In this document: positions 1-64,000 of the stretch, piece after piece
Numbering within the stretch: the stretch's first letter is position 1
Layout: the number at the start of each line of letters is the position of its first letter
Assembly: GCF_001636295.1 (NCBI RefSeq)
Contig: NZ_CP014209.1
Location: forward strand, 2,480,001-2,544,000
Length of the DNA: 64,000 bases
Reading direction: 5' to 3'
Source of the DNA: Isoptericola dokdonensis DS-3
GTDB taxonomy: Bacteria; Actinomycetota; Actinomycetes; Actinomycetales; Cellulomonadaceae
Made by a program: the position numbers and the translations under genes
Notes under the pieces: model-generated
The model's database searches: none
Told to the model about the DNA's origin: nothing
The model's input: only the letters and a program-made list of their open reading frames with translations

Positions 1-2
1 GC

Positions 3-434
3 GACCTCGTCCAGGCCGTCGCGCAGGTCGACCACCTGCTCCGGGCCACGCTGCCCGGCCAGGCGGCGACGCTCGTGCTGGCGGCGGTCGAACCCGGGTC
101 GGACGACGTCACCTACGTGACCGCCGGCCACCCGCCACCCGTCGTGGTGGGACCCGACGGCGCGCACGTCGCGGACGTCCTGCGCGAGCCGCCGCTCGGC
201 GTCGGTCGGCGCGCGGGCCGGTCCGGGTCGGTGCACGTCGGCCCCGGCGGGGCCGTCGTGCTGTTCAGCGACGGGCTCGTGGAGCGCCGCGACGAGTCGA
301 TCGTCGACTCCCTGGAGCGGCTCCGGGTCGCCGCGACGCAGACCCTCGACCCGGCCGGGCTGGTCGCCCGCGTCCGGGCGCCGTCGTCGGGCGACGACGC
401 CACCGTCGTGGTCGTACGCCGCGCGACGACCTGA
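3..434 (+). CDS. SpoIIE/PP2C-type serine phosphatase, C-terminal part
   Basis: The reading frame is open from the window edge, so only the last 143 residues are present and the true start lies upstream. The visible part has the conserved end of an RsbU/SpoIIE PP2C domain: an AGHPPP motif, LFSDGLVERRD with a metal-binding aspartate, and the terminal SGDDATVVVV block. Family members dephosphorylate STAS anti-sigma antagonists. An HATPase anti-sigma protein and a STAS protein lie just downstream on the opposite strand, so all three probably form one partner-switch module. The upstream sensor domain cannot be judged. Confidence 0.85.
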   Translation, partial: DLVQAVAQVDHLLRATLPGQAATLVLAAVEPGSDDVTYVTAGHPPPVVVGPDGAHVADVLREPPLGVGRRAGRSGSVHVGPGGAVVLFSDGLVERRDESIVDSLERLRVAATQTLDPAGLVARVRAPSSGDDATVVVVRRATT

Positions 435-454
435 CGCCCACCCCGCGGTGGGCG
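435..454. terminator. Bidirectional hairpin terminator
   Basis: Perfect 8-bp stem (CGCCCACC / GGTGGGCG) with a 4-nt loop. It fills the 23-bp gap between two convergent stop codons and can serve both strands. No strong U-tract is visible on either side. Confidence 0.55.
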
Positions 455-457
455 CCG

Positions 458-913
458 TCAGACCACGGCGGGTGTTGCCGCGCGGACCCGGAACCGGGCC
501 CACACGTGCTTGGCGCCGTCGGTGGTGAACCAGCCCACGGCGTCCGCGAGGCGCACGACGAGCTGCATGCCGAAGCCGCCGCCACCGCGGGTGCTGCCCT
601 CGTCGATCCGGGGCGCCGTGGACGGCTTGCGGTCCTGCACCTCCAGCAGGAACCCGTCCGGGCGGGCGCTCAGGCGGACCAGCGCGGCGCCGTCACCGTG
701 CTGCAGCGCGTTCGTCGCGAGCTCGCTGGCGACGAGCAGGACCGACTCGGGGATCTCCTCCAGGCTGGGCCGACCGCCCGGCGCCGGAGGCAGTGACGCG
801 ACCAGGTCGGCGCGCAGGACAGCCAGGTCGTCGAGCGTCCGCAAGGGCCAGGCGCGGACCTCGGTGAACCCGTCCGGCGCGGGCGAGGCGGCGAGTCGAG
901 GTGCCATGATCAT
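458..913 (-). CDS. RsbW-like ATP-binding anti-sigma factor (HATPase_c_2)
   Basis: A 151-residue protein with a GHKL ATPase fold: the N-box ELATNALQHG near residue 65 and the glycine-rich GGGGFGMQLV near residue 112. These features fit the RsbW/SpoIIAB-like anti-sigma kinases that bind a sigma factor or phosphorylate a STAS partner. The first ATG is 3-4 nt from a GAGAGG motif and a second ATG (907) is about 9 nt from it, so either may be the start. A STAS gene lies 10 bp upstream on the same strand, so the two are likely co-transcribed. The sigma partner is not in view. Confidence 0.85.
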   Translation of the reverse strand: MIMAPRLAASPAPDGFTEVRAWPLRTLDDLAVLRADLVASLPPAPGGRPSLEEIPESVLLVASELATNALQHGDGAALVRLSARPDGFLLEVQDRKPSTAPRIDEGSTRGGGGFGMQLVVRLADAVGWFTTDGAKHVWARFRVRAATPAVV

Positions 914-923
914 GTTCCTCTCG

Positions 924-1277
924 TCAGCTCTGCAGGACGAACAGCGTATCCACCCCGCTGAGCCGCAGCAGGTCGAGGACCTTCGGGGGCGTCCCCACCA
1001 GCACCGGAGGGGTCGGCTTCGCCGCGGCCGCGTCGTAGAGCAGCCGCAGCCCGCCCGAGTCGAGGAACGTGACCTCCGTCAGGTCGACCGTCAGGGCCTC
1101 GTCCGCCGTCTGGCGCAGGTGCGACGCGAGCTCCGGCGCCACCCGCGTCTGCACCGCGGCGTCCACCTCGCCCCACATGGTCCAGCGGGCGCGCCCCGGG
1201 TCCACGCGGACACCGCCGTGCGTCACCTTCTCGTCCACCGTCACTCCGTCCGGGCCTGCCAGCATCGCGACCATCAC
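924..1277 (-). CDS. STAS-domain anti-sigma factor antagonist
   Basis: A 117-residue single STAS domain. The motif VTFLDSGGLRLL carries the serine (about residue 74) that RsbW-type kinases phosphorylate in RsbV/SpoIIAA proteins. It would release a sigma factor from the neighbouring HATPase protein when dephosphorylated by a PP2C phosphatase such as the partial one at the window start. The start is a GTG followed at once by an ATG at 1274, so one or the other is used. It is the first gene of a two-gene unit with the anti-sigma gene. Confidence 0.85.
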   Translation of the reverse strand: MMVAMLAGPDGVTVDEKVTHGGVRVDPGRARWTMWGEVDAAVQTRVAPELASHLRQTADEALTVDLTEVTFLDSGGLRLLYDAAAAKPTPPVLVGTPPKVLDLLRLSGVDTLFVLQS

Positions 1278-1304
1278 GACCCCTATATCTTGCCGGACGG
1301 TCGG

Positions 1305-1790
1305 TCACAAGGGTGAATCGGCAGGCCGGAGCAGCAGGAAGTCCGTCGCCCCGAAGAAGCGCGCGACCCGCAGCTCGCGCGCCGACAGCAGCGGCGCCGC
1401 CTCGTCCAGCCCGATGACGCGCGGCGACGTCACCTCCAGCGACTCCCCGTCGATCGTCAGCACCGCTCCGCCCGCCGCCAGCACGTTGCGCGCCCAGTCG
1501 GTGCCCGGCCCGTACGGCAGCGTCACCAGCAGCCCCGCCGGCGTGCGCTCGACCCCGATCGGCGTCGCGTACGACCGCCCGGACCGGCGCCCCGTGTGAT
1601 GGACGACGACGTGCGCGTCCCCAGGACGGCCCGAGCGCGCCAGCTCCCCGGCACGGCTGCGCCTCTGCATCTGCCGCACGACCCGCAGACCCGGGTCCCA
1701 CTTCGTCCGCAACGTCACGACCAGCGCGGCGAACGCCGCGAGCGCCAGCCCGACGATCGTGCCCACCACGCGCAGGATCCACCGGACCAT
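1305..1790 (-). CDS. Nitroreductase/quinone family deazaflavin-dependent oxidoreductase
   Basis: A 161-residue protein with one N-terminal membrane segment (about residues 5-25). A Ddn/Rv3547-like split-barrel follows: HHTGRRSGRSYATPI near residue 65, LPYGPGTDWARNVLAAGG near residue 92, and a C-terminal FLLLRP. Family members in actinobacteria use F420H2 to reduce quinones or nitro compounds. The membrane anchor fits quinone reduction, but the substrate is unknown. ATG start with a GGGGGA-type ribosome site. Confidence 0.8.
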   Translation of the reverse strand: MVRWILRVVGTIVGLALAAFAALVVTLRTKWDPGLRVVRQMQRRSRAGELARSGRPGDAHVVVHHTGRRSGRSYATPIGVERTPAGLLVTLPYGPGTDWARNVLAAGGAVLTIDGESLEVTSPRVIGLDEAAPLLSARELRVARFFGATDFLLLRPADSPL

Positions 1791-1904
1791 GAGGTCCCCC
1801 CTCGTTCGGACTGTCCGTCAGCCTACGAGGGGTGCAAGTGACCGGCGAGCGGACCTCGACCGGCCGACCGTAGCCTGCGCGGGCTGCCGGCCGACGCGGC
1901 GCCG

Positions 1905-3524
1905 TTACCGGACCCGGAAGTAGCGGGTCGGTGACTCCCCGTACTTCGTCGTGGCGCTCCCCACGAGCACGACCTTGAGCCTGTGGTGCTCCTGGGACAA
2001 CCGCGGCAGCGTGATCGTCATGCGGCCCTTGTGCTTCTTCTTCATGCGGACGGTCTTGACGGTCTTCTCGCCGTCGACCTTGACCTTGAGCATGCCGATG
2101 TCGGGGATCTTCGACGGCGACGACACCTTCACCTTGACCTTGACCCGCTGCGAGCCCTCGACGGTCTTGTCGACGAGAGTGGCGCGGACCGTCGTGGTGG
2201 CCTTCCGGACGCGGACCGAGGTGGTGGAGGTCGAGGCCGTGTTGCGGGCGTCGCCGGAGTAGACGATGCGGAGCCGCGAGGTGCCGACCGGCACGGACCG
2301 CCCGGCGAAGGTCACGTCGGCCGCGCCCTCACGGCCGAGGCGGGCCGAGCCGAGCCTGGTGCTGCCCCGATAGACGGTGGCGGTCCCCGTCACGTACCGA
2401 CCGTCGTTCAACGAGTTGTCCCGTGCGGGAAACACTCGAACGCGCAGCGTGTGCCGCGTGCCCCAGACGAGGGGCTCCGGGGTCCAGGCGTCGGAGTCGC
2501 TCGCCACCTTCGCGACCTTCACGGTGACGGACGCCTTGGTGTCCTCGACGTAGGCCGATCCGGTCAGCCGGACGTCGAGCTCGTGCCGCCCCGGGAGGAG
2601 CTTGCCCGCCTCGAGCACGAAGACCTCCGTGCGGGGGTCCTCCTCCGCAGTGCGCCGCCCGAGCAGCCGGTCCCCGTCATAGAGGGACAGCGTCCCACCG
2701 ACCTGGTCGGCGCCGGGGACGTCGACCGCGACCTTCCAGAACGGGTGCCCGATGTCCCACGTGCTGCCGCCGGGGATCCACACGTCCAGGGATGCGCGGG
2801 CCCGTACGACCCTCGTGGTCACCGTGGCGCGCGCCGAACGAACGTCGTCGACGCCGTGGAAGACGACCTCGAACGTGACGTCCCCGAGAGGGAGCTGGCG
2901 CACCGTCTCCTCGTCGACATGGAGCACGGCCGCGCCATCCACCAGGGACGCCATGGCGATCGCCCGACCGTTCGGCCCGCGGAGCTCGACCCGACCCTCG
3001 GGAGTCCCGCCGTCCGCCGTCACCGAGACGCGCACGTCGCCACCGTTGCCGCGGGTGAGGGCGTCAGGCGCCTGGGCGGAGATCGCGGACCGGATCGTCC
3101 CGTCCGACACCACGACGGTGCCGGTCCACTCCGTCGCGGCGTAGCCGTCCGGCGGGTAGTAGCGCACGATGGCGGGGTAGGTGCCGGGTGCGAGGTGGAG
3201 GCGGACGTTCATCCGGCCGCTGCTTGCCCACATCGTCCCCGCGTAGTCGATGCCGGCGACCTCGGCGATGAGGCGCCCGCCGGTCACGAACGCGCCGTCC
3301 GGCGTGGTGGTCCGGACCTCGAGCGGGTGGTCGACGGTGCCCGCCCACCACGTCTCCCTCTGCTCGACCGTCATCGTCGTCGGGATGAGGTCGTCGGCCG
3401 CCCGCGCGCCCGGCGCGACGAGCACCGTCAGCGCGAGGACGAGGGCCGTGGCGGCGGCGACGAGCCGCGCCCCGGCACCGGAGGGAAGAACGGAAGCACG
3501 GGGTACTGCGTCACCGCTGGTCAT
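1905..3524 (-). CDS. Secreted multi-domain Ig-like repeat protein
   Basis: A 539-residue protein with an N-terminal signal peptide (hydrophobic run at about 20-40, cut after a GARA motif). The rest is beta-rich and made of Ig-like modules of about 95-100 residues, each with a pattern such as GxxxTLRVRVxPA, VTGTATVYRGSTRLG and a closing LRIVYSGDA. This resembles the bacterial Ig-like (Big_3/Ig-like repeat) modules in actinobacterial exported proteins. No catalytic domain or sortase motif is visible, and the C-terminus is rich in Lys/Val. A surface adhesive or structural role is inferred only. Confidence 0.65.
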   Translation of the reverse strand: MTSGDAVPRASVLPSGAGARLVAAATALVLALTVLVAPGARAADDLIPTTMTVEQRETWWAGTVDHPLEVRTTTPDGAFVTGGRLIAEVAGIDYAGTMWASSGRMNVRLHLAPGTYPAIVRYYPPDGYAATEWTGTVVVSDGTIRSAISAQAPDALTRGNGGDVRVSVTADGGTPEGRVELRGPNGRAIAMASLVDGAAVLHVDEETVRQLPLGDVTFEVVFHGVDDVRSARATVTTRVVRARASLDVWIPGGSTWDIGHPFWKVAVDVPGADQVGGTLSLYDGDRLLGRRTAEEDPRTEVFVLEAGKLLPGRHELDVRLTGSAYVEDTKASVTVKVAKVASDSDAWTPEPLVWGTRHTLRVRVFPARDNSLNDGRYVTGTATVYRGSTRLGSARLGREGAADVTFAGRSVPVGTSRLRIVYSGDARNTASTSTTSVRVRKATTTVRATLVDKTVEGSQRVKVKVKVSSPSKIPDIGMLKVKVDGEKTVKTVRMKKKHKGRMTITLPRLSQEHHRLKVVLVGSATTKYGESPTRYFRVR

Positions 3525-3636
3525 CGAGGGTCTTGCTCCTGTCGCGTCGTCGCTGCGCGCAACCTAGCGGAGCCGTGGAGCCGGCGTCCAGGCGTCCCTC
3601 GTGCGTCGTCCGGGACTGCTCGGGGTCGAGCCCCGG

Positions 3637-5088
3637 TCAGGCGGCGGTGGACTGCGCTGCGCGCCGGTCGCGGGCGGCCTGCCGGTCGACGGGCAGCAGC
3701 GCGGCGAGGACGGCGAGGACGGCGGCGGCCCCGACGACGAACCAGAAGACGAGGTGCATGGCGGACATGAGGCCGGAGCCGGTGGGGGCGCCGTCGGCCC
3801 CGGTGGTGGTGCTCGCGTTGACGATGACGCCGCACACGGCGACGCCGACGGCGGAGCCGAGGGAGCGGGCGAACGCGTTCATGCCGGTGACGGCGCCGCG
3901 GGTGCCGTGGGTGGCGGCGGACTGTGCGGCGATGAGGGGCGGGACGGCGGTCAGGCCCATGCCGAGCCCGACGACGAACGTCGTGGCGGCGACGGCGACC
4001 AGCGGTGTGGTCGCGCCCAGCAGCAGCATGAGCCCGGTGCCGACGAGCACGAGCACCGACCCGATCATGGCGGTGAGCCGGAACCCGATGCGCAGGTAGA
4101 GGTGGCCGGAGTTGGAGGCGGCGATCGGCCAGCCGACGGTCATCGCGGCGAGCGCGAAGCCGGCGAGCAGCGGCCCGTACCCGAGGACGCCCTGCGCGTA
4201 GATGGGGACGTAGCTGGACAGGCCGAGGACGATCATGCCGACGACGAGGGAGACGGCGGTGGCGACGCCGACGAGCCGGCCGCGCAGGAGCCGCAGGTCG
4301 AGGACGGGATGCTCCGCCCGCAGGGCGTGGAGCACGAAGAGGGCGGCGAGGACGACGGCGGACCCGAGCACGGCCAGGGACGGCGTCGACGTCCAGGCCC
4401 AGGTGGTGCCGCCCTCCAGGAGCCCGAGGAGCAGCAGCACGCTGCCGCCGCTGAGCAGCACCGCACCGAGGTAGTCGATGGGCTCACGCGGGCCGGTGCG
4501 GGGCGACTCGTGGTACCGGCGCACGATCATCCACCCCGCGACGAGGCACAGCGGCAGGTTGACCCAGAAGATCCACCGCCAGCCCAGGAACTCGGAGAAC
4601 ACGCCGCCCAATGTGGGGCCGAGCACGGAGGAGATCGCCCACACGGACGCGAGGTAGCCCTGCGTCTTCGCGCGCTCCTCGAGGGTGTAGATGTCCGCGG
4701 CGATGGTCTGGGAGACCGGCATGACGGCGCCCGCGCCGAGGCCCTGCAGGACGCGGCCGGCGATCATCGCCGTCATCGACCAGGCGGCGCCGCACAGGAT
4801 CGAGCCGGCGAGGAACAGGCCGATCCCGGCGAGGATCAGCCGCTTGCGGCCCAGGATGTCGGACAGCCGCCCCGCGAGCGGCGTGCTCAGCGCCTGCGCG
4901 AGCAGGTACGACGTGAACAGCCAGGGGACCTGCTCGAACGCGCCCAGGCTGGTGGCGATCGTCGCCGAGGCGGTGGCGATGATCGTGGCGTCCAGGGCGA
5001 CGAGCGCCGTGGCCAGCATGAGCGAGAGCAGGATGGGGCCGCGCTCGGAGCGCAGCCCGACGGAGGACGTCGTCGGCACGAACCTCAC
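3637..5088 (-). CDS. MFS transporter, DHA2 family (14-TM drug:H+ antiporter type)
   Basis: A 483-residue integral membrane protein. It has the DHA2/EmrB-QacA signatures: ALDATIIATASATIA in TM1, LAGRLSDILGRKRLILAG (motif A) after TM2, and a motif-C-like GPTLGGVFSEFLGWRWIFWVN in TM5. The length and about 14 hydrophobic segments fit. Members export drugs, dyes or metabolites by proton antiport. No local regulator is adjacent, so the substrate is unknown. The start is GTG at 5088 or GTG at 5079; neither has a decisive ribosome site. Confidence 0.85.
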   Translation of the reverse strand: MRFVPTTSSVGLRSERGPILLSLMLATALVALDATIIATASATIATSLGAFEQVPWLFTSYLLAQALSTPLAGRLSDILGRKRLILAGIGLFLAGSILCGAAWSMTAMIAGRVLQGLGAGAVMPVSQTIAADIYTLEERAKTQGYLASVWAISSVLGPTLGGVFSEFLGWRWIFWVNLPLCLVAGWMIVRRYHESPRTGPREPIDYLGAVLLSGGSVLLLLGLLEGGTTWAWTSTPSLAVLGSAVVLAALFVLHALRAEHPVLDLRLLRGRLVGVATAVSLVVGMIVLGLSSYVPIYAQGVLGYGPLLAGFALAAMTVGWPIAASNSGHLYLRIGFRLTAMIGSVLVLVGTGLMLLLGATTPLVAVAATTFVVGLGMGLTAVPPLIAAQSAATHGTRGAVTGMNAFARSLGSAVGVAVCGVIVNASTTTGADGAPTGSGLMSAMHLVFWFVVGAAAVLAVLAALLPVDRQAARDRRAAQSTAA

Positions 5089-5128
5089 AAGCCTCGGGCA
5101 ACCGTCGGGTATTCCCGACGGCGGCGCG

Positions 5129-5449
5129 TCAGTCGCCGGGCCAGTCCCCCGTCAGCTTCTCGAACGCCCGCGCCCCGCCGCGCTGCACGAGCGCCTTCGT
5201 CACCGAGAAGATCGCGCCCTGGATCAGGGAGGCCAGCAGGATCTCCCGCAGCCGGTACTCCGACTGCAGAGGCGTGGGCGCGTCGTCCGGGTGGCCGGGC
5301 GCGACCCGCTTGTAGACCTGCTTGAACACCTGGCCGGCCACGATGCCGCCGACGATCGAACCGACGATGCCGAACGGCTGGTACAGGATCTTCGCGGCCT
5401 TGCCCCCGGACTTCTGGACGCGACCGCCGCTCATCTCGTACTCGGTCAT
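5129..5449 (-). CDS. DUF4235 small membrane protein
   Basis: A 106-residue protein with two hydrophobic segments (about 22-45 and 68-88), separated by a Pro/Asp-rich loop. The sequence around GKAAKILYQPFGIVGSIVGG is typical of the DUF4235 family of actinobacteria. Family function is unknown. The MFS gene lies 40 bp downstream on the same strand. ATG start. Confidence 0.75.
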   Translation of the reverse strand: MTEYEMSGGRVQKSGGKAAKILYQPFGIVGSIVGGIVAGQVFKQVYKRVAPGHPDDAPTPLQSEYRLREILLASLIQGAIFSVTKALVQRGGARAFEKLTGDWPGD

Positions 5450-5526
5450 GTCCCGACGCTAGGCCGTCCCGCCGTGATCCGCGCCCTGAGCACGGGCTCG
5501 AGCACCGGCACCAGCGCCGGAAGGGA

Positions 5527-5886
5527 TCAGTCGTGCGCGGCGCCGGAGTCCGTCTCGACGGCGGGCGCGTCGTGCGGGACCAGCTTGAGGCCGACGACGG
5601 CGCCCACGATCCCGACGAGGAACACGACCTTGGCGGCGGAGACCGCCTCCTCGCCGGTGGCCATCGCATAGGTCACGGTGAGGGCCGCGCCGACGCCCAC
5701 CCACACGGCGTAGGCGGTGCCGAGCGGGATACGGCGCACGGCCCAGCCGAGGCCCGTCATGGACGCGGCCAGGGCGACGAAGAACACGATGCTGGGCCCG
5801 AGGCGGGAGAGACCCTCGGACTCCCCGAGCGCGGTGGCCCAGACGGCCTCGCAGACGGCGCTGAGCAGCAGGATCAGCCAAGCCAT
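5527..5886 (-). CDS. SMR family transporter, second of a guanidinium-exporter-like pair
   Basis: A 119-residue four-helix small multidrug resistance protein. It keeps the residues that line the guanidinium site in Gdx proteins: Glu13 and Trp16 in TM1, Ser42 in TM2, Tyr59 and Trp62 in TM3. It has a 15-20 residue acidic C-terminal tail absent from its partner. The start is 2 bp after the stop of the first SMR gene, so the two are translationally linked. Positive charges are spread evenly over its loops, unlike the strongly biased partner, as expected for fixed antiparallel heterodimers such as YkkCD or EbrAB. A longer in-frame opening upstream is a shadow. Confidence 0.85.
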   Translation of the reverse strand: MAWLILLLSAVCEAVWATALGESEGLSRLGPSIVFFVALAASMTGLGWAVRRIPLGTAYAVWVGVGAALTVTYAMATGEEAVSAAKVVFLVGIVGAVVGLKLVPHDAPAVETDSGAAHD

Positions 5887-5888
5887 GG

Positions 5889-6203
5889 TCAGCTCACCAC
5901 CTTGAGGCCGATGACGGAGCCGACGAGCAGCACGAGCAGCAGGACGCGCGCGCGGGTGGCGCGCTCCTGACCGGTGACGAACCCCCACACGACGGTGAGG
6001 GTGGCGCCGATCCCGACCCAGACCGCGTACGCGGTGCCGGTGGGGAGGTCGGTCATCGCCCAGGCGAGGCCGGCCATGCTCAGCGCCAGCGCGACGACGA
6101 ACAGGAGGGTGGGGCGGGGCTTGCGGAAGCCCTCGGAGGCGGAGAGCGCGGCGGCCCACACGGCCTCCAGCACCCCGGAGACGATCAGGACGATCCATGC
6201 CAT
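5889..6203 (-). CDS. SMR family transporter, first gene of a guanidine-riboswitch pair
   Basis: A 104-residue four-helix SMR protein. Gly10, Glu13, Trp16, Ser42, Tyr59 and Trp62 all match the Gdx (guanidinium exporter, formerly SugE) pattern. Loops 1 and 3 carry about six Arg/Lys and loop 2 none, so orientation should be fixed. The start is the ATG at 6203, preceded by AAAGGGG (6215-6221), which directly abuts a guanidine-III riboswitch. Expected role: proton-coupled export of guanidinium as a heterodimer with the next gene. Confidence 0.88.
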   Translation of the reverse strand: MAWIVLIVSGVLEAVWAAALSASEGFRKPRPTLLFVVALALSMAGLAWAMTDLPTGTAYAVWVGIGATLTVVWGFVTGQERATRARVLLLVLLVGSVIGLKVVS

Positions 6204-6221
6204 GACGAGACGTACCCCTTT

Positions 6222-6265
6222 CGCGGCAGTCTTGTCGTGGTGCGGGTACTGCTCCCTCGTCCGCG
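6222..6265 (-). promoter_or_regulatory. Guanidine-III (ykkC-III) riboswitch
   Basis: Read on the minus strand, the element has the class hallmarks in order: GGACGAGG, then GUACCCG, then GACAAGAC. Two helices support it: GCGG (6264-6261) with CCGC (6245-6242), and GCAGU (6252-6248) with ACUGC (6230-6226). Compared with the Thermobifida fusca aptamer as I recall it, both stems differ in sequence but keep pairing. The AAAGGGG ribosome site starts at the next nucleotide, so control of translation of the downstream SMR pair is likely. Confidence 0.9.
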
Positions 6266-6352
6266 AACCCGCCGTCGGGTTCCGCGTCCCACGGTACCCA
6301 AGGGAGTCCCGGGAGTGAATGTCAGATGCCTCACCATCGCCGACGCCGCAGG

Positions 6353-7012
6353 TCAGAGGGGTCGCACGGGCTGCCGGAGCACGGTGCGCAGTCGCTCGGG
6401 CGCGGTGCGGCGCACGTCGCTCAGGTAGATCTCGTGGTGCGGCCCGGCGAACGTCAGCCCGTGGGTGGGCAGGTGGTCGTCGTGCAGGTCGGCGAGCACC
6501 GGCCCCTCGTCGTCGTACGACCCGACGTGCAGGGTCTGGACGCTGCGCCCCTCGGTGATCGTCCGCCGTTCCACGAGGTCGAGGGCGGGCAGGTCCTTGG
6601 CGGTACGGACCTGCGCGGTGACGTCGGTGACGAGGTCGGTGCCGACCCAGTCGGGCTGGAGCACGAGCATCGTCCACCGCCACGCGTCCTTCTCGCGGCG
6701 GACGAACGTGCCCGGGTCGTCGGCCGTCCACAGGCCCTCCAGCGGGGCGACGACGTAGTCCCGGCCGAGGCGTCGTCGGCTCGCGAACTTCAGGGCGTAC
6801 GACAGGGCGAACAGCGCCTCGACGGCCGCCGCGTAGTCGGGTGCCGTGTTGGGGTCGCCCTCGCCGTCGACGGCGAGGTAGGTCAGGGGTGGCACGTCGA
6901 CCTCGACGAACCTCCCGCGCGGCGGGGCGTACAGCTCGCCGTGGAGCTTCTTGAGGTCGATCTTGGGGTGCACGGGCGCGGTGACGTGCGGTGCGGGGGC
7001 GTCGTCGGCCAT
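6353..7012 (-). CDS. GyrI-like small-molecule-binding domain protein
   Basis: A 219-residue protein. The C-terminal half has the SOUL/GyrI-like pattern: YDDEGPVLADLHDD, then LTFAGPHHEIYLSDVRR and the closing PERLRTVLRQPV. This is typical of stand-alone GyrI-like proteins related to the effector domain of AraC/MerR regulators. No DNA-binding domain is present, so it is probably a ligand-binding or hydrolase-like cytosolic protein. The ATG at 7012 is chosen; the frame stays open upstream, but that stretch is Arg/Pro-rich and overlaps the divergent gene. Confidence 0.75.
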   Translation of the reverse strand: MADDAPAPHVTAPVHPKIDLKKLHGELYAPPRGRFVEVDVPPLTYLAVDGEGDPNTAPDYAAAVEALFALSYALKFASRRRLGRDYVVAPLEGLWTADDPGTFVRREKDAWRWTMLVLQPDWVGTDLVTDVTAQVRTAKDLPALDLVERRTITEGRSVQTLHVGSYDDEGPVLADLHDDHLPTHGLTFAGPHHEIYLSDVRRTAPERLRTVLRQPVRPL

Positions 7013-7115
7013 GCTCCCGACCGTAGCCCCGCGCGGCCGGACCGGCCCGCGACGTCGTCCGGCCGGGTCGCCCGCCGTGTGATGCTGGGACCCGACGCCG
7101 ACCGGACGGAGAACG

Positions 7116-7802
7116 ATGAGCCTGGCCAGCCTGCTGCCTGCCGAGACCCACCCCCAGGAGGGGTACGACGGGTTCATCGGCTGGGTGCTGAGCCTCATGG
7201 AGACCCTGGGTGAGGTGGGGGTCGGTATCGCCGTGCTGGTGGAGACGTTCGTGCCACCCATCCCGTCGGAGGCCGTCCTGCCGGCCGCCGGGTTCCTCGC
7301 CTACGAGGGCCGCATGAACGCGTGGTGGGCGATCGTCGCCGCGACGCTCGGCGCCGTGATCGGCGCCTGGGTGTGGTGGTATCTCGGACGCCTCCTCGGA
7401 CGGGACCGCACGCGCGCGCTCGTCGAGGCCATCCCCCTGATGGAGGGCGAGGACTTCGACAAGGCGGAGGCGTTCTTCGCGAAGTGGGGCCGGGTCGCCG
7501 TGCTGCTGGGCCGCTGCGTCCCCCTGGTGCGCAGCTTCATCTCCATCCCGGCGGGCATCGAACGGATGCCGTTCTGGTCCTTCACGCTGTACACCGCGAT
7601 CGGTTCCGGGGTGTGGAACGCGATCTGGGTGGGCCTCGGCTACGCGTTCGGTCCCGCCATCAGGCCGGTGCTGGAGCAGTGGAGCGGAATCCTGTCGAAC
7701 GCCGTGCTCGTCGTGATCGCCCTGCTCCTGGTCTGGTTCGTCGTCGTGCGCCTGCTACGTCGTCGCCGCGACCGCCGCGCCGCCACGGAGCCGCGGGGCT
7801 GA
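7116..7802 (+). CDS. DedA family membrane protein
   Basis: A 228-residue protein with the DedA/VTT signature: ETFVPPIPSEAVLPAAGFLA in the first re-entrant region, then GAWVWWYLGRLLGR, and GRCVPLVRSFISIPAGIERM. Four to five hydrophobic segments are visible and the C-terminus is Arg-rich and cytosolic. DedA proteins are proposed proton-dependent lipid (undecaprenyl- or phosphatidyl-) transporters. ATG start behind a GGACGGAGA ribosome site. It is divergent from the GyrI-like gene, with a 103-bp shared upstream region. Confidence 0.88.
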   Translation: MSLASLLPAETHPQEGYDGFIGWVLSLMETLGEVGVGIAVLVETFVPPIPSEAVLPAAGFLAYEGRMNAWWAIVAATLGAVIGAWVWWYLGRLLGRDRTRALVEAIPLMEGEDFDKAEAFFAKWGRVAVLLGRCVPLVRSFISIPAGIERMPFWSFTLYTAIGSGVWNAIWVGLGYAFGPAIRPVLEQWSGILSNAVLVVIALLLVWFVVVRLLRRRRDRRAATEPRG

Positions 7803-7812
7803 CGCCCTCCCC

Positions 7813-7836
7813 GGCCGACGCGCGTCGGAGTCGGCC
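7813..7836 (+). terminator. Hairpin after dedA-type gene
   Basis: 7-bp perfect stem GGCCGAC / GTCGGCC with a 10-nt loop, 11 bp after the DedA stop and before the toxin-antitoxin promoter region. There is no U-tract, as is common in GC-rich actinobacteria. Confidence 0.45.
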
Positions 7837-7860
7837 TGCAGGGGTTGACAGAATGGCTAC

Positions 7861-7870
7861 TGTGTACACA
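7861..7870 (+). promoter_or_regulatory. Palindromic operator of the toxin-antitoxin pair
   Basis: The perfect palindrome TGTGTACACA ends on the first base of the antitoxin ATG. Its TGTACA core is the known recognition core of YefM-YoeB operators, so autoregulation by the antitoxin is likely. A TTGACA (-35-like) lies at 7845-7850. No good -10 stands at 17 bp, and no Shine-Dalgarno sequence is visible before the ATG. Confidence 0.6.
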
Positions 7871-8133
7871 TGGACACCCTCGATCGGCAGATCACCACGC
7901 GCGCTCTCCGCGACGGACTTTCCGACGTCGTCAGCCGCGTCGCGTTCGGCCACGAGCGAGTCGGTATCACCCGCAACGGCAAGCTCACCGCTGTCCTGGT
8001 CGACGTCGACGACTTCGCCACCCTCGAACGCCTCGAGGACGCCGCCGACGTCGCCGCGTACGACGAGGCCACGGCGGAGGACGACGGCACCCGGTACGAG
8101 CTGCGTGAGGTTGCAGCCGAGCTCGGCCTGTGA
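7870..8133 (+). CDS. Phd/YefM family antitoxin
   Basis: An 87-residue protein with an N-terminal Phd/YefM fold (ALRDGLSDVVSRV, then RVGITRNGKLTAVLVDVDDFATLE) and an acidic C-terminal tail that would wrap the toxin. It binds DNA and neutralises the RelE-like toxin encoded next. The toxin GTG overlaps its stop by 4 bp. The ATG lacks a ribosome site, so leaderless translation is possible. Confidence 0.88.
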   Translation: MDTLDRQITTRALRDGLSDVVSRVAFGHERVGITRNGKLTAVLVDVDDFATLERLEDAADVAAYDEATAEDDGTRYELREVAAELGL

Positions 8134-8405
8134 CGGCACCCGACCCGGGTCGCCGCTACAGCGTCATCGTCACCAAGCGGGCCAAGAAGGACCTCGCGGC
8201 GCTCGACCGGAAGACGGCCCGCCGCGTCGTCGATGCGCTGTTGGCGCTCGAGACGACACCTCGTCCGCCCGGCTGCAAGAAGCTCACCGGCCGTGAGGCC
8301 TATCGCGTGCGCATCGGGGACTACCGAGCGATCTACACGGTCGAGGACGACCTCCTCGTGGTCGAGGTGATCCGCGTCGGCCATCGTCGCGACGTCTATC
8401 GGTAG
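8130..8405 (+). CDS. RelE/ParE superfamily toxin
   Basis: A 91-residue basic protein with the RelE pattern: YSVIVTKRAKKDLAALDRKTARRVV at the N-terminus (mostly one helix pair), then KKLTGREAYRVRIGDYRAIY, and the end VGHRRDVYR with its conserved terminal His-Arg-Tyr. RelE toxins cut mRNA at the ribosome. The GTG start overlaps the antitoxin stop (GTGA), which gives the standard antitoxin-first order. Confidence 0.88.
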   Translation: MTAPDPGRRYSVIVTKRAKKDLAALDRKTARRVVDALLALETTPRPPGCKKLTGREAYRVRIGDYRAIYTVEDDLLVVEVIRVGHRRDVYR

Positions 8406-8539
8406 AGACACGGGCCGAACGTGGCCGACCCCGGCGACGGGGTGGTTCACCCTCGAGGCCGCTCACCGGCCGGCCGTCAGGGTCGGACCCGGGTGATGCC
8501 GGATACCGGCTCCGCGCCCTCGCCCGTAGCGTCGTGGGC

Positions 8540-8755
8540 ATGAGCAGCAACCCGCAGCAGCCCCGCAAGTTCTACCGCCCGACCCAGGGCCGCGTCCTCG
8601 GCGGCGTGTGCGCCGGGATCGCCGACTACTTCGGCTGGAGCCGCACCACGGTGCGGGTCCTCGCCGCGCTCTCCGTCCTGATCCCGGGACCCCAGGTCCT
8701 CGCCTATATCGTGTGCTGGATCCTGGTGCCGGACCAGCGCAAGGCGTTCGCCTGA
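8540..8755 (+). CDS. PspC domain protein
   Basis: A 71-residue protein. The PspC motif is clear: FYRPTQGRVLGGVCAGIADY, then FGWSRTTVRVLAAL, and a membrane segment ending CWILVPD. Short PspC proteins act in envelope stress responses. The ATG at 8540 is chosen; a GTG two codons upstream (8534) is possible. It converges on the catalase gene across a strong hairpin. Confidence 0.85.
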   Translation: MSSNPQQPRKFYRPTQGRVLGGVCAGIADYFGWSRTTVRVLAALSVLIPGPQVLAYIVCWILVPDQRKAFA

Positions 8756-8770
8756 GCCGGGAGCGACGGC

Positions 8771-8800
8771 GGGGCGGCGGGACGTCCGTCCCACCGCCCC
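8771..8800. terminator. Bidirectional hairpin terminator
   Basis: 13-nt arms (GGGGCGGCGGGAC / GTCCCACCGCCCC) with one C/A mismatch and a 4-nt loop. It sits between the convergent PspC and catalase stops. Confidence 0.6.
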
Positions 8801-8813
8801 GCGCCGCGCACCG

Positions 8814-10403
8814 TCAGCCGGCGTGCGTGTCCCGCTCGACGAGCGGGTCGGAGGCCTCCTGCCGTGCCTCGCCCGGCTGCGCGCCCGGCGCGCCGAGGTC
8901 CGCGCCGGACCGGACCAGGTCCTCGATCTGCTTGCCCGTGCTCGGGTCGACGGCCTTCCAGTAGGCGAACGCGCGCTCCAGGACGTCGCCCTTCACTCCG
9001 CCCAGGAGGTGGCCGGCGACGGTCTTGACGAACGCCGCGCGCTGGGCGTCGTCCCACACGTCGCGCACCAGGGTGCCGGCCTGGGAGAAGTCGTCGTCCC
9101 GTTCCCGCAGCGTGTACGCCTGGCGCACCATCTCGCCGTCGGACTCCCAGGACGTGTCGACGACGCCGACCTCGTCGGCGTAGCCGCGACCGAACGAGTT
9201 GGGCGCGTACACCGGGTCGTCCCCGCGGTGGTCGTACGCCATCGGTCCGTCCTGCGTGTAGGAGTTGACGTCGACGTGCGGCCGGTTCACGGGGAGCTGG
9301 AGGTAGTTCGCCCCGATGCGGTGGCGGTGCGTGTCCGCGTAGGCGAACGCCCGCCCCAGCAGCATCTTGTCCGGGCTGAACCCGATCCCCGGCACCAGCG
9401 CCGACGGCTCGAACGCCGCCTGCTCGATCTGTGCGAAGAAGTTGTCCGGGTTCTTGTTCAGCGTCATCGTGCCGACCTCGATCAGCGGGTAGTCGCTGTG
9501 CGGCCAGATCTTCGTCAGGTCGAACGGGTTGGTGTGGTAGGTCTTCGCGTCCTCGTACGGCATGACCTGCACCGACAGCGTCCACGACGGGAACTCGCCG
9601 CGGTCGATCGCCTCCGACAGGTCGCGCCGGTGGAAGTCGGCGTCCTGCCCCGCGATGCGGGTGGCGTCGTCGTCGGTGAGCCCCTCCACCCCCTGGTTCG
9701 AGTGGAAGTGGTACTTGACCCAGTGCTTCTCGCCCGCCGCGTTCACCCACAGGTAGGTGTGCGAGCCGTACCCGTTCATGTGCCGGTACGTCCTCGGGAT
9801 GCCGCGGTCGCCCATGAGGTAAGTGACCTGGTGCGCCGACTCGGGGTTGAGGCTCCAGAAGTCCCACTGCATGTTGTTGTCGCGCAGGCCGTTGCCGCCG
9901 CGCCGCTTCTGGCTGCGGATGAAGTGCGGGAACTTCATCGTGTCGCGGATGAAGAAGATCGGCGTGTTGTTGCCCACGAGGTCGTAGTTGCCCTCGTCGG
10001 TGTAGAACTTCAGGGCGAACCCGCGCGGGTCGCGCCACGTGTCGGGGGAGCCCTGCTCGCCCGCGACGGTGGAGAAGCGGGCGAGCATCTCGGTGCGGAC
10101 CCCGGGCTGGAACAGCCCGGCCTTCGTGTAGGCCGAGACGTCCCCGGTGGTCTCGAAGACGCCGAACGCGCCGGAGCCCTTCGCGTGGACGTTCCGCTCC
10201 GGGACGCGCTCCCGGTTGAAGTGCGCCATCTGGTTGAGGAAGTGCACGTCGTGCAGGACGATCGGGCCGTCCGGTCCGACCGTCAGGCTGTTGCGGTCGC
10301 TCTGCGCCGGCGCGCCGGTGTCGGTCGTGGAGCCGAGCTGCGCCTCGGGCGACGGGCCGGTCTGCACGGACGTGCCGTCGTCGGGCTGGGGGATGTCGGT
10401 CAT
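8814..10403 (-). CDS. Monofunctional haem catalase
   Basis: A 529-residue small-subunit catalase that dismutates hydrogen peroxide in the cytosol. The active-site His is at about residue 73 ([14 protein letters not shown]), Asn at about 146 ([14 protein letters not shown]) and the haem-ligand Tyr in [14 protein letters not shown]. The H-to-N spacing (73) matches other catalases. A Ser/Gly/Pro-rich N-terminal stretch precedes the core and a short acidic tail follows. ATG start behind GAGGAGGACGAG. No adjacent regulator gene. Confidence 0.95.
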
Positions 10404-10502
10404 CGTTCTCGTCCTCCTCGTGGTTCGGGCCGCTGCGGGCGGGTGAGAACGTTCCCCAGTCTGCGACGCCCGACCCGTTCGGGCGACCTGGGCAACCGTC
10501 GG

Positions 10503-11219
10503 TCAGTCCTGCCGCCCGGCCCCCGCAGCCCCACGGCGGGTGTCCCGGCGCAGGTATCCCCAGGCCAGCACGACGCACACGGCACCGTTGAGCAGGCCCG
10601 CGGCGACGTCCGCCGGGCCGTGCATGCCCCGGTAGAGCCGCGAGACGCCGACGGCGAACGGCACGATCATGCACAGGACCGTCACGACCCACCGCAGCAC
10701 ACGGTTCTCGATGCGCTGCGCCAGGAGCGCGAGCGTGAACCACAGGGCGGCCGACGCCCCGGTGTGACCGCTGGGGAAGCTGGACGTCGGCGGCGCGTCG
10801 TCGAGCTTCTCCACGTCCGGGCGCTCGCGGCCGACCACGAGCGACGACGTGAGGAAGATGAGCGCCTGCAGGGAGACGGCGAGCGCGGGGACCACGGCGA
10901 ACCACCACTGCCGGGTGCGCCACCACAGGTAGATCGCGGTGAGCGCGGTGGCGGCGATGACGAACTGCGTCATCCCCAGGTGGCCGACCCACTCGGTGAC
11001 GGTGTTCAGCACGGGGGTGCGCCGCTCGGCGAACCAGCCCTCGATGCCGTCACCGGCGGGCAGGTCGCCGAGCGGCTCGACGATGAGGAACCCGATCCCG
11101 ACGATCAGGCACCACAGCCCGACGGCGGGGGCGAGCGCCCGCACGGCGAGGTCGCGCGCAGCCTGCTTGCCGCTCGGGCGGCTCGTGTCGAGCTCGTAGC
11201 GATGGACGAACGTGCTCAT
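10503..11219 (-). CDS. PAP2 family phosphatase (second of a tandem pair)
   Basis: A 238-residue membrane protein with the three PAP2 acid-phosphatase motifs: VGRERPDVEK, SFPSGHTGASA and RLYRGMHGPADVAAG. About six hydrophobic segments are present. Members dephosphorylate lipid phosphates such as undecaprenyl-PP, PA or PGP. Its ATG follows the stop of the upstream PAP2 gene with no gap, so the two are translationally coupled. Confidence 0.88.
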   Translation of the reverse strand: MSTFVHRYELDTSRPSGKQAARDLAVRALAPAVGLWCLIVGIGFLIVEPLGDLPAGDGIEGWFAERRTPVLNTVTEWVGHLGMTQFVIAATALTAIYLWWRTRQWWFAVVPALAVSLQALIFLTSSLVVGRERPDVEKLDDAPPTSSFPSGHTGASAALWFTLALLAQRIENRVLRWVVTVLCMIVPFAVGVSRLYRGMHGPADVAAGLLNGAVCVVLAWGYLRRDTRRGAAGAGRQD

Positions 11220-11852
11220 TCAGGCCTCCGGTGCGGTGCGGCCACGGGTGGGGTTCCACCCGCGATAGCCGAGGTAGGACGAGGTCGACACGACGGCGCC
11301 GAGCAGCACGCCCGCGACGACGTCGGTCGGGTAGTGCACGCCGAGGAAGATCCTGTCGGCGCAGGTGAGCAGGGTGAGCAGGGTCGCGACGACGGGCACG
11401 ACGACCCGTGCGCGCGGGCCGAGGAGCGGCCACACCAGGAGGGTGAGCGTGACGGCGGCCGTGGCGGCGGCGGTCGCGTGCCCGGACGGGAAGCTGTAGC
11501 CGGGGGCGTCCACGAAGGTCCCGTCGACCAGCGGGCGGACACGGCCCACGGACTCCTTGGCGAGCTGGACGAGCCCCCAGGACACGAGGAGCGTGACCAC
11601 CGCCCACGCCGCCCGGGAGGCCAGGCCGTGGCGTCGCCACACCCACAGGGCGAGCAGCGCACCGGCCGCGTTGACGAGGCCCGGCTGGGTGATCGCCGAC
11701 CACGCCACGAGCGCCGTCTCGAGGGCGGGGTGCGCGGCGGTGACGGCGGTCGCGGCGTCCACGACGGCCTGGTCGAGGTCGTGCAGGGCGCCGTTCGTGC
11801 GGACCAGCCACGTGAGCACGAGGAACGGGACGAACCCGACCAGGCCCCACAC
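11220..11852 (-). CDS. PAP2 family phosphatase (first of a tandem pair)
   Basis: A 210-residue membrane protein with PAP2 motifs KESVGRVRPL, YSFPSGHATAAAT and GVHYPTDVVAG, and about six hydrophobic helices. GTG start (11852) with a weak upstream ribosome site; no better start is visible. Its stop abuts the start of the paralogous downstream PAP2 gene. The two are clearly diverged, so the pair may act on different lipid phosphates. Confidence 0.85.
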   Translation of the reverse strand: MWGLVGFVPFLVLTWLVRTNGALHDLDQAVVDAATAVTAAHPALETALVAWSAITQPGLVNAAGALLALWVWRRHGLASRAAWAVVTLLVSWGLVQLAKESVGRVRPLVDGTFVDAPGYSFPSGHATAAATAAVTLTLLVWPLLGPRARVVVPVVATLLTLLTCADRIFLGVHYPTDVVAGVLLGAVVSTSSYLGYRGWNPTRGRTAPEA

Positions 11853-11964
11853 GACCGCCCGGGTCAGGGCTCGGGCTCGGGGTGCGGGTCGGTCGGCTCG
11901 GCATTCCCGGGACGCTAGTGCCAGGTTCGCCCCGGCGCGCGGCGAGATGTCGGCAATGTGGCGC

Positions 11965-13146
11965 TCACCACGGGCCGAGCACGGGCGCGGGGACAGGGAC
12001 GGGGACGACGCAGTCGGCGAGGAGCGTCCCGTCGGCGCTGGTGAGGACGGCGTGAGCCGTCCAGCCGGCGATGTCGTACGGCGTCTCGACCCCGACCTCG
12101 GGCCCGACCGGCTCGGGGAGCGACGCCTCGAGGTACACCGCGCCGTCGGACGGGAAGTCCCCGGTGACCGCGCCTCCGCCGTCGGCGGTCGAGCTCAGGT
12201 TCAGCCCGTCGGGGGACCGCAGCGAGAGCGCCGCGACGGTGTCCTCGCCCATGGCGCTGTCGCCGTCGTCGTTCAGGACGGCGTGAGCCGTCCAGCCGGC
12301 GACGACCACCGTCGTCGGCTCCTCGACCCGACGGATCCCGAGCCGTGACGACCACCGCTGGGCCGTCGTCGACTCGACGAACGCCGTCGCGGCGAGCGGT
12401 CCGTCGCTGCGGCAGGACGTCGTCTCCGCCGCGCCCGTCGAGGTGCCGCCGCCCGTCACGAGGCACGCCGCGGCGGCGAGCGCGCACACCACGAGCGCCG
12501 CGACGCTGGTGGTCCACGACGGCCAGGTCAGCCGGGGTGCGACGCGGCGCAGCCACATCACCCAGGGGTGCGGGCGCGGGCGCGTCGACCGGACGACGAC
12601 GGTGCCGAGCAGCGAGTCCGCGAACGTGCGGCCCTCCCGGTGCCAGGCGGCGCGCAGGTAGCCGATCATGAGGAACGCGTCGAGGAAGTGGGCCAGCCAG
12701 CGCAGGATCGTGCCCGCCAGCCCGATCGGGCGGCCCGACCCGGCGTCGACGACGGCGATCCCGGCGGCCCGCTTGCCCGGCGTCATCCCGGTGTACGCCT
12801 GGAGGACCGCCAGGGCGAGCAGCGTGCCGCCGGTCCACCACCCGGTACCGGCCGGCAGCGGGTCCTCGTCGCCGCCCCACAGCGGCAGCGTCGCCAGACC
12901 CACGGACGCCCCCGTGGCGAACCAGACGATCGTCGCCACCACGGCCGAGTCGAGCAGCACCGCGATCGCCCGCACCCCCCACGACGCCTTCGGCCGCTCG
13001 GGCGTGAACGGACCGTCGACCGCCGGGCGGCGGCGAGAGCCGGGCGGCGTCGACGCGGGCCGCGGGCCCGACCAGGGCGGGACGAGATACGGCCCGGCGC
13101 CCGTCGGTGCGGCGGTGGGCGGGCCCTCGGCACCGACGGTCGTCAT
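11965..13146 (-). CDS. RDD family membrane protein with repeated C-terminal extracellular part
   Basis: A 393-residue protein. A Pro-rich cytosolic N-terminus (about 1-55) precedes an RDD domain with three or so helices (ending with TPGKRAAGIAVVDA and FLDAFLMIGYLRA). A further membrane segment follows at about 215-235, then an extracellular domain. That domain contains the motif AGWTAHAVL twice, about 77 residues apart. RDD proteins are mostly uncharacterised; some act as transporters. ATG at 13146 is chosen over an upstream in-frame start. Confidence 0.75.
   Translation of the reverse strand: MTTVGAEGPPTAAPTGAGPYLVPPWSGPRPASTPPGSRRRPAVDGPFTPERPKASWGVRAIAVLLDSAVVATIVWFATGASVGLATLPLWGGDEDPLPAGTGWWTGGTLLALAVLQAYTGMTPGKRAAGIAVVDAGSGRPIGLAGTILRWLAHFLDAFLMIGYLRAAWHREGRTFADSLLGTVVVRSTRPRPHPWVMWLRRVAPRLTWPSWTTSVAALVVCALAAAACLVTGGGTSTGAAETTSCRSDGPLAATAFVESTTAQRWSSRLGIRRVEEPTTVVVAGWTAHAVLNDDGDSAMGEDTVAALSLRSPDGLNLSSTADGGGAVTGDFPSDGAVYLEASLPEPVGPEVGVETPYDIAGWTAHAVLTSADGTLLADCVVPVPVPAPVLGPW
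12044..12071. repeat. 28-bp direct repeat, copy 1 (copy 2 at 12275-12302)
   Basis: An identical 28-bp stretch occurs twice inside the RDD gene, 231 bp apart (in frame). Each copy encodes AGWTAHAVL and contains a perfect hairpin, GGACGGC-GTGA-GCCGTCC. It may mark a duplicated protein module that has kept identical DNA in its core. Confidence 0.8.
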
Positions 13147-13237
13147 GCCCGGATGCTCCCAGCCGTCCCGGCCGGTGTCCACCCTCGTCCGAGGGGTGTG
13201 GCACGGGCACCGGCCGGGGCCGCCGGGAGCAGAGCGG

Positions 13238-14803
13238 TCAGGCCTCGAGCGGCTCGGCGGACCGCAGGGCGACCGGCACCTCGGCGGAGGTGCCGGCGGG
13301 TGCCGGCGCGGCGGTCACCGGGACCGGTGCGTCGGTCGCGGTGCGGTCGACGTGCCGCAGGTCGATCTCCTCCTCCGCGCGGGGCCGCGTGAGCAGTGCG
13401 GTGACGACGAACGCCGTCACCCCGGCCGCGGCGGCGACCAGCGTGGCCCAGCCGTCGAAGTCCGCGGTGACCAGGTCGTTGTCGACGTACAGCAGGGTGT
13501 TCGGCACGCCGTAGAGCGTCGGCGTGAGCGCGAGGAAGGTGACCCGGACGACGAACCCGACGCCCGCGCCGACGAGCGCCGCCGTCGACGTGGACCGCCG
13601 CCAGAACAGACCGAGCAGGAACGGCGCGATGAGGCAGGCGAGCATGAGGTCGAACGCGAGGGTGAGCAGGATGCCGGTCTGGGAGACCCGCACGGCGAGG
13701 AAGATGCCGACGAGGACGACGGGCAGCATGGCGATGCGGGTCCAGCGCAGCAGCGGGTCGTGGTGGCCGGGCGCGACCTCACGGCGCACGCCGGCGATGT
13801 TGCGGACGGCGACGGCCGAGGTCGCGAGGATCGCGCCGGACGCCGTCGAGAAGGACGCCGCGACGATGCCGGACAGCACGAGGATGGCGAGCAGCGCGGG
13901 CGCGAAGTCGTCGAGGAGCTGGTAGATGATCGGGGCGTCGGCCGCCGACAGCCCGAGCTCGGCGACGGTGGTCAGCGCGATGAGGGACCACAGGACGCCG
14001 ACGACGGCGGTCGCGCCGGCCCCGATGAAGCACGCCTTCTGGGCGCCCTCCGGGGTCTTCGCCCCGAAGATGCGCTGCATGAAGTCGATGGCGACGAGGT
14101 CGCCGATGCCGAGGGAGACGAGGGTGGCCCAGTTGATGGCGGCGCCCTGGGCGGGGTCGGTGAGCTGGCCGAGGTCGAACGGGCCCATGCCCTCCGGGAT
14201 CGTGATGCCCCAGGTGGAGGCGACCCACACGAACAGCGCGACGGTGGCGACGCCGGTGATGACGGCCTGGATGACGGCGGTGTAGGCGTCGGAGAACAGG
14301 CCGCCGCCGATCGTGTAGGCGAGCACCAGGCACACGGCGAGGACGACGCCGACGATGTACGGCATGCCGGTGAAGTACTCGACGAGGAACCCCATCGCGA
14401 CGAGGTTCCCGGCGAGCAGGATGGTGAACGCGAAGACCATGAGCAGGGAGGCGACGAGCTCGACGGGACGGTTGTAGCGGCGCGCGAAGAAGTCGCCGAG
14501 GGTCAGCAGGCCCATACGGTTCATCGGCTTGGCGAGGAAGAGTCCCGCGAGCAGCAGGCAGATCGCCAGCCCGAGGGCGAGGGAGGCCCCGGCCCAGAAC
14601 CCGTACCCGGAGCTCATGTCCGTGTTGCCCACGGTGGCGTTGGAGTCGACGGCGGCGGTGGTGAGGGCGACGGCGACGAGCGGGATGCCGAGCTGGCGCC
14701 CGGCGACGAGGTAGTTGGCGCTGTCACCGTCGACCTTGCGCGCGACGGCGATGCCGACGACGAGGACGAGGAGGACGGTCAGCGCGACACCGGTGATGAT
14801 CAT
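13238..14803 (-). CDS. Sodium:solute symporter (SSS family), candidate urea/guanidine importer
   Basis: A 521-residue membrane protein with about 13 helices. SSS hallmarks are YLVAGRQLGIPLVAVALT at the N-terminus, AVDSNATVGNTD in the first helices and LTLGDFFARRYNRPVE. Members use Na+ to import solutes; DUR3-type members take up urea. ATG at 14803 with a CAGGAGCACG ribosome site. A 24-bp inverted repeat 34-57 bp upstream is shared with the carboxylase operon at 26.4 kb, which links this transporter to that pathway. A TetR gene lies upstream on the same strand. The substrate is inferred. Confidence 0.82.
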   Translation of the reverse strand: MIITGVALTVLLVLVVGIAVARKVDGDSANYLVAGRQLGIPLVAVALTTAAVDSNATVGNTDMSSGYGFWAGASLALGLAICLLLAGLFLAKPMNRMGLLTLGDFFARRYNRPVELVASLLMVFAFTILLAGNLVAMGFLVEYFTGMPYIVGVVLAVCLVLAYTIGGGLFSDAYTAVIQAVITGVATVALFVWVASTWGITIPEGMGPFDLGQLTDPAQGAAINWATLVSLGIGDLVAIDFMQRIFGAKTPEGAQKACFIGAGATAVVGVLWSLIALTTVAELGLSAADAPIIYQLLDDFAPALLAILVLSGIVAASFSTASGAILATSAVAVRNIAGVRREVAPGHHDPLLRWTRIAMLPVVLVGIFLAVRVSQTGILLTLAFDLMLACLIAPFLLGLFWRRSTSTAALVGAGVGFVVRVTFLALTPTLYGVPNTLLYVDNDLVTADFDGWATLVAAAAGVTAFVVTALLTRPRAEEEIDLRHVDRTATDAPVPVTAAPAPAGTSAEVPVALRSAEPLEA

Positions 14804-14836
14804 GCGTGCTCCTGGCAGTGGTCGCGGCGCCGAGCA

Positions 14837-14860
14837 ACTTTCGATCACTCGACAGATAGT
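14837..14860 (-). promoter_or_regulatory. TetR-type operator, copy 1
   Basis: 24-bp imperfect inverted repeat: half-site ACTTTCnnTC, four spacer bases, then GAnnGAtAGT. The forward sequence matches the site at 26396-26419 at 21 of 24 positions. It lies in the gap between the TetR gene and the symporter start, where an operator would be expected. Confidence 0.7.
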
Positions 14861-14962
14861 GACCACGATTCAGCCGCACCCATGTTTCGGGCGTACTACC
14901 TTCCCGGGAACATTCACGTGACATGTGCCGCGCGCCACACCCGCGACAGGCAGGTGGGCTGG

Positions 14963-15625
14963 TCAGCCGGCGAGCTCGGCCGCGAGCGCCGCGGCCTGGG
15001 TGCGCACGGTGCGCAGCCGGGCCTCGCGGACGCCGAGGAGGCGCTGGGCGGCGTCGGCCAGCAGCGGGGCCACGTCGGCGGCGTCGAGGTCCGGCTCGGT
15101 GCGGCGGCGCAGGATGACGGACTCCACCAGCCCGAACACCAGGCTGGCCTGCGGATGGGCGGCGTCCTCGTCCGTGCCGAGGACGTCGGAGACCAGGCTG
15201 CGGTAGACGCCGTAGAGCTGCTGCCGGTCGGCGTGGAACGGCGCGAACCGGTCGTCGCCCAGCTCGGGGAGCAGGTACAGCGAGCCGGTGTTGTCCTCTC
15301 CGGACAGCAGCAGGCCGACGTCGTAGGCGCACAGGGCCCACAGGCGGACGTCGGCGGGCTCGTCGCGGCCCGCGAGCGTGGTGGCGTACTCGACCGACGG
15401 CTCGACGGTGGCGCGCAGCAGGGCGAGGAGGATCGCGTGCTTGCCCGTGAAGTAGTGGTACATGCTCGCCTGCGAGATCCCGGCGCCCTGCGCGATGGCG
15501 TAGGTGGAGGTGCTGCCGAACCCCGTCTCGCAGAACAGGCGTGCCGCGGCGACGAGGATGTCCTGCTCGGTCGTGAGGCCCGAGGTGGAGGGGCCCTGGG
15601 CACGGGGACGACCGAGGCGAGGCAT
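14963..15625 (-). CDS. TetR family transcriptional regulator
   Basis: A 220-residue protein with an N-terminal HTH: ILVAAARLFCETGFGSTSTYAIA, then GAGISQASMYHYFTGKHAIL (about residues 25-70). The helical C-terminal domain is typical of TetR effector domains. ATG at 15625. It is followed 159 bp later by the sodium symporter, with an inverted-repeat operator between them, and is separated from the upstream aldarate operon by a hairpin. It is the best candidate to bind the operator pair at 14.8 and 26.4 kb. Its ligand is unknown; a guanidine-pathway compound is a guess. Confidence 0.85.
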   Translation of the reverse strand: MPRLGRPRAQGPSTSGLTTEQDILVAAARLFCETGFGSTSTYAIAQGAGISQASMYHYFTGKHAILLALLRATVEPSVEYATTLAGRDEPADVRLWALCAYDVGLLLSGEDNTGSLYLLPELGDDRFAPFHADRQQLYGVYRSLVSDVLGTDEDAAHPQASLVFGLVESVILRRRTEPDLDAADVAPLLADAAQRLLGVREARLRTVRTQAAALAAELAG

Positions 15626-15668
15626 GCCGCGACGCTAGCAGGGCGGACCGGGTCGGACGGCGCCCGGA

Positions 15669-15700
15669 CGGCTGCCGGACGAGCACCCGGCCGGCAGCCG
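15669..15700 (-). terminator. Terminator of the gudD operon
   Basis: Perfect 10-bp stem CGGCTGCCGG / CCGGCAGCCG with a 12-nt loop, located 7 bp past the gudD stop codon and upstream of the TetR gene on the same strand. Confidence 0.6.
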
Positions 15701-15706
15701 CCGGGG

Positions 15707-17032
15707 TCAGCGCACCAGGCAGGGCCGCTTCGGGTCGAACTCCCAGTCCGCCACGAGGTACTGCATGGCGACGGCGTCGTCGCGCGACCCGAGCCCGTGC
15801 TCCCGGTACAGCTCGTGGGCGGCGGCGAGACGGTCGGGGTCGACCTGCACCCCGAGCCCCGGTGCGGTCGGCACGCGGATCTGCCCGTCGCGGATCAGCA
15901 GCGGGTCCGTCGTCAGGCCCTGCCCGTCCTGCCAGATCCAGTGCGTGTCCAGCGCGGTGATCTCGCCCGGCGCCGCGGCTCCGACGTGCGTGAACATCGC
16001 GAGCGAGATGTCGAAGTGGTTGTTGGAGTGCGACCCCCAGGTCAGACCGAACTCGTGGCACAGGTGCGCCACGCGGACCGAGCCCGCCATCGTCCAGAAG
16101 TGCGGGTCCGCCAGCGGGATGTCGACGGCGTGCTCCCGCACGGCGTGCGCCATCTCCCGCCAGTCCGTCGCGATCATGTTCGTGGCGGTCGGCAGGCCCG
16201 TGGCGCGCCGGAACTCCGCCATGACCTCGCGGCCGGAGAACCGGCCCTCGGCGCCGCACGGGTCCTCGGCGTACGCGACGACGCCGCGCATCCGCCGGCC
16301 CAGCCGGACCGCCTCGTCGAGCAGCCAGCCGCCGTTCGGGTCGAGCGTGATCCGCGCGTCGGGGAACCGCTCCTTGAGCGCGACGACGGCGTCGACCTCC
16401 AGGTCGCCCGCCTGCACCCCGCCCTTGAGCTTGAAGTCGGTGAACCCGTAGCGCTCCTGGGCGGCCTCGGCGAGGCGCACGACGGCGTCGGGCGTCAGCG
16501 CCGCCTCGCGTCGCAGCCGCGACCAGGCGTCCGGCCCGTCGGGCTCGCGCAGGTACGGCAGGTCGGTGGCGTCGGGGTCGCCGACGTAGAACAGGTAGCC
16601 GAGCATGGGCACGGCGTCGCGCTGCTGGCCCTCGCCGAGCAGCTCCGCCACCGGCACCCCGAGAGCCTGCCCGTGCAGGTCGAGCAGAGCGGACTCCAGC
16701 CCGGTGACGGCGTGCACGGTGGTGCGCAGGTCGAACGTCTGGTTGCCGCGCCCGGCGGCGTCGCGCGCGGCGAACGTCGTCGCGACCTGGCGCAGCAGCG
16801 ACCGGAAGCGGGCGACGGCCTGCCCGACGACCAGCGCGCCGGCGTCCTCGATCGTGGTGCGGATCTTCTCCCCGCCCGGCACCTCGCCGAGCCCGGTGCG
16901 CCCCTCGGAGTCCTCGACGAGCACGACGTTGCGCGTGAAGAACGGCCCGTGGGCGCCGGACAGGTTGAGCAGCATCGAGTCGTGCCCGGCGACGGGCACC
17001 ACCTGGACCCGCGCGACGGTGGGCGCGCTCAT
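15707..17032 (-). CDS. gudD: Glucarate dehydratase
   Basis: A 441-residue enolase-superfamily enzyme that dehydrates D-glucarate to 5-keto-4-deoxy-D-glucarate. It carries the family residues: the KLK motif in FTDFKLKGG, metal ligands in TLDPNGGW and [19 protein letters not shown], and the catalytic His in [10 protein letters not shown]. The length fits GudD (about 440-450). The ATG overlaps the stop of the upstream dehydrogenase gene by 4 bp. It is the last gene of a kdgD-dehydrogenase-gudD operon that ends in a hairpin. Confidence 0.93.
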
Positions 17033-18633
17033 GCCGCGCCCCCGCCGAGCTCGACGCGGCCGTCGACCAGGCGGTCGAGGTGCCACGGGTTGTCCGTGCG
17101 CAGGGGTGCGGGCAGCAGCTCCTCGGGCAGGTTCTGGTAGGCGACGGGACGCAGGAAGCGCTCGATCGCCAACGTCCCGACGGAGGTGGAGCGCCCGTCG
17201 GACGTCGCGGGGAACGGTCCGCCGTGCACCATCGCGTGCCCCACCTCGACGCCGGTCGGCCAGCCGTTGACGAGGATCCGCCCGACCTTGCGCTCCAGCA
17301 CGGGCAGCAGCCGGCGCGCGGAGGCGGTGTCGGCGGCGGTCAGGTGGAGCGTCGCGGTGAGCTGGCCCTCCAGGCGGCCGACGGCGGCGAGCAGCTCGTC
17401 GTCGTCGGCGTACCGCACGACCAGCGAGGCGGCGCCGAAGATCTCCTGCTCCAGCACCGGGTTGGCGAGGAACGTCGCGACGTCCGCGATGAAGACCTGC
17501 GGAGCCGGGGCGTTCTCCCCGGCTCCCGGCGTCCCCGCGCCGACGCGCTCCACGCCGTCCTGCCCGGCCAGCTCGTCGACGCCCTGGTGCCAGGCCGCGG
17601 CGATGCCGGCGGTGAGCATGGTCTGCCCGGTGGTGGCCGCCGCGGCACGGCCGACGGCGTCGACGAACGCGTCGCCGTCGTCGCCGCGCGGCACCAGCAC
17701 CACGCCGGGGGCGGTGCAGAGCTGGCCCGACGACCCGGTGACCGACGTCAGGTACGCCTGGGCGAGGCCGTCGACGTCGTCCTTCACCGCGCCCGGCAGC
17801 ACGACGACGGGGTTGACCGAGCTCATCTCGGCGTAGACGGGGATCGGCACCGGCCGGGACGCGGCCGCGGCCACGAGCGCCAGGCCGCCGCTGCGCGAGC
17901 CGGTGAACCCGACGGCCTGGATCACCGGGTCGGTGACCAGGGCGCGGCCCACCGCGGTACCGGGCCCGTGCACGAGGGAGAAGACGCCCGGGTGCAGGCC
18001 CGACTCCTCGACGGCGTCCGCGACGGCGCGGCCGACGAGCTCGCCGGTGCCGAGGTGTGCGGAGTGCGCCTTGACGACGACGGGGCAGCCCGCCGCGAGC
18101 GCCGAGGCGGTGTCGCCCCCGGCGGTGGAGAACGCGAGCGGGAAGTTGCTGGCGCCGAACACGGCGACGGGCCCGACGGGGATCTTGCGCTGCCGGATGT
18201 CGACGCGGGGCAGCGGGGTGCGGTCGGGCTGCGCGGGGTCGATGCGCACGCCGTGGTGGCCGCCCTGGCGCACCACGGCGGCGAACAGGCGGAGCTGGCC
18301 GGTGGTGCGGGCCAGCTCGCCGCGCAGCCGCGCCTCGGGCAGGCCGGTCTCCCGCATCGCGCGGTCGACGACGGCGTCCCCGACGGCCTCGACGTTGTCG
18401 GCGACGCGCTCCAGGAACTGTGCGTGCGGCTCCGGCGCGAGGGTGGAGAACGAGTCGAAGGCCTCCAGCGCGGCGGCCGTGGCGACCGTGACCTGGTCGG
18501 GGTCGAGCAGGGAGTAGGCGGGGGCGAGCTCCTCGCCGGTGGCGGGGTCGCGGCCGACGACGGTGCCGGCGGTCCCCTCCAGCGGGGCGCCCGCGACGAT
18601 CGAGTGGCCGGTGAGCACGGCGGTGGGGGTCAT
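17029..18633 (-). CDS. 2,5-dioxopentanoate (alpha-ketoglutarate semialdehyde) dehydrogenase
   Basis: A 534-residue aldehyde dehydrogenase. The catalytic Glu is in YAEMSSVNP and Cys in [11 protein letters not shown], with the Asn-type motif [11 protein letters not shown]. The [15 protein letters not shown] signatures and the length are those of KGSADH enzymes, which oxidise 2,5-dioxopentanoate to 2-oxoglutarate, the final step of aldarate breakdown. It overlaps gudD by 4 bp and follows kdgD by 23 bp. ATG at 18633; the frame is open further upstream but inside kdgD. Confidence 0.9.
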
Positions 18634-18656
18634 GACTTCCTTCCTTCGCGGTGTCG

Positions 18657-19601
18657 TCAGCGGGTGAGGGCGGACTCGGTGGGGCGGACGCCCGCGGCGT
18701 CGACGAGCGCCCGCAGGTCGTCGACGTCGGCGGCCGTGAGGTCCTGCAGGGGCGGGCGGACGCCGCCCAGGTCGCGGCCGACGGCGCGCAGGCCGCCCTT
18801 GACGATCGACACCCCGTAGCCCTTCGCACGGTCCCGGATGTCGAGGTACGGCAGCACGAACCTGTTGAGCTTCTCGGTGACGGCGTCGCGGTCCTGCGCA
18901 CGGACGTCGCGGTAGAACGCGAGGGCGAACTCGGGCACGAAGTTGTACATCGCCGAGGAGTAGGTGCTCATGCCGAGCTGGAGCAGCGGCAGGGCGTAGG
19001 TCTCCGCGGTGGGCAGGCCGCCGAGGTAGAAGAGCCGGTCGCCGTTGCGGGCGTAGACCCGGGTGAGGTGCTCGATGTCGCCGACGGCGTCCTTGAAGCC
19101 GATGAAGTTGGGGTGCCGGTCGGCGAGCCGTGCGACGGTCTCGGCGGAGTAGATCGCGTTGGCCCGGTTGTAGACGATGACGCCGGTGCCGGTGGCGGCG
19201 CAGACCGCGGAGGCGTGCTCGAGCAGGCCCTGCTGGTCGCACTCGGTGAGGTAGGGCGGCAGGAGCAGCACGCCCTCGGCCCCGGCGGCCTCGGCGGCGC
19301 GGGCGTTCTCGACGGCCTGCGCGGTGTTGCCGCCGGCGCTGCCGAGCACGGGGGTGCGGCCCTGGGCGGACTCCACGGCCAGCCGGAACACACGGGCGGC
19401 CTCAGTCGGCGTGAGGCTGAAGCCCTCGCCCGTCCCGCCCGCGGCGAACAGCCCGCCGACGTCGAAGCTGGTCTGCCAGTCGATGTGCTCGCGGTACCGC
19501 GCCTCGTCCACGTCGCCGTCGGCGGTGAACGGGGTGACGGGGAACGACAGCAGGCCGTCCTTGAGCGTTCGGGCAAGGTCCGCGGGTGAGTACGTGGCCA
19601 C
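18657..19601 (-). CDS. kdgD: 5-dehydro-4-deoxyglucarate dehydratase
   Basis: A 314-residue DHDPS/NAL-family TIM barrel that converts 5-keto-4-deoxyglucarate to 2,5-dioxopentanoate, water and CO2. Signatures are [28 protein letters not shown], the Tyr in [12 protein letters not shown], and the Schiff-base Lys in [14 protein letters not shown] start behind AGGAGGGGCC. It is the first gene of the aldarate operon and has a LysR-type site 68-97 bp upstream. Confidence 0.93.
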
Positions 19602-19668
19602 GTGGCCCCTCCTGTGACAGACGTCGACGTCGGCGAATGGTTCTGTCGGTCAACCTACGAAGCCATCA

Positions 19669-19698
19669 CGATGCCTGTCCAAGCCCGAGTCGGCATCG
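19669..19698 (-). promoter_or_regulatory. LysR-type binding site upstream of kdgD
   Basis: 30-bp site with perfect arms cgATGCC...GGCATcg and 16 bp between ATGCC and GGCAT. The inner bases are conserved in the site at 20646-20675 (shared core TGTCyAAGCCmGA). It is placed for activation of the kdgD operon by the adjacent LysR protein. Confidence 0.7.
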
Positions 19699-19733
19699 AT
19701 TCATGCCGGGCGAGCATCGCTGCCGGGTGCGCT

Positions 19734-20615
19734 CTAGTCCTGGTCGGAGCGCAGGTGGTGCAGCAGCTGGTGCAGCGCAGGGTTCTTCGACGTCCGGTCC
19801 CAGATGGCGTGCAGCTCCACCACGCCGTGCGGCACGTCCGCCAGCTCGAGGAACCGCACCCCGGGAAGGCCGAGCAGCCGCGCCGACTCGGGCACGAACG
19901 CCACCCCACGGCCCGCCCCGACCAGCGAGCACATCGTGAGGATCTGGCTCACGACGTGCACGACGTCCGCGTGCGACAGGTCCACGTACCGCACGACCAT
20001 GTCGTAGAAGTAGCGCGCCTTCGTCGGGTGGTGGCCGATGATCGGCAGGTCGCGCAGGTCCGCGGCGCGCACCGCGTACGACGTGGCGAGCGGGTGCGAC
20101 TCCGGCACGACGAGCACGAGGTCCTCGGACAGCAGCAGCCGGGAGTCGAACAGCTCGTCGTCGAAGGGTGGCCGCCCGAGCGCGAGGTCGAGCTCGCCGC
20201 GCCGGATCGCCTCGATCTGCTCGATCGTGACGAGCTCCTGGAGGTCGAGGTCGACGGCGGGCATGACCTCGGAGATGGTCTGCATCAGCGTGCCGAGCAG
20301 GCTGAACCCGGTGGCGGCGGTGAAGCCGAGCCGCAGGACGCCCGCACGGCCGGCCGCGATCCGGCGGGCGAGGGCCGGTGCGGCGTCCGCGGCGGTGAGC
20401 AGCCGACGCGCCTCGGCGAGGAACACCGTGCCGGCGCTGGTGAGCTCGACGTGCCGGTTGTCGCGGTCGAGGAGCGCGACGCCGACGGCACGCTCCAGCT
20501 TCTGCACCTGCCGGCTCAGCGGCGGCTGCGTCATGCTCAGGCGTTCCGCCGCGCGCCCGAAGTGCAGCTCCTCCGCGACCGCCACGAAGCAGCGGACCTG
20601 GTCGAGGGTGTACAT
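19734..20615 (-). CDS. LysR family transcriptional regulator of the aldarate genes
   Basis: A 293-residue LTTR. The N-terminal winged HTH is clear: LDQVRCFVAVAEELHFGRAA, then SMTQPPLSRQVQKLERAVG. The effector domain follows. It sits between the kdgD operon (same strand) and the divergent tctCBA operon. A related 30-bp palindromic site precedes each of these, so it probably senses an aldarate or its product and controls both. ATG at 20615. Confidence 0.88.
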   Translation of the reverse strand: MYTLDQVRCFVAVAEELHFGRAAERLSMTQPPLSRQVQKLERAVGVALLDRDNRHVELTSAGTVFLAEARRLLTAADAAPALARRIAAGRAGVLRLGFTAATGFSLLGTLMQTISEVMPAVDLDLQELVTIEQIEAIRRGELDLALGRPPFDDELFDSRLLLSEDLVLVVPESHPLATSYAVRAADLRDLPIIGHHPTKARYFYDMVVRYVDLSHADVVHVVSQILTMCSLVGAGRGVAFVPESARLLGLPGVRFLELADVPHGVVELHAIWDRTSKNPALHQLLHHLRSDQD

Positions 20616-20645
20616 GCGCCTCCTTGATGCCTTCCTTGGATCAAG

Positions 20646-20675
20646 TCATGCCGTTTCTGGCTTAGACAGGCATCG
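20646..20675. promoter_or_regulatory. LysR-type site in the lysR-tctC divergent region
   Basis: Read on the minus strand it begins CGATGCCTGTCTAAGCC and ends GGCATGA. It shares most bases with the site at 19669-19698, including the ATGCC and GGCAT arms at the same 16-bp spacing. It is 31-60 bp before the lysR start and 79-108 bp before tctC, the usual place for LTTR autoregulation plus divergent activation. Confidence 0.7.
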
Positions 20676-20753
20676 TACGACCGCCCTACTGTCGAGAAGC
20701 CCCAGCACTGCGGTGCCCGCACCGCACCGGACGTCTCAACGAGGAGAACCCTG

Positions 20754-21752
20754 ATGACACCCGCACGCCGGACCCTCACCGGGGCCGCCGCCGCCGCCAC
20801 CGTCCTCGCCCTCGCCGCCTGCGGCGGCAACGTCGGGGGCGGCTCCGACGCCGGGTCGTCGGCCGCCTATCCGTCCGGCCCCGTCACCCTCACCGTCGGT
20901 CAGGACGCCGGCGGCTCCACCGACCTCATCGCACGCGCCGTCGCCGACGGCATGGCGGACGACCTCGGTGTCGCGGTCCCCGTCGTCAACCGCGCCGGGG
21001 CCAACGGCGCCGTCGCCACCCAGGAGGTCGCGGCCAAGCCCGCGAACGGGCAGGACCTCGTCCTGCTCAACGCCTCCCTCATCACCATCACGCCTCTGGC
21101 CGTCTCCGAGGACGAGGCCGTCAGCCTCGACGAGCTCGACGTCATCAAGGGCCTGTCGCAGGACGACTACGTGCTGGTCGCCAGCAAGGAGTCCGGGTTC
21201 CAGACCCTCGACGACCTCGAGGCGGCCTCCGGCGACCTCACCTACGGCACCACCGGCGTCGGCACCGGCTCCCAGCTCGCCCAGGCGCTGCTGTTCGCGC
21301 AGGCGGAGATCGAGGGCCAGGACATCCCGTTCGACTCCGGCTCGCCCGCCCTCACCGCCGTCGTCGGCGACCAGGTCCAGGTCGCGACCATCCAGCTCGG
21401 CGAGGCCAAGCCGCAGATCGACGCCGGCAACGTCGTGCCGCTCCTCGCGTTCTCCCAGGAGCGCAACCAGTTCCTGCCCGACGTCCCGACCGCCGCGGAG
21501 GAGGGCTACGACGTCCCCGTCGCGCAGTACCGCGCCCTCGCCGCACCGAAGGGTCTGCCCGACGACGTCAAGGCCCGGCTCGTGGAGTCCGTGGACGCGG
21601 CGATCGCCACCGACACCTACCAGCAGTTCAACGAGAACCAGCTGCTGACCCCCCACGAGATCTCCGGCGACGAGGTGGTCACCGAATGGACCGAGCTGGC
21701 CGACAGGTACGAGGAGCTGACCGAGGAGTACGGCATCTCCCTCACGGAGTGA
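20754..21752 (+). CDS. tctC: Tripartite tricarboxylate transporter, substrate-binding lipoprotein
   Basis: A 332-residue periplasmic-type binding protein of the Bug/TctC family. A lipoprotein signal with lipobox LAAC ends at about residue 23. The mature part shows YPSGPVTLTVGQDAGGSTDLIAR, PVVNRAGANGAVATQEV and GTTGVGTGSQLA. It would deliver the substrate to the TctAB membrane complex. ATG behind a GAGGAGAAC ribosome site. The pathway genes around it suggest glucarate or galactarate as substrate. Confidence 0.9.
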   Translation: MTPARRTLTGAAAAATVLALAACGGNVGGGSDAGSSAAYPSGPVTLTVGQDAGGSTDLIARAVADGMADDLGVAVPVVNRAGANGAVATQEVAAKPANGQDLVLLNASLITITPLAVSEDEAVSLDELDVIKGLSQDDYVLVASKESGFQTLDDLEAASGDLTYGTTGVGTGSQLAQALLFAQAEIEGQDIPFDSGSPALTAVVGDQVQVATIQLGEAKPQIDAGNVVPLLAFSQERNQFLPDVPTAAEEGYDVPVAQYRALAAPKGLPDDVKARLVESVDAAIATDTYQQFNENQLLTPHEISGDEVVTEWTELADRYEELTEEYGISLTE

Positions 21753-21778
21753 CCAGCCGACGACGCCCGAGGAGCAGC

Positions 21779-22378
21779 ATGATGACGACCCAGCACCCCG
21801 AGACCCCGACGCCGCGCGAGCCCGCGCCGACGCCCCCGGCCGACGACGCTGCGTCGCCCGCGGACGCACCGACGCTGCGCGAGGTGGTCACCGGGGCCAC
21901 CGCCGAGAGCGAGTCCGAGGCCGACGAGCAGCTCCCGCCGCCCGCCGGTGGCGTCGCGAACCTCGCCGCCGCCCTGGTCACCCTCGGGCTCGGGGTGCTG
22001 GGCGTCGTCGTCTCCGTCGCGCTGGGGATCGGCACCCCCGCCCAGCCGGGATCAGGCATGTGGCCGCTCGCGGTCAGCGTCGCGCTCGTCGTGCTGTCCC
22101 TCGCGCAGCTCGTCGTCGGCCGTGCGGGCGGCGACGGGGAGAAGTTCACACGGCACTCCTGGTACCCGGTCGTCGGGCTGGTCACGCTGCTCGGCATGGT
22201 GGCCCTGCTGCCCGTCGTCGGGTTCGAGATCCCGTCCCTGCTGCTCTGCCTCGTGTGGACGAAGTTCCTCGGCGGGGAGACCTGGCGGTCCGCCGTCCTC
22301 ACGTCCGTCGTCACGACCGGGGCGCTCTACGCGATCTTCGTCGGGGCGCTCGGCACCAACGTCCCCCACCTGTTCTGA
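21779..22378 (+). CDS. tctB: Tripartite tricarboxylate transporter, small membrane subunit
   Basis: A 199-residue protein with four hydrophobic segments after an unusually long acidic, Pro/Thr-rich cytosolic N-terminus (about 60 residues). This is the TctB family topology. The start is one of two adjacent ATGs (21779 or 21782) behind GGAGCAGC. It lies between tctC and tctA with gaps of 26 and 21 bp. Confidence 0.85.
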   Translation: MMTTQHPETPTPREPAPTPPADDAASPADAPTLREVVTGATAESESEADEQLPPPAGGVANLAAALVTLGLGVLGVVVSVALGIGTPAQPGSGMWPLAVSVALVVLSLAQLVVGRAGGDGEKFTRHSWYPVVGLVTLLGMVALLPVVGFEIPSLLLCLVWTKFLGGETWRSAVLTSVVTTGALYAIFVGALGTNVPHLF

Positions 22379-22399
22379 CCCGCGCGAAGGAGACGCCAC

Positions 22400-23923
22400 G
22401 TGGACAACCTGCAGAACGTCGTCGCCGGGTTCGAGGTCGTGCTCGAGCCGACCAACCTCCTGTACTGCCTCCTCGGGGTCGTCATCGGGATGCTGGTCGG
22501 CGTGCTGCCCGGCCTCGGACCGGCGGCCACGATCGCCATCCTGCTGCCCCTCACCTACGGCATCGAGCCGGTCACCGCCATCATCATGCTCGCCGGGATC
22601 TTCTACGGCGCCCAGTACGGCGGCACCATCACGTCCGTGCTGCTCCGGCTGCCCGGTGAGGCCAGCTCGGTCGTCACCGTGCTCGACGGCCACGCCCTGG
22701 CACGTCAGGGCAAGGCCGGGACCGCGCTCGGCATCGCCGCGATCGGCTCGTTCGTCGGCGGCACCATCGCCATCGTCGGCCTGACCTTCCTCGCGCCGCT
22801 CGTCGCCGGCTTCGCCCTCGACTTCGGCCCGCCCGAGTACGCGGCGCTCGCCCTGCTCGGCATCCTGCTGGTGGCGACCATCGCCTCCGGCGCCCGTGTC
22901 AAGGCGCTCATCGCCGCCGTCGTCGGGCTGCTCCTGGCCACCGTCGGGCGCGACGCCTTCACCGGCGTCGAGCGGTTCACGTTCGGCAACCTCGACCTGG
23001 CCGACGGCATCGACTTCGTCCCCGTCGCGATGGGCCTGTTCGGGCTCGGCGAGATCCTCTACAACCTGGAGGAGCGCCACCGCGCCGTGCACGCGCCCCG
23101 CAAGGTGACGAACGTGTGGCCGTCACGTCAGGACCTGCGCCAGTCGTCCGGCGCCGTGGGCCGCGGCTCCGTCCTCGGGTTCTTCCTCGGCGTCCTGCCC
23201 GGAGGTGGCGCCACGATCGCGTCGATGGCCGCCTACGCGACGGAGAAGCGCCGCGCCAAGGACCCGTCCCGGTTCGGCAAGGGCGCGATCGAGGGCGTCG
23301 CCGGGCCGGAGACCGCGAACAACGCCGCCGCGACCAGCTCGTTCATCCCGCTGCTGACGCTCGGCATCCCCGCCAACGCCACCATGGCCCTCATGTTCGG
23401 CGCGCTGCTCATCCAGGGCGTCACCCCCGGCCCGCAGCTCGTCGACCAGGACCCGGAGCTCTTCTGGGGCGTCGTCAACTCGATGTACATCGGGAACGTG
23501 CTGCTCCTGATCATGTCGATCCCGCTGGTGGGGATCTTCGTGCGGATCCTGCGGGTGCGGCCCGCGATCCTCGCGCCCGTCACGGCCCTCATCACGCTGC
23601 TCGGCGCGTACACGATCAACAACTCCGTGTTCGACGTCCTGCTGGTCGTCCTGTTCGGCGCCGTCGGCTACCTCATGAAGAAGTTCGGCTTCGAGCCCGG
23701 ACCCCTCGTCCTGGCCTTCGTCCTGGGCTCCCTGCTCGAGGAGAGCGTGCGCCGCTCGCTGCTGCTGTTCGGCGGCGACCCCACCGGGTTCCTGACCCGC
23801 CCGATCTCGGCCGTCCTGCTGGCGCTGTTCGTCGTCGTCGCCGTCTGGCCGATCATCCGTTCCACCCGCCGGCGCCGCAGCGCCGCGCAGGACACCATCG
23901 ACCGCGAAGGAGCATCCGTATGA
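22400..23923 (+). CDS. tctA: Tripartite tricarboxylate transporter, large membrane subunit
   Basis: A 507-residue protein with about 11-12 helices. The TctA signatures are GMLVGVLPGLGPAATIAIL near residue 30 and its pseudo-repeat GFFLGVLPGGGATIASM near residue 260, plus GAQYGGTITSVLLRLPGE. GTG start behind AAGGAGACG. The stop overlaps the ATG of a universal stress protein gene by 4 bp. Confidence 0.93.
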   Translation: MDNLQNVVAGFEVVLEPTNLLYCLLGVVIGMLVGVLPGLGPAATIAILLPLTYGIEPVTAIIMLAGIFYGAQYGGTITSVLLRLPGEASSVVTVLDGHALARQGKAGTALGIAAIGSFVGGTIAIVGLTFLAPLVAGFALDFGPPEYAALALLGILLVATIASGARVKALIAAVVGLLLATVGRDAFTGVERFTFGNLDLADGIDFVPVAMGLFGLGEILYNLEERHRAVHAPRKVTNVWPSRQDLRQSSGAVGRGSVLGFFLGVLPGGGATIASMAAYATEKRRAKDPSRFGKGAIEGVAGPETANNAAATSSFIPLLTLGIPANATMALMFGALLIQGVTPGPQLVDQDPELFWGVVNSMYIGNVLLLIMSIPLVGIFVRILRVRPAILAPVTALITLLGAYTINNSVFDVLLVVLFGAVGYLMKKFGFEPGPLVLAFVLGSLLEESVRRSLLLFGGDPTGFLTRPISAVLLALFVVVAVWPIIRSTRRRRSAAQDTIDREGASV

Positions 23924-24315
23924 GCATCGTCGTGGGGTACGTCCCGACAGCCGTGGGCGAGGCGGCGACCACGGCGGCCATCGCCGAGGCCCGCCTGCGC
24001 GGCGAGGAGCTCCTGGTCCTCAACTCGGCGCGGGAGGGCTCGCTCGTCGAGTCGACCGTCGCCAGCGACGACGACCTCTCCCGCGTCCTGGCCGACGCCG
24101 CGGCCGCGGGCGTCGTCGCGCGGGTCGTGCGCGGCACGCACCGCGACGACTTCAGCGAGGAGATCCTCGAGCTGGCCGCCGCGCACGACGCCAGCCTGAT
24201 CGTCATCGGGCTGCGTCGGCGCAGCCCGGTCGGCAAGTTCATCATGGGGTCTGTCGCGCAGCGGATCCTGCTCCAGGCCGAGCACCCCGTGCTGGCGGTC
24301 AAGCCACGCGCCTGA
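23920..24315 (+). CDS. Universal stress protein (UspA family) in the transporter operon
   Basis: A 131-residue single Usp domain. The ATP-binding motif G-2x-G-9x-G is seen as IGLRRRSPVGKFIMGSVAQ. The ATGA overlap with tctA couples its translation to the transporter. In Halomonas the Usp TeaD modulates the TeaABC TRAP transporter, so a similar role on TctABC is plausible but inferred. It ends convergent with the GntR gene, 21 bp away. Confidence 0.87.
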   Translation: MSIVVGYVPTAVGEAATTAAIAEARLRGEELLVLNSAREGSLVESTVASDDDLSRVLADAAAAGVVARVVRGTHRDDFSEEILELAAAHDASLIVIGLRRRSPVGKFIMGSVAQRILLQAEHPVLAVKPRA

Positions 24316-24336
24316 CCGTTCCGCCGGGCGGGCGCG

Positions 24337-25020
24337 TCAGCGCGCCTGCCCGGTCTCCGCGAGGAGACGCCGCCGCGAGGCGGCCAGGTGGACCCGCATC
24401 GCCGCCGCGGCGGCGAGCGGGTCCTGGCCCGTCAGGGCGTCCAGCACCGCGCGGTGCTCCTGCACGACCGTGACGAAGCGGTCGCCCTCGGGAGGATCGA
24501 GCCGGCCGCGCGGCATGGCGATCATCTGCGGACCGAGCCGGTCGACGGCGTCCAGCAGGTACCGGTTGTGCGAGGCCTCCGCGACGAGCCGGTGGAACCC
24601 GAAGTCGTGCTGCATGGCGGTGGAGGGGTGGTCGTACGCCGTGCGCAGGTCGTCGAGGCGGGCCGTCAGCGCGGCGAGCTGCGCCGGGGTGCGACGCTCC
24701 GCCGCGAGTGCTGCCGTCTGCGTCTCGAGGCCCAGGCGGTAGTCGAGGAGCGCGAGGCGGTCCTCGACGGTGCGGGCGAGAGGGGCGGCACCGGCGTCGT
24801 CGGCCGGCGGCGTCAGCGCGTACGAGCCGCTGCCCCGCCGGGTGTGGACGAGACCCTCGTTGTTGAGGCGGGCGACGGCCTCGCGCACGACCGTGCGGCT
24901 CACGCCGTGCTCGGCGGCGAGGCGCGGCTCGCTGGGCAGCTTCTCGCCCGGAGCGATCACCCCGTCGACGATCTGCGCGCGGAGCGTGGCGACCAGGGCG
25001 CTGCTCAGGGTCGGTGGCAT
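24337..25020 (-). CDS. GntR family regulator (FadR/FCD subfamily)
   Basis: A 227-residue protein. The N-terminal wHTH reads LRAQIVDGVIAPGEKLPSEP, then LAAEHGVSRTVVREAVARL. The helical FCD domain has metal-site His residues in DFGFHRLVAEASHNRYL and EHRAVLDAL. It is the second gene after the galactarate-type dehydratase (70-bp gap), and a perfect inverted repeat in that gene's promoter is its likely operator. It probably represses the dehydratase until an aldarate is present. Confidence 0.88.
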   Translation of the reverse strand: MPPTLSSALVATLRAQIVDGVIAPGEKLPSEPRLAAEHGVSRTVVREAVARLNNEGLVHTRRGSGSYALTPPADDAGAAPLARTVEDRLALLDYRLGLETQTAALAAERRTPAQLAALTARLDDLRTAYDHPSTAMQHDFGFHRLVAEASHNRYLLDAVDRLGPQMIAMPRGRLDPPEGDRFVTVVQEHRAVLDALTGQDPLAAAAAMRVHLAASRRRLLAETGQAR

Positions 25021-25090
25021 GGCCCCATGCTTCCATCCCGTCCGCGGCCGGCGGCGGGGCCCCGGAGGGCTCGCCCGCCGCCGACCGGGT

Positions 25091-26224
25091 TCATCGCGTG
25101 CCGACGAGCACGCTGTCCGTGGTCCAGGCCCGCGCCTGGTCGGTGAGGGTGACGCCGAGCCCAGGGCGGTCCGGGACGAGCATCCGGCCGTCCTTCGTCT
25201 CCAGGCGCTCCTCGAAGAGCGGGTCGAGCCAGTCGAAGTGCTCGACCCACGGCTCGCGGGGGTAGGTGGCCGCGAGGTGCAGGTGAATCTCCATGGCGAA
25301 GTGCGGTGCCAGGTCGAGGCCCGCCTGGTCGGCGAGGGTCAGGAGCCGCAGGAACTGGGTGATCCCGCCGACGCGGGGGGCGTCGGGCTGGATGATGTCG
25401 CACGCCCGGGTCGCGATGAGGCGCTCGTGCTCGGCCACGGACGCGAGCATCTCGCCCGTCGCGATCGGCGTGTCCAGGGCCGCGGCGAGCGCGGCGTGAC
25501 CCTCGGCGTCGTAGGCGTCGAGCGGCTCCTCGATCCACACCAGGTCGTACGGCTCCAGGCGGCGGCCCATGCGCAGGGCGGTGGTGCGGTCCCACTGCTG
25601 GTTCGCGTCGACCATGAGGGGGACGTCGGGCCCGATGTGCTCTCGTACGGCCTCGACGCGCGCGAGATCGGTGCGGTTGTCGGGCAGGCCGACCTTGATC
25701 TTGATGCCACCGATGCCCTCCTCGATCGAGCGGGTGGCGCGGTCCTTGACCTCGCCGATGCTCGCGTTGAGGAACCCGCCGGACGTGTTGTAGGTGCGCA
25801 CGGAGTCGCGGTGGGCACCGAGCAGCTTGGCCAGCGGCAGGTCCGCCCGCTTGGCCTTGAGGTCGTACAGCGCGATGTCGATCGCCGCGAGCGCCTGGGT
25901 GGCGACGCCGGACCGGCCGACGGAGGCTCCCGCCCAGAGCAGCCTGGTGTAGAGCTTCGCGATGTCGTTCGGGTCCTCGCCGATCGCGGCGGAGGCGACC
26001 TCCTGGGCGTGCGCGTACTGGGCGGGCCCGCCCGCCCGCTTGGAGTACGAGAAGCCGAGGCCGGTGTGACCCTGCTCGGTGGTGATCTCGGCGACGAGGA
26101 ACACCACCTCGGTCATCGGCTTCTGGCGGCCGGTGAAGACCTTCGCGTCGGAGATCGCCGTGGCCAGCGGGAGGGTGAGGGTGGAGAGCTCCACGCTCCG
26201 GACGGCATCGGGTCGGTACGGCAT
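25091..26224 (-). CDS. L-talarate/galactarate dehydratase-type enolase superfamily enzyme
   Basis: A 377-residue mandelate-racemase-type enzyme. It has the KxK base in GGIKIKVGLP, metal ligands in LMVDANQQWDR, VWIEEPLDAYDAEGH and TGEMLAS, and the His in LAPHFAMEIHLHLA, plus the EHFDWL end. This pattern is that of TalrD/GalrD enzymes, which dehydrate galactarate (and L-talarate) to 5-keto-4-deoxyglucarate, the kdgD substrate. The ATG at 26224 is chosen; the frame runs upstream through the promoter. Substrate preference is inferred. Confidence 0.82.
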   Translation of the reverse strand: MPYRPDAVRSVELSTLTLPLATAISDAKVFTGRQKPMTEVVFLVAEITTEQGHTGLGFSYSKRAGGPAQYAHAQEVASAAIGEDPNDIAKLYTRLLWAGASVGRSGVATQALAAIDIALYDLKAKRADLPLAKLLGAHRDSVRTYNTSGGFLNASIGEVKDRATRSIEEGIGGIKIKVGLPDNRTDLARVEAVREHIGPDVPLMVDANQQWDRTTALRMGRRLEPYDLVWIEEPLDAYDAEGHAALAAALDTPIATGEMLASVAEHERLIATRACDIIQPDAPRVGGITQFLRLLTLADQAGLDLAPHFAMEIHLHLAATYPREPWVEHFDWLDPLFEERLETKDGRMLVPDRPGLGVTLTDQARAWTTDSVLVGTR

Positions 26225-26286
26225 CGTGCTCCTTCGCGGTCTGCCGGGCCTGGGCGGCCCTCGCGGGACGGCCCCCGCTCGTGGTG

Positions 26287-26315
26287 AGCATACAAGTTTC
26301 TCACTTGTCTGACCA
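26287..26315 (-). promoter_or_regulatory. Promoter with GntR-type operator in the spacer
   Basis: On the minus strand TGGTCA (26315-26310) and TATGCT (26292-26287) stand 17 bp apart and drive the dehydratase gene. The perfect inverted repeat ACAAGT-N5-ACTTGT (26292-26308) fills the spacer, so a bound repressor would block the polymerase. The GntR gene of this operon is the likely binder. Confidence 0.65.
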
Positions 26316-26395
26316 GAGTGACCGCCCCCTCGCCCTGACAAGTCGTTACGCACCGTTAACACGGCCGGCACGCCGGGAACATCGTCGACCTCTTG

Positions 26396-26419
26396 ACTTT
26401 CAATCACTCGAAAGAAAGT
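26396..26419 (+). promoter_or_regulatory. TetR-type operator, copy 2, before the carboxylase operon
   Basis: 24-bp inverted repeat ACTTTCnnTC-N4-GAnnGAAAGT, nearly the same as 14837-14860. A TTGACT (-35-like, 26393-26398) overlaps its left arm, but a good -10 is not visible. It ends 13 bp before the first ATG and abuts the AGGAGG ribosome site. I saw no guanidine riboswitch in this leader. Confidence 0.72.
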
Positions 26420-26432
26420 AGGAGGCGAGACC

Positions 26433-27287
26433 ATGACGCAGCAGGCCGAAGCCCCGGTCGGCACCGGCACCACCGCCGGCGCCCGGGCGCACGCCAGGGC
26501 GCAGGAGGGGACCGTCGTCGCGGACGCCCCCGCCGTCCCCGCCACCACCTGGCCCCGGCCGCCCGCCCACGTCGACCCCGGCCGCCTCGTCTGGGCCGAG
26601 CGCGTCGCGGGCGGCGGCTACGCGCACCGCGTGCTGGCCCGCGGCACCACCGTGCGGCTCACCGACGTCGCCGGCGACGCCTGCGCGCACGTCCTGCTCT
26701 TCCACGCCGACGCCCCGTGGGAGCGGCTCAACGTCGCCGACACCGTCAAGGTGCAGTGGCAGGTGTACTCGGGCGCCGGCCGGCTCCTGCTCAGCGACCA
26801 GGCCCGCGTGCTCGCGTCCGTCGTCGAGGACACCTCCGGCCACCACGACACCCTGTACGGGACCTCGACCCAGGCCCGCAACGAGCAGCGGTACGGCGAC
26901 GGCTCCCCCGAGGGCCCCTCGCCCGCCGGTCGCGAGCTGTTCGTGCTGGGTGCCGCGAAGCACGGGCTCGGGCGGCGCGACGTCCCGCCGTCGGTGTCGT
27001 TCTTCCAGGGCGTGCGCGTCGACGACGCGGGCCGCCCCCGCTTCGAGGGCTCCGCCGGACCCGGCGCGTCGGTCACGCTGCGCACCGAGATGCCGGTCGT
27101 GCTGCTGATCGCCAACGCGGCGCACCCCCTCGACCCGCGCGAGACGTACACCTCGACGCCGCTGGAGATCGTCGCCTGGCGCGACCGCCCCACCGCGCCC
27201 GAGGACGACCTGTGGACGGCGACCCCCGAGGGCCGCCGCGCGTTCGAGAACACCCACGACCACCTGAAGGGACGGGGTCTGGCATGA
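26433..27287 (+). CDS. DUF1989 protein UAAP1-type (carboxyguanidine deiminase subunit candidate)
   Basis: A 284-residue protein of the DUF1989/urea-amidolyase-associated family. Key segments are RLTDVAGDACAHVLLFHAD, LNVADTVKVQWQVYSGAG and the His/Asp cluster SGHHDTLYGTST. It has an Ala/Pro-rich N-terminal extension of about 45 residues. Work on Pseudomonas and relatives showed that the paired proteins (CgdA, CgdB) deiminate carboxyguanidine to allophanate. First gene of a four-gene operon with 4-8 bp overlaps. ATG behind AGGAGG. Confidence 0.85.
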   Translation: MTQQAEAPVGTGTTAGARAHARAQEGTVVADAPAVPATTWPRPPAHVDPGRLVWAERVAGGGYAHRVLARGTTVRLTDVAGDACAHVLLFHADAPWERLNVADTVKVQWQVYSGAGRLLLSDQARVLASVVEDTSGHHDTLYGTSTQARNEQRYGDGSPEGPSPAGRELFVLGAAKHGLGRRDVPPSVSFFQGVRVDDAGRPRFEGSAGPGASVTLRTEMPVVLLIANAAHPLDPRETYTSTPLEIVAWRDRPTAPEDDLWTATPEGRRAFENTHDHLKGRGLA

Positions 27288-27910
27288 GCATCCTGGACGG
27301 ACGGACCGAGATCTACCGCGCGATCGTCGCGCCCCGCGCCCCGTGGTCGCGGGTGCTGCGCGCGGGCGAGGTGCTGACCGTCGTCGACCTCGACGGCAAC
27401 CAGGCGGTGGACTTCCTCGCCTACGACGCCCACGACACCTCCCGTGCCTACTCGGCGCAGGCGACCCTCCAGGGCCAGGACTCGATCTTCCTGACGACCG
27501 GCAGCGTGCTGCGCGACAACGAGTACGCGCCGCTGCTCACCGTGGTCGCGGACGACGTCGGCCGCCACGACACGCTCGGCGGGGCGTGCTCGAAGGAGTC
27601 GAACATGCTGCGCTACGGCCACCACACGTGGGGCCAGCACGCCTGCGCGGAGAACTTCCTGCGGGAGCTGAGCCGTCACGGCCTCGGCAAGCGCGACCAC
27701 GTGCCGAACGTCAACTGGTTCATGAACGTGCCGGTGGACCCCGACGGCGCCCTCGGCATCGTCGACGGCATCTCCTCCCCCGGGCTCTCGGTGAGCCTGC
27801 GCGCCGAGAAGGACACCCTCGTCGTCGTCTCGAACTGCCCCCAGGTGAACAACCCGTGCAACGGGTTCGACCCGACCCGCGCCGAGATGGTGGTGACGAT
27901 CGATGCCTGA
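27284..27910 (+). CDS. DUF1989 protein UAAP2-type (carboxyguanidine deiminase subunit candidate)
   Basis: A 208-residue DUF1989 protein. It has VVDLDGNQAVDFLAYDA, GRHDTLGGACSKESNMLRYG (likely metal and active-site residues) and NPCNGFDPT near the end. It is a paralog of the preceding protein, with which it should form a heteromer. ATG overlaps the previous stop by 4 bp; its own end overlaps the carboxylase start by 8 bp. Confidence 0.87.
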   Translation: MSILDGRTEIYRAIVAPRAPWSRVLRAGEVLTVVDLDGNQAVDFLAYDAHDTSRAYSAQATLQGQDSIFLTTGSVLRDNEYAPLLTVVADDVGRHDTLGGACSKESNMLRYGHHTWGQHACAENFLRELSRHGLGKRDHVPNVNWFMNVPVDPDGALGIVDGISSPGLSVSLRAEKDTLVVVSNCPQVNNPCNGFDPTRAEMVVTIDA

Positions 27911-30900
27911 GCCCCGCACCGTCCTGGTGGCCAACCGCGGCGAGATCGCGTGCCGCGTCGTCCGGTCCGCCCGCGACCTCGGCCTGCGCACCGTCGCCGT
28001 GTTCTCCGAGGCCGACCGCGGCGCCGCCCACGTGCACCTCGCCGACACCGCCGTCCTGCTCGGCCCCACGCCCCCGGCGGAGAGCTATCTGTCGGTGGAC
28101 GCGCTGCTGCGCGCCGCCGCGGAGACCGGCGCCGACGCGATCCACCCCGGCTACGGCTTCCTGTCCGAGGACGCCGCGTTCGCCGAGCGCGTCGAGGCCG
28201 CCGGGATCGCGTTCGTCGGCCCGACGCCGGAGCAGCTGCGCGTCTTCGGCACCAAGCACACGGCGCGCGCCGCCGCGCAGGCCGCGGGCGTGCCCGTGTT
28301 CGCCGGGACCGGTCTGCTGGCCGACGCCGACGAGGCGGTCGCCGCCGTCGAGGCGCTCGGCTACCCCGTCATGCTCAAGGCGACCGGCGGTGGCGGCGGC
28401 ATCGGCATGGTCGTGTGCCGCGACGCCGACGAGCTGCGGGACGCGTACGAGCGGGTGCGGCGCATGGCCGCCCACAGCTTCGGCTCCACGGGGATGTTCG
28501 CCGAGCGGTACGTCGAGCACGCCCGGCACGTCGAGGTGCAGGTGTTCGGCGACGGCGCCGGGTCCGTCGTGTCGCTCGGTGACCGCGACTGCTCGCTGCA
28601 GCGCCGCCACCAGAAGGTGCTCGAGGAGGCACCGGCGCCGGCGCTGCCCGACGACGTCCGCGCGCTCCTCCAGGACTCCGCGCGCCGCCTGGCCGCCTCG
28701 GTCGGCTACCGGTCCGCGGGCACCGTGGAGTTCGTGTACGACGCCGAGCGCCAGGAGGCGTCGTTCCTCGAGGTCAACGCGCGGCTCCAGGTCGAGCACC
28801 CCGTCACCGAGGCCGTGACCGGCGTCGACCTCGTCGCGTGGATGCTGGAGCTCGCGGGTGGCCGGACGGACCTGCTGGACCCGTACGTCGACCCCGCGAC
28901 GGGGCTCGGTGCCGTGCCGGTGCGCGGGCACGCCGTCGAGGCCCGCGTGTACGCGGAGGACCCGGCGCTGGACTTCCGGCCGTCGGCCGGCCTGCTGACC
29001 CGCGTCGACCTGCCGACCGGGCCGGGCGTGCGCGTCGACGCCTGGGCCGAGACCGGCACGGACGTGTCCACCGCCTACGACCCGCTGCTCGCCAAGGTGA
29101 TCGTGAGCGCCGCCGACCGCGACGCCGCCCTCGACGGCCTGCACGCAGCGCTGGGCCGGACGCGCGTGGACGGCATCGAGGTGAACCTCGGGCTGCTGCG
29201 CGCCTCCACCGAGCTGCCCGAGGTCCGGGCCGTGGAGCACAGCACGCGAACGCTCGACGCCGTCGGCGACCCCGAGCCCCGCGTCACGGTGGACCGGCCC
29301 GGGCTCATGACGACCGTCCAGGACGCCACCGGCCGCCTCGGCCTGTGGCAGGTCGGCGTCCCACCGAGCGGCGCGATGGACGACCGCTCCCTGCGGCTGG
29401 CCAACCTGGCGCTCGGCAACGACGAGAACGCCCCCGGCCTGGAGTGCACGGCCACCGGCCCGGCGCTGCGGTTCACGCACGCCACGACGGTCTGCGTGAC
29501 CGGTGCCCCCGCCCTGGTGACCGTCGACGGAAGGCCGGTGGCGCAGTGGGAGCCGGTCGCGGTGCCGGCCGGCGGCGTGCTCGACGTCGGCGACGCGACG
29601 GCGGGCCTGCGCACCTACGTGGCGTTCGCCGGCGGCCTCGACGTGCCGGACTACCTGGGCAGCGCGGCGACGTTCACGCTCGGGCAGTTCGGCGGGCACG
29701 GCGGGCGGGCGCTGCGCCCCGGCGACGTGCTGCGCACCACCGGGGCCGAGGTCGCTCCGACAGGGCCGATCGACCCGGCGCGACGCCCACGGTTCGGCAC
29801 CCACTGGGACCTCGCGGTGACCGAGGGGCCGCACGGCGCACCGGAGTTCTTCACGCGCGCCGATCTCGACACCCTCTACGGCACCCGCTACGGCGTGCAC
29901 TTCAACTCGGCACGCACCGGGGTGCGGCTGGTCGGGCCGAAGCCCACCTGGGCGCGGCGCGACGGCGGCGAGGCGGGCCTGCACCCGTCGAACATTCACG
30001 ACAACGCCTACTCGGTGGGGTCGTTGGACTTCACGGGCGACACCCCGATCCTCCTCGGTCCCGACGGCCCCAGCCTCGGCGGGTTCGTCTGCCCGGTGAC
30101 GGTGGTCAGTGCCGAGCGCTGGAAGCTCGGCCAGCTCCGCCCCGGCGACACCGTGTCGTTCGTGCCGGTGCGCACCGCCGTCGCGCCGTCGCCCCGCTCT
30201 CTCGACCTGCCCGTGCTGCTGCCCGGCGGGGACGGCGACGACGGCGTGCTGCTGCGCCGCGACGGCGACCCGGCGGTCACGTACCGGCGGTCCGGTGACG
30301 ACAACATCCTCGTCGAGTACGGCGAGATCGTCCTCGACCTGGCGCTGCGCGCCCGCGTGCACGCCCTGCACACCGCGCTCGTGGAGGCCGCACCCGCCGG
30401 GATCCTCGACCTCACGCCCGGCATCCGGTCGCTCCAGGTGCACGTCGACCCCGACGTGCTGCCGGTCTCGCGCCTGCTGGGGATCCTCGTCGAGCTGGAG
30501 GCCACGCTCCCCGGCGCCACCGACCTCGTGGTGCCGAGCCGGCGCGTGCGGCTGCCGCTGAGCTGGGACGACCCGGCCACCCGCCTCGCCATCGAGCGGT
30601 ACATGGCGGGTGTGCGCGACGACGCCCCGTGGTGCCCGTGGAACATCGAGTTCATCCGCCGTGTCAACGGCCTGGACTCGGTGGACGACGTGTACGGCAC
30701 GGTGTTCGACGCCGAGTACCTGGTGCTCGGGCTCGGCGACGTGTACCTCGGGGCGCCCGTCGCGACCCCGCTGGACCCGCGCCACCGCCTGGTCACCACC
30801 AAGTACAACCCGGCCCGGACGTGGACGGCGGAGAACTCCGTCGGCATCGGCGGCGCGTACCTGTGCATCTACGGCATGGAGGGCCCGGGCGGCTACCAGT

Positions 30901-31514
30901 TCGTGGGTCGCACGACGCAGGTGTGGAGCCGGCACCGCACGACGGCGCCGTTCGAGCCCGGGTCGCCGTGGCTGCTGCGGTTCTTCGACCGGATCAGCTG
31001 GTACCCCGTCTCCCCGGAGGAGCTGCTCGACCTGCGCGCCGACCTGGCCGCCGGGCGCGGGTCCGTCGACATCGTCGACGACACGTTCTCGCTCGCCGAG
31101 CACCAGCGTTTCCTCGACGAGAACGCCGCGTCCATCGAGGCGTTCCGCGAGCGCCAGCAGGCCGCATTCTCGGCCGAGCGGACGGCGTGGGAGGCGGCGG
31201 GCGAGTTCGACCGAGCGGAGGCCGCGGCCGAGGCCGTGGTCCCCGAGTCGGTCGAGGTGGAGGTGCCGGACGGCGGCGCCCGGGTCGACGCGCCGTTCGT
31301 CGCGACGGTGTGGAAGGTCGAGGTCGCCGTGGGCGACGTCGTGGAAGAGGGTCAGACCCTCGTGGCGCTGGAGGCGATGAAGATGGAGACGGCGGTGACG
31401 GCCCCGCGCTCCGGCGTGGTGACGGCGCTCGGTGCGGCGCCCGGCACCCAGGTGGCGCCCGGCGACGCGCTGGTCGTGCTCGGCCCGGTCGACGAGCAGG
31501 AGGTGGCGGCGTGA
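27903..31514 (+). CDS. Biotin-dependent urea/guanidine carboxylase
   Basis: A 1203-residue multidomain enzyme. Residues 1-450 are biotin carboxylase (ATP-grasp KATGGGGGIGM, then EVNARLQVEHPVTEAVTG). An AHS2-type domain spans about 459-770 (PGLMTTVQDATGRLG) and an AHS1-type domain about 785-890. The carboxyltransferase part follows (CPWNIEFIRR, LGLGDVYLGAPVATPLD, KYNPARTWT). A biotinyl domain with EAMKMET ends it (biotin-Lys at 1160). It carboxylates urea or, as shown for enzymes next to the DUF1989 pair, guanidine. ATG overlaps the previous gene by 8 bp. No allophanate hydrolase fusion. Confidence 0.9.
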   Translation: MPEPRTVLVANRGEIACRVVRSARDLGLRTVAVFSEADRGAAHVHLADTAVLLGPTPPAESYLSVDALLRAAAETGADAIHPGYGFLSEDAAFAERVEAAGIAFVGPTPEQLRVFGTKHTARAAAQAAGVPVFAGTGLLADADEAVAAVEALGYPVMLKATGGGGGIGMVVCRDADELRDAYERVRRMAAHSFGSTGMFAERYVEHARHVEVQVFGDGAGSVVSLGDRDCSLQRRHQKVLEEAPAPALPDDVRALLQDSARRLAASVGYRSAGTVEFVYDAERQEASFLEVNARLQVEHPVTEAVTGVDLVAWMLELAGGRTDLLDPYVDPATGLGAVPVRGHAVEARVYAEDPALDFRPSAGLLTRVDLPTGPGVRVDAWAETGTDVSTAYDPLLAKVIVSAADRDAALDGLHAALGRTRVDGIEVNLGLLRASTELPEVRAVEHSTRTLDAVGDPEPRVTVDRPGLMTTVQDATGRLGLWQVGVPPSGAMDDRSLRLANLALGNDENAPGLECTATGPALRFTHATTVCVTGAPALVTVDGRPVAQWEPVAVPAGGVLDVGDATAGLRTYVAFAGGLDVPDYLGSAATFTLGQFGGHGGRALRPGDVLRTTGAEVAPTGPIDPARRPRFGTHWDLAVTEGPHGAPEFFTRADLDTLYGTRYGVHFNSARTGVRLVGPKPTWARRDGGEAGLHPSNIHDNAYSVGSLDFTGDTPILLGPDGPSLGGFVCPVTVVSAERWKLGQLRPGDTVSFVPVRTAVAPSPRSLDLPVLLPGGDGDDGVLLRRDGDPAVTYRRSGDDNILVEYGEIVLDLALRARVHALHTALVEAAPAGILDLTPGIRSLQVHVDPDVLPVSRLLGILVELEATLPGATDLVVPSRRVRLPLSWDDPATRLAIERYMAGVRDDAPWCPWNIEFIRRVNGLDSVDDVYGTVFDAEYLVLGLGDVYLGAPVATPLDPRHRLVTTKYNPARTWTAENSVGIGGAYLCIYGMEGPGGYQFVGRTTQVWSRHRTTAPFEPGSPWLLRFFDRISWYPVSPEELLDLRADLAAGRGSVDIVDDTFSLAEHQRFLDENAASIEAFRERQQAAFSAERTAWEAAGEFDRAEAAAEAVVPESVEVEVPDGGARVDAPFVATVWKVEVAVGDVVEEGQTLVALEAMKMETAVTAPRSGVVTALGAAPGTQVAPGDALVVLGPVDEQEVAA

Positions 31515-33172
31515 GCGCGCGGCCGGAGGCCTGGATCGCCCGCCGGGACGCGGCCGACGTCGAGCGGGACCTGGTGGCCGCGGCGGGCCCGCTGGCCGGG
31601 CTGCGACTCGCGGTGAAGAACAACGTGGACGTCGCCGGGTTCCCCACGACGGCGGGCTGCCCGTCGTACGCGACGGGACCGGCGGCGTCGGACGCCGTCG
31701 CGGTGGCCCGGCTGCGGGCAGCCGGCGCGACGGTCGTCGGGGTGACCAACCTCGACCAGTTCGCCACCGGGCTGGTGGGGCAGCGCAGCCCGTACGGCGG
31801 GGTGCGGGACGCCCGCCGCCCGGCGTACGTGTCGGGCGGGTCGAGCTCCGGGTCGGCCGTGGCCGTGGCGCTCGGCGAGGCCGACCTCGCGATCGGCACG
31901 GACACCGCCGGGTCGGGCCGCGTGCCCGCGGCGTTCCAGGGGATCGTCGGCATCAAGCCGACGCTCGGCGTGGTGTCCACCGAGGGCGTGGTGCCGGCGT
32001 GCCGGTCGTGGGACGCGGTGACGATCTTCGCGCGCGACCTCGACACGGCGTCGGTCGCCATGGGCGTCATGGCGGGCGGCCCGGGCACACGGGCGTGGCC
32101 GGTGGACGTCCCGCTGGCCGCCCCGGCGGCGGCGCGCGTCGCGGTCCCCGACGAGCTGCCGGGCATGGCGCCGGGCTGGGCGGAGGCGTTCGAGGCCGCG
32201 GCCGAGCGGCTGCGCGCCGACGGCTGCGTCGTCGAGGCGGTCCCGTTCACCTCGTTCCTCACCGCCGCGACCCTGCTGTACGGCGGTGCGCTCGTGGCCG
32301 AACGGCACGCCGCCGTCGGCGCGTTCGTCGACGCGCACGCCGGCGACCCGGCGCTCGACCCGACCGTCGCGGGCATCATCCACCGTGCCGGGACCCCGAC
32401 GGCGAGCGCCCTGGTGCGGGACCTGGAGCGGCTGGAGGAGCTGCGGGCCACCTCGATGGCGCTGCTCGACGGGTTCGACGCCCTGCTGGTGCCCACGGCG
32501 CCCGGACAGCCGACGGCGGCCGAGGTCGCGGCCGACCCGGTGGGCGTCAACTCGTGGGTGGGGACGTTCACGAACTTCTGCAACCTGTTCGACCTGTGCG
32601 CGGTGGCGGTGCCCTCGGGGACGGCGGACGGCGCCCAGTTCGGCGTGACGGTGGTGGCGCGGACGTTCCACGACGCCGTCGCCCTGGACCTGGCGCGCCG
32701 GGTCGGTCTCGCCGCCGAGCCCGTCGCCGGCGCGGGGGCCGCGTCACCGCTGCCGGAGCCCGCGTCGCCGTGGCCGGTCGCGGCGGGCGTCGCCACCGAG
32801 CGCCTGCTGGTCGTCGGGGCGCACCTGCGCGGGCAGCCGCTCGCGGGCGAGCTCGAGTCGCGGGGCGCACGCTGGGTGGGCCCCGCGTCCACGGCGCCGC
32901 GCTACGCGCTGACCGAGCTGGACACCGTGCCGGCGAAGCCCGGTCTGGAGCGGGTCGGCACGCCGGGCGCCTCCGTGGCCGGCGAGCTGTGGGAGGTCTC
33001 GACGGGGGCGCTGGGCTCGTTCCTGGCGAACCTGCCGGCACCGATGAACCTGGGCCGCGTGGAGCTCGACGACGGCGAGTGGGTCGTCGGGTTCGGTTGT
33101 CACGCCGAGGCGGCGCGGGGCGGCCGGGACATCACGGACCACGGGGGCTGGCTCGCGTGGCTGGGACGGTGA
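31511..33172 (+). CDS. atzF: Allophanate hydrolase
   Basis: A 553-residue protein that splits allophanate into ammonia and CO2. The amidase-signature domain (about 1-435) has Lys36, Ser111 (SGGSSSGSA) and Ser135 (TDTAGSGR), with Lys-to-Ser and Ser-to-Ser spacings like those of AtzF. The C-terminal domain (about 450-553) matches the allophanate hydrolase tail that decarboxylates the intermediate. GTG start overlaps the carboxylase stop by 4 bp; it is the last operon gene. Confidence 0.92.
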   Translation: MSARPEAWIARRDAADVERDLVAAAGPLAGLRLAVKNNVDVAGFPTTAGCPSYATGPAASDAVAVARLRAAGATVVGVTNLDQFATGLVGQRSPYGGVRDARRPAYVSGGSSSGSAVAVALGEADLAIGTDTAGSGRVPAAFQGIVGIKPTLGVVSTEGVVPACRSWDAVTIFARDLDTASVAMGVMAGGPGTRAWPVDVPLAAPAAARVAVPDELPGMAPGWAEAFEAAAERLRADGCVVEAVPFTSFLTAATLLYGGALVAERHAAVGAFVDAHAGDPALDPTVAGIIHRAGTPTASALVRDLERLEELRATSMALLDGFDALLVPTAPGQPTAAEVAADPVGVNSWVGTFTNFCNLFDLCAVAVPSGTADGAQFGVTVVARTFHDAVALDLARRVGLAAEPVAGAGAASPLPEPASPWPVAAGVATERLLVVGAHLRGQPLAGELESRGARWVGPASTAPRYALTELDTVPAKPGLERVGTPGASVAGELWEVSTGALGSFLANLPAPMNLGRVELDDGEWVVGFGCHAEAARGGRDITDHGGWLAWLGR

Positions 33173-33299
33173 CCGGCACCGACACCACTTCTGCCATCGT
33201 GAAAACAAAAGATCGCTGGGCAGGTGCTGACATCTGACCCCGACGCGCTTAAAGTGAGTCGTGCCACACCGGCTACCGCCACATGCGCAAGGGAGCGTC

Positions 33300-34481
33300 A
33301 TGAGCACTCGACACACCGGCCGTCGCCTCGCCGCGGCCACCGCCACCACCGCCGTCGTCCTCGGGGTCACCGCCCTGGGCGCCGTGCCCGCCACCGCCCA
33401 CGGCGGCCACGGCGGCCACGGCGGCCACGGCGACAAGGACGACTACGAGATCCTCGTCGTCGGCGAGACCCTCGGGTTCCGCCACTCGCACATCGACGAG
33501 GTCACCGAGGCCCTCATCGGCCTCGGCCAGGACAACGGGTTCACCGTGGACGTCTGGGACCCGCCGAACAGCTCCGCCGGCTGGTGGGGCAGCGGCTCCC
33601 CCGGACAGCCCGACCTCACCCTGCCCTCCACCCCGTTCACCAGCACCGAGAACCTGTCCCAGTACTCCTCGATCGTGTTCGTCTCCCCCGTGGACAACAC
33701 CAACAGCCTCAACCCGGCCACCCCGCGGCTCCTCGACGACGCCGAGCTCGCGGCGCTCCAGGGGTACGTGCACGACGGCGGTGGCGTCGTCGGCCTGCAC
33801 GCCGCGACCGACACGATGCACACCTCCCCCTGGTACACCGACCTCGTCGGCGGCGGCGCCCGGTTCTCCGGCCACCCGCAGCAGCAGACCGCCACCATGC
33901 GCGTGGAGAGCCCCGCCCACCCGTCCATGGAGGGCGTCCCGCTCGTCTGGGAGCGCTGGGACGAGTGGTACAACTACACGCTCAACCCGCGCGAGAACGT
34001 CCACGTCCTCATGACCCTCGACGAGTCCACCTACACCGGCGGCACCATGGGCGAGGACCACCCGATCGCCTGGTGCCAGAACTTCGAGGGCGGCCGCTCC
34101 TGGTACCAGGGCGCCGGCCACGTCGAGGAGTCCTGGACCGACCCGACCTTCCTCACCTCCGTGCTGCGCGGTGTCGAGTGGACCGCCGGGAAGGTCAGCG
34201 GCGGCGGCAACTGCGTCACCTGGTCCGAGGTCGACGGCCTCGTCGACGACCTCGGCGACGGCCACGGCCGCGACCGCGCCGCCGCGAAGGTCATCGGCAA
34301 GCAGCTCGACAAGGCCGAGCAGCTCGCCGACGCCGACAAGCCGTGGAAGGCCGTCCTCGTGCTCCGCACGTCCGCGGTGCTCGCCGACGCCCTCGTGCGC
34401 GGCGACGCCGGCGACGTCCTGCACGACAAGATCGACGACCTCGCCGACTGGCAGAAGGGTCTCGCCCAGGCCGGTCTCTGA
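33300..34481 (+). CDS. Secreted ThuA-domain protein
   Basis: A 393-residue exported protein. A signal peptide (about 1-37, ending ATAHG) is followed by a His-Gly run ([11 protein letters not shown]), then a ThuA domain (about 50-285) with [31 protein letters not shown] and GEDHPIAW. A helical C-terminal region (about 310-393) with regular Lys/Asp/Leu follows. ThuA domains are glutamine-amidotransferase-like and tied to trehalose or other sugar use; the reaction is unknown. ATG at 33300 behind GGGAGCG; an upstream in-frame start would spoil the signal peptide. Confidence 0.82.
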
Positions 34482-34493
34482 CCGGTTCGCACC

Positions 34494-34532
34494 ACGGACC
34501 GCCCGGCGCCCTCGAGGCGCCGGGCGGTCCGT
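34494..34532 (+). terminator. Strong hairpin terminator after ThuA gene
   Basis: 17-bp perfect stem (ACGGACCGCCCGGCGCC and its complement) with a 5-nt loop, 13 bp after the ThuA stop. No U-tract. Confidence 0.75.
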
Positions 34533-34542
34533 CGTCAGCGGG

Positions 34543-34788
34543 TTGCCCACGGGTCGAGGACCCGGACCCCCAGCGGCTCGACGTGCCGCGCTCGACACCC
34601 TGACCGCGCGCGAGACGGACGTGCTGCTCGCCGTCGCGCGCGGCCTGTCCAACGCGGAGGTCGCCGCCGCCCTGTTCATCGGCGAGCAGACGGTGAAGTC
34701 GCACGTCTCCGAGGTGCTGCGCAAGCTCGGCTGCCGCGACCGCGTCCAGCTCGTCATCACGGCCTACGAGTCCGGGCTGGTCCGCTGA
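34543..34788 (+). pseudogene. LuxR-type HTH remnant
   Basis: An open frame of about 81 codons whose second half is a full LuxR C-terminal [24 protein letters not shown], then [19 protein letters not shown]. There is no receiver domain, and the only nearby in-frame start is a TTG (34543) 11 bp past a terminator, without a ribosome site. It looks like the 3' end of a response-regulator gene that lost its 5' part. A stand-alone HTH protein is less likely. Confidence 0.6.
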
Positions 34789-34816
34789 GCCGTGCCGGGC
34801 GCGGGCGGGCCGGCGG

Positions 34817-37800
34817 TCAGGCCATCCGCTCGCCGAACGGCTTCCCGACGCCGTAGACCTCCGTGAGGTCGCGGATCTTCTCGACCGCCCGCGCCGCGCT
34901 CGCACCGTCGAGGTGGTCGTGGAACAGGCGCCGCTTGAACGTGTACGTGGCGTCGGGCTGTGCGGTGAGCAGCCCGTCCAGGGCCGCCCACAGCTCGTCG
35001 AAGGTCCGGGTCACCGCGCCGGGGAACACGTCCTCCAGGTCGGCGACGCGGCGTCGGGAGACCGGTGCGACGTCCGGGACGAAGGTCAGCACGGGTCGAC
35101 CGGTGACGAGGAAGTCGACGAACGAGCCCGACACGTCGGTGAGCAGCGCCGTCGCCTCCCGGTACAGCACCTCCGGGTGCGTCACCCCGGACAGGTCGAG
35201 GAACGGGATGCCCTCGGGGGAGGACGCCGGCAGGCTGCCGGGCAGTCGCCGGGACCGGATCCCGAGCACGCACCCGTGCTGCACGAACCACTCCCCGAGC
35301 CGTGCCCGCTCCTCGGACGAGAGACCGTGGTCGCGCTCGAGGTCGTCGTCCGTCACCAGGAGCAGCAGTCGACGGCCCGCCAGGGTCGCCCGGAGGTCGG
35401 CGAGCTCGGCCGCCAGGTCGGCGGGCAGGCTCGGCTCGTCACCCAGGATGAAGTCGGTCCGCGGCGACCCGGTGTTCCACACCTGGTGGAACGTCATGGG
35501 GTAGGACGCGGCGGTCAGTGCGAGGGTCTCCACCTTGGACGAGCTGAGGAGCGCGCGGTAGCGGGCGTCGTCCGCCGGGTTCTCACCGTCGGCGACCTCG
35601 AGGCGCTTGTCCCGCCCGGAGGAGCCCAGCCGGACGATGTTGTGGAACTCCCCGGAGACCGGGTAGAGGACCTCGGACCGCAGGTCGACGTCGACGAGCA
35701 CCGTGCCCGCCTGCAGGAGCCGTTCCTGGCCGGCGGGGCTCGCGAGGGCGACGACCTCGACGTTCGCTCCGTCGAGGTCGATCGGCGTGTCACGGCGCAG
35801 GACGACCTTGCGGATCGTCGGTTCCTGCCGGACCTGTTCGAAGACCGCCCGGACGTTGCCCGTCAGCTCCTGCGTCGTCGGGTCGACGGGGAAGACCCAG
35901 AGCTCCGGCCGTCGGACGGTGCGCCGGTCCGCGACGCGGAACTCGTCGTCGGTCAGCAGGTCGGCCGGGGTCTCGGGCTCGGTGCGGTCCGTGACCGCGG
36001 AGACGTCGTCGACCGTGGCTCGCAGCGCCGCCGGGTCGACGACGCGTCGGAGGTTCCGCTCGAACAGGTCGACCTGGGCGTCGGGCACCTTCGCCAGGAT
36101 GCGCTGCTTCCAGGTGCCCAGATCCTTGACACGGAACGGGTTGGTGGCGAGCAGCTGCCGCTTGAGCAGCGGGAAACCCTGGTCCAGGAGGCGGAAGTAC
36201 CAGCCGTTGCCGGCGGGATCGTACGGGTAGACGTCGCCCACGAAGGTGTCGAACCGGTGACCGTGGGTCACGAGCCAGCGGCTGAGGCCGATCTCGTACC
36301 GGAGGAACAGGTTCGACCTGACAGGCTGCCCGACGACGGTGCCCAGGTAGCGGCGGAACTCCGGGTCGCGGACGACCGGCGCACGGAACGCCATGAAGAA
36401 GGACGACACGTGGACGTGGTCGATCTGCTTCGGCTCCACCCGGTCGACCAGCACGTCGAGGGCGGCGCGGGAGATCGGCGCGCGGTGCGGGTCCCACGAG
36501 GCGTGCTTGCGGGTGGACGCCTGCAGGCCCCACCAGTCCGCGGGGCGGGCGTCCATGCGCGCGAAGACCTCGTCCAGCGGCCGCAGCAGGTAGCAGCTGT
36601 CGTTGACCAGCAGGAGCTCGTCGTAGGTCTCCAGGACGTCCCAGCCCACCCGCTCCGCCAGCCGACGGTACGACCCGAAGTCGTACTCGCCGTGCCGCTG
36701 CGCCCAGGCACCCTTCGTCACACCCTCGAGCTTCGCCAGCTCCGACGCCGCCATCGCCGAGTCCGCCAGGTAGTACACGTCCGCGAACCGCGACAGCTCG
36801 CGCACGTAGTCCACCACGTAGTCGTCGACGATCCCGTCCACGTCGTACGCCGCGAACAGGCACACCCGGCGCACCGCCCGGTCCGTCGGGAGCACCTGCC
36901 CGGTGCCGAACCGCCGCGAGGGGAAACGCTCGGGGCGGGTCGACAGGTTCGCCGACCTGCCGACCTGCTCGTAATGCGTGAGGGGAGCGACGCTCTCGTC
37001 CGGCAGCGTGAGGTGCTTCGACCAGTACCACCAGGTGTCGAACTGGGGCGACGGGTTGCGCAGCTCCTTCCAGCCGAACTCGCAGTAGTGGGCGAACGGG
37101 TTGACGGCACGGACGTCAGGGTTCGCGCGCCAGTAGTACGTGGTGTCGAACATGGTGGACGGGTCGAGGCCCTGCGCGGCCCCGACGCGGACGTAGTGGT
37201 CCACCGGGTCCTCGTCCGGCGCCAGGTCCGGGCCCTGGGCGCGGTAGTGCGCGTCGTCGAACGCCCCGGCGTCCCGGATCACCTCGGCCGCCGTCTTGCG
37301 CCGCAGGCTCGCCATGTTCTTGCGGGTCGCGTACGGCGTGCGGGAGTCCGCGCTCGTCACCGCCACGGGGACGTCGTCGGCGGCCACGCGGACGGCGTCG
37401 CCCGTCTCACCCTCGTCCGCGACGAACAGGTCGACGACCTCGCCCCCGAAGGCGCGCAGCTGCTCCGTCGTGACCTCGGCCTCCCAGCCCGGGGAGCCGG
37501 AGCGGAGCGGGACGCTCACAGCGATCTTCGTCCGCTCGCGGCCCCGGGCGACGAGCCGCGCACCGCGCCGGACGCCGGCACCGTCGACGAGCAGGCGCCA
37601 CACGCCGTCGACGAAACGTGCACCCGTCAGGGTCGGGCGCAGTCGCGAGGAGCCGACCGGCGGTGCGAGACGGACGCTGAGGTTGCCGTGCTTGGTGGCG
37701 TACCAGGTGGCCCCGTCGGTCCCGGCGCCGTCCAACGGCCCGGTGCCGAGCTCCGCGCACGACACCCGACGACGCACCCCCTCGCCCGCGTCGTCGTGCA

Positions 37801-38155
37801 CCCAGAGGTCCACGACCTCCGGCCCGAAGACGGCAAGGTCCTGGCGCCGGACCTCGGCGACCAGCGTGTCGTCGCCCGCCTCCACGGGGAGCGCGAGCCG
37901 CGCTCCGCTGGACCGACCGGCCAGGACGACGCCGACCCGGCCCGGGGCGTCCGGGCCGGGGCCCGCGACGGTGACCCGCCAGGTGGCGTCGTCGGCGGTG
38001 AGACCGACCGCCTGCCAGACGCCGCCGTCGGTGCCCGCCCCGTCGCCGGTCGCCGACGCCGCCGCCACGTCCTTCTCCTGGAACCCCTGCACGCGCGCCG
38101 TCCCGTCCACCTGATCGTTCTCGCCGCCCGCCAGGGCGGTCTCTCGTCCGGGCAC
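34817..38155 (-). CDS. RgpF-type glycan protein with degenerate TagF-like C-terminus
   Basis: A protein of about 1112 residues. The N-terminal 300 residues hold two beta-rich modules. A linker with FDTTYYWRANPDVRAVNPFAHY leads to a rhamnan-synthesis-F (RgpF) domain at about 430-690 (CLFAAYDVDGIVDDYVVDYV). A CDP-glycerol glycerophosphotransferase-like C-terminus follows. Where the upstream paralog has WHGVPFK and TDYSS, this one has LGSSGRDK and TDVSG, so the catalytic His is gone. The GTG at 38155 starts 1 bp after the paralog's stop. Likely role: cell-wall glycopolymer assembly. Confidence 0.75.
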   Translation of the reverse strand: MPGRETALAGGENDQVDGTARVQGFQEKDVAAASATGDGAGTDGGVWQAVGLTADDATWRVTVAGPGPDAPGRVGVVLAGRSSGARLALPVEAGDDTLVAEVRRQDLAVFGPEVVDLWVHDDAGEGVRRRVSCAELGTGPLDGAGTDGATWYATKHGNLSVRLAPPVGSSRLRPTLTGARFVDGVWRLLVDGAGVRRGARLVARGRERTKIAVSVPLRSGSPGWEAEVTTEQLRAFGGEVVDLFVADEGETGDAVRVAADDVPVAVTSADSRTPYATRKNMASLRRKTAAEVIRDAGAFDDAHYRAQGPDLAPDEDPVDHYVRVGAAQGLDPSTMFDTTYYWRANPDVRAVNPFAHYCEFGWKELRNPSPQFDTWWYWSKHLTLPDESVAPLTHYEQVGRSANLSTRPERFPSRRFGTGQVLPTDRAVRRVCLFAAYDVDGIVDDYVVDYVRELSRFADVYYLADSAMAASELAKLEGVTKGAWAQRHGEYDFGSYRRLAERVGWDVLETYDELLLVNDSCYLLRPLDEVFARMDARPADWWGLQASTRKHASWDPHRAPISRAALDVLVDRVEPKQIDHVHVSSFFMAFRAPVVRDPEFRRYLGTVVGQPVRSNLFLRYEIGLSRWLVTHGHRFDTFVGDVYPYDPAGNGWYFRLLDQGFPLLKRQLLATNPFRVKDLGTWKQRILAKVPDAQVDLFERNLRRVVDPAALRATVDDVSAVTDRTEPETPADLLTDDEFRVADRRTVRRPELWVFPVDPTTQELTGNVRAVFEQVRQEPTIRKVVLRRDTPIDLDGANVEVVALASPAGQERLLQAGTVLVDVDLRSEVLYPVSGEFHNIVRLGSSGRDKRLEVADGENPADDARYRALLSSSKVETLALTAASYPMTFHQVWNTGSPRTDFILGDEPSLPADLAAELADLRATLAGRRLLLLVTDDDLERDHGLSSEERARLGEWFVQHGCVLGIRSRRLPGSLPASSPEGIPFLDLSGVTHPEVLYREATALLTDVSGSFVDFLVTGRPVLTFVPDVAPVSRRRVADLEDVFPGAVTRTFDELWAALDGLLTAQPDATYTFKRRLFHDHLDGASAARAVEKIRDLTEVYGVGKPFGERMA
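36546..36886. repeat. 341-bp near-identical repeat, copy 1 (copy 2 at 39943-40283)
   Basis: The two RgpF domains share a 341-bp block, in register at an offset of 3397 bp. I count about six differences (about 98% identity). The flanking coding sequence is much more diverged. A sharp edge like this fits gene conversion between the tandem paralogs. Confidence 0.85.
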
Positions 38156-38156
38156 G

Positions 38157-41100
38157 TCACGCCACCCGCTCGCCGGACCACGTGCCGAGCCCGCTCTGCT
38201 GCCCCAGGTCACGGATCCGCTCGACGACGCGCGCGGAGCTGTCCGCGTCGACGTGGTCGTGCAGCAGCTTCCGCTTCAGGGCGTAGGTCGGGTCGGCCTC
38301 CCTGTCGAAGACGTCCTCGAGGGCCTCGCGCAGCTCGCCGAAGTCCCTCGCGATCGGCCCGGGGAAGACCTGGTCCAGGTCGTAGTAGCCCCCACGCTCG
38401 ATCTCGTACGACTCGAGGTCGAACGCGAAGCTCACCGCGGGCTTGCCGGTGAGCATGTAGTCGATGAAGGCGCTCGAGTAGTCCGTGATCAGCAGGTCCG
38501 CCGCCCGGTAGAGGAGCTCGGGGTGCACGAAGTGCGCGTCCGACAGGTCCAGCACGGGGAGGCCGGCGAGCTGCGTGCCGTAGACGCGGGCCGAGTCGGC
38601 CATGTGCTCCCGCAGCCCGAGGACGCAGTTGTTCTCCTCCAGCCAGCGGCCCAGCCACTCCAGCTCGGAGGGCTCGAACCGGTAGTACGCCTCGGCCTGG
38701 GCGTTGCGGAACGTCGGCATGAACAGCACGAGCCGGCGGCCGGCCAGGAGAGCGCGCAGCCTGTGCAGCTCCGCCGACAGGTCGGGGGCGAGCTCCTGCT
38801 CGTCCTGCAGGACGAAGTCGTTGCGCGGCAGGCCCGTGGTCCACACCTGTCCGTGCGTCAACGGGAAGAACGACGCCGCCATCGCGAAGGAGTCGATCCG
38901 GGAGGACGCGATCACGGCGCGGTACTGCGACTGCTCCGCCGCCACGGCGTCGAGCATGTGCTTGAAGTCCTCGGAGGCGTAGGCGATGCGCTTGAAGGGC
39001 ACGCCGTGCCACACCTGGATGATGTTGTGCAGCTCGGCCGACACCGGGTGCACCGCGTTCCTCGCCACGCTGTGCTTGACGAGGATGACGCCCGAGCGCA
39101 TCAGCAGGTGCTGCCCCTCGGGGCTCTCCAGCGGCACGACGTCGACGTTCACGCCGTCGACCACGATCTCCTTGCCCCGGGTGAGCACGATCTTGCGGAT
39201 CGCCGGGTCGTCCTTCACCTGCTCGAAGACGGCACGCTCGTTGCCGGAGAAGTTCTCCGTGAAGGCGCAGACGGGGAAGGCCCACCAGTCGGCGTGCTTG
39301 GGGCTCAACCGGTCGGCGACCACGAACTCCGACGGGGTGAGCCGCTGCTCCGGGACGGGTGGGTCCTCCACGCCCTCCTCGGTGCCGATCCACAGGCTCG
39401 CGCGGAGCTTCTGCGGGTCGGTGATCCGCCGGAGGTTGCGTTCGAACGTGGCCACGGGGGCGTCCGGCGCGACGGCGAGGACGCGGTCGGTCCAGTCCTT
39501 GAGCCGGGGGACGTAGTAGTGGTTCTCGGTGAGGAAGAACCGCTTGAGCAGCGGGAAGCCCTCGTCCAGGAGCGTGAAGTGCCACCGCGAGAAGATCGGG
39601 TGGAACGGGTAGAGGCTCGTCACGAACGTGTCGAAGGCGTGGCCGTGATGGACCAGCCAGCGGGTGAGCCCGATCTCGTACTTCTGGATGATCGCGATCT
39701 TGCTGCGCTGCGCCGTCACCGAGCCCAGGTAGCGGCGGAACTCGGGGTCGCGGAGCACGGGCGTGCGGTACGCGAGGAAGTAGGACGCGACGTGGAAGTC
39801 GTACGTGTCGTCGTCCTCGAACCGGTCGATCATCGAGTACCGGACGGAGTCCATCGGGATCGGTGCGCGGAACAACCGCTCCGCTGCCGTCCGGGTGCGC
39901 GCCAGACCCTTGGTCGCCTGCAGCCCCCACCAGTCGCAGGCACGGGCGTCCATGCGGGCGAAGACCTCGTCCAGCGGCCGCAGCAGGTAGCAGCTGTCGT
40001 TGACCAGCAGGAGCTCGTCGTAGGTCTCCAGGACGTCCCAGCCCACCCGCTCCGCCAGCCGGCGGTACGACCCGAAGTCGTACTCGCCGTGCCGCTGCGC
40101 CCAGGCACCCTTCGTGACACCCTCGAGCTTCGCCAGCTCCGACGCCGCCATCACGGAGTCCGCCAGGTAGTACACGTCCGCGAACCGCGACAGCTCGCGC
40201 ACGTAGTCCACCACGTAGTCGTCGACGATCCCGTCCACGTCGTACGCCGCGAACAGGCACACCCGGCGCACCGGCCGGTCCGTGGGCAGCCGGTAGCCCG
40301 GGCCGAGCTCGCGCGAGGGCGTGCGGGACGGCCTCGTCGACAGCCCGGCGGCACCGCCCGACGCGGCATGGTGGGCCAGCGGGTTCACGTCCTCGACGGC
40401 CGGGTCGAGGTGCTTGGACCAGTACCACCACGTGTCGAACTGCGGGGACGGGTTCCGCAGCTCCCGCCAGCCGAAGTCGCAGTAGTGGGCCAGCGGGTTG
40501 ACCCGGCGGGCGTCCGGGTAGGCCCGGCGGTAGTACCGGGTGTCGAACATCGGCGACGGGTCCAGCCCGTCGGCCGCGCCGCGAGCCACGTAGTGCTCGA
40601 CGGCGTCCACGGTGGCCGGCAGCCCGGGCACCTGCCGCCGGTAGAACTCCTCGTCGAAGATCCCGGAGTCCGCGATGGTCTCGGCGGGGGTGGCGCGGCG
40701 GACGCTCAGGCGTCCTGCCGCGTCGGCCGACCAGCGCCACAGACCGTGCGACGCGCGGGCCGGGTCGAGGTCGGTGTCGACACGCAGCCGGCGCCGCAGG
40801 ACGGCACCCCCGGGTGCCGGGGTGGAGAGGAAGAGGTCGCCGAGCTGCCGACCGAGCGGGAAGACCTCCGGGTGGGCGACCTCGACGTCGAGGGACTCCG
40901 GCACGGGGATCTCGACGGCGAGACCGCTCGTGCGCCCGCGGAACGTCAGAGAGAGCTCGTCGCCGACCACGTCACCGAGCCGGAGCGCGAGCTCGACGGC
41001 GCCGGGCGCGTCGGCGAGACGGGCCACCGACGGACCTCCGTCGACCCCGACGCCGGCGCCTGCCACCGCCACGCTCAGCCGGCCGTTCACGGTGCGGTAC

Positions 41101-41519
41101 CAGCGCGCCTCCGCCGTGGACACCGCCGCGAGCTCGGTGTCCCACCCTTCGCGGTCCACGGCGACCCGGCGCCGGACGGGACCACCCTCCTCGGGCATCA
41201 CCTCGACCCACAGGTCCAGCACCTCGGCACCGAGCAGGGTGAGGGCGGCGGCGGAGAGCTCGGCGGACGCCACGTCGTCGGCGATCGTCATCCGTACGAC
41301 GAGCTCGTCGGCCGCGGACCGGTCGACCAGCACCAGACGCCCCTCGCCGAAGTCCCGGGAGGCCGGGAGCCGGACGTCGAGCCGCACCGCCCGGCGACGC
41401 GCATCGAGGCCCGTGACGCACCAGTCGGACGGACGGGGCGGATCCTCACCCCCGCCGAGGGCCCGTGCGACGCGTCGCGGCGCCCATCGCCGTGTCAGCC
41501 TGTGGATGGCTGTCCGCAT
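38157..41519 (-). CDS. RgpF-type glycan protein with TagF-like glycerophosphotransferase domain
   Basis: A 1120-residue protein, same architecture as the downstream gene: about 300 residues of beta modules, a linker (FDTRYYRRAYPDARRVNPLAHY), an RgpF domain at about 415-670, and a C-terminal TagB/TagF-like domain. The latter keeps QVWHGVPFKRIAY, TGLPRNDFVLQDE and LLITDYSSAFIDYMLTGKP, so it is probably active in polyol-phosphate or glycosyl transfer for teichoic-acid-like or rhamnan polymers. ATG at 41519 with an AGGAGGACC ribosome site; a longer in-frame opening is not coding. Confidence 0.8.
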   Translation of the reverse strand: MRTAIHRLTRRWAPRRVARALGGGEDPPRPSDWCVTGLDARRRAVRLDVRLPASRDFGEGRLVLVDRSAADELVVRMTIADDVASAELSAAALTLLGAEVLDLWVEVMPEEGGPVRRRVAVDREGWDTELAAVSTAEARWYRTVNGRLSVAVAGAGVGVDGGPSVARLADAPGAVELALRLGDVVGDELSLTFRGRTSGLAVEIPVPESLDVEVAHPEVFPLGRQLGDLFLSTPAPGGAVLRRRLRVDTDLDPARASHGLWRWSADAAGRLSVRRATPAETIADSGIFDEEFYRRQVPGLPATVDAVEHYVARGAADGLDPSPMFDTRYYRRAYPDARRVNPLAHYCDFGWRELRNPSPQFDTWWYWSKHLDPAVEDVNPLAHHAASGGAAGLSTRPSRTPSRELGPGYRLPTDRPVRRVCLFAAYDVDGIVDDYVVDYVRELSRFADVYYLADSVMAASELAKLEGVTKGAWAQRHGEYDFGSYRRLAERVGWDVLETYDELLLVNDSCYLLRPLDEVFARMDARACDWWGLQATKGLARTRTAAERLFRAPIPMDSVRYSMIDRFEDDDTYDFHVASYFLAYRTPVLRDPEFRRYLGSVTAQRSKIAIIQKYEIGLTRWLVHHGHAFDTFVTSLYPFHPIFSRWHFTLLDEGFPLLKRFFLTENHYYVPRLKDWTDRVLAVAPDAPVATFERNLRRITDPQKLRASLWIGTEEGVEDPPVPEQRLTPSEFVVADRLSPKHADWWAFPVCAFTENFSGNERAVFEQVKDDPAIRKIVLTRGKEIVVDGVNVDVVPLESPEGQHLLMRSGVILVKHSVARNAVHPVSAELHNIIQVWHGVPFKRIAYASEDFKHMLDAVAAEQSQYRAVIASSRIDSFAMAASFFPLTHGQVWTTGLPRNDFVLQDEQELAPDLSAELHRLRALLAGRRLVLFMPTFRNAQAEAYYRFEPSELEWLGRWLEENNCVLGLREHMADSARVYGTQLAGLPVLDLSDAHFVHPELLYRAADLLITDYSSAFIDYMLTGKPAVSFAFDLESYEIERGGYYDLDQVFPGPIARDFGELREALEDVFDREADPTYALKRKLLHDHVDADSSARVVERIRDLGQQSGLGTWSGERVA

Positions 41520-41742
41520 CGTCCGGTCCTCCTGTAGAGCAATCTGCGCGGCACAGCATAGCCGCCGCCCCGAGCCCGTCCCGGCGCCGCCCAGGACGTC
41601 CGGGTCGGCGGCGGCCCGGTTCCCACCGGAATGCCGGGCCTGTCCACCCGGGCGGGTGAAAACCGATTCACGTCGGCCGGATCCCGGCCCGCAGGAGCGG
41701 CACGCGTTCGACGCGGCGCCCACGACACCGCAGGATCGGAGG

Positions 41743-43134
41743 ATGAGCACCCCGGGCACGACGCCGACGCCTCGCCACCGGCGGTGGTGGGTCGTCGCGC
41801 TGGTCGTGGTGCTGCTCGCGGCGGTGGTCGTGGTGGCGGGAGTCCTGGAGCACCGGGCCTGGGAGGACACGGTCGCTCGGTACGAGGCGGACGTCGCCGC
41901 GCAGGCGGCGGAGGCCCAGGGGTCGCGCGCCGCGGCGGAGGCGGCCTACACGGCGGGCCACGACGACCTGACGGCGGCGATCGACGCGGGCGTCCCGGTG
42001 CTCGCGGCGAGCGAGGACCAGGTCGCCGACGACGACGTCCGCCGGTCCCTCGTGCAGGCGCTGGACCATGCCGAGACGCTGCGGGACACGCCGGTCACGT
42101 ACCCGGTGCACACGAGCGTGGTGGCGGCGGTGAGCCGCCCGAACCCGTTGCGGTCGCAGACGCTGCCCGCGGTCGAGGCGGAGGTCGTGGAGGCGTCCGA
42201 CCCGAGCCCGGACGACCTGGACGCCTCGGCCGCCGCGGTCACCGACGCCACGGAAGCGGTCGTCGAGGCCCGGAGGCAGTGGGCGTACGACGCCCTGGGC
42301 CCTGCCGTGACCGACGCCCGGGACGCCCTGACCGACCTGACCGGCGAGTCCGTCGACGCCGCGACGGAGCAGGAGCTGGTGGAGGCCGTGACCGCGGCCG
42401 GCACGATCCTCGACGCCGGGCCGGACGCCGTCGACGCGGAGGCCGCCGTCGAGCTGCGCGACACCCTGCTGGACACCACCGAGGCCCTGTGGACGGACCG
42501 GATCGACCGGGTCGTCACGGCCCGGCGCGCGGCCGCGCAGGCCGACGGCGTCGACTGCACGGTGGACCGGTGCGTCGCCCTGACCTTCGACGACGGCCCC
42601 GTCGCGGACACGCGGCGGCTGCTGCGGGTCCTGGAGCGCAGGAAGGCTCCCGCGACGTTCTTCCTGGTGGGCGCCAACGTCGAGCGCAACCCCGAGATCG
42701 CGCGCGCCGTCGTCGACGCCGGTCACCTCGTGGCGAACCACTCGTGGAACCACCCGCAGCTCACGACGCTCGACGACGCCGAGGTCCGCGAGGAGCTGCG
42801 CAGCACCACCGACGCGATCGTCGACGCCACGGGATTCCGGCCCTACCTCGTGCGCCCGCCGTACGGCGACGTCGACGACCGGGTGCGCGGCATCTCCCTG
42901 CGCAGCGGCCTCGACACCGTCCTGTGGTCCCTCGACTCCGACGACTGGCGCACCCGCGACGCCGAGCAGGTGCACGACGACGTGATGGCCCGCGTCGAGG
43001 ACGGCAGCAACGTCCTGCTGCACGACATCCACCCGACGACGGTCGACGCCGTCGGGAAGCTGGTCCGCGACCTGCGCAAGGAGGGCTTCACGCTGGTCAC
43101 GGTCGACCTCCTGGTCGAGCCCGAGCAGTCCTGA
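41743..43134 (+). CDS. Membrane-anchored polysaccharide deacetylase (NodB/CE4)
   Basis: A 463-residue protein. One N-terminal membrane helix (about 15-38) is followed by an Ala/Asp/Val-rich helical region (about 40-275) and a CE4 domain (about 280-455). CE4 motifs are complete: ALTFDDGPVAD, the metal His pair HSWNHP, RPPYGDVDD, DSDDW and VLLHDIHP. It would remove N-acetyl groups from peptidoglycan or an exported glycan, which fits the neighbouring glycopolymer genes (divergent). ATG at 41743; the GGAGG lies very close, so an upstream AGGA may serve. Confidence 0.88.
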   Translation: MSTPGTTPTPRHRRWWVVALVVVLLAAVVVVAGVLEHRAWEDTVARYEADVAAQAAEAQGSRAAAEAAYTAGHDDLTAAIDAGVPVLAASEDQVADDDVRRSLVQALDHAETLRDTPVTYPVHTSVVAAVSRPNPLRSQTLPAVEAEVVEASDPSPDDLDASAAAVTDATEAVVEARRQWAYDALGPAVTDARDALTDLTGESVDAATEQELVEAVTAAGTILDAGPDAVDAEAAVELRDTLLDTTEALWTDRIDRVVTARRAAAQADGVDCTVDRCVALTFDDGPVADTRRLLRVLERRKAPATFFLVGANVERNPEIARAVVDAGHLVANHSWNHPQLTTLDDAEVREELRSTTDAIVDATGFRPYLVRPPYGDVDDRVRGISLRSGLDTVLWSLDSDDWRTRDAEQVHDDVMARVEDGSNVLLHDIHPTTVDAVGKLVRDLRKEGFTLVTVDLLVEPEQS

Positions 43135-43149
43135 GGGTGGACCCTCAGG
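43130..43149. terminator. Bidirectional hairpin overlapping two stop codons
   Basis: Perfect 8-bp stem CCTGAGGG / CCCTCAGG with a TGGA loop. It includes the stop codons of both convergent genes. Confidence 0.6.
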
Positions 43150-44188
43150 GGTGCAGGACGAGCTTGCCCACGTGGGTGCGCCGCGCCAGGTCCTCCTGGG
43201 CGCGCGCGGCGGCGTCGAGCGGGTAGGTCGCGGCGACGACCGGTCGGACGGCGCCTTCTCGCGCGAGGTCCATCAGGAGCGCGAAGTGGTCCCGGGTGTG
43301 CATCGACGAGCCGACGAGCCGGAGGTTGTGCAGGTAGAGGCGACGGACGTCGAACGCCACCTCGTACCCGCCGAGGGCGCCCGCGACCACCCAGCGCCCG
43401 CCCTCGGCCAGGAGCGGGAGCCCGTCGGCGAGCAGGTCTCCGGCGACGACGTCGAGCACGACGTCGACGCCGTCGGGGGCCGATTCCCGGACCTGGGCGG
43501 CGAGGTCGGCACCGCGGTCGAGCACGACGTCCGCCCCGGCCGCGCGGACGTCGTCGAGCTTGGACCCGCTGCTCACGGCGAGCACCCGCGCACCACGGGC
43601 GTGGGCGAGCTGCACGGCCGCCAGCCCGACGCCGCCCGACGCCCCGGTCACGAGGACGGTCTCCCCCTCGGCGAGGTCCCCGCGCTCGATCATCCCCAGC
43701 GCGGTCCCGTAGGCCGTCGGGAGGGCGGCGAGCTGGTCGTCGGTGAGCGGTGAGGACTCCATGTCGTGCACCTGGTCGGCGGGAGCGGTGACGTACTCGG
43801 CGTAGCCCCCGTCGCGCTCGCTGCCGAGGAGCCCGACGGGATGGGCGGCCGGCCCGTCACCGTCGTAGTCCGCGGGGTCGACGACGACGCGTCGGCCCAC
43901 CAGGTGCGCGTCGACGCCTGCGCCGACGGCGTCGACGCGTCCGGCGACGTCGGCCCCCTGGATGCGCGGCAGGTCGAGCGGTCCGCGCCAGCCGGCGAGC
44001 GCCTCCGGCTCGCCCGGCAACCCGTAGGAGCCTTCACGCGTCCACAGGTCGGTGTTGTTGAGCGCGACCGCGTCGACCCGGACGAGCACGTCACCGGCCG
44101 CCGGTGCGGGGACGGCCACCTCCACGAGCTCCAGGACCTCGGGGCCGCCGTGGTGGGCGAAGCGGACGGCCTGCATGGTGCTGCTCAC
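43145..44188 (-). CDS. Quinone-oxidoreductase-like MDR family dehydrogenase
   Basis: A 347-residue medium-chain reductase. The GroES-like N-terminal half has VALNNTDLWTREG and GADVAGRVDAVG. The Rossmann half has the NADP-binding motif VTGASGGVGLAAVQLAHARG. No zinc ligands are seen, so it is of the zeta-crystallin/QOR type. GTG start (44188) behind GAGGAG. It is divergent from a TetR gene, with an operator-like site between, so the TetR likely controls it. Confidence 0.88.
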   Translation of the reverse strand: MSSTMQAVRFAHHGGPEVLELVEVAVPAPAAGDVLVRVDAVALNNTDLWTREGSYGLPGEPEALAGWRGPLDLPRIQGADVAGRVDAVGAGVDAHLVGRRVVVDPADYDGDGPAAHPVGLLGSERDGGYAEYVTAPADQVHDMESSPLTDDQLAALPTAYGTALGMIERGDLAEGETVLVTGASGGVGLAAVQLAHARGARVLAVSSGSKLDDVRAAGADVVLDRGADLAAQVRESAPDGVDVVLDVVAGDLLADGLPLLAEGGRWVVAGALGGYEVAFDVRRLYLHNLRLVGSSMHTRDHFALLMDLAREGAVRPVVAATYPLDAAARAQEDLARRTHVGKLVLHP

Positions 44189-44205
44189 GAGAGATCACTC
44201 CTCGG

Positions 44206-44218
44206 TATACTGATCGGT
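44206..44218. promoter_or_regulatory. TetR-type operator/-10 in the MDR-TetR divergent region
   Basis: TATACT (44206-44211), a -10-like hexamer for the TetR gene, overlaps the imperfect palindrome ACTGATCGGT (44209-44218, GATC core). Placement in a 72-bp divergent gap fits autoregulation and control of the reductase. No clear -35 was found. Confidence 0.4.
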
Positions 44219-44260
44219 GAACTTCCGCCCCACCGTAACCCGATCGGCGAAGGACCCGCC

Positions 44261-44842
44261 ATGGCACCGGAGCCCGCCCTCTCCCCCGCCGCCCGCCGCA
44301 TCGTCGAGACGGCCGAGGCGCTCTTCCACGAGCGCGGCATCACCGCCGTCGGCGTCGACCTCGTCGCCGAGCGGTCCGGCGTCACCAAGCGGACCCTCTA
44401 CAACCGGTTCGGGTCGAAGGACCGGCTCGTGGCTGCGTGCCTCACCGCCCGCGCGACCCGCTGGCGCACCGACGTCCTCGACGCCGTGGCCGCGGCCACC
44501 GATCCCGTCGACGCCCTCCTCGCGCCGTTCGAGGCGCTGCGGGAGTGGACCGCGGCGAGCACCCGCGGTTGCGGGTTCGTCAACGCGCTCGCCGAGCTCC
44601 CCGACCCTGAGCATCCCGGGCACGGCGTCGCCGTGGGTCAGAAGGCGTGGCTGCTGGACCTGCTGACCGACCTGGCGGCCGCCGCGGGGTCGCCCGATCC
44701 GGGCGCGCTCGCGACCCGGCTGCTGATCGTCCACGAGGGGGCGCTCGCCACCAGGCCGACGGGTCTGGACACCCTGGACGCCGCCGTCGGCCTGGCCCGG
44801 TCGCTCGTCCGCCAGGACCGTCCGCCCGCCGCGACCGGCTGA
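44261..44842 (+). CDS. TetR family regulator
   Basis: A 193-residue protein. The HTH is SPAARRIVETAEALFHERGI, then GVDLVAERSGVTKRTLYNRFG. The short C-terminal domain with RGCGFVNALAELPDPEHPG resembles TetR_C_33-like regulators of reductases. ATG at 44261 behind AAGGACC. It is probably the repressor of the divergent quinone-oxidoreductase-like gene. Confidence 0.87.
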   Translation: MAPEPALSPAARRIVETAEALFHERGITAVGVDLVAERSGVTKRTLYNRFGSKDRLVAACLTARATRWRTDVLDAVAAATDPVDALLAPFEALREWTAASTRGCGFVNALAELPDPEHPGHGVAVGQKAWLLDLLTDLAAAAGSPDPGALATRLLIVHEGALATRPTGLDTLDAAVGLARSLVRQDRPPAATG

Positions 44843-44853
44843 CCCGCCAGGGT

Positions 44854-45513
44854 TCAGCCGCCCAGCCCTTCCTCCCGGGCCCGGACGATGGCGGCGGAGC
44901 GGTCGCGGAGGGCGAGCTTGGTGAGCACGTTCGCGACGACGTTGCGGACGGTCTTGGGGCTGAGCGCGAGCCGCCGGGAGATGGCGGTGTTGTCGAGGCC
45001 GGCGGCGACGAGGTCGAGCACCTCCCGCTCCCGGTCGGTGAGCTGCGGGAACGGGACGCGGGCGCTCGCGCGGCCGCCGACGACGTACGCCATGGCGCGC
45101 TCGGCGACGGTGGGCGACAGGATCATGGCGCCCCCCGCGACGGCGAGGACGGCCCGCTCCACCTCCTCGGGCGACGCGGACTTCACGAGGTAGCCGCGCG
45201 CTCCGGCACGGACGGCGGCCACCACCGCGTCGTCGGTCTCGTGCATGGACACCACCAGCACGCGCACGTCGGGCCGGCTGCGGGAGAGGTCACGGGTGAG
45301 GTCGACGCCGGAGCCGTCGCCGAGGTCGAGGTCCGCCAGGACGACGTCGACGTCCACGCCACGGTCCCCGTCGAGGCCGAGGAGGGCGCGTGCCGCGGCG
45401 ACGGACGCCGCCTCCCCGACGACGTCGATCCCGGCGAGCGACCCGAGCAGCGCGACCATGCCGAGCCGGAACACGGGGTGGTCGTCCACGACGACGACCC
45501 GCACCGCCGTCAC
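44854..45513 (-). CDS. NarL/LuxR family response regulator
   Basis: A 219-residue regulator. The receiver has VVVVDDHPVFRLGMVALL, the phospho-Asp in VVLADLDLGDGSG, and VKSASPEEV. The LuxR HTH is LTDREREVLDLVAAGLDNTAI, then LSPKTVRNVVANVLTKL. GTG start overlaps the kinase stop by 4 bp, so the pair is a two-component system. Confidence 0.93.
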   Translation of the reverse strand: MTAVRVVVVDDHPVFRLGMVALLGSLAGIDVVGEAASVAAARALLGLDGDRGVDVDVVLADLDLGDGSGVDLTRDLSRSRPDVRVLVVSMHETDDAVVAAVRAGARGYLVKSASPEEVERAVLAVAGGAMILSPTVAERAMAYVVGGRASARVPFPQLTDREREVLDLVAAGLDNTAISRRLALSPKTVRNVVANVLTKLALRDRSAAIVRAREEGLGG

Positions 45514-47489
45514 CGCGCCGCTCCGGGCGCGGCGAGCGTCACGCCGCCGGGCACGAGCGGCAGCACGGCGTGCACGCGCGTCCCGGGCCGCGGCTCCCCG
45601 GGGTGGACGACGTCGACGGCGAGCGTCCCGCCGAGCTCGGCGGCCCGCTCCCGCATGGACCGCGAGCCCACGCCCGCGGTGGCGTCGTCGCCGAGACCAC
45701 GCCCGGCGTCGGTGCAGGTCAGATGGAGCACGTCGGCGTGCGCCTCGACCGTGAGGCGGCACTCGCCGACGCCGGAGTGCCGGGCGGCGTTGACCACCGA
45801 CTCGCTCGCGATGGCGTACGCGGCGGCCGCGACCCGCGGGTCGAGCCCGACGAACGGGTCGCACCGCAGGTCGACGACGAACCCGCCGAGCGCCTGCCGT
45901 CCCGCGAGCTCGCCGAGGGCGGCCTCCAGGCCGAGGTCGTCCAGCGCCGGCGGGAGCAGGCTGCGCGACAGCGCGCGCACGTCCTCCATGCGCTGCCCCA
46001 CCTCCTCGCCGAGCGCGTCGAGCACCTGCGCGGCGGCGACCGGGTCGGCGGCGACGACGTTGCGCGCCCCCTGCAGCCCGAGCCGCAGGCCGCTCAGCCA
46101 CGGGCCGATGCCGTCGTGCAGCTCGCGGCGGATCACCCGCCGCTCGGCGAGGCGGGCCCGGGTGGTGGCGTCCCGCGCGACCTCGAGGTCGCGCGCGGTC
46201 TGCGCGAGCGCGAGTCCCGCGCCGAGCACGGGCAGGAGCTGGTCGAGGGCGTCCTGGGTGCGGCGGTCCAGCCGCTCCCCCGCCCGCGGGGCGACGTGAA
46301 CCCGGCCGAGGAGCCGGCCGCCGTGCACCACGTCGCGCACGTCGTCGCGCACCGCAGCGGGCGTCGTCGCGTCCGGGGCGGGGGCCGCGTCGAACCGCTC
46401 GACCGTCACGGAGTCGAGCCGCAGCGCCTCCCGCACACCTGCCGCGAGCGCCGTGACGAGCTCGTCGGCGTCGGCGGCCGAGGCGAGGTGCTGCCCGAGG
46501 CTGATCGCCGCCCGCCCCGGGTCACGACCGTCGCCGTAGACGAGGGTGCGCACACGGCCGCGCAGCCACGCGTGCAGCGGCTGGACGGCGACCGCGACCC
46601 CGACGGCGGCGACCACCTGCGCCGCGGGACCGTCGACGACCGTGGTGGCGACCACGACGACCACCGCGTAGACGAGGGCCAGGCCGAGGGCGAGCATCGC
46701 GGCGACGGTCGCGCGGGACAGGACGAGGTCGATGCCCCACAACCGGTTGCGCAGGACGCACACGAGGATCGCGGCGGGGAACAGCGCCTGGCAGGCGAGG
46801 TGGGTGAGGGGCAGCAGGTAGGTGACCTGCGTCGATGCCCAGGTGGCGAGCAGCGGCAGGAACGACAGCGCCATGAGGGCGACGCCGAGCGCCAGCAGCC
46901 CGAGACCGCGGCGGTCGGCGACGGGGCCGCGGCGCCAGCGCCAGGCCGTGGCGGCCGCGGTGACGAGCCCCATGACGACGACGGCGAGGATCGCGGGGCG
47001 CGGGTCGTCGGGCGGAGCGAGGAAGAAGGCCGCGATGACGGCGACCCCGCCGGCGACGCCGCACCAGCCGCCGATTCCGGGACGTCCCGACCTGACGAAC
47101 CACGGCACGAGGACGAACAGACCGATCGTGCCCGGGACCCAGGCCCAGCCGTACGCGGCGGTGAGGGTGTCCAGCGGCGGCAGGCCGGGCCGGGAGGACG
47201 CGAAGCTCCGCCAGGCGCCGCCCAGCGCGGCGATCCCGCCGCCGAGCGCGGCGAGCGCCACGAGCCAGCCGACGACGTGCGGCCGCCGGGCGAGGATCAC
47301 GCCGGCGACGGTGCCGTAGACGATCGCCACGGTCGCGTCGACGACGACGAACAGCAGGTCGCCGAGCAGCATCGTGACGCCGGAGGCGAGCTGCAGCACG
47401 ATCGCGGACACCCCGAGGGCCCACGCGATCCCGGCCACGGTCCACGCGGTGCGAGGCAGCCCGGCGCGGCCGGGCCCGGGCTCGGCCAC
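45510..47489 (-). CDS. Sensor histidine kinase (HisKA_3, NarL-partner type)
   Basis: A 659-residue membrane kinase. Nine or so N-terminal helices (about 10-310) are followed by a GAF-like region (about 340-430). The dimerisation box VIRRELHDGIGPWLSGLRLG carries the phospho-His, and the HATPase has SESVVNAARHSG and the TDAGRGLG glycine box. The long membrane part suggests sensing of a membrane or lipid signal. GTG at 47489 is chosen; there is no clear ribosome site, so the start is uncertain. Confidence 0.85.
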   Translation of the reverse strand: MAEPGPGRAGLPRTAWTVAGIAWALGVSAIVLQLASGVTMLLGDLLFVVVDATVAIVYGTVAGVILARRPHVVGWLVALAALGGGIAALGGAWRSFASSRPGLPPLDTLTAAYGWAWVPGTIGLFVLVPWFVRSGRPGIGGWCGVAGGVAVIAAFFLAPPDDPRPAILAVVVMGLVTAAATAWRWRRGPVADRRGLGLLALGVALMALSFLPLLATWASTQVTYLLPLTHLACQALFPAAILVCVLRNRLWGIDLVLSRATVAAMLALGLALVYAVVVVVATTVVDGPAAQVVAAVGVAVAVQPLHAWLRGRVRTLVYGDGRDPGRAAISLGQHLASAADADELVTALAAGVREALRLDSVTVERFDAAPAPDATTPAAVRDDVRDVVHGGRLLGRVHVAPRAGERLDRRTQDALDQLLPVLGAGLALAQTARDLEVARDATTRARLAERRVIRRELHDGIGPWLSGLRLGLQGARNVVAADPVAAAQVLDALGEEVGQRMEDVRALSRSLLPPALDDLGLEAALGELAGRQALGGFVVDLRCDPFVGLDPRVAAAAYAIASESVVNAARHSGVGECRLTVEAHADVLHLTCTDAGRGLGDDATAGVGSRSMRERAAELGGTLAVDVVHPGEPRPGTRVHAVLPLVPGGVTLAAPGAAR

Positions 47490-47554
47490 GGTCCCACGGT
47501 AGGGCCGTGACCAGGCCCGGGCCAGGTCGTCGTCGCGAAGTTCACCCACCGGCG

Positions 47555-48238
47555 TCAGCGGCGGTCGCCGAGGGCGAAGCCGAGCGCGGTGACCAGCAGC
47601 CAGAGCGGTCCGGTGAACCCGGCGAGGTACTGCAGCGGGGACACGCCCGCGAGCAGCGTGATGCCGCCGAGGACGAGGCCGACGATCCCGATCCACGTCG
47701 GGGCGGCACCGTGCTTGAGCGCGGCGACGCCGAGGGCGACGCCGGTCACACCCGCGCCGACCCACAGCCAGGGGATGGTCGCGACCCAGTCGCTGTAGAA
47801 GGCGCCGGACGACGCGACGAGCAGGTCGGGCTCGGCGAAGCCGAAGATGAACTGCGTGTCCAGCCCGGTGCCGAGCAGTCCCGCGACGGAGACGAGCACG
47901 AGCCCCCACCCGGCGATCGTCGGGACGAGCGACCCGGCCGGCGCCTGCGCGTCGAGGCGGCGCTTGAGCCCGGCGGCGAAGACGAGCACGAGCAGCGCTG
48001 CGGCGATCGTGGCGGTGTGGAAGACGAGGAGCTCGGTGGTGCGGGTACCGAGGTCGGCGACGATGGCGTCCGGGTCCCCGGCGACGGCCTCCCAGTTGAC
48101 GCCGACGGCCATGGACGCCTGGATGCCGGCCATGGCGAGCGCACCGGCGGCGACGCCGGTCCACGCCCAGGCGCGGGGCGTGCGCGGGCGGGGGGTGCGG
48201 GTGGGCGGGGCCGGTGCGGTGGCGGGTGTGGTGTGCAC
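47555..48238 (-). CDS. Membrane protein of unknown function (six helices)
   Basis: A 227-residue protein with about six hydrophobic segments after a short Pro/Thr-rich N-terminus. No family is recognised; recurrent GW and SPLQYLAGFTGPLWLL-like motifs resemble DUF-type membrane proteins with weak similarity to DUF4386. GTG start behind a clear GGAAGGAACC. It lies upstream of the histidine kinase on the same strand with a 65-bp gap, so it could be co-transcribed with the two-component genes. Confidence 0.55.
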   Translation of the reverse strand: MHTTPATAPAPPTRTPRPRTPRAWAWTGVAAGALAMAGIQASMAVGVNWEAVAGDPDAIVADLGTRTTELLVFHTATIAAALLVLVFAAGLKRRLDAQAPAGSLVPTIAGWGLVLVSVAGLLGTGLDTQFIFGFAEPDLLVASSGAFYSDWVATIPWLWVGAGVTGVALGVAALKHGAAPTWIGIVGLVLGGITLLAGVSPLQYLAGFTGPLWLLVTALGFALGDRR

Positions 48239-48366
48239 GGTGGTTCCTTCCGGTTCGGCCACGGCCGGTGCCGTGGTGCTGGGAGGAATCTGCGCCGGGC
48301 GGCGTCCCGGGCACCAGGGACGGGTGTCCCGGGTCGTCGGGCGGTCTCCGGACGGCCGTCCACCCC

Positions 48367-48429
48367 CGCCGAGCGTCTCTGAACGTCGCGACTCCCGGCC
48401 TGACTCCCGACCTTCAGAGACGCTCGGCG
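48367..48429. repeat. Perfect 17-bp inverted repeat with 29-bp spacer
   Basis: Arms at 48367-48383 and 48413-48429 (left arm CGCCGAGCGTCTCTGAA). The spacer contains two near copies of GACTCCCGrCC. It lies in the divergent region between the six-helix membrane gene and the SDR gene, 107 bp or more from either start, so it is not a terminator of a known gene. It could be a cruciform, a regulator site or a small element remnant. Confidence 0.8.
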
Positions 48430-48535
48430 AGGTGTCAGCCACGGATCGTCAGGCCCTGGATCAGGGGGCGCGGGTGCGAGACGGTGGACCCGGGCGCCGT
48501 GCCGGCGACCCGGCCACGACGACAGGAGCGACCAG

Positions 48536-49471
48536 ATGGCACCCCGGCAGCACGACGTCGAGATCCCCGGCCTGGCGGGACGGAGGGCGTTGGTCACCGG
48601 CGCGAGCGACGGCGTCGGGCTCGAGATCGCCGCGCGGCTCGCCGCCGCCGGGGCCGAGGTGCTGATGCCCGTGCGCAACCAGGCCAAGGGAGCGCACGCC
48701 GCCGAGCTGATCCGTGGGCGTACCCCGGACGCCGAGCTCGTGCTGCACGACCTCGACCTCTCGTCGCTGGCGTCGGTCGCCGCCCTCGGCGGCAAGCTCG
48801 TGGCGGACGGCGCGCCGATCCACCTGCTCGTCAACAACGCGGGCGTCATGACACCGCCGACCCGGCAGACCACGGCCGACGGGTACGAGCTCCAGCTGGG
48901 CACGAACCACCTCGGGCACGCCGCGCTCACCGCCCACCTGCTCCCGCTGCTGCGGGCCGGCCGGGCACGCGTCGTGTCGCAGACGAGCATCGCGGCACGG
49001 CGCGCGACGATCGACTGGGACGACCTGGACGCGGAGCGCTCGTACGACGGCATGCGGGTGTACGGGCAGTCGAAGCTCGCCTGCGCGTTGTTCGGGCTGG
49101 AGCTGTCCCGGCGCAGCCGGGCCGCGGGCTGGGGGATCACCAGTGCCGTGTCCCACCCCGGCGTGGCCCCGACGAGCCTGCTCGCCGCCCGCCCCGAGGT
49201 GGACCGCGCGCAGGACACCCGTGAGGTCCGGGTCATCCGGTGGCTCTCCGCCCGCGGGCTGGTCGTGGGGACCCCCGCGACCGCGGCCCTGCCCGCGGTG
49301 CTGGCCGCCACCGCCCCGGACGCGGACGGCCGGTTCTACGGACCGCAGGGGATCGGGCACCTGGGCGGTCGTGCGGGCGAGCAGAAGCCGTGGGCTCCGC
49401 TGCACGACGTCGAGGATGCGGCCCGCCTGTGGACGGTCACGGAGGAGCTGACAGGGGTCCCGTTGGCCTGA
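48536..49471 (+). CDS. SDR family oxidoreductase
   Basis: A 311-residue classical-type short-chain reductase. The cofactor motif [11 protein letters not shown] is at about residue 18, NNAG at about 100, [10 protein letters not shown] next, and the catalytic pair YGQSK. It resembles the retinol-dehydrogenase-like bacterial SDRs. ATG behind ACAGGAGCG. Substrate unknown. Confidence 0.87.
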
Positions 49472-49479
49472 CCGCGCCG

Positions 49480-49512
49480 GGGACGCCGTCGGGACGTGCC
49501 CGACGGCGTCCC
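49480..49512. terminator. Bidirectional hairpin after SDR
   Basis: 14-bp perfect stem GGGACGCCGTCGGG / CCCGACGGCGTCCC with a 5-nt loop, between the convergent SDR gene and the small secreted protein gene. Confidence 0.7.
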
Positions 49513-49524
49513 GGTCGTCCGTCG

Positions 49525-49821
49525 TCAGGCCGTGCAGCCGGGCGTGACCGTGGCCGACGCGGTGACGACGTGCCACTCGCCGATGCTCTGGCGTCCGGTG
49601 ATCACCTTGTAGGTCGAGCCCGACCTGAACGAGGAGTAGACCGTGCCCGGGTTGGACGTGAAGTAGACGCGCACCGAGAACGGCTTGGCCGAGCTGAAGG
49701 ACACGACCCGGCCCGACGGGCACGTGAAGCCGGGTGCGGCGTTCGCCGCGCCGACAGGGGTGACGACGGCGCCGAGCGCCAGGACCAGGCCGACCAGGCC
49801 GCTCAGGAGCTTCTTGTTCAT
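49525..49821 (-). CDS. Small secreted protein of unknown function
   Basis: A 98-residue protein with a clear signal peptide (about 1-29, ending AANA). The mature part is about 70 residues, Ser/Val/Thr-rich, with two Cys (FTCPSG near the start, PGCTA at the end) that may form a disulfide. No family recognised. ATG behind GTGAGGAAG. Confidence 0.6.
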   Translation of the reverse strand: MNKKLLSGLVGLVLALGAVVTPVGAANAAPGFTCPSGRVVSFSSAKPFSVRVYFTSNPGTVYSSFRSGSTYKVITGRQSIGEWHVVTASATVTPGCTA

Positions 49822-49999
49822 GCTTCCTCACCTTCGACGGGCCGCCCGTCGTCGGACGGCGTGCTGCGATCGTGGCAGCGGCGGCCCTTCGCCGGAAGGG
49901 GTTTGTCAGGTTGTCTCACATACTGATTGCCCGCACAGCGATGAGCACGGCACGGGCGGGCGGTCCACCTGGGAGAACCCACGACTCCCCGGAGGGCCC

Positions 50000-50536
50000 A
50001 TGTTCGACCTCTCCCCTGCGACCCACGAGATGCTCCGGCTCGTCACCGGCGTCCGCGACGACCAGCTCGACCTGCCCACGCCGTGCGCCGAGTGGTCGGT
50101 CGCCGAGCTGCTCGCCCACGTCCATCAGCTCGCCGCCGTGTTCACCGCCAACGCCCGCAAGGCACCGGCGCGCCCACCGACCACGCTCGTCGACGGCTGG
50201 CGCGCCGCCGTCCCCGTGCAGCTCGACGCGCTGGCGTGCGCCTGGCGCGAACCGTCCGCCTGGGAGGGCCGGGTGACGGCCGGCGGCGTGCCCATGGCGG
50301 CACGGGACAACGCCGTCGTCGCCGTCGAGGAGCTGACGGTGCACGGCTGGGACCTGGCCCGGGCCACCGGGCAGGAGATCGTCGTGGACGACGACCGGCT
50401 CGACCACGTGGACCGGTTCTTCGAGCTGTTCGGCGACGACCCGTTCGGTCCGGCGGTCCGCGCGCCCGACGACGCGTCCCGCCTGCAACGGGTCGTCGCC
50501 CGCACCGGCCGCGACCCGCGGTGGTCCCCGGCCTGA
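50000..50536 (+). CDS. DinB-fold maleylpyruvate isomerase-type protein (TIGR03086-like)
   Basis: A 178-residue protein with the mycothiol-dependent maleylpyruvate isomerase/DinB fold: LDLPTPCAEWSVAELLAHVH near residue 25 and EELTVHGWDLARATGQ near residue 110. The three His of these motifs would bind a divalent metal. Members are thought to act as mycothiol transferases or metal-dependent enzymes. ATG behind GGAGGGCC. Confidence 0.8.
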   Translation: MFDLSPATHEMLRLVTGVRDDQLDLPTPCAEWSVAELLAHVHQLAAVFTANARKAPARPPTTLVDGWRAAVPVQLDALACAWREPSAWEGRVTAGGVPMAARDNAVVAVEELTVHGWDLARATGQEIVVDDDRLDHVDRFFELFGDDPFGPAVRAPDDASRLQRVVARTGRDPRWSPA

Positions 50537-50597
50537 CCGAGCGGCTCCGGCGACGACGCCCGCTAGGGTCGGTGCCGACCGCGACACGGAGGCCACG

Positions 50598-51800
50598 ATG
50601 GACGATGCGACCCCCGCCCGACCGGGCACGCCCGGCGAGGTGCTCCGCGCCTTCCTCCGGCTGGGGGTGACGTCGTTCGGCGGCCCGGTCGCGCACCTCG
50701 GGTACTTCCGCGACGACCTGGTGGCCCGACGGCGCTGGGTCGACGACCGCGCGTACGGCGAGCTGGTGGCGCTGGGCCAGTTCCTGCCGGGGCCGGCGTC
50801 GAGCCAGGTCGGGTTCGCCCTGGGCCTGACGCGGGCGGGGTGGGGCGGCGCGCTGGCGGCGTGGACGGCGTTCACGCTGCCGTCCGCGCTGCTCATGGTG
50901 GCGTTCGCCCTGGGCGCCCCGGCGTTCGGCACGACCGTGGGCGCGGGGCTCGTCACCGGCCTCAAGGTGGTGGCGGTGGCCGTGGTCGCCCATGCCGTGC
51001 AGGGGATGGCGCGCACGCTGGCCCCCGATGCGCGGCGCGCGACGATCGCGGTGGTCGCCGCCCTGGTGGTGCTCCTGACGGACGGGCCGGTCGCCCAGGT
51101 GGGCGCCGTCGTGCTGGGCGTCCTCGCCGGTCTGGTGTGGTGCCGCACCGCCGACGCGGCACCGCCCGCCGACCTGCGCACCCCGGTCTCGCGCCGCACG
51201 GGCGCCGTCGCGCTCGCGCTGTTCGTCGGCCTGCTGGTGGCGCTGCCGGTCGCGGCGGCCGCCACCGGCAGCCGCCTGCTCGACGTCGTCGACGGCGTGT
51301 ACCGGGCGGGGGCGCTCGTGTTCGGCGGCGGGCACGTGGTGCTGCCGCTGCTGGAGGCCGAGGCGGTGGGCGGCGGCTGGGTGACCGCGGAGGAGTTCCT
51401 CACCGGGTACGGCGCCGCGCAGGCGCTGCCGGGTCCGCTGTTCGCGTTCGCCGCGTACCTGGGCGCGCTGGCCGTGCCGGGTTCGGTGCTGCTGGGCGCG
51501 GCGGCCGCCCTGGTGGCGGTGTTCCTGCCCGGGATGCTCGTGCTCGTCGGGGTCCTGCCCTTCTGGGACGTCGTCCGGACCCGACCCACCGCGCAGGCCG
51601 CCCTGCGCGGCGCGAACGCCGCCGTCGTCGGCGTCCTCGCGGCCGCCCTCTACGACCCCGTGTTCGTCTCGGCGGTGACCGACGGCGCCTCGTTCGGCCT
51701 GGCGCTCACCTGCTTCGTCCTGCTCACGGCGTGGCGCATGCCGCCATGGGGCGTCGTCCTGGTCGGCGCGGCGGGCGGGGTGCTCATCGCGGTGCTGTGA
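50598..51800 (+). CDS. CHR family (chromate-type) ion transporter
   Basis: A 400-residue membrane protein with two homologous halves. The first half has the motif FLRLGVTSFGGPVAHLGY, the second GALVFGGGHVVLPLLE, with LGQFLPGPASSQVGF and GAAQALPGPLFAFAAY as the paired core motifs. The long-chain CHR proteins export chromate, but many are of unproven specificity. The stop overlaps the convergent small gene by 17 bp. Confidence 0.88.
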   Translation: MDDATPARPGTPGEVLRAFLRLGVTSFGGPVAHLGYFRDDLVARRRWVDDRAYGELVALGQFLPGPASSQVGFALGLTRAGWGGALAAWTAFTLPSALLMVAFALGAPAFGTTVGAGLVTGLKVVAVAVVAHAVQGMARTLAPDARRATIAVVAALVVLLTDGPVAQVGAVVLGVLAGLVWCRTADAAPPADLRTPVSRRTGAVALALFVGLLVALPVAAAATGSRLLDVVDGVYRAGALVFGGGHVVLPLLEAEAVGGGWVTAEEFLTGYGAAQALPGPLFAFAAYLGALAVPGSVLLGAAAALVAVFLPGMLVLVGVLPFWDVVRTRPTAQAALRGANAAVVGVLAAALYDPVFVSAVTDGASFGLALTCFVLLTAWRMPPWGVVLVGAAGGVLIAVL

Positions 51801-52029
51801 GCCCCGACGACCGCCCCAGCTCCGCCATGATCGCCTCGGCGACCGCCAGGTCGCGGCCGTACGTGCCGACCCGGCCCGGGCCCCGCGCCAGCACGGTGCG
51901 GTCGGGCGGGCCGCCGACGGCGACGCCGTCCGGCAGGTCGCGCACGGCCACGAAGCCCTCGACCCGCAGCAGCGGGACGCGCAGCAGCCGGGCCAGCAGC
52001 CGGATCTCGACGAGCATCGCCCGGCTCAC
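51784..52029 (-). CDS. Small protein of unknown function, fourth gene of an overlapping operon
   Basis: An 81-residue protein with many Arg, Leu and Val, no signal or membrane segment, and no known domain recognised. GTG start overlaps the stop of the gene before by 4 bp. It ends inside the convergent CHR transporter gene (17-bp overlap). Confidence 0.5.
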   Translation of the reverse strand: MSRAMLVEIRLLARLLRVPLLRVEGFVAVRDLPDGVAVGGPPDRTVLARGPGRVGTYGRDLAVAEAIMAELGRSSGLTAPR

Positions 52030-52250
52030 GACCTGCCGAGCGTGATGTCGGCGTACGGGTCGGCGGTCCCCCGGCCCGACCCCTGCGTCGACGCGGTGCC
52101 GTCGCTCCCCGCGGAGCGGTCCCGCAGCGCCGACACCACCGACCTGAACCCGGCCTCGATCTGCGCGTACCGCTCCCGGCCCGCCCGTGTGCCCGCCACG
52201 TAGCCGAGCCCGAAGAACAGCGCGCGACCCAGCGTCCTACGCCTGATCAC
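52026..52250 (-). CDS. Small YtxH-like protein, third gene of the overlapping operon
   Basis: A 74-residue protein. It starts with a short hydrophobic segment (ALFFGLGYVAGTRAGRERY), a pattern of YtxH-like small membrane proteins, followed by a polar Ser/Gly/Asp-rich tail. GTG start (14-bp overlap with the gene before). Function unknown. Confidence 0.6.
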   Translation of the reverse strand: MIRRRTLGRALFFGLGYVAGTRAGRERYAQIEAGFRSVVSALRDRSAGSDGTASTQGSGRGTADPYADITLGRS

Positions 52251-52434
52251 CCTGGTCGCCCTCCTGCCGACGTTCGCGGATCGCGGAGGCGGCGGCGCTG
52301 GCGGCCACCACGCCCGCCGCGGTGCCGAGCGCGACCAGTCCTGACCGCACGGCCGTGCCGGGGTGCCGGGGGCGACGGCCGAACGCCTCGCCGATCCGGG
52401 TGGCGACCGTCTTCTTCCGGAACGGGCCGATCAT
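52237..52434 (-). CDS. Small membrane protein, second gene of the overlapping operon
   Basis: A 65-residue protein with one hydrophobic, Ala-rich helix (about 30-50) between a basic N-terminus and an acidic/Gln tail. The ATG overlaps the stop of the coiled-coil gene by 4 bp. No family recognised. Confidence 0.55.
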   Translation of the reverse strand: MIGPFRKKTVATRIGEAFGRRPRHPGTAVRSGLVALGTAAGVVAASAAASAIRERRQEGDQGDQA

Positions 52435-53345
52435 GACGCCCTCCTTCGCTTGTCCTGCGGTGTGCTGCGGCGGATGGCGATCACGATGTCCTGCTTGCGC
52501 GCCGACCGGTTGAGCCCGAGGCCCATCTCCGTCGCGAGCGCGAGGAGCTGTGCCTTGGTCATATCCTCCAGGTCGAGCGGGTCGGTGTCCGCGTCGGCAC
52601 CCAGGTCACGGCCCTGTGCGGCCACCGCGTCCTGGCGGCTCTCGGCCTCCTCGACGCGGCGGCGGGCCTCACGGGCGTCCTGGTCCGCGTCGTCGGCCAG
52701 CTGCCGCGCGCGCTCCGCAGCCTCGTCCGCCGCCTGCCGGGCCGCCGTCGCGGCCTCCTCGGCGAGCTCGCGCGCCTGCCGCATCTGCTCACGGGCTCGT
52801 TCGATGGCGCGCTCGGCCTGGACGCGCGCCTTGTCGGCCTGGTCCCGCAGCTCGTCCACGCGTCGCCCGACGTCGTCCTCGACCGACGCGACCCGGCGCC
52901 CCGTGATCTCCTCGGCGCGGGCCTGCTTCGCCGCGACGTACTCGTCGGCCTCGCGCCGGGCCTCGGCGGTGACGTCGGCCACCTCGCGCTCGGCGTCGTC
53001 ACGCGCCTCGTCGACCGCCCGCTCGCCGGCGTGCCGGGCCTCCTCGACGGCGTCCGCGGCCTCCTTGGCCTGCTGCGCCTCCTCGTGGGCCCGGGCCTCG
53101 AGCTCGTGCGCCCGCTCCATCGCGGCGTCCACACGGTCCAGCCGGCTGCCGGCCCCGTCGGTGAACGGGTTGACGTCGGCCACGGTGGTCGCCGCACGTC
53201 TGCCGACGGCGCGGAGGCCGTCCCCGGCCGCCTCGACCGGTCTCTTGGCCGCGGTGTCGACGGCCCAGCCGATGTTCCGCGGCAGGTCGGTCAGCCCGCG
53301 CCCGATCTGGCGCCCCAGCCATGTCAGCGGTCCCGAGTTCGACAT
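52431..53345 (-). CDS. Long coiled-coil protein with C-terminal SAP/Rho-N-like domain
   Basis: A 304-residue cytosolic protein. Residues about 70-250 are almost pure Ala/Glu/Arg/Asp/Gln heptads, a long coiled coil. The last 45 residues read LDLEDMTKAQLLALATEMG, then RSARKQDIVIAIRR, a Rho-N/SAP-like helix-extended-helix that often binds nucleic acid. First gene of a four-gene unit in which each gene overlaps the next. The ATG at 53345 is chosen; the open frame upstream is not coding. Confidence 0.7.
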   Translation of the reverse strand: MSNSGPLTWLGRQIGRGLTDLPRNIGWAVDTAAKRPVEAAGDGLRAVGRRAATTVADVNPFTDGAGSRLDRVDAAMERAHELEARAHEEAQQAKEAADAVEEARHAGERAVDEARDDAEREVADVTAEARREADEYVAAKQARAEEITGRRVASVEDDVGRRVDELRDQADKARVQAERAIERAREQMRQARELAEEAATAARQAADEAAERARQLADDADQDAREARRRVEEAESRQDAVAAQGRDLGADADTDPLDLEDMTKAQLLALATEMGLGLNRSARKQDIVIAIRRSTPQDKRRRAS

Positions 53346-53526
53346 GGGTGTCCTTCCTCGACGGACGGCGGACCGCGGACCTCTGCTCGAGCCGCGGCAC
53401 GGGCGCCCCGTCCGGCCGTCGTCGGCCGACGGTGCGCTCACCGTCCTGCCCTCCCAGGGAACGCCTCGCCCGCCCCGCCCGCAACCCGGTTCGGCGCGAC
53501 GCCGCAACCAGGGCCAGCATGGGGCC

Positions 53527-54750
53527 ATGGAACCGACCCGGCCGCGCGCCGACCACGTGGTGCTCGTCGCGCTGGACGGGTTCGACGCCGGCTACCTGGA
53601 CCGCCACGCGGACCTGCCGACGCCGCAACTGGACGCGTTGACGGCCCGCGGCAGCCTCACCACCGGCACCGGGGTGCTGCCGAGCGTGACGAACCCGTCG
53701 TGGGCGTCGGTCGCGACGGGAGCGTGGCCGGACCACCACCTCAACACCGCGTACTTCTACGACCCGGGTTCCGGCGCGGCGCAGGGTCAGCGGCGCGACC
53801 TGGCGGTCCCGACGATCGCCGAGGCGGTCCGGGAGGCGGGCGGGACGGTGGCGTCGGTGCAGTGGCCGATCGTGCAGGACCACGGCACCCGGTCCGGTGA
53901 CCCCGACGCCCTGTACACCCAGCCGGGCGGCAGCTGTACGCGACGCTTCGACGACGCCGTGGCGGTGCTCCGCGGCACGCCCCTGCGCAGCGGCAGGCGC
54001 ACGGTCACGGTGCCGCGACCGCCCCGCCTCCTGGCCGTGTACAGCGACGTCCTCGACGGTCTCGGGCACGCCGGCGGGCCCGAGCACCCGCGGATCCCCG
54101 CCGCCCTGCGGGAGATCGACGCGCAGCTCGGCCGGCTCGTCGCCGTCACCGAGGAGGTGGGGATCGCCGACCGCACCGCGTTCGTGCTCCTCGGCGACCA
54201 CGGCATGACGGCGTTCCGGCGGGGGTTCGGCCGCCCCCTGCGACGCAGCCTGGCGCGCGCCGGGCTGCGCACCGAGATCCTCCGTCCCGGGCAGCGGCCG
54301 TCCCGCCGCACCGACGTGGCGGTCGTCGTCGGCGGTGTGGCGAGCCTGCACCTGCTCGGCGCCGCCCGCACCGACCCCACGGCCACGGCCCGGGCCCGGC
54401 GAGCCCTCGAGGCGCTCCCGCAGGTCCGCGCCGTGTGGGACCGGGCCGAGCAGGCCGAGCGCCGGATGAGCCCGCGCCTGGGCGACCTCGTCGTCGAGCC
54501 GCAGCCGGGGTGGACGCCCGGCCCGGGCAGCCGGTGGCCGGTGCCGCGCCGGGCGCGGGGACGGCACGGCACCAGCGACGAGCTCGACGTCGCGTTCCTC
54601 CTCGCCGGGTCCGGCGTCCGCCCCGGCGTCGCACCGGACGCGCCGCGGCACGTCGACGTCGCCCCCACGGTCGCGGCCCTCCTCGGCATCGCCCCGCCGC
54701 CGGGCTCGCAGGGGCGCGTGCTCACCGAGGCGCTGGACCCGCCCGCCTGA
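53527..54750 (+). CDS. Alkaline-phosphatase superfamily phosphodiesterase/nucleotide pyrophosphatase
   Basis: A 407-residue enzyme of the type I phosphodiesterase family. VVLVALDGFDAGYLD carries the first metal Asp, and TGVLPSVTNPSWASVATG the nucleophilic Thr. Further metal ligands are in YSDVLDGLGHAGGP, LLGDHGMT and RGRHGTSDELDVAFLLAG. No signal peptide is seen, so it is probably cytosolic. Substrate unknown. ATG at 53527. Confidence 0.85.
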   Translation: MEPTRPRADHVVLVALDGFDAGYLDRHADLPTPQLDALTARGSLTTGTGVLPSVTNPSWASVATGAWPDHHLNTAYFYDPGSGAAQGQRRDLAVPTIAEAVREAGGTVASVQWPIVQDHGTRSGDPDALYTQPGGSCTRRFDDAVAVLRGTPLRSGRRTVTVPRPPRLLAVYSDVLDGLGHAGGPEHPRIPAALREIDAQLGRLVAVTEEVGIADRTAFVLLGDHGMTAFRRGFGRPLRRSLARAGLRTEILRPGQRPSRRTDVAVVVGGVASLHLLGAARTDPTATARARRALEALPQVRAVWDRAEQAERRMSPRLGDLVVEPQPGWTPGPGSRWPVPRRARGRHGTSDELDVAFLLAGSGVRPGVAPDAPRHVDVAPTVAALLGIAPPPGSQGRVLTEALDPPA

Positions 54751-54766
54751 GCCGGCCCGGTCAGGC
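54745..54766. terminator. Bidirectional hairpin
   Basis: GCCTGA / TCAGGC arms with an inner CCG/CGG pairing, spanning the convergent stop codons of the phosphodiesterase and hydrolase genes. Confidence 0.5.
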
Positions 54767-55603
54767 CGACGCGGGCTCCGCGCTGGCCGCGTGCTCCAGC
54801 GCCCAGGTGAGGGCGTGGTCGGCGACCTCCTCCCAGCCCGGGGCGGCGCACGTCCAGTGGTCCCGGCCGGGGAACTCGTGGTACTCGGTCAGCGACGGGG
54901 ACTTCGCCCAGTGCTTCGCGTTCGAGCGGTTCACGGCCGGCGGCATGATGTGGTCCAGCTCGCCCGCGACGAACAGCAGCGGTGCACGCTCCGTGCCGTA
55001 GTCCACCCAGGTGTCCTGGTGGCCCGGCTTGAAGTTGGCGAACAGCCCGAACTCCCACACCCAGAAGCCGGGCGCCGCGATCGCGTACCGCTCCCACGCC
55101 GCCCGCGACTCCTCCGCCGAGAGCGTGTTCGTGAAGGCGTAGTGGAACTCCTCGGGCGTGAAGCCGACGGCGCGGTGCCGGTTCGCCGGGTTCTTCAGCG
55201 CCGGGAACAGCGACCGCGCCTGCGACACCGGGTTGACGCGCACACCCTCGGTCGGCGCGGAGTTGATCACCACGCCCGCCGTACCGAGCCCGCGCGCCAG
55301 CAGGAGCTGGGTCAGGGTGCCGCCGAACGAGTGGCCCATGATGATCGGCGGACGGTCCAGACCCTCGATGACGGACGCGAGGTGGTCCACCGTCGCCGGG
55401 ACGGTGAGGTCCGCGATGACCTGCGGGTCCTCCCGCAGCGCCTCCACCTCCACCTCGAACCCGGGGTAGGCGGGAGTCACGACGGTGAAGCCCTTGCTCT
55501 CGTAGTGCGCGACCCACCCCTCCCAGCTCCGCGGCGTCATCCACAGGCCGTGGACGAGGACGACGGTGTCGGGGGCGGTCGGCTCGGATCCCTGTGCGGT
55601 CAT
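54761..55603 (-). CDS. Alpha/beta hydrolase
   Basis: A 280-residue hydrolase. The oxyanion region is VVLVHGLWMTPRSWEGW, the nucleophile is in MGHSFGGTLTQ, the acid in FVAGELDHIMPPAVNRSN and the His in PGRDHWTCAAPGW. It lies 11 bp after another alpha/beta hydrolase gene on the same strand, so they form an operon. Substrate unknown. Confidence 0.85.
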   Translation of the reverse strand: MTAQGSEPTAPDTVVLVHGLWMTPRSWEGWVAHYESKGFTVVTPAYPGFEVEVEALREDPQVIADLTVPATVDHLASVIEGLDRPPIIMGHSFGGTLTQLLLARGLGTAGVVINSAPTEGVRVNPVSQARSLFPALKNPANRHRAVGFTPEEFHYAFTNTLSAEESRAAWERYAIAAPGFWVWEFGLFANFKPGHQDTWVDYGTERAPLLFVAGELDHIMPPAVNRSNAKHWAKSPSLTEYHEFPGRDHWTCAAPGWEEVADHALTWALEHAASAEPASA

Positions 55604-55614
55604 GGCGGTGCTCC

Positions 55615-56439
55615 TCAGGCGTCGATGAAGGCGAGCAGGTCGGCGTGCAGGCGGTCACGGTCGGTGTCGGGCAGGGCGTGGCCGCTGCCCGGATACGTCA
55701 GCAGACGGGCGTCGGCGAGCAGCTCGACCGAGCGGGCGCCACCGACGTCGTACGGGACGATCTGGTCGTCGTCGCCGTGGATCACCAGGGCGGGGACGTC
55801 GACCTTCGCGAGGTCGGGGCGGAAGTCCGTGGCGGAGAACGCCGCGATGCACTCGTAGGCGGCCCGGTGCCCGCACGCCATGGACTGCAGCCAGAACGCG
55901 TCCCGGAACCCCTGGTCGACGTCGCCGGCGCGGTTGTGGCCGAAGAACGGGCCGTCGGCGAGGTCGCGGTAGAGCTGCGCGCGGTCCGCCTTCTCCCCCG
56001 CACGGATCTGGTCGAACACCTCGATCGGCAGCCCACCCGGGTTGTCGTCCGTGCGCAGCATGAGCGGCGAGACCGCGGAGACCAGCACGACGCGCGCCAC
56101 CCGCTCGGTGCCGTGCCGCCCCACGTACCGCACGACCTCGCCGCCGCCGGTCGAGTGCCCCACCAGCGTCAGGTCGCGCAGGTCGAGGGTCTCGACGAGG
56201 CACGCCAGGTCGTCGGCGTACGTGTCCATCTCGTTGCCGTCCCACGTGCGGCTGGAGCGGCCGTGGCCGCGCCGGTCGTGCGCGACGACGCGGTGCCCGT
56301 GCTCCGCCAGGTACAGCGCGGCCGCGGCCCACGCGTCGGAGCTCAGGGGCCACCCGTGGCTGAGCAGCACCGGCGTGCCACCGCTGCCCCAGTCGGTGTA
56401 GTAGATCTCGGCCCCGTCGTCGGTGGTGACGTACGGCAT
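55615..56439 (-). CDS. Alpha/beta hydrolase, chloroperoxidase/esterase type
   Basis: A 274-residue protein. It begins [19 protein letters not shown] and has [13 protein letters not shown], the nucleophile in [13 protein letters not shown], the Asp in [13 protein letters not shown] and the His in GSGHALPDT. This is the pattern of cofactor-free haloperoxidases/esterases, often active on esters. The first gene of a two-gene operon; a large LuxR-type ATPase regulator lies upstream. ATG at 56439. Confidence 0.88.
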
Positions 56440-56552
56440 GGCGACCCCCAGGCGGTCTGTCGGGAACGGCGTACCCCCGACCCTGCCCGCGGGACGCGAC
56501 CACGCGGACCACGTGCCGCACGTAGTCCGTCGGGGGGCGGTCCAGGACGGGG

Positions 56553-59291
56553 TCAGTCCGCGCGGCGGCCGAGCCGGTCGGCGAGCTGCCGCCGGGACGT
56601 GACACCCAGCTTCTGGAACACCTTGCGCAGGTGGTAGTCCACCGTGTTGGGGCTGATGAAGAGCCGAGCCCCGATCTCCGCGTTGGTGCGCCCCGCCGAC
56701 GCCAGCCGCGCGACGGTGCGCTCCTGCGTCGTCAGGTCGAGGCCGTCCCCGGCAGGTGCCGGCCGCTCGGCACCCCCGGCCGCGGTGAGCTCGGCCGCGG
56801 CCCGGGCGGCGAACGTCGTCGCACCCGAACGCTCGAACAGCACGAGAGCCTCCTGGAGCCGGACGGCTGCCTCGCGCCGGCGCCGCGCCCTCCGGAGCCA
56901 CTCCCCGTGCACGAGGAGCGATCGGGCCAGGTCGATGACGGCCGTCGTGTCCCGCAGCGCGGCGACGGACGCCCCGTGGTGCGCCTCGACGTCGTCCGAC
57001 GCGGTGAGCGCGAGCGCCCGCTCGGCCAGTCCCCGGCACCACGACGACCCGTTGGCGTCGGCGCGGGCGACGAGGTCCGCTGCCGAGCGGGCCGCGTCGT
57101 CGAGATGCCCGCTGCGGGCCGCCGCCTCCGCGTGGTCGGCGAGGAACAGAGGGCTGGTCTGCAGGAACGGCTCCTGGATGACGAACGGGTGCAGCCGGGC
57201 GTACGCGGCGGCGTGGTCGCGCTCGGCGATCTCCCGCACGGCCAGCGCGCACAGCGTCGACGACGTCACGCCCCCGAAGCCGGTCGCGTCCGCCCCCGCG
57301 GCGACAGCCTCCACGAGCGCGGCCGGGGCACCCGTCCAGGCGAGGACCGCCCCGTTGACGACGTTCTCTCCGTCGTACCCCATGGCCCGGCGTACCTCGC
57401 GCACGCCGTCGTCGAAGCCCTGCGCCCGCCGGACGGTCCCGCCGCAGAGCTCCCCGAGCGCGCTCACCCACAGCAGCGTGTCGAGCTGCTGGAGGTCGCC
57501 CAGCCGTCCCGCCGCCCGGCGCGCCCGGTCCAGCCCGCGGTCCCGGCCGCGCTCGTCCCACAGGAACGCCCCGACGGCGGCGACGAGGGTCCCGCGGTAC
57601 CGCAGGACCTCGTCGGGCTGGGAGACGACGGCGTCGAACGCTGCCCGGGCCGGTGCGACGGCGCGCTCGTACGGCTCCAGGATCAGGCCCGCGATACCGC
57701 GCAGGACGGCGGCATCCGCTCCGTCGGCCCCGGCGGCGCCCTGCGCGATCCGGCGCCCGACCACCTCCAGCGTCGTCCCCGTGATCTGCCGCTCCGCCGT
57801 CAGGCACATCTCGAACGCGCGCAGCAGGGCCTCCTGCTCCCGGGCGGCGTCGTGCCCGCGGAACGCGTCGGCCGCCCGCAGCAGGTCGGCCGTCGCCGAC
57901 CGCACGCCGTCGGCGTCCGCCAGGAACATCGACGCCGCGGTCCGGACGGTCGCGACGCGGCCACGGGACACGGGGTCGAGCCCGGCGTCGTCGACGGCGG
58001 CCAGCAGGCGACGGGCGACGTCCGCGCCCCCCGCCTCCAGGGTCGCCTCCGCCGCGGCGACCTGTCGCGCCCCACGCAGCGGGCCGGGTGGGGTCAGCTC
58101 GGCCGCCCTGGTGAGGATCCCCGCGCGCGAGGACGCCCCGCCGCGGCGGGCCGCGAGCTCGGCGGCACGGTCGAGCCGGTCCGCGACGTCAGGGTCGACG
58201 CCGGTGACCGTCCGGGACGCGTGCCAGGCCTCGGCCTCCACCAGCCCGAGGGCGGCCGCGGCCTGCGCCAGCGCGCCGTGCACCCGGCGCCGCTGCGTCC
58301 CGGACGCCGACCGGTAGACGGCCGACCGCACCAGCGGGTGCCGGAACCGCACGCCCGGATCGAGGACCACCAGGCCGGCCCCCTCCGCCGCCTCGCCGTC
58401 GGCGACCTCGACCCCGCACCGCGGCGCGGCCTCGGCGAGCAGCCGCGGGTCGCCCGACGAGTCGGCGGCGGCGAGCAGCAGCCAGCCCTGCACGGCAGCG
58501 GACGTGTGCATGACACGGCGCAGGTAGTGCGCCTCGAGATGACGGCCGATCGGCACCGGCTCCGGGCCGAGCCCCAGCCCGTCCAGCTCGCGCAGCAGGG
58601 GGTCGGCGGCGAGGTCGGTGAGGGCGAGGGGGTTGCCGCCCGTGGCACGCACGATGGCGGCGGTCATCGTCGGCGGGAAGGGCGTGGCCGCCGCGCGGTG
58701 GAGGACCGCAGCGGCGGGCTCGGGCGCGAGACCACCGACCTCGAGCACGGGCATCCCGGCGAGCCGCTGCTCGAGCCCGCTCTCGACCCGTCCTGCGAGC
58801 AGCAGGGCCACGTGCTCCGCGCCCAGCCGGCGGGCGACGAACGCCAGGACGTCGAGGCTCTCCGCGTCGAGGTCGTGCGCGTCGTCCATCACGCACAGCA
58901 CGGGGTGCGCGTCGCCCGCGGCCGCGAGCAGGCTGAGCACGCCCAGGCCGACGAGGAACCGGTCCGGCGGGGGCCCGTCGGCGCGGCCCGACGCGACGAG
59001 CAGGGGTGCGACCTGCCGCTCCGGGAGCGCGTCGAGATGCCCGTCCAGGCGTCCGACGACACGTTGCACCGCGGCGTACGGCATCGAGGACTCTGCCTCG
59101 TACCCGTCCGCCCGCACGACGTCGAACCCGGAGTCCTGCACGGCGTCGGCCAGCAGCGACGACTTGCCGACGCCCGGCTCCCCCAGCAGGAGGAGAGCGC
59201 TACCACGCCCGTTCCGGGCAGCACCGAGGACGTCGGCGATCCGTCGCCGCTCGTCGTCACGGCCCAGCAGGCCGCCGGTGCTGCCGTGCAC
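56553..59291 (-). CDS. Large LuxR-type ATPase regulator (LAL/MalT-like)
   Basis: A 912-residue regulator. The STAND-type ATPase has Walker [10 protein letters not shown] (37-45) and a Walker-B-like [13 protein letters not shown] helical, TPR-like region (about 380-840) follows, and the end is a Lux[25 protein letters not shown], then [18 protein letters not shown]. Such proteins activate nearby catabolic genes on an inducer; the two hydrolase genes downstream on the same strand (113-bp gap) are likely targets. GTG start (59291). Confidence 0.88.
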
Positions 59292-59420
59292 GGTCTGAGG
59301 ATAGGGCCCACTGACCTGTCACGCGCGGGCAATCAGCCTTCTCACCTGGAAGGATGCCCAGATGCGGGCGTCCCGACCAGCGGCGACGCCCCCGGCCCAC
59401 GCTCCGACGCTTCCGGTCGG

Positions 59421-60272
59421 TCAGAAGAGGTCGCGCGGATCCAGCCCGCGCGCGAGGTCGGACAGCGACCCGCCGGCCTCGGAGAAGGTGTCGCCGAGAC
59501 CGCCCAGGGTGCCTTCCGCGGCCGTCGTGACGCCGTCGAGCCCGGCACCGACGTCGCCCAGCGCGTCGACGCCGAGGTCGGAGGCACCCGCCACGAGACC
59601 CTCGACGTCCACCCCCGCCGCCAGGGCGTCGAGGTCGACGCCCAGGTTCGCGGCCTCCGCCAGCAACGGCCCCGCGACGCTGCTCACCGCGGCCCCCGCC
59701 GCGACGACGCCGAGCACCCCGACCGCTCCGACGGCGACGCCTGCCGCCGCGCCGCCCGCACCGACCTTCGCGAGGACCGACCGCATCGACCCCGGCCGCC
59801 GCGCCTCGGTGCGCGCCGCGGCCCGCGACAGGTCGGCGACGTCCGCCGAGCGGGGCTGCTCGTGCGGCGGGAGGTCGGTCTGCATCCGGTCCCGCACGGC
59901 CTCCCGCTGCGCGGGTGTCAGCCGGGCGAACGCGTCGGCATGGATCTGCTCGACCTGGTGCGGGTCCGCGGTCTGCATCAGGTAGTCGTAGCGGGCGATG
60001 GCACGCCGGTCGGCGTCCGACACCTGCGAGGGCGCCGACTGCTGCGCGTGGCCCCCCGTCGACGCCGGGTACGCGCGCTGCGTCGGCGGCGTCGCGGGGC
60101 CCTGCGGCCTCGATCCGCCACCGAACGACGCGACGGCGTTCTCGATCGTCGACCGCAGGGACGATCCCGAGCTCGCGCCGGACCGCGACGGACCGGAACC
60201 CTGCTGCCGCGACGATCCCTGCGCGTCGACGACCTGCTGGGCGACCTTGAGCATCTTCGAGAACTTGGACAT
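59421..60272 (-). CDS. Low-complexity protein with a hydrophobic stretch, function unknown
   Basis: A 283-residue protein. It starts MSKFSKMLKVAQQVV, then a Ser/Gln/Gly-rich region. A conserved-looking segment RYDYLMQTADPHQVEQIH, then FARLTPAQREAVRDRM follows (about 90-130). An Ala/Gly/Val stretch (about 170-200) could span a membrane, and the tail is made of Gly/Asp/Leu repeats. Similar unannotated proteins are common in Micrococcales. ATG behind GGAAGGATCG. Confidence 0.6.
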   Translation of the reverse strand: MSKFSKMLKVAQQVVDAQGSSRQQGSGPSRSGASSGSSLRSTIENAVASFGGGSRPQGPATPPTQRAYPASTGGHAQQSAPSQVSDADRRAIARYDYLMQTADPHQVEQIHADAFARLTPAQREAVRDRMQTDLPPHEQPRSADVADLSRAAARTEARRPGSMRSVLAKVGAGGAAAGVAVGAVGVLGVVAAGAAVSSVAGPLLAEAANLGVDLDALAAGVDVEGLVAGASDLGVDALGDVGAGLDGVTTAAEGTLGGLGDTFSEAGGSLSDLARGLDPRDLF

Positions 60273-60376
60273 GGCGATCCTTCCGTCGGCGGACCACCCC
60301 ACCCTGCCAGCAACAGATGAGGACTTCATGAGAGCGTCCGCCCCGGGACCTGCTGCGTCCCGGGGCGGCTGCGACC

Positions 60377-61360
60377 TCAGGAGCCGTTCTGCACGGCGAC
60401 CGCCGCGGTGAACTCCCAGTGCCACGGCTCGTACTTCGAACCGCCGGCGCGCGCCCAGTCCGGGTTGTCCCAGCCGTAGGCGGGGCCGTGCGCCGCGAGC
60501 CACGACCACCGGTCGCCCGAGTACGTCTCGGGGCAGAGGTCGACGGCGAGGCCCCAGCCGTGGTTCGACGTGCCGGGCGTCGCGGCGAGGTATCCCTTGG
60601 CCGCCTTGGTCGCGACCTGCTGGCTGTAGCTGCGGTAACCGTCGGTGATGCACATGTCCTCGCCGAACACGGCCCGGTACTGCTGGTTGAGCCGGGCCAG
60701 GGCGACGGCGGCGTCGGCACGGATCGACGGCCCGCCGTCCCACAGGACGCACATCTCGCTCAGGGAGATGTTGCCGTTGGTGCCGGCGCCGGTCGCGACG
60801 CCGTCGCAGCCCGGCAGCACCGGCGGCTCGGGCGCGGACTCGACGTCCACCTCCACCTTCTCCGCGGGCAGCGTCGCGTCCGCCGCGACGACGACGCCAC
60901 CGGGCACGGTTCGCGCGCCGTTGCGTGACGCGGAGGCGTCACGGGCGCCGATCTCGCCACGGGTGGCGGACGAGCCCCGTGACGCGGGCTGGTCACGGTC
61001 GGCGAGCAGCGTCGCGGCGTGCGCGACGTCGATGCCCAGCCCGGTGCCCGCGGTGTCGACGACGGGCTCCGAACCGTCGGGAGCGCTGCTGAGCAGCGGG
61101 ACCGGCGTGCCGGAGGCGGCGGCAAGCCCCGTCGTGGTGGCCATCGTCACCGCCAGGCCGACGCCGACGCTCAGGCGCCAGCTCGTCGGGGCGAGGGAGG
61201 ACCAGGTCGGCCCCGGGCGCCGGCGACGTCGAGCCGGCTCGGCGAAGTGCCGACCTCGGCTGCGCGCCATCTCGGCGCGCGTCATGGGCGCGGTGGTGAC
61301 AGGAGCGGCACCTGACGACGCGGGCGGGCGGGCGTCGATCGGCGACGTCGCCCGGGTCAC
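60377..61360 (-). CDS. M15 family D-alanyl-D-alanine carboxypeptidase (VanY-type), riboswitch-controlled
   Basis: A cell-wall carboxypeptidase of about 327 residues. An Arg-rich cytosolic N-terminus and one membrane helix (LSVGVGLAVTMATTTGLAA) precede a linker and a VanY domain. Zinc and active-site motifs are ITDGYRSYSQQ, SNHGWGLAVDL (HxxxxxxD) and EPWHWEF. The start is uncertain. I chose the GTG at 61360, whose GTGA overlaps the stop of a short upstream frame that has a good ribosome site; an ATG at 61285 is the alternative. A c-di-AMP riboswitch lies upstream. Confidence 0.85.
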   Translation of the reverse strand: MTRATSPIDARPPASSGAAPVTTAPMTRAEMARSRGRHFAEPARRRRRPGPTWSSLAPTSWRLSVGVGLAVTMATTTGLAAASGTPVPLLSSAPDGSEPVVDTAGTGLGIDVAHAATLLADRDQPASRGSSATRGEIGARDASASRNGARTVPGGVVVAADATLPAEKVEVDVESAPEPPVLPGCDGVATGAGTNGNISLSEMCVLWDGGPSIRADAAVALARLNQQYRAVFGEDMCITDGYRSYSQQVATKAAKGYLAATPGTSNHGWGLAVDLCPETYSGDRWSWLAAHGPAYGWDNPDWARAGGSKYEPWHWEFTAAVAVQNGS

Positions 61361-61494
61361 CGAGCGCCTGCCGAGGGCAGGCGGCGCATCGGGACGGCGC
61401 AGGAGGGGCGGTGGTGCGAAGCCGACGACGGGATGCTCGCGGTGGCGTCGGACAGGCGGGGCGTCAGAAGGCGCCCGCAAGAACGGATCGGCAT
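61357..61494 (-). CDS. Short leader frame between riboswitch and carboxypeptidase gene
   Basis: A 45-codon open frame. The ATG at 61494 stands 7-8 bases after an AGGAG that directly follows the riboswitch. Its TGA overlaps a GTG in the carboxypeptidase frame by 4 bp. The peptide (rich in Arg, Ser, Pro) matches nothing I know. It may couple translation, or signal an alternate N-terminus. It may also be chance. Confidence 0.4.
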   Translation of the reverse strand: MPIRSCGRLLTPRLSDATASIPSSASHHRPSCAVPMRRLPSAGAR

Positions 61495-61506
61495 GCAGTA
61501 TCTCCT

Positions 61507-61670
61507 GGCGCCCACGAAGTTAGCTGTCGGGTTCGGGTCGGAGACTGACCCGGCCGGCGGGACGAATCCCGCACGACTTCACCCCGAGGACACCGCAGTG
61601 TCCGGAAGTGGTTCCCCCGCCCCTGTCGTTCGTACGTCGGAGATCCGGAGCGGCGACAGGGCTCGGCGCC
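61507..61670 (-). promoter_or_regulatory. c-di-AMP (ydaO/yuaA) riboswitch
   Basis: On the minus strand the conserved ydaO blocks occur in order: GGGGGAACCA (61618-61609), then GGGGTGAAG (61585-61577), and the 3' block CCCGAACCCGACAGCTAAC (61536-61518) followed by TTCGTGGGC. The ends can close as a P1 stem (GGCGCC with GGCGCC). This class turns genes off when c-di-AMP is high and often precedes cell-wall hydrolases in actinobacteria, which fits the M15 carboxypeptidase next to it. A ribosome site AGGAG follows at once. Confidence 0.9.
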
Positions 61671-61803
61671 CGCCCGGATGCCCCTCGTGCCCGAGGGGTC
61701 ACTGGACACTATCCCGTCCGGCGGGAAATGTCACGAACAGATCACGAGAGCTCCTGACCTGCAGGAACGTCGGTCTTCGGGTGGCCCGCCGGGCAAGGCA
61801 AGC

Positions 61804-61833
61804 AGGCCCCCCAACCTGGTGGTTGGGGGGCCT
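61804..61833 (-). terminator. rRNA operon terminator
   Basis: Perfect 13-bp stem AGGCCCCCCAACC / GGTTGGGGGGCCT with a 4-nt loop, about 15 bp past the 3' end of 5S rRNA. Confidence 0.85.
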
Positions 61834-61847
61834 GTTTGTGAAGGGTG

Positions 61848-61964
61848 TCCGGCGGCGTCCTACTCTCCCACCCCGTCTCCAGGGCAGTACCATCGGCGCT
61901 GTAGGGCTGAGCTTCCGGGTTCGGGATGGGACCGGGCGTTTCCCCTACGCTGTGACCGCCGTAA
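61848..61964 (-). rRNA. rrf: 5S ribosomal RNA
   Basis: About 117 nt. On the minus strand it begins GTTACGGCGGTCACAGCG, contains GGGAAACGCCCGG and CCGAACCCGGAAGC, and ends GGGAGAGTAGGACGCCGCC. Both ends can pair as helix I. Exact ends are estimated to within a few bases. Confidence 0.95.
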
Positions 61965-62074
61965 CGTTGTCGAGTTGTTCGGGTTCCACACCGGTCCCCT
62001 TGGTCTGAGGGGGTGGTGTGGGTGGTGCCCGTTTCTCGGGAACCGCACAGTGGACGCGTGCATGCAAGGAGTGT
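61965..62074 (-). other. 23S-5S internal spacer
   Basis: About 110 bp between the two rRNAs. No tRNA or gene is visible. It holds a hairpin-forming stretch (CACACCACCCCC / GGTGTGG-like) that may belong to the processing stalk. Confidence 0.8.

Positions 62075-64000
<1,926 letters not shown>

Follow-up and report, generated by a model that had tools for sequence, protein, structure and literature searches.

AmtR of Corynebacterium glutamicum is released through the PII protein GlnK. Its regulon is global, with at least 35 genes, and its box is tttCTATN6AtAGat/aA (PMC2723105, in excerpt). In Mycobacterium smegmatis and other Actinobacteria, an AmtR-type TetR protein represses an operon that has been interpreted as serving urea and whose transporter is an amino acid permease (PMC4222082, in excerpt). 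Guanidine degradation operons controlled by riboswitches use a carboxylase pathway together with ABC or APC transporters (PMC12186494 and PMC11410670, both in excerpt).

We compared these systems with a 64-kb window (the whole stretch of DNA that was analysed) of Isoptericola dokdonensis DS-3. The window resembles the C. glutamicum system in its homologous regulator and in the spacing and centre of its boxes, but it has two sites instead of a global regulon. With the AmtR-repressed operon it shares the same type of TetR regulator, a urea carboxylase with two unknown reading frames next to it, and an amidase/allophanate hydrolase; a second regulator, GlnR (a possible one in the window), and the occasional position of amtR far from the operon are further likenesses. 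However, the transporter here belongs to the SSS family and has a predicted operator to itself, and the residues and linkage described below indicate guanidine rather than urea. The riboswitch-controlled operons have the same carboxylase pathway, whereas the window has no riboswitch and an SSS symporter replaces the ABC or APC transporter. Elsewhere, homologous symporters have guanidine-I riboswitches of their own.

We consider it likely that the locus is a regulon with two promoters, in which an AmtR-type repressor acts at both boxes, an SSS protein takes up guanidinium, and the carboxylase pathway degrades it. Computation shows the sites, that they are confined to two places in the genome and conserved in relatives, that the regulator is homologous to AmtR, that the genes are linked, that the carboxylase carries guanidine signatures, and that homologous symporters have guanidine riboswitches and guanidinase-like genes as neighbours. 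What we infer is that the repressor binds and represses, and that the symporter takes guanidinium as its substrate, in the inward direction and coupled to sodium.

Two predicted operator sites and their distribution

Operator A (ACTTTCGATCACTCGACAGATAGT, 14837-14860) lies in the symporter promoter region, and operator B (ACTTTCAATCACTCGAAAGAAAGT, 26396-26419) lies directly 5' of UAAP1, 11.5 kb away. Both sequences were read directly, and both are predicted AmtR-like boxes with no strand assigned. Operator A lies upstream of the symporter gene, 33 bp from its ATG (14803, minus strand), and operator B upstream of UAAP1, 13 bp from the ATG at 26433 (plus strand). An earlier note had claimed that the two sites are alike, that they share the half-sites ACTTTCnnTC and GAnnGAAAGT, and that one precedes the symporter beside a TetR gene and the other the carboxylase operon. 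All of this holds: 21 of the 24 bases are identical, and a single arm base differs (GATAGT vs GAAAGT). The range covered by that note (13238-26432) ends near operator B, so it excludes the operon at 26433-33172.

At up to 3 mismatches, ACTTTCNNTCNNNNGANNGAAAGT matched the window twice, at operators A and B; shuffled windows gave a mean of 0.02 matches, and 0 of 100 shuffles gave two or more. When the motif was searched through the whole genome of 3,826,972 bases, with at most 2 mismatches allowed, operators A and B were again the only matches, and a reversed control pattern gave none. The looser pattern ACTWTCNNTCNNNNGANNGAWAGT also returned operators A and B in the whole genome at up to 3 mismatches (control pattern, 1 place). 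A search of the same genome with the consensus of the relatives found both operators at 2 mismatches and one extra place at 3; this search is less circular, though the window sites had already been seen when the consensus was written. A chance origin of the two operators was rejected on the genome searches and the window shuffles.

The spacing and centre of both predicted operators fit the CTAT-N6-ATAG box, and in this respect they resemble an AmtR box. Each matches the relaxed consensus of the relatives at 14 of 16 positions, and operator A agrees in all 24 bases with the site in front of the symporter gene of Nocardioides mangrovi. The half-sites are CTGT, CGAT, CAAT and CTTT, whereas those of C. 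glutamicum are CTAT (PMC2723105, in excerpt); this published core occurs in 0 of the 4. The half-site of the earlier note was also searched with 1 mismatch in 200 genomes of the family, including the organism's own. Apart from that genome, only G185 contained it, and it was dropped as a general motif. The pattern is rare among these genomes because the boxes of relatives are mostly CTGTC forms.

Upstream of operator B there is a possible GlnR-type pair, GTTAC-N6-TTAAC (26345-26360, plus strand), which matches GTNAC-N6-GNAAC at 7 of 8 positions (box forms from PMC10704036, in excerpt). The best such pair before the window symporter matches at 6 of 8, which is not above chance when judged by single-base shuffles that ignore the kinship among loci.

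The regulator and the gene order in relatives

The TetR-family gene beside the symporter (14963-15625, minus strand, 220 aa; PF00440) encodes, by homology, an AmtR homologue. Its six best matches in the PDB have E values from 1e-38 to 5e-35, and the next best has 2e-12. Three of the six are named AmtR and three are named TetR family only; 5dxz, 5dy0 and 5dy1 are C. glutamicum AmtR structures. Six DNA-contact residues are taken from the C. glutamicum work, namely Thr42, Gln53, Ser55, Tyr57, Tyr58 and His59 (PMC2723105, in excerpt). In our alignment 4 of the 6 are kept, and the window protein has His and Tyr in place of Tyr58 and His59. Because the operators are AmtR-like and the regulator is an AmtR homologue, the regulator type and its tie to such operons are already published (PMC4222082, in excerpt). 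In the window, no AmtR-like box was found upstream of the TetR gene itself, where the best site scores 8 of 16 to the relaxed consensus; C. glutamicum AmtR is likewise described as lacking autoregulation (PMC2723105, in excerpt).

We examined 80 of the 119 relatives found for the symporter, all 80 in named genomes. The carboxylase operon lies within the fetched flank of 64 of these 80 loci, and a TetR gene is also in the flank of 59 of the 64; the other five are L040, L054, L056, L075 and L077. The SSS, TetR, UAAP1, UAAP2 and carboxylase genes stand side by side in G008 and G016, an arrangement that the earlier note proposed to look for. The earlier prediction of one regulon is supported by the confinement of the motif to two places, by this adjacency and by the boxes: an AmtR-like box precedes the SSS gene in 71 of 80 loci and UAAP1 in 55 of 62, counts that are not blind since the relaxed consensus was written after viewing the sites of the relatives. 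Random stretches of the same loci reached an equal score in 242 of 8000 cases. The 7 UAAP1 genes without a box have the SSS gene immediately upstream on the same strand, and the split clusters of Nocardioides mangrovi and Cellulomonas marina keep boxes at both halves. The 14.9-kb contig of L048, whose symporter is the nearest to that of the window in the tree, carries no box and no operon.

It is distinctly unlikely that the two sites form one regulon whose binder is a protein other than the adjacent AmtR homologue. This would agree with the missing box before the TetR gene, with half-sites that deviate from CTAT, and with the five operon loci that have no TetR gene in the flank. Against it stand the 59 loci with such a gene, the spacing and centre typical of an AmtR box (PMC2723105, in excerpt), and the binding of M. 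smegmatis AmtR 5' of the permease gene of a similar operon (PMC4222082, in excerpt).

Judged from sequence comparison, the window keeps the usual gene order, but a sugar-acid cluster of 11 kb separates its two halves. This cluster (15707-26224, no single strand assigned) is placed outside the regulon. It comprises genes for a glucarate dehydratase-like protein (15707-17032), an aldehyde dehydrogenase (17029-18633), KdgD (18657-19601), LysR (19734-20615), TctC (20754-21752) and TctB (21686-22378), an open frame assigned to TctA by place only (22400-23923), Usp, a GntR-like gene (24337-25020) and an L-talarate/galactarate dehydratase (25091-26224). The symporter and TetR genes lie downstream of the glucarate-type genes on the same strand, which could mean that they belong to this cluster and that the site common to both halves is a remnant or arose by chance. 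We regard this as extremely improbable: operators A and B are a unique pair in the genome, the cluster includes Tct-type genes of its own, and a dehydratase or KdgD homologue above 60 bits lies beside 0 of 80 symporters. Between the ends of the 20-kb block (12850-13300 and 33050-33350), no direct repeat of at least 11 bases is shared, and there is one inverted match of 11 bases.

At only 3 of 13 further UAAP1 loci from the order does a box scoring at least 12 lie directly 5' of UAAP1. An SSS gene is near in only 1 of the 13, and this case is not independent of the 80-locus set since L159 and L088, whose contigs have the same length (106876), are probably one genome. An APC permease is present at 7 of these 13 loci; it was found neither in the window (E 1e-5) nor at any of the 80 symporter loci (E 1e-20). 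Thus, the symporter appears to replace the APC permease.

Guanidine and urea as candidate substrates

The operon begins with UAAP1 (26433-27287; TIGR03425, 299 bits against a cut-off of 206) and UAAP2 (27284-27910; TIGR03424, 307 bits against 285), which both match PF09347 and are probable subunits of a carboxyguanidine deiminase. They are followed by a biotin-dependent carboxylase (27903-31514; TIGR02712, 1730 bits) and an allophanate hydrolase (31511-33172, in the open frame 30629-33172; TIGR02713, 583 bits against 511), all on the plus strand. A guanidine carboxylase is recognised by Asp at position 1330 of the K. lactis enzyme, plus Asp at 1584 (PMC11410670, in excerpt). The window carboxylase has D709 opposite K. 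lactis N1330 in the alignment, and D946 opposite 1584, located by counting along an incompletely displayed alignment row. Asp also occupies both positions in every relative that could be read there (61 of 61 and 60 of 60).

To our knowledge, few proteins are known for guanidine import, and no importer of the SSS type was found in the literature searched. The window symporter (13238-14803, minus strand, 521 aa), a candidate guanidine importer, matches PF00474 with E 1e-25 (91 bits, cut-off 22.8) and scores 93.6 bits to TIGR00813, under the cut-off of 184. It has no paralogue in its own genome at E 1e-5. The nearest solved structures by sequence are the high-affinity choline transporter CHT1 and other SSS proteins, with E from 2e-15 (single sequence) to 8e-23 (profile). 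Residues D53, D235 and D240 are conserved in 81 of 81 alignment rows, whereas CHT1 has Gly, Gly and Ala at these places in an alignment read by eye; D385 is common to both.

A guanidinase-like gene neighbours the symporter at 8 of the 9 loci without a box. A guanidine-I riboswitch precedes the symporter or the guanidinase-symporter pair at 5 of these 8 loci, and a guanidine-III riboswitch was found at 2 of the 8. In the tree, guanidinase-linked and box-linked symporters are intermixed. No guanidine riboswitch was found in the 7 AmtR-type loci scanned or in L101, L109 and L118, and an Rfam scan of the window from 10000 to 36000 at gathering scores gave neither a guanidine riboswitch nor any other Rfam match. 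The riboswitch scans left out L039, L043, L048 and L058.

The carboxylase aspartates, the guanidinase-like neighbours and the guanidine-I riboswitches at homologous symporters lead us to favour guanidine over urea as the probable substrate of the system; this refines the earlier note, which had named guanidine or urea for the symporter. It is highly unlikely that, within the same regulon, the symporter imports urea and the operon is a urea amidolyase operon, as its family name would have it. The NCBIfam label of the carboxylase is urea carboxylase, and an SSS protein has served as the modelling template for UreA-type urea/H+ transporters of fungi and plants (PMC4077062, in excerpt). However, this reading conflicts with Asp instead of Asn at position 1330, with the UAAP1/UAAP2 genes of the deiminase family, and with the guanidine-linked surroundings of homologous symporters. 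Urea also did not release M. smegmatis AmtR; amino acids had no effect either, and the effector was not found in that work (PMC4222082, in excerpt).

We also think it unlikely that the main substrate is a related compound, such as methylguanidine or another guanidino compound, that is converted to guanidine in the cell. Guanidine riboswitches sense intracellular guanidine and not the compound that crosses the membrane, and a methylguanidine pathway inside a guanidine carboxylase operon has been published (PMC12508155, in excerpt). However, no conversion gene was seen among the genes that were named in the window cluster and in and around the two-gene guanidinase-symporter units.

Proposed working of the system

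In the reading we prefer, with guanidinium itself as the substrate, the AmtR-type repressor would sit on both boxes and repress the two units until nitrogen runs low or an inducer is present; a GlnR-type activator may supply further nitrogen control at the UAAP1 promoter. Once the units are on, the symporter would import guanidinium with sodium. The carboxylase would convert guanidine to carboxyguanidine, UAAP1/UAAP2 would deiminate this to allophanate, and allophanate hydrolase would release the remainder, giving three ammonia in total.

More tentatively, this clade of SSS proteins could be sodium-driven guanidinium importers that are tied to guanidine riboswitches and guanidinase in some Actinobacteria, and in others to the carboxylase pathway and a repressor of the AmtR type, and this AmtR type might be released by guanidine or an intermediate of its pathway. 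These compounds are not among the ligands reported as tested on M. smegmatis AmtR (PMC4222082, in excerpt), and guanidine is a suggested effector candidate for that protein. The symporter clade is tied to both guanidine pathways, with riboswitches in five loci, and its proteins are ready for immediate assay. The results suggest a possible role in guanidine use for operons that have been described as urea operons under AmtR control. Guanidine is a little-known nitrogen source, and here one repressor appears to control both the genes for its breakdown and its likely importer.

Two operator sites and their probable regulator

Two 24-bp sites, site A at 14837-14860 and site B at 26396-26419, were read directly and are identical at 21 of 24 positions, which bears out the shared operator described in the earlier note. 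With the pattern of that note, only sites A and B were found at up to three mismatches in the window (shuffle mean 0.02) and at up to two mismatches in the whole 3.83-Mb genome. A looser pattern at up to three mismatches also returned only these sites genome-wide, and a control pattern matched at one place. The motif, whose frequency the note had proposed to check, is therefore not frequent, with two places only in 3.83 Mb. Among 200 family genomes, the sole other near match to the note's pattern (one mismatch; L003, G185:C1:2907709-2907732) may be chance.

Site A precedes the SSS symporter (13238-14803, minus strand), a candidate guanidine importer, beside which lies the gene of a TetR protein homologous to AmtR (14963-15625, minus). 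Site B precedes UAAP1 (26433-27287) and UAAP2 (27284-27910), probable carboxyguanidine deiminase subunits, and then the carboxylase (27903-31514) and allophanate hydrolase (31511-33172), all on the plus strand. Between the halves is a glucarate/galactarate-type sugar-acid cluster (15707-26224) with catabolic content: glucarate dehydratase-like, KdgD, talarate/galactarate dehydratase, LysR, TctC, TctB and GntR-like genes.

Against PDB, the TetR protein gave six matches at E-values of 1e-38 to 5e-35, ahead of the next at 2e-12; three of the six are named AmtR (5e57, 5mqq, 6gy3) and three TetR family only. The C. glutamicum AmtR box, given as tttCTATN6AtAGat/aA in an excerpt of PMC2723105, is like sites A and B in centre and spacing. 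However, its half-site CTAT is found in none of their four half-sites. Passages of PMC4222082 report that amtR co-occurs in ten actinobacterial genomes with an operon of an amino acid permease, urea carboxylase, two unknown frames and an amidase, that AmtR of M. smegmatis represses such operon genes and binds before msmeg_2184, that GlnR acts above AmtR, and that AmtR is not released by urea or amino acids. Because co-occurrence, repression and binding are reported there, the tie between an AmtR-type regulator and such an operon is already known in kind.

Gene order and operators in related genomes

We searched for the TetR gene in 58 genomes, own included, and inspected the five best matches outside our own. 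G008 and G016 have SSS, TetR, UAAP1, UAAP2 and carboxylase contiguous in that order, so relatives do hold the two parts adjacent, as the earlier note had asked; a palindrome with the same centre as sites A and B precedes both SSS and UAAP1 there. G207 and G212 have TetR beside the carboxylase operon and no SSS match, and on the 7.9-kb contig of G213 TetR is accompanied by no more than a 67-residue match to the carboxylase end.

A symporter-alignment scan of named genomes gave 119 relatives, of which the best 80 were examined. In 64 of these 80 loci the fetched flank contains carboxylase, UAAP1 or UAAP2, and in 59 of the 64 TetR as well. Among the remaining 16, eight adjoin a guanidinase-like gene, three (L039, L043, L058) belong to genomes that have the carboxylase at another place (for L043, in two pieces that lie at contig ends), and four (L051, L071, L083, L091) lie on contigs of only 3.1 to 8.6 kb. 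The last of the 16, L048 (7785-9308, Actinoplanes rectilineatus), is a symporter close to that of the window, on a 14.9-kb contig that lacks box, operon and guanidinase alike.

An operator consensus, TTTCTRTCNNNNGAYAGAAA, was composed after the relatives' sites had been seen, and was scored in a stretch reaching 250 bp upstream and 75 bp downstream of each start. A best score of at least 12 of 16 was reached before SSS at 71 of the best 80 loci and before UAAP1 at 55 of 62. Random 325-bp stretches drawn from these loci, with true sites left in, reached it in 242 of 8000. At the seven UAAP1 misses (L102, L103, L110, L113-L116) UAAP1 closely follows SSS on the same strand; the nine SSS misses are the eight guanidinase-linked loci and L048. 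In the window, the score is 14 for site A and for site B and 8 upstream of the TetR gene. With this consensus at up to three mismatches in our own genome, both sites were found at two and one other place at three (control, one place).

In Nocardioides mangrovi the symporter is preceded by a site that equals site A in all 24 bases. This species (L039/L133/L134, about 34 kb) and Cellulomonas marina (L058/L130, about 10 kb) likewise have a split cluster, with distances that treat contigs of equal length as one, and a box precedes each half in both. We found no match to the window dehydratases, KdgD, LysR or Tct genes between these halves, so the splits look independent. The single regulon predicted by the earlier note, with a putative guanidine importer in it, is well supported by comparison.

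GlnR box forms behind the pair GTNAC-N6-GNAAC are given in a passage of PMC10704036. With 7 or 8 of 8 bases, this pair occurs within the 90 bp ahead of the UAAP1 operator at 47 of 55 loci, where single-base shuffles predict 1.7, and ahead of the SSS operator at 22 of 69, where they predict 2.4. The window has a putative pair (7 of 8) before UAAP1; before SSS, the best is 6 of 8, which is chance level.

Among 18 genus genomes, own included, symporter (E 1e-60) and carboxylase (E 1e-200) were found in our own only. In G116, the nearest genus relative inspected, DNA matching the window to 12928 is separated by about 65 bases from DNA that matches again from 33206. The 20.3 kb or so of window 12929-33205, which carry the sugar-acid cluster as well as the guanidine genes, are absent there between the RDD and ThuA genes, so they behave as one block that may have been gained in our genome or lost in G116. 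Two further window stretches, 34533-41703 and 43115-48480, also have no match above 250 bases in the part of G116 that was fetched; a frame in the first matches domains of rhamnan synthesis RgpF and of glycerophosphotransferase.

Guanidine versus urea

According to an excerpt of PMC11410670, Asp at K. lactis position 1584 is required and Asp at 1330 separates guanidine from urea carboxylase. The window carboxylase has D709 aligned opposite K. lactis N1330 and D946 opposite 1584, the latter placed by counting where the aligned row is incomplete. In the 62 relatives with a carboxylase match, D was found in 61 of 61 readable cases at the first position and 60 of 60 at the second.

The neighbour in the eight box-less symporter loci is an arginase-family protein: PF00491 was found in the three tested (L105, L106, L107), and the others share 61 to 91% identity with the L107 protein. 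The best PDB match of the L107 neighbour is 9fek (E 2e-211), followed by 7esr/7oi1 (E 2e-169), named putative or probable agmatinase 2. We take these entries to be guanidinases of Nitrospira and Synechocystis. Guanidinases are asked to have T, H and W residues in a passage of PMC11410670; with positions from the L107 PDB alignment and an assumed offset of two, all three are present in seven of eight neighbours, and L101, cut by a contig end, has H and W.

Classed by Rfam model match alone, ligand-defining bases aside, guanidine-I riboswitches were found at five of the eight loci: immediately ahead of SSS in L106, L107 and L112, and ahead of the guanidinase-SSS pair in L105 and L111. L106 and L112 also have a guanidine-III riboswitch, which precedes the guanidinase. 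An excerpt of PMC6031431 notes related aptamers of the ykkC type that have other ligands. In L106 (9671-9973) and L112 (9643-9946), both Mycolicibacterium, the two classes are divergent within one intergenic region. No guanidine riboswitch was found (Rfam, E 0.1) in L101, L109 or L118, and none in the window or in seven scanned of 72 AmtR-type loci.

Guanidine transporters named in excerpts of PMC12186494 and PMC11410670 are of ABC and APC types. Our literature search, which mostly did not cover subscription journals, gave no paper on an SSS guanidine transporter, and a term count in a 2021 review of prokaryotic SSS proteins (PMC7918813) gave no word starting with guanid or urea. Database homologues of the symporter (120 listed of 956) are, where named, called for example sodium:solute symporter, and in a few cases choline transporter or proline symporter.

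One symporter family under two likely kinds of control

UAAP1 occurs in 14 of 99 order genomes, own included. Near the 13 other loci, TetR was found at 12, SSS at one and an APC permease at seven; the signature D of the carboxylase is present in 12 of 12 readable cases. This permease was found at none of the best 80 symporter loci, where the SSS symporter stands in for it. The box pattern is weaker at these 13 loci than at the symporter loci: a box of at least 12 lies directly before UAAP1 in three only, and L159, L162, L167 and L168 have one of at least 13 at another place in the stretch that was fetched.

All 81 symporters of our tree have D53, D62, D235, D240 and D385. The guanidinase-linked ones do not hold together as a clade: three of them, from Pseudonocardia, group (96/91) with five symporters of Nocardia that have AmtR-like boxes, and the wiring labels need three changes on the tree. 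This mixing of guanidinase-linked and box-linked symporters suggests that the substrate is likely shared across both wirings and that it is the control that changed.
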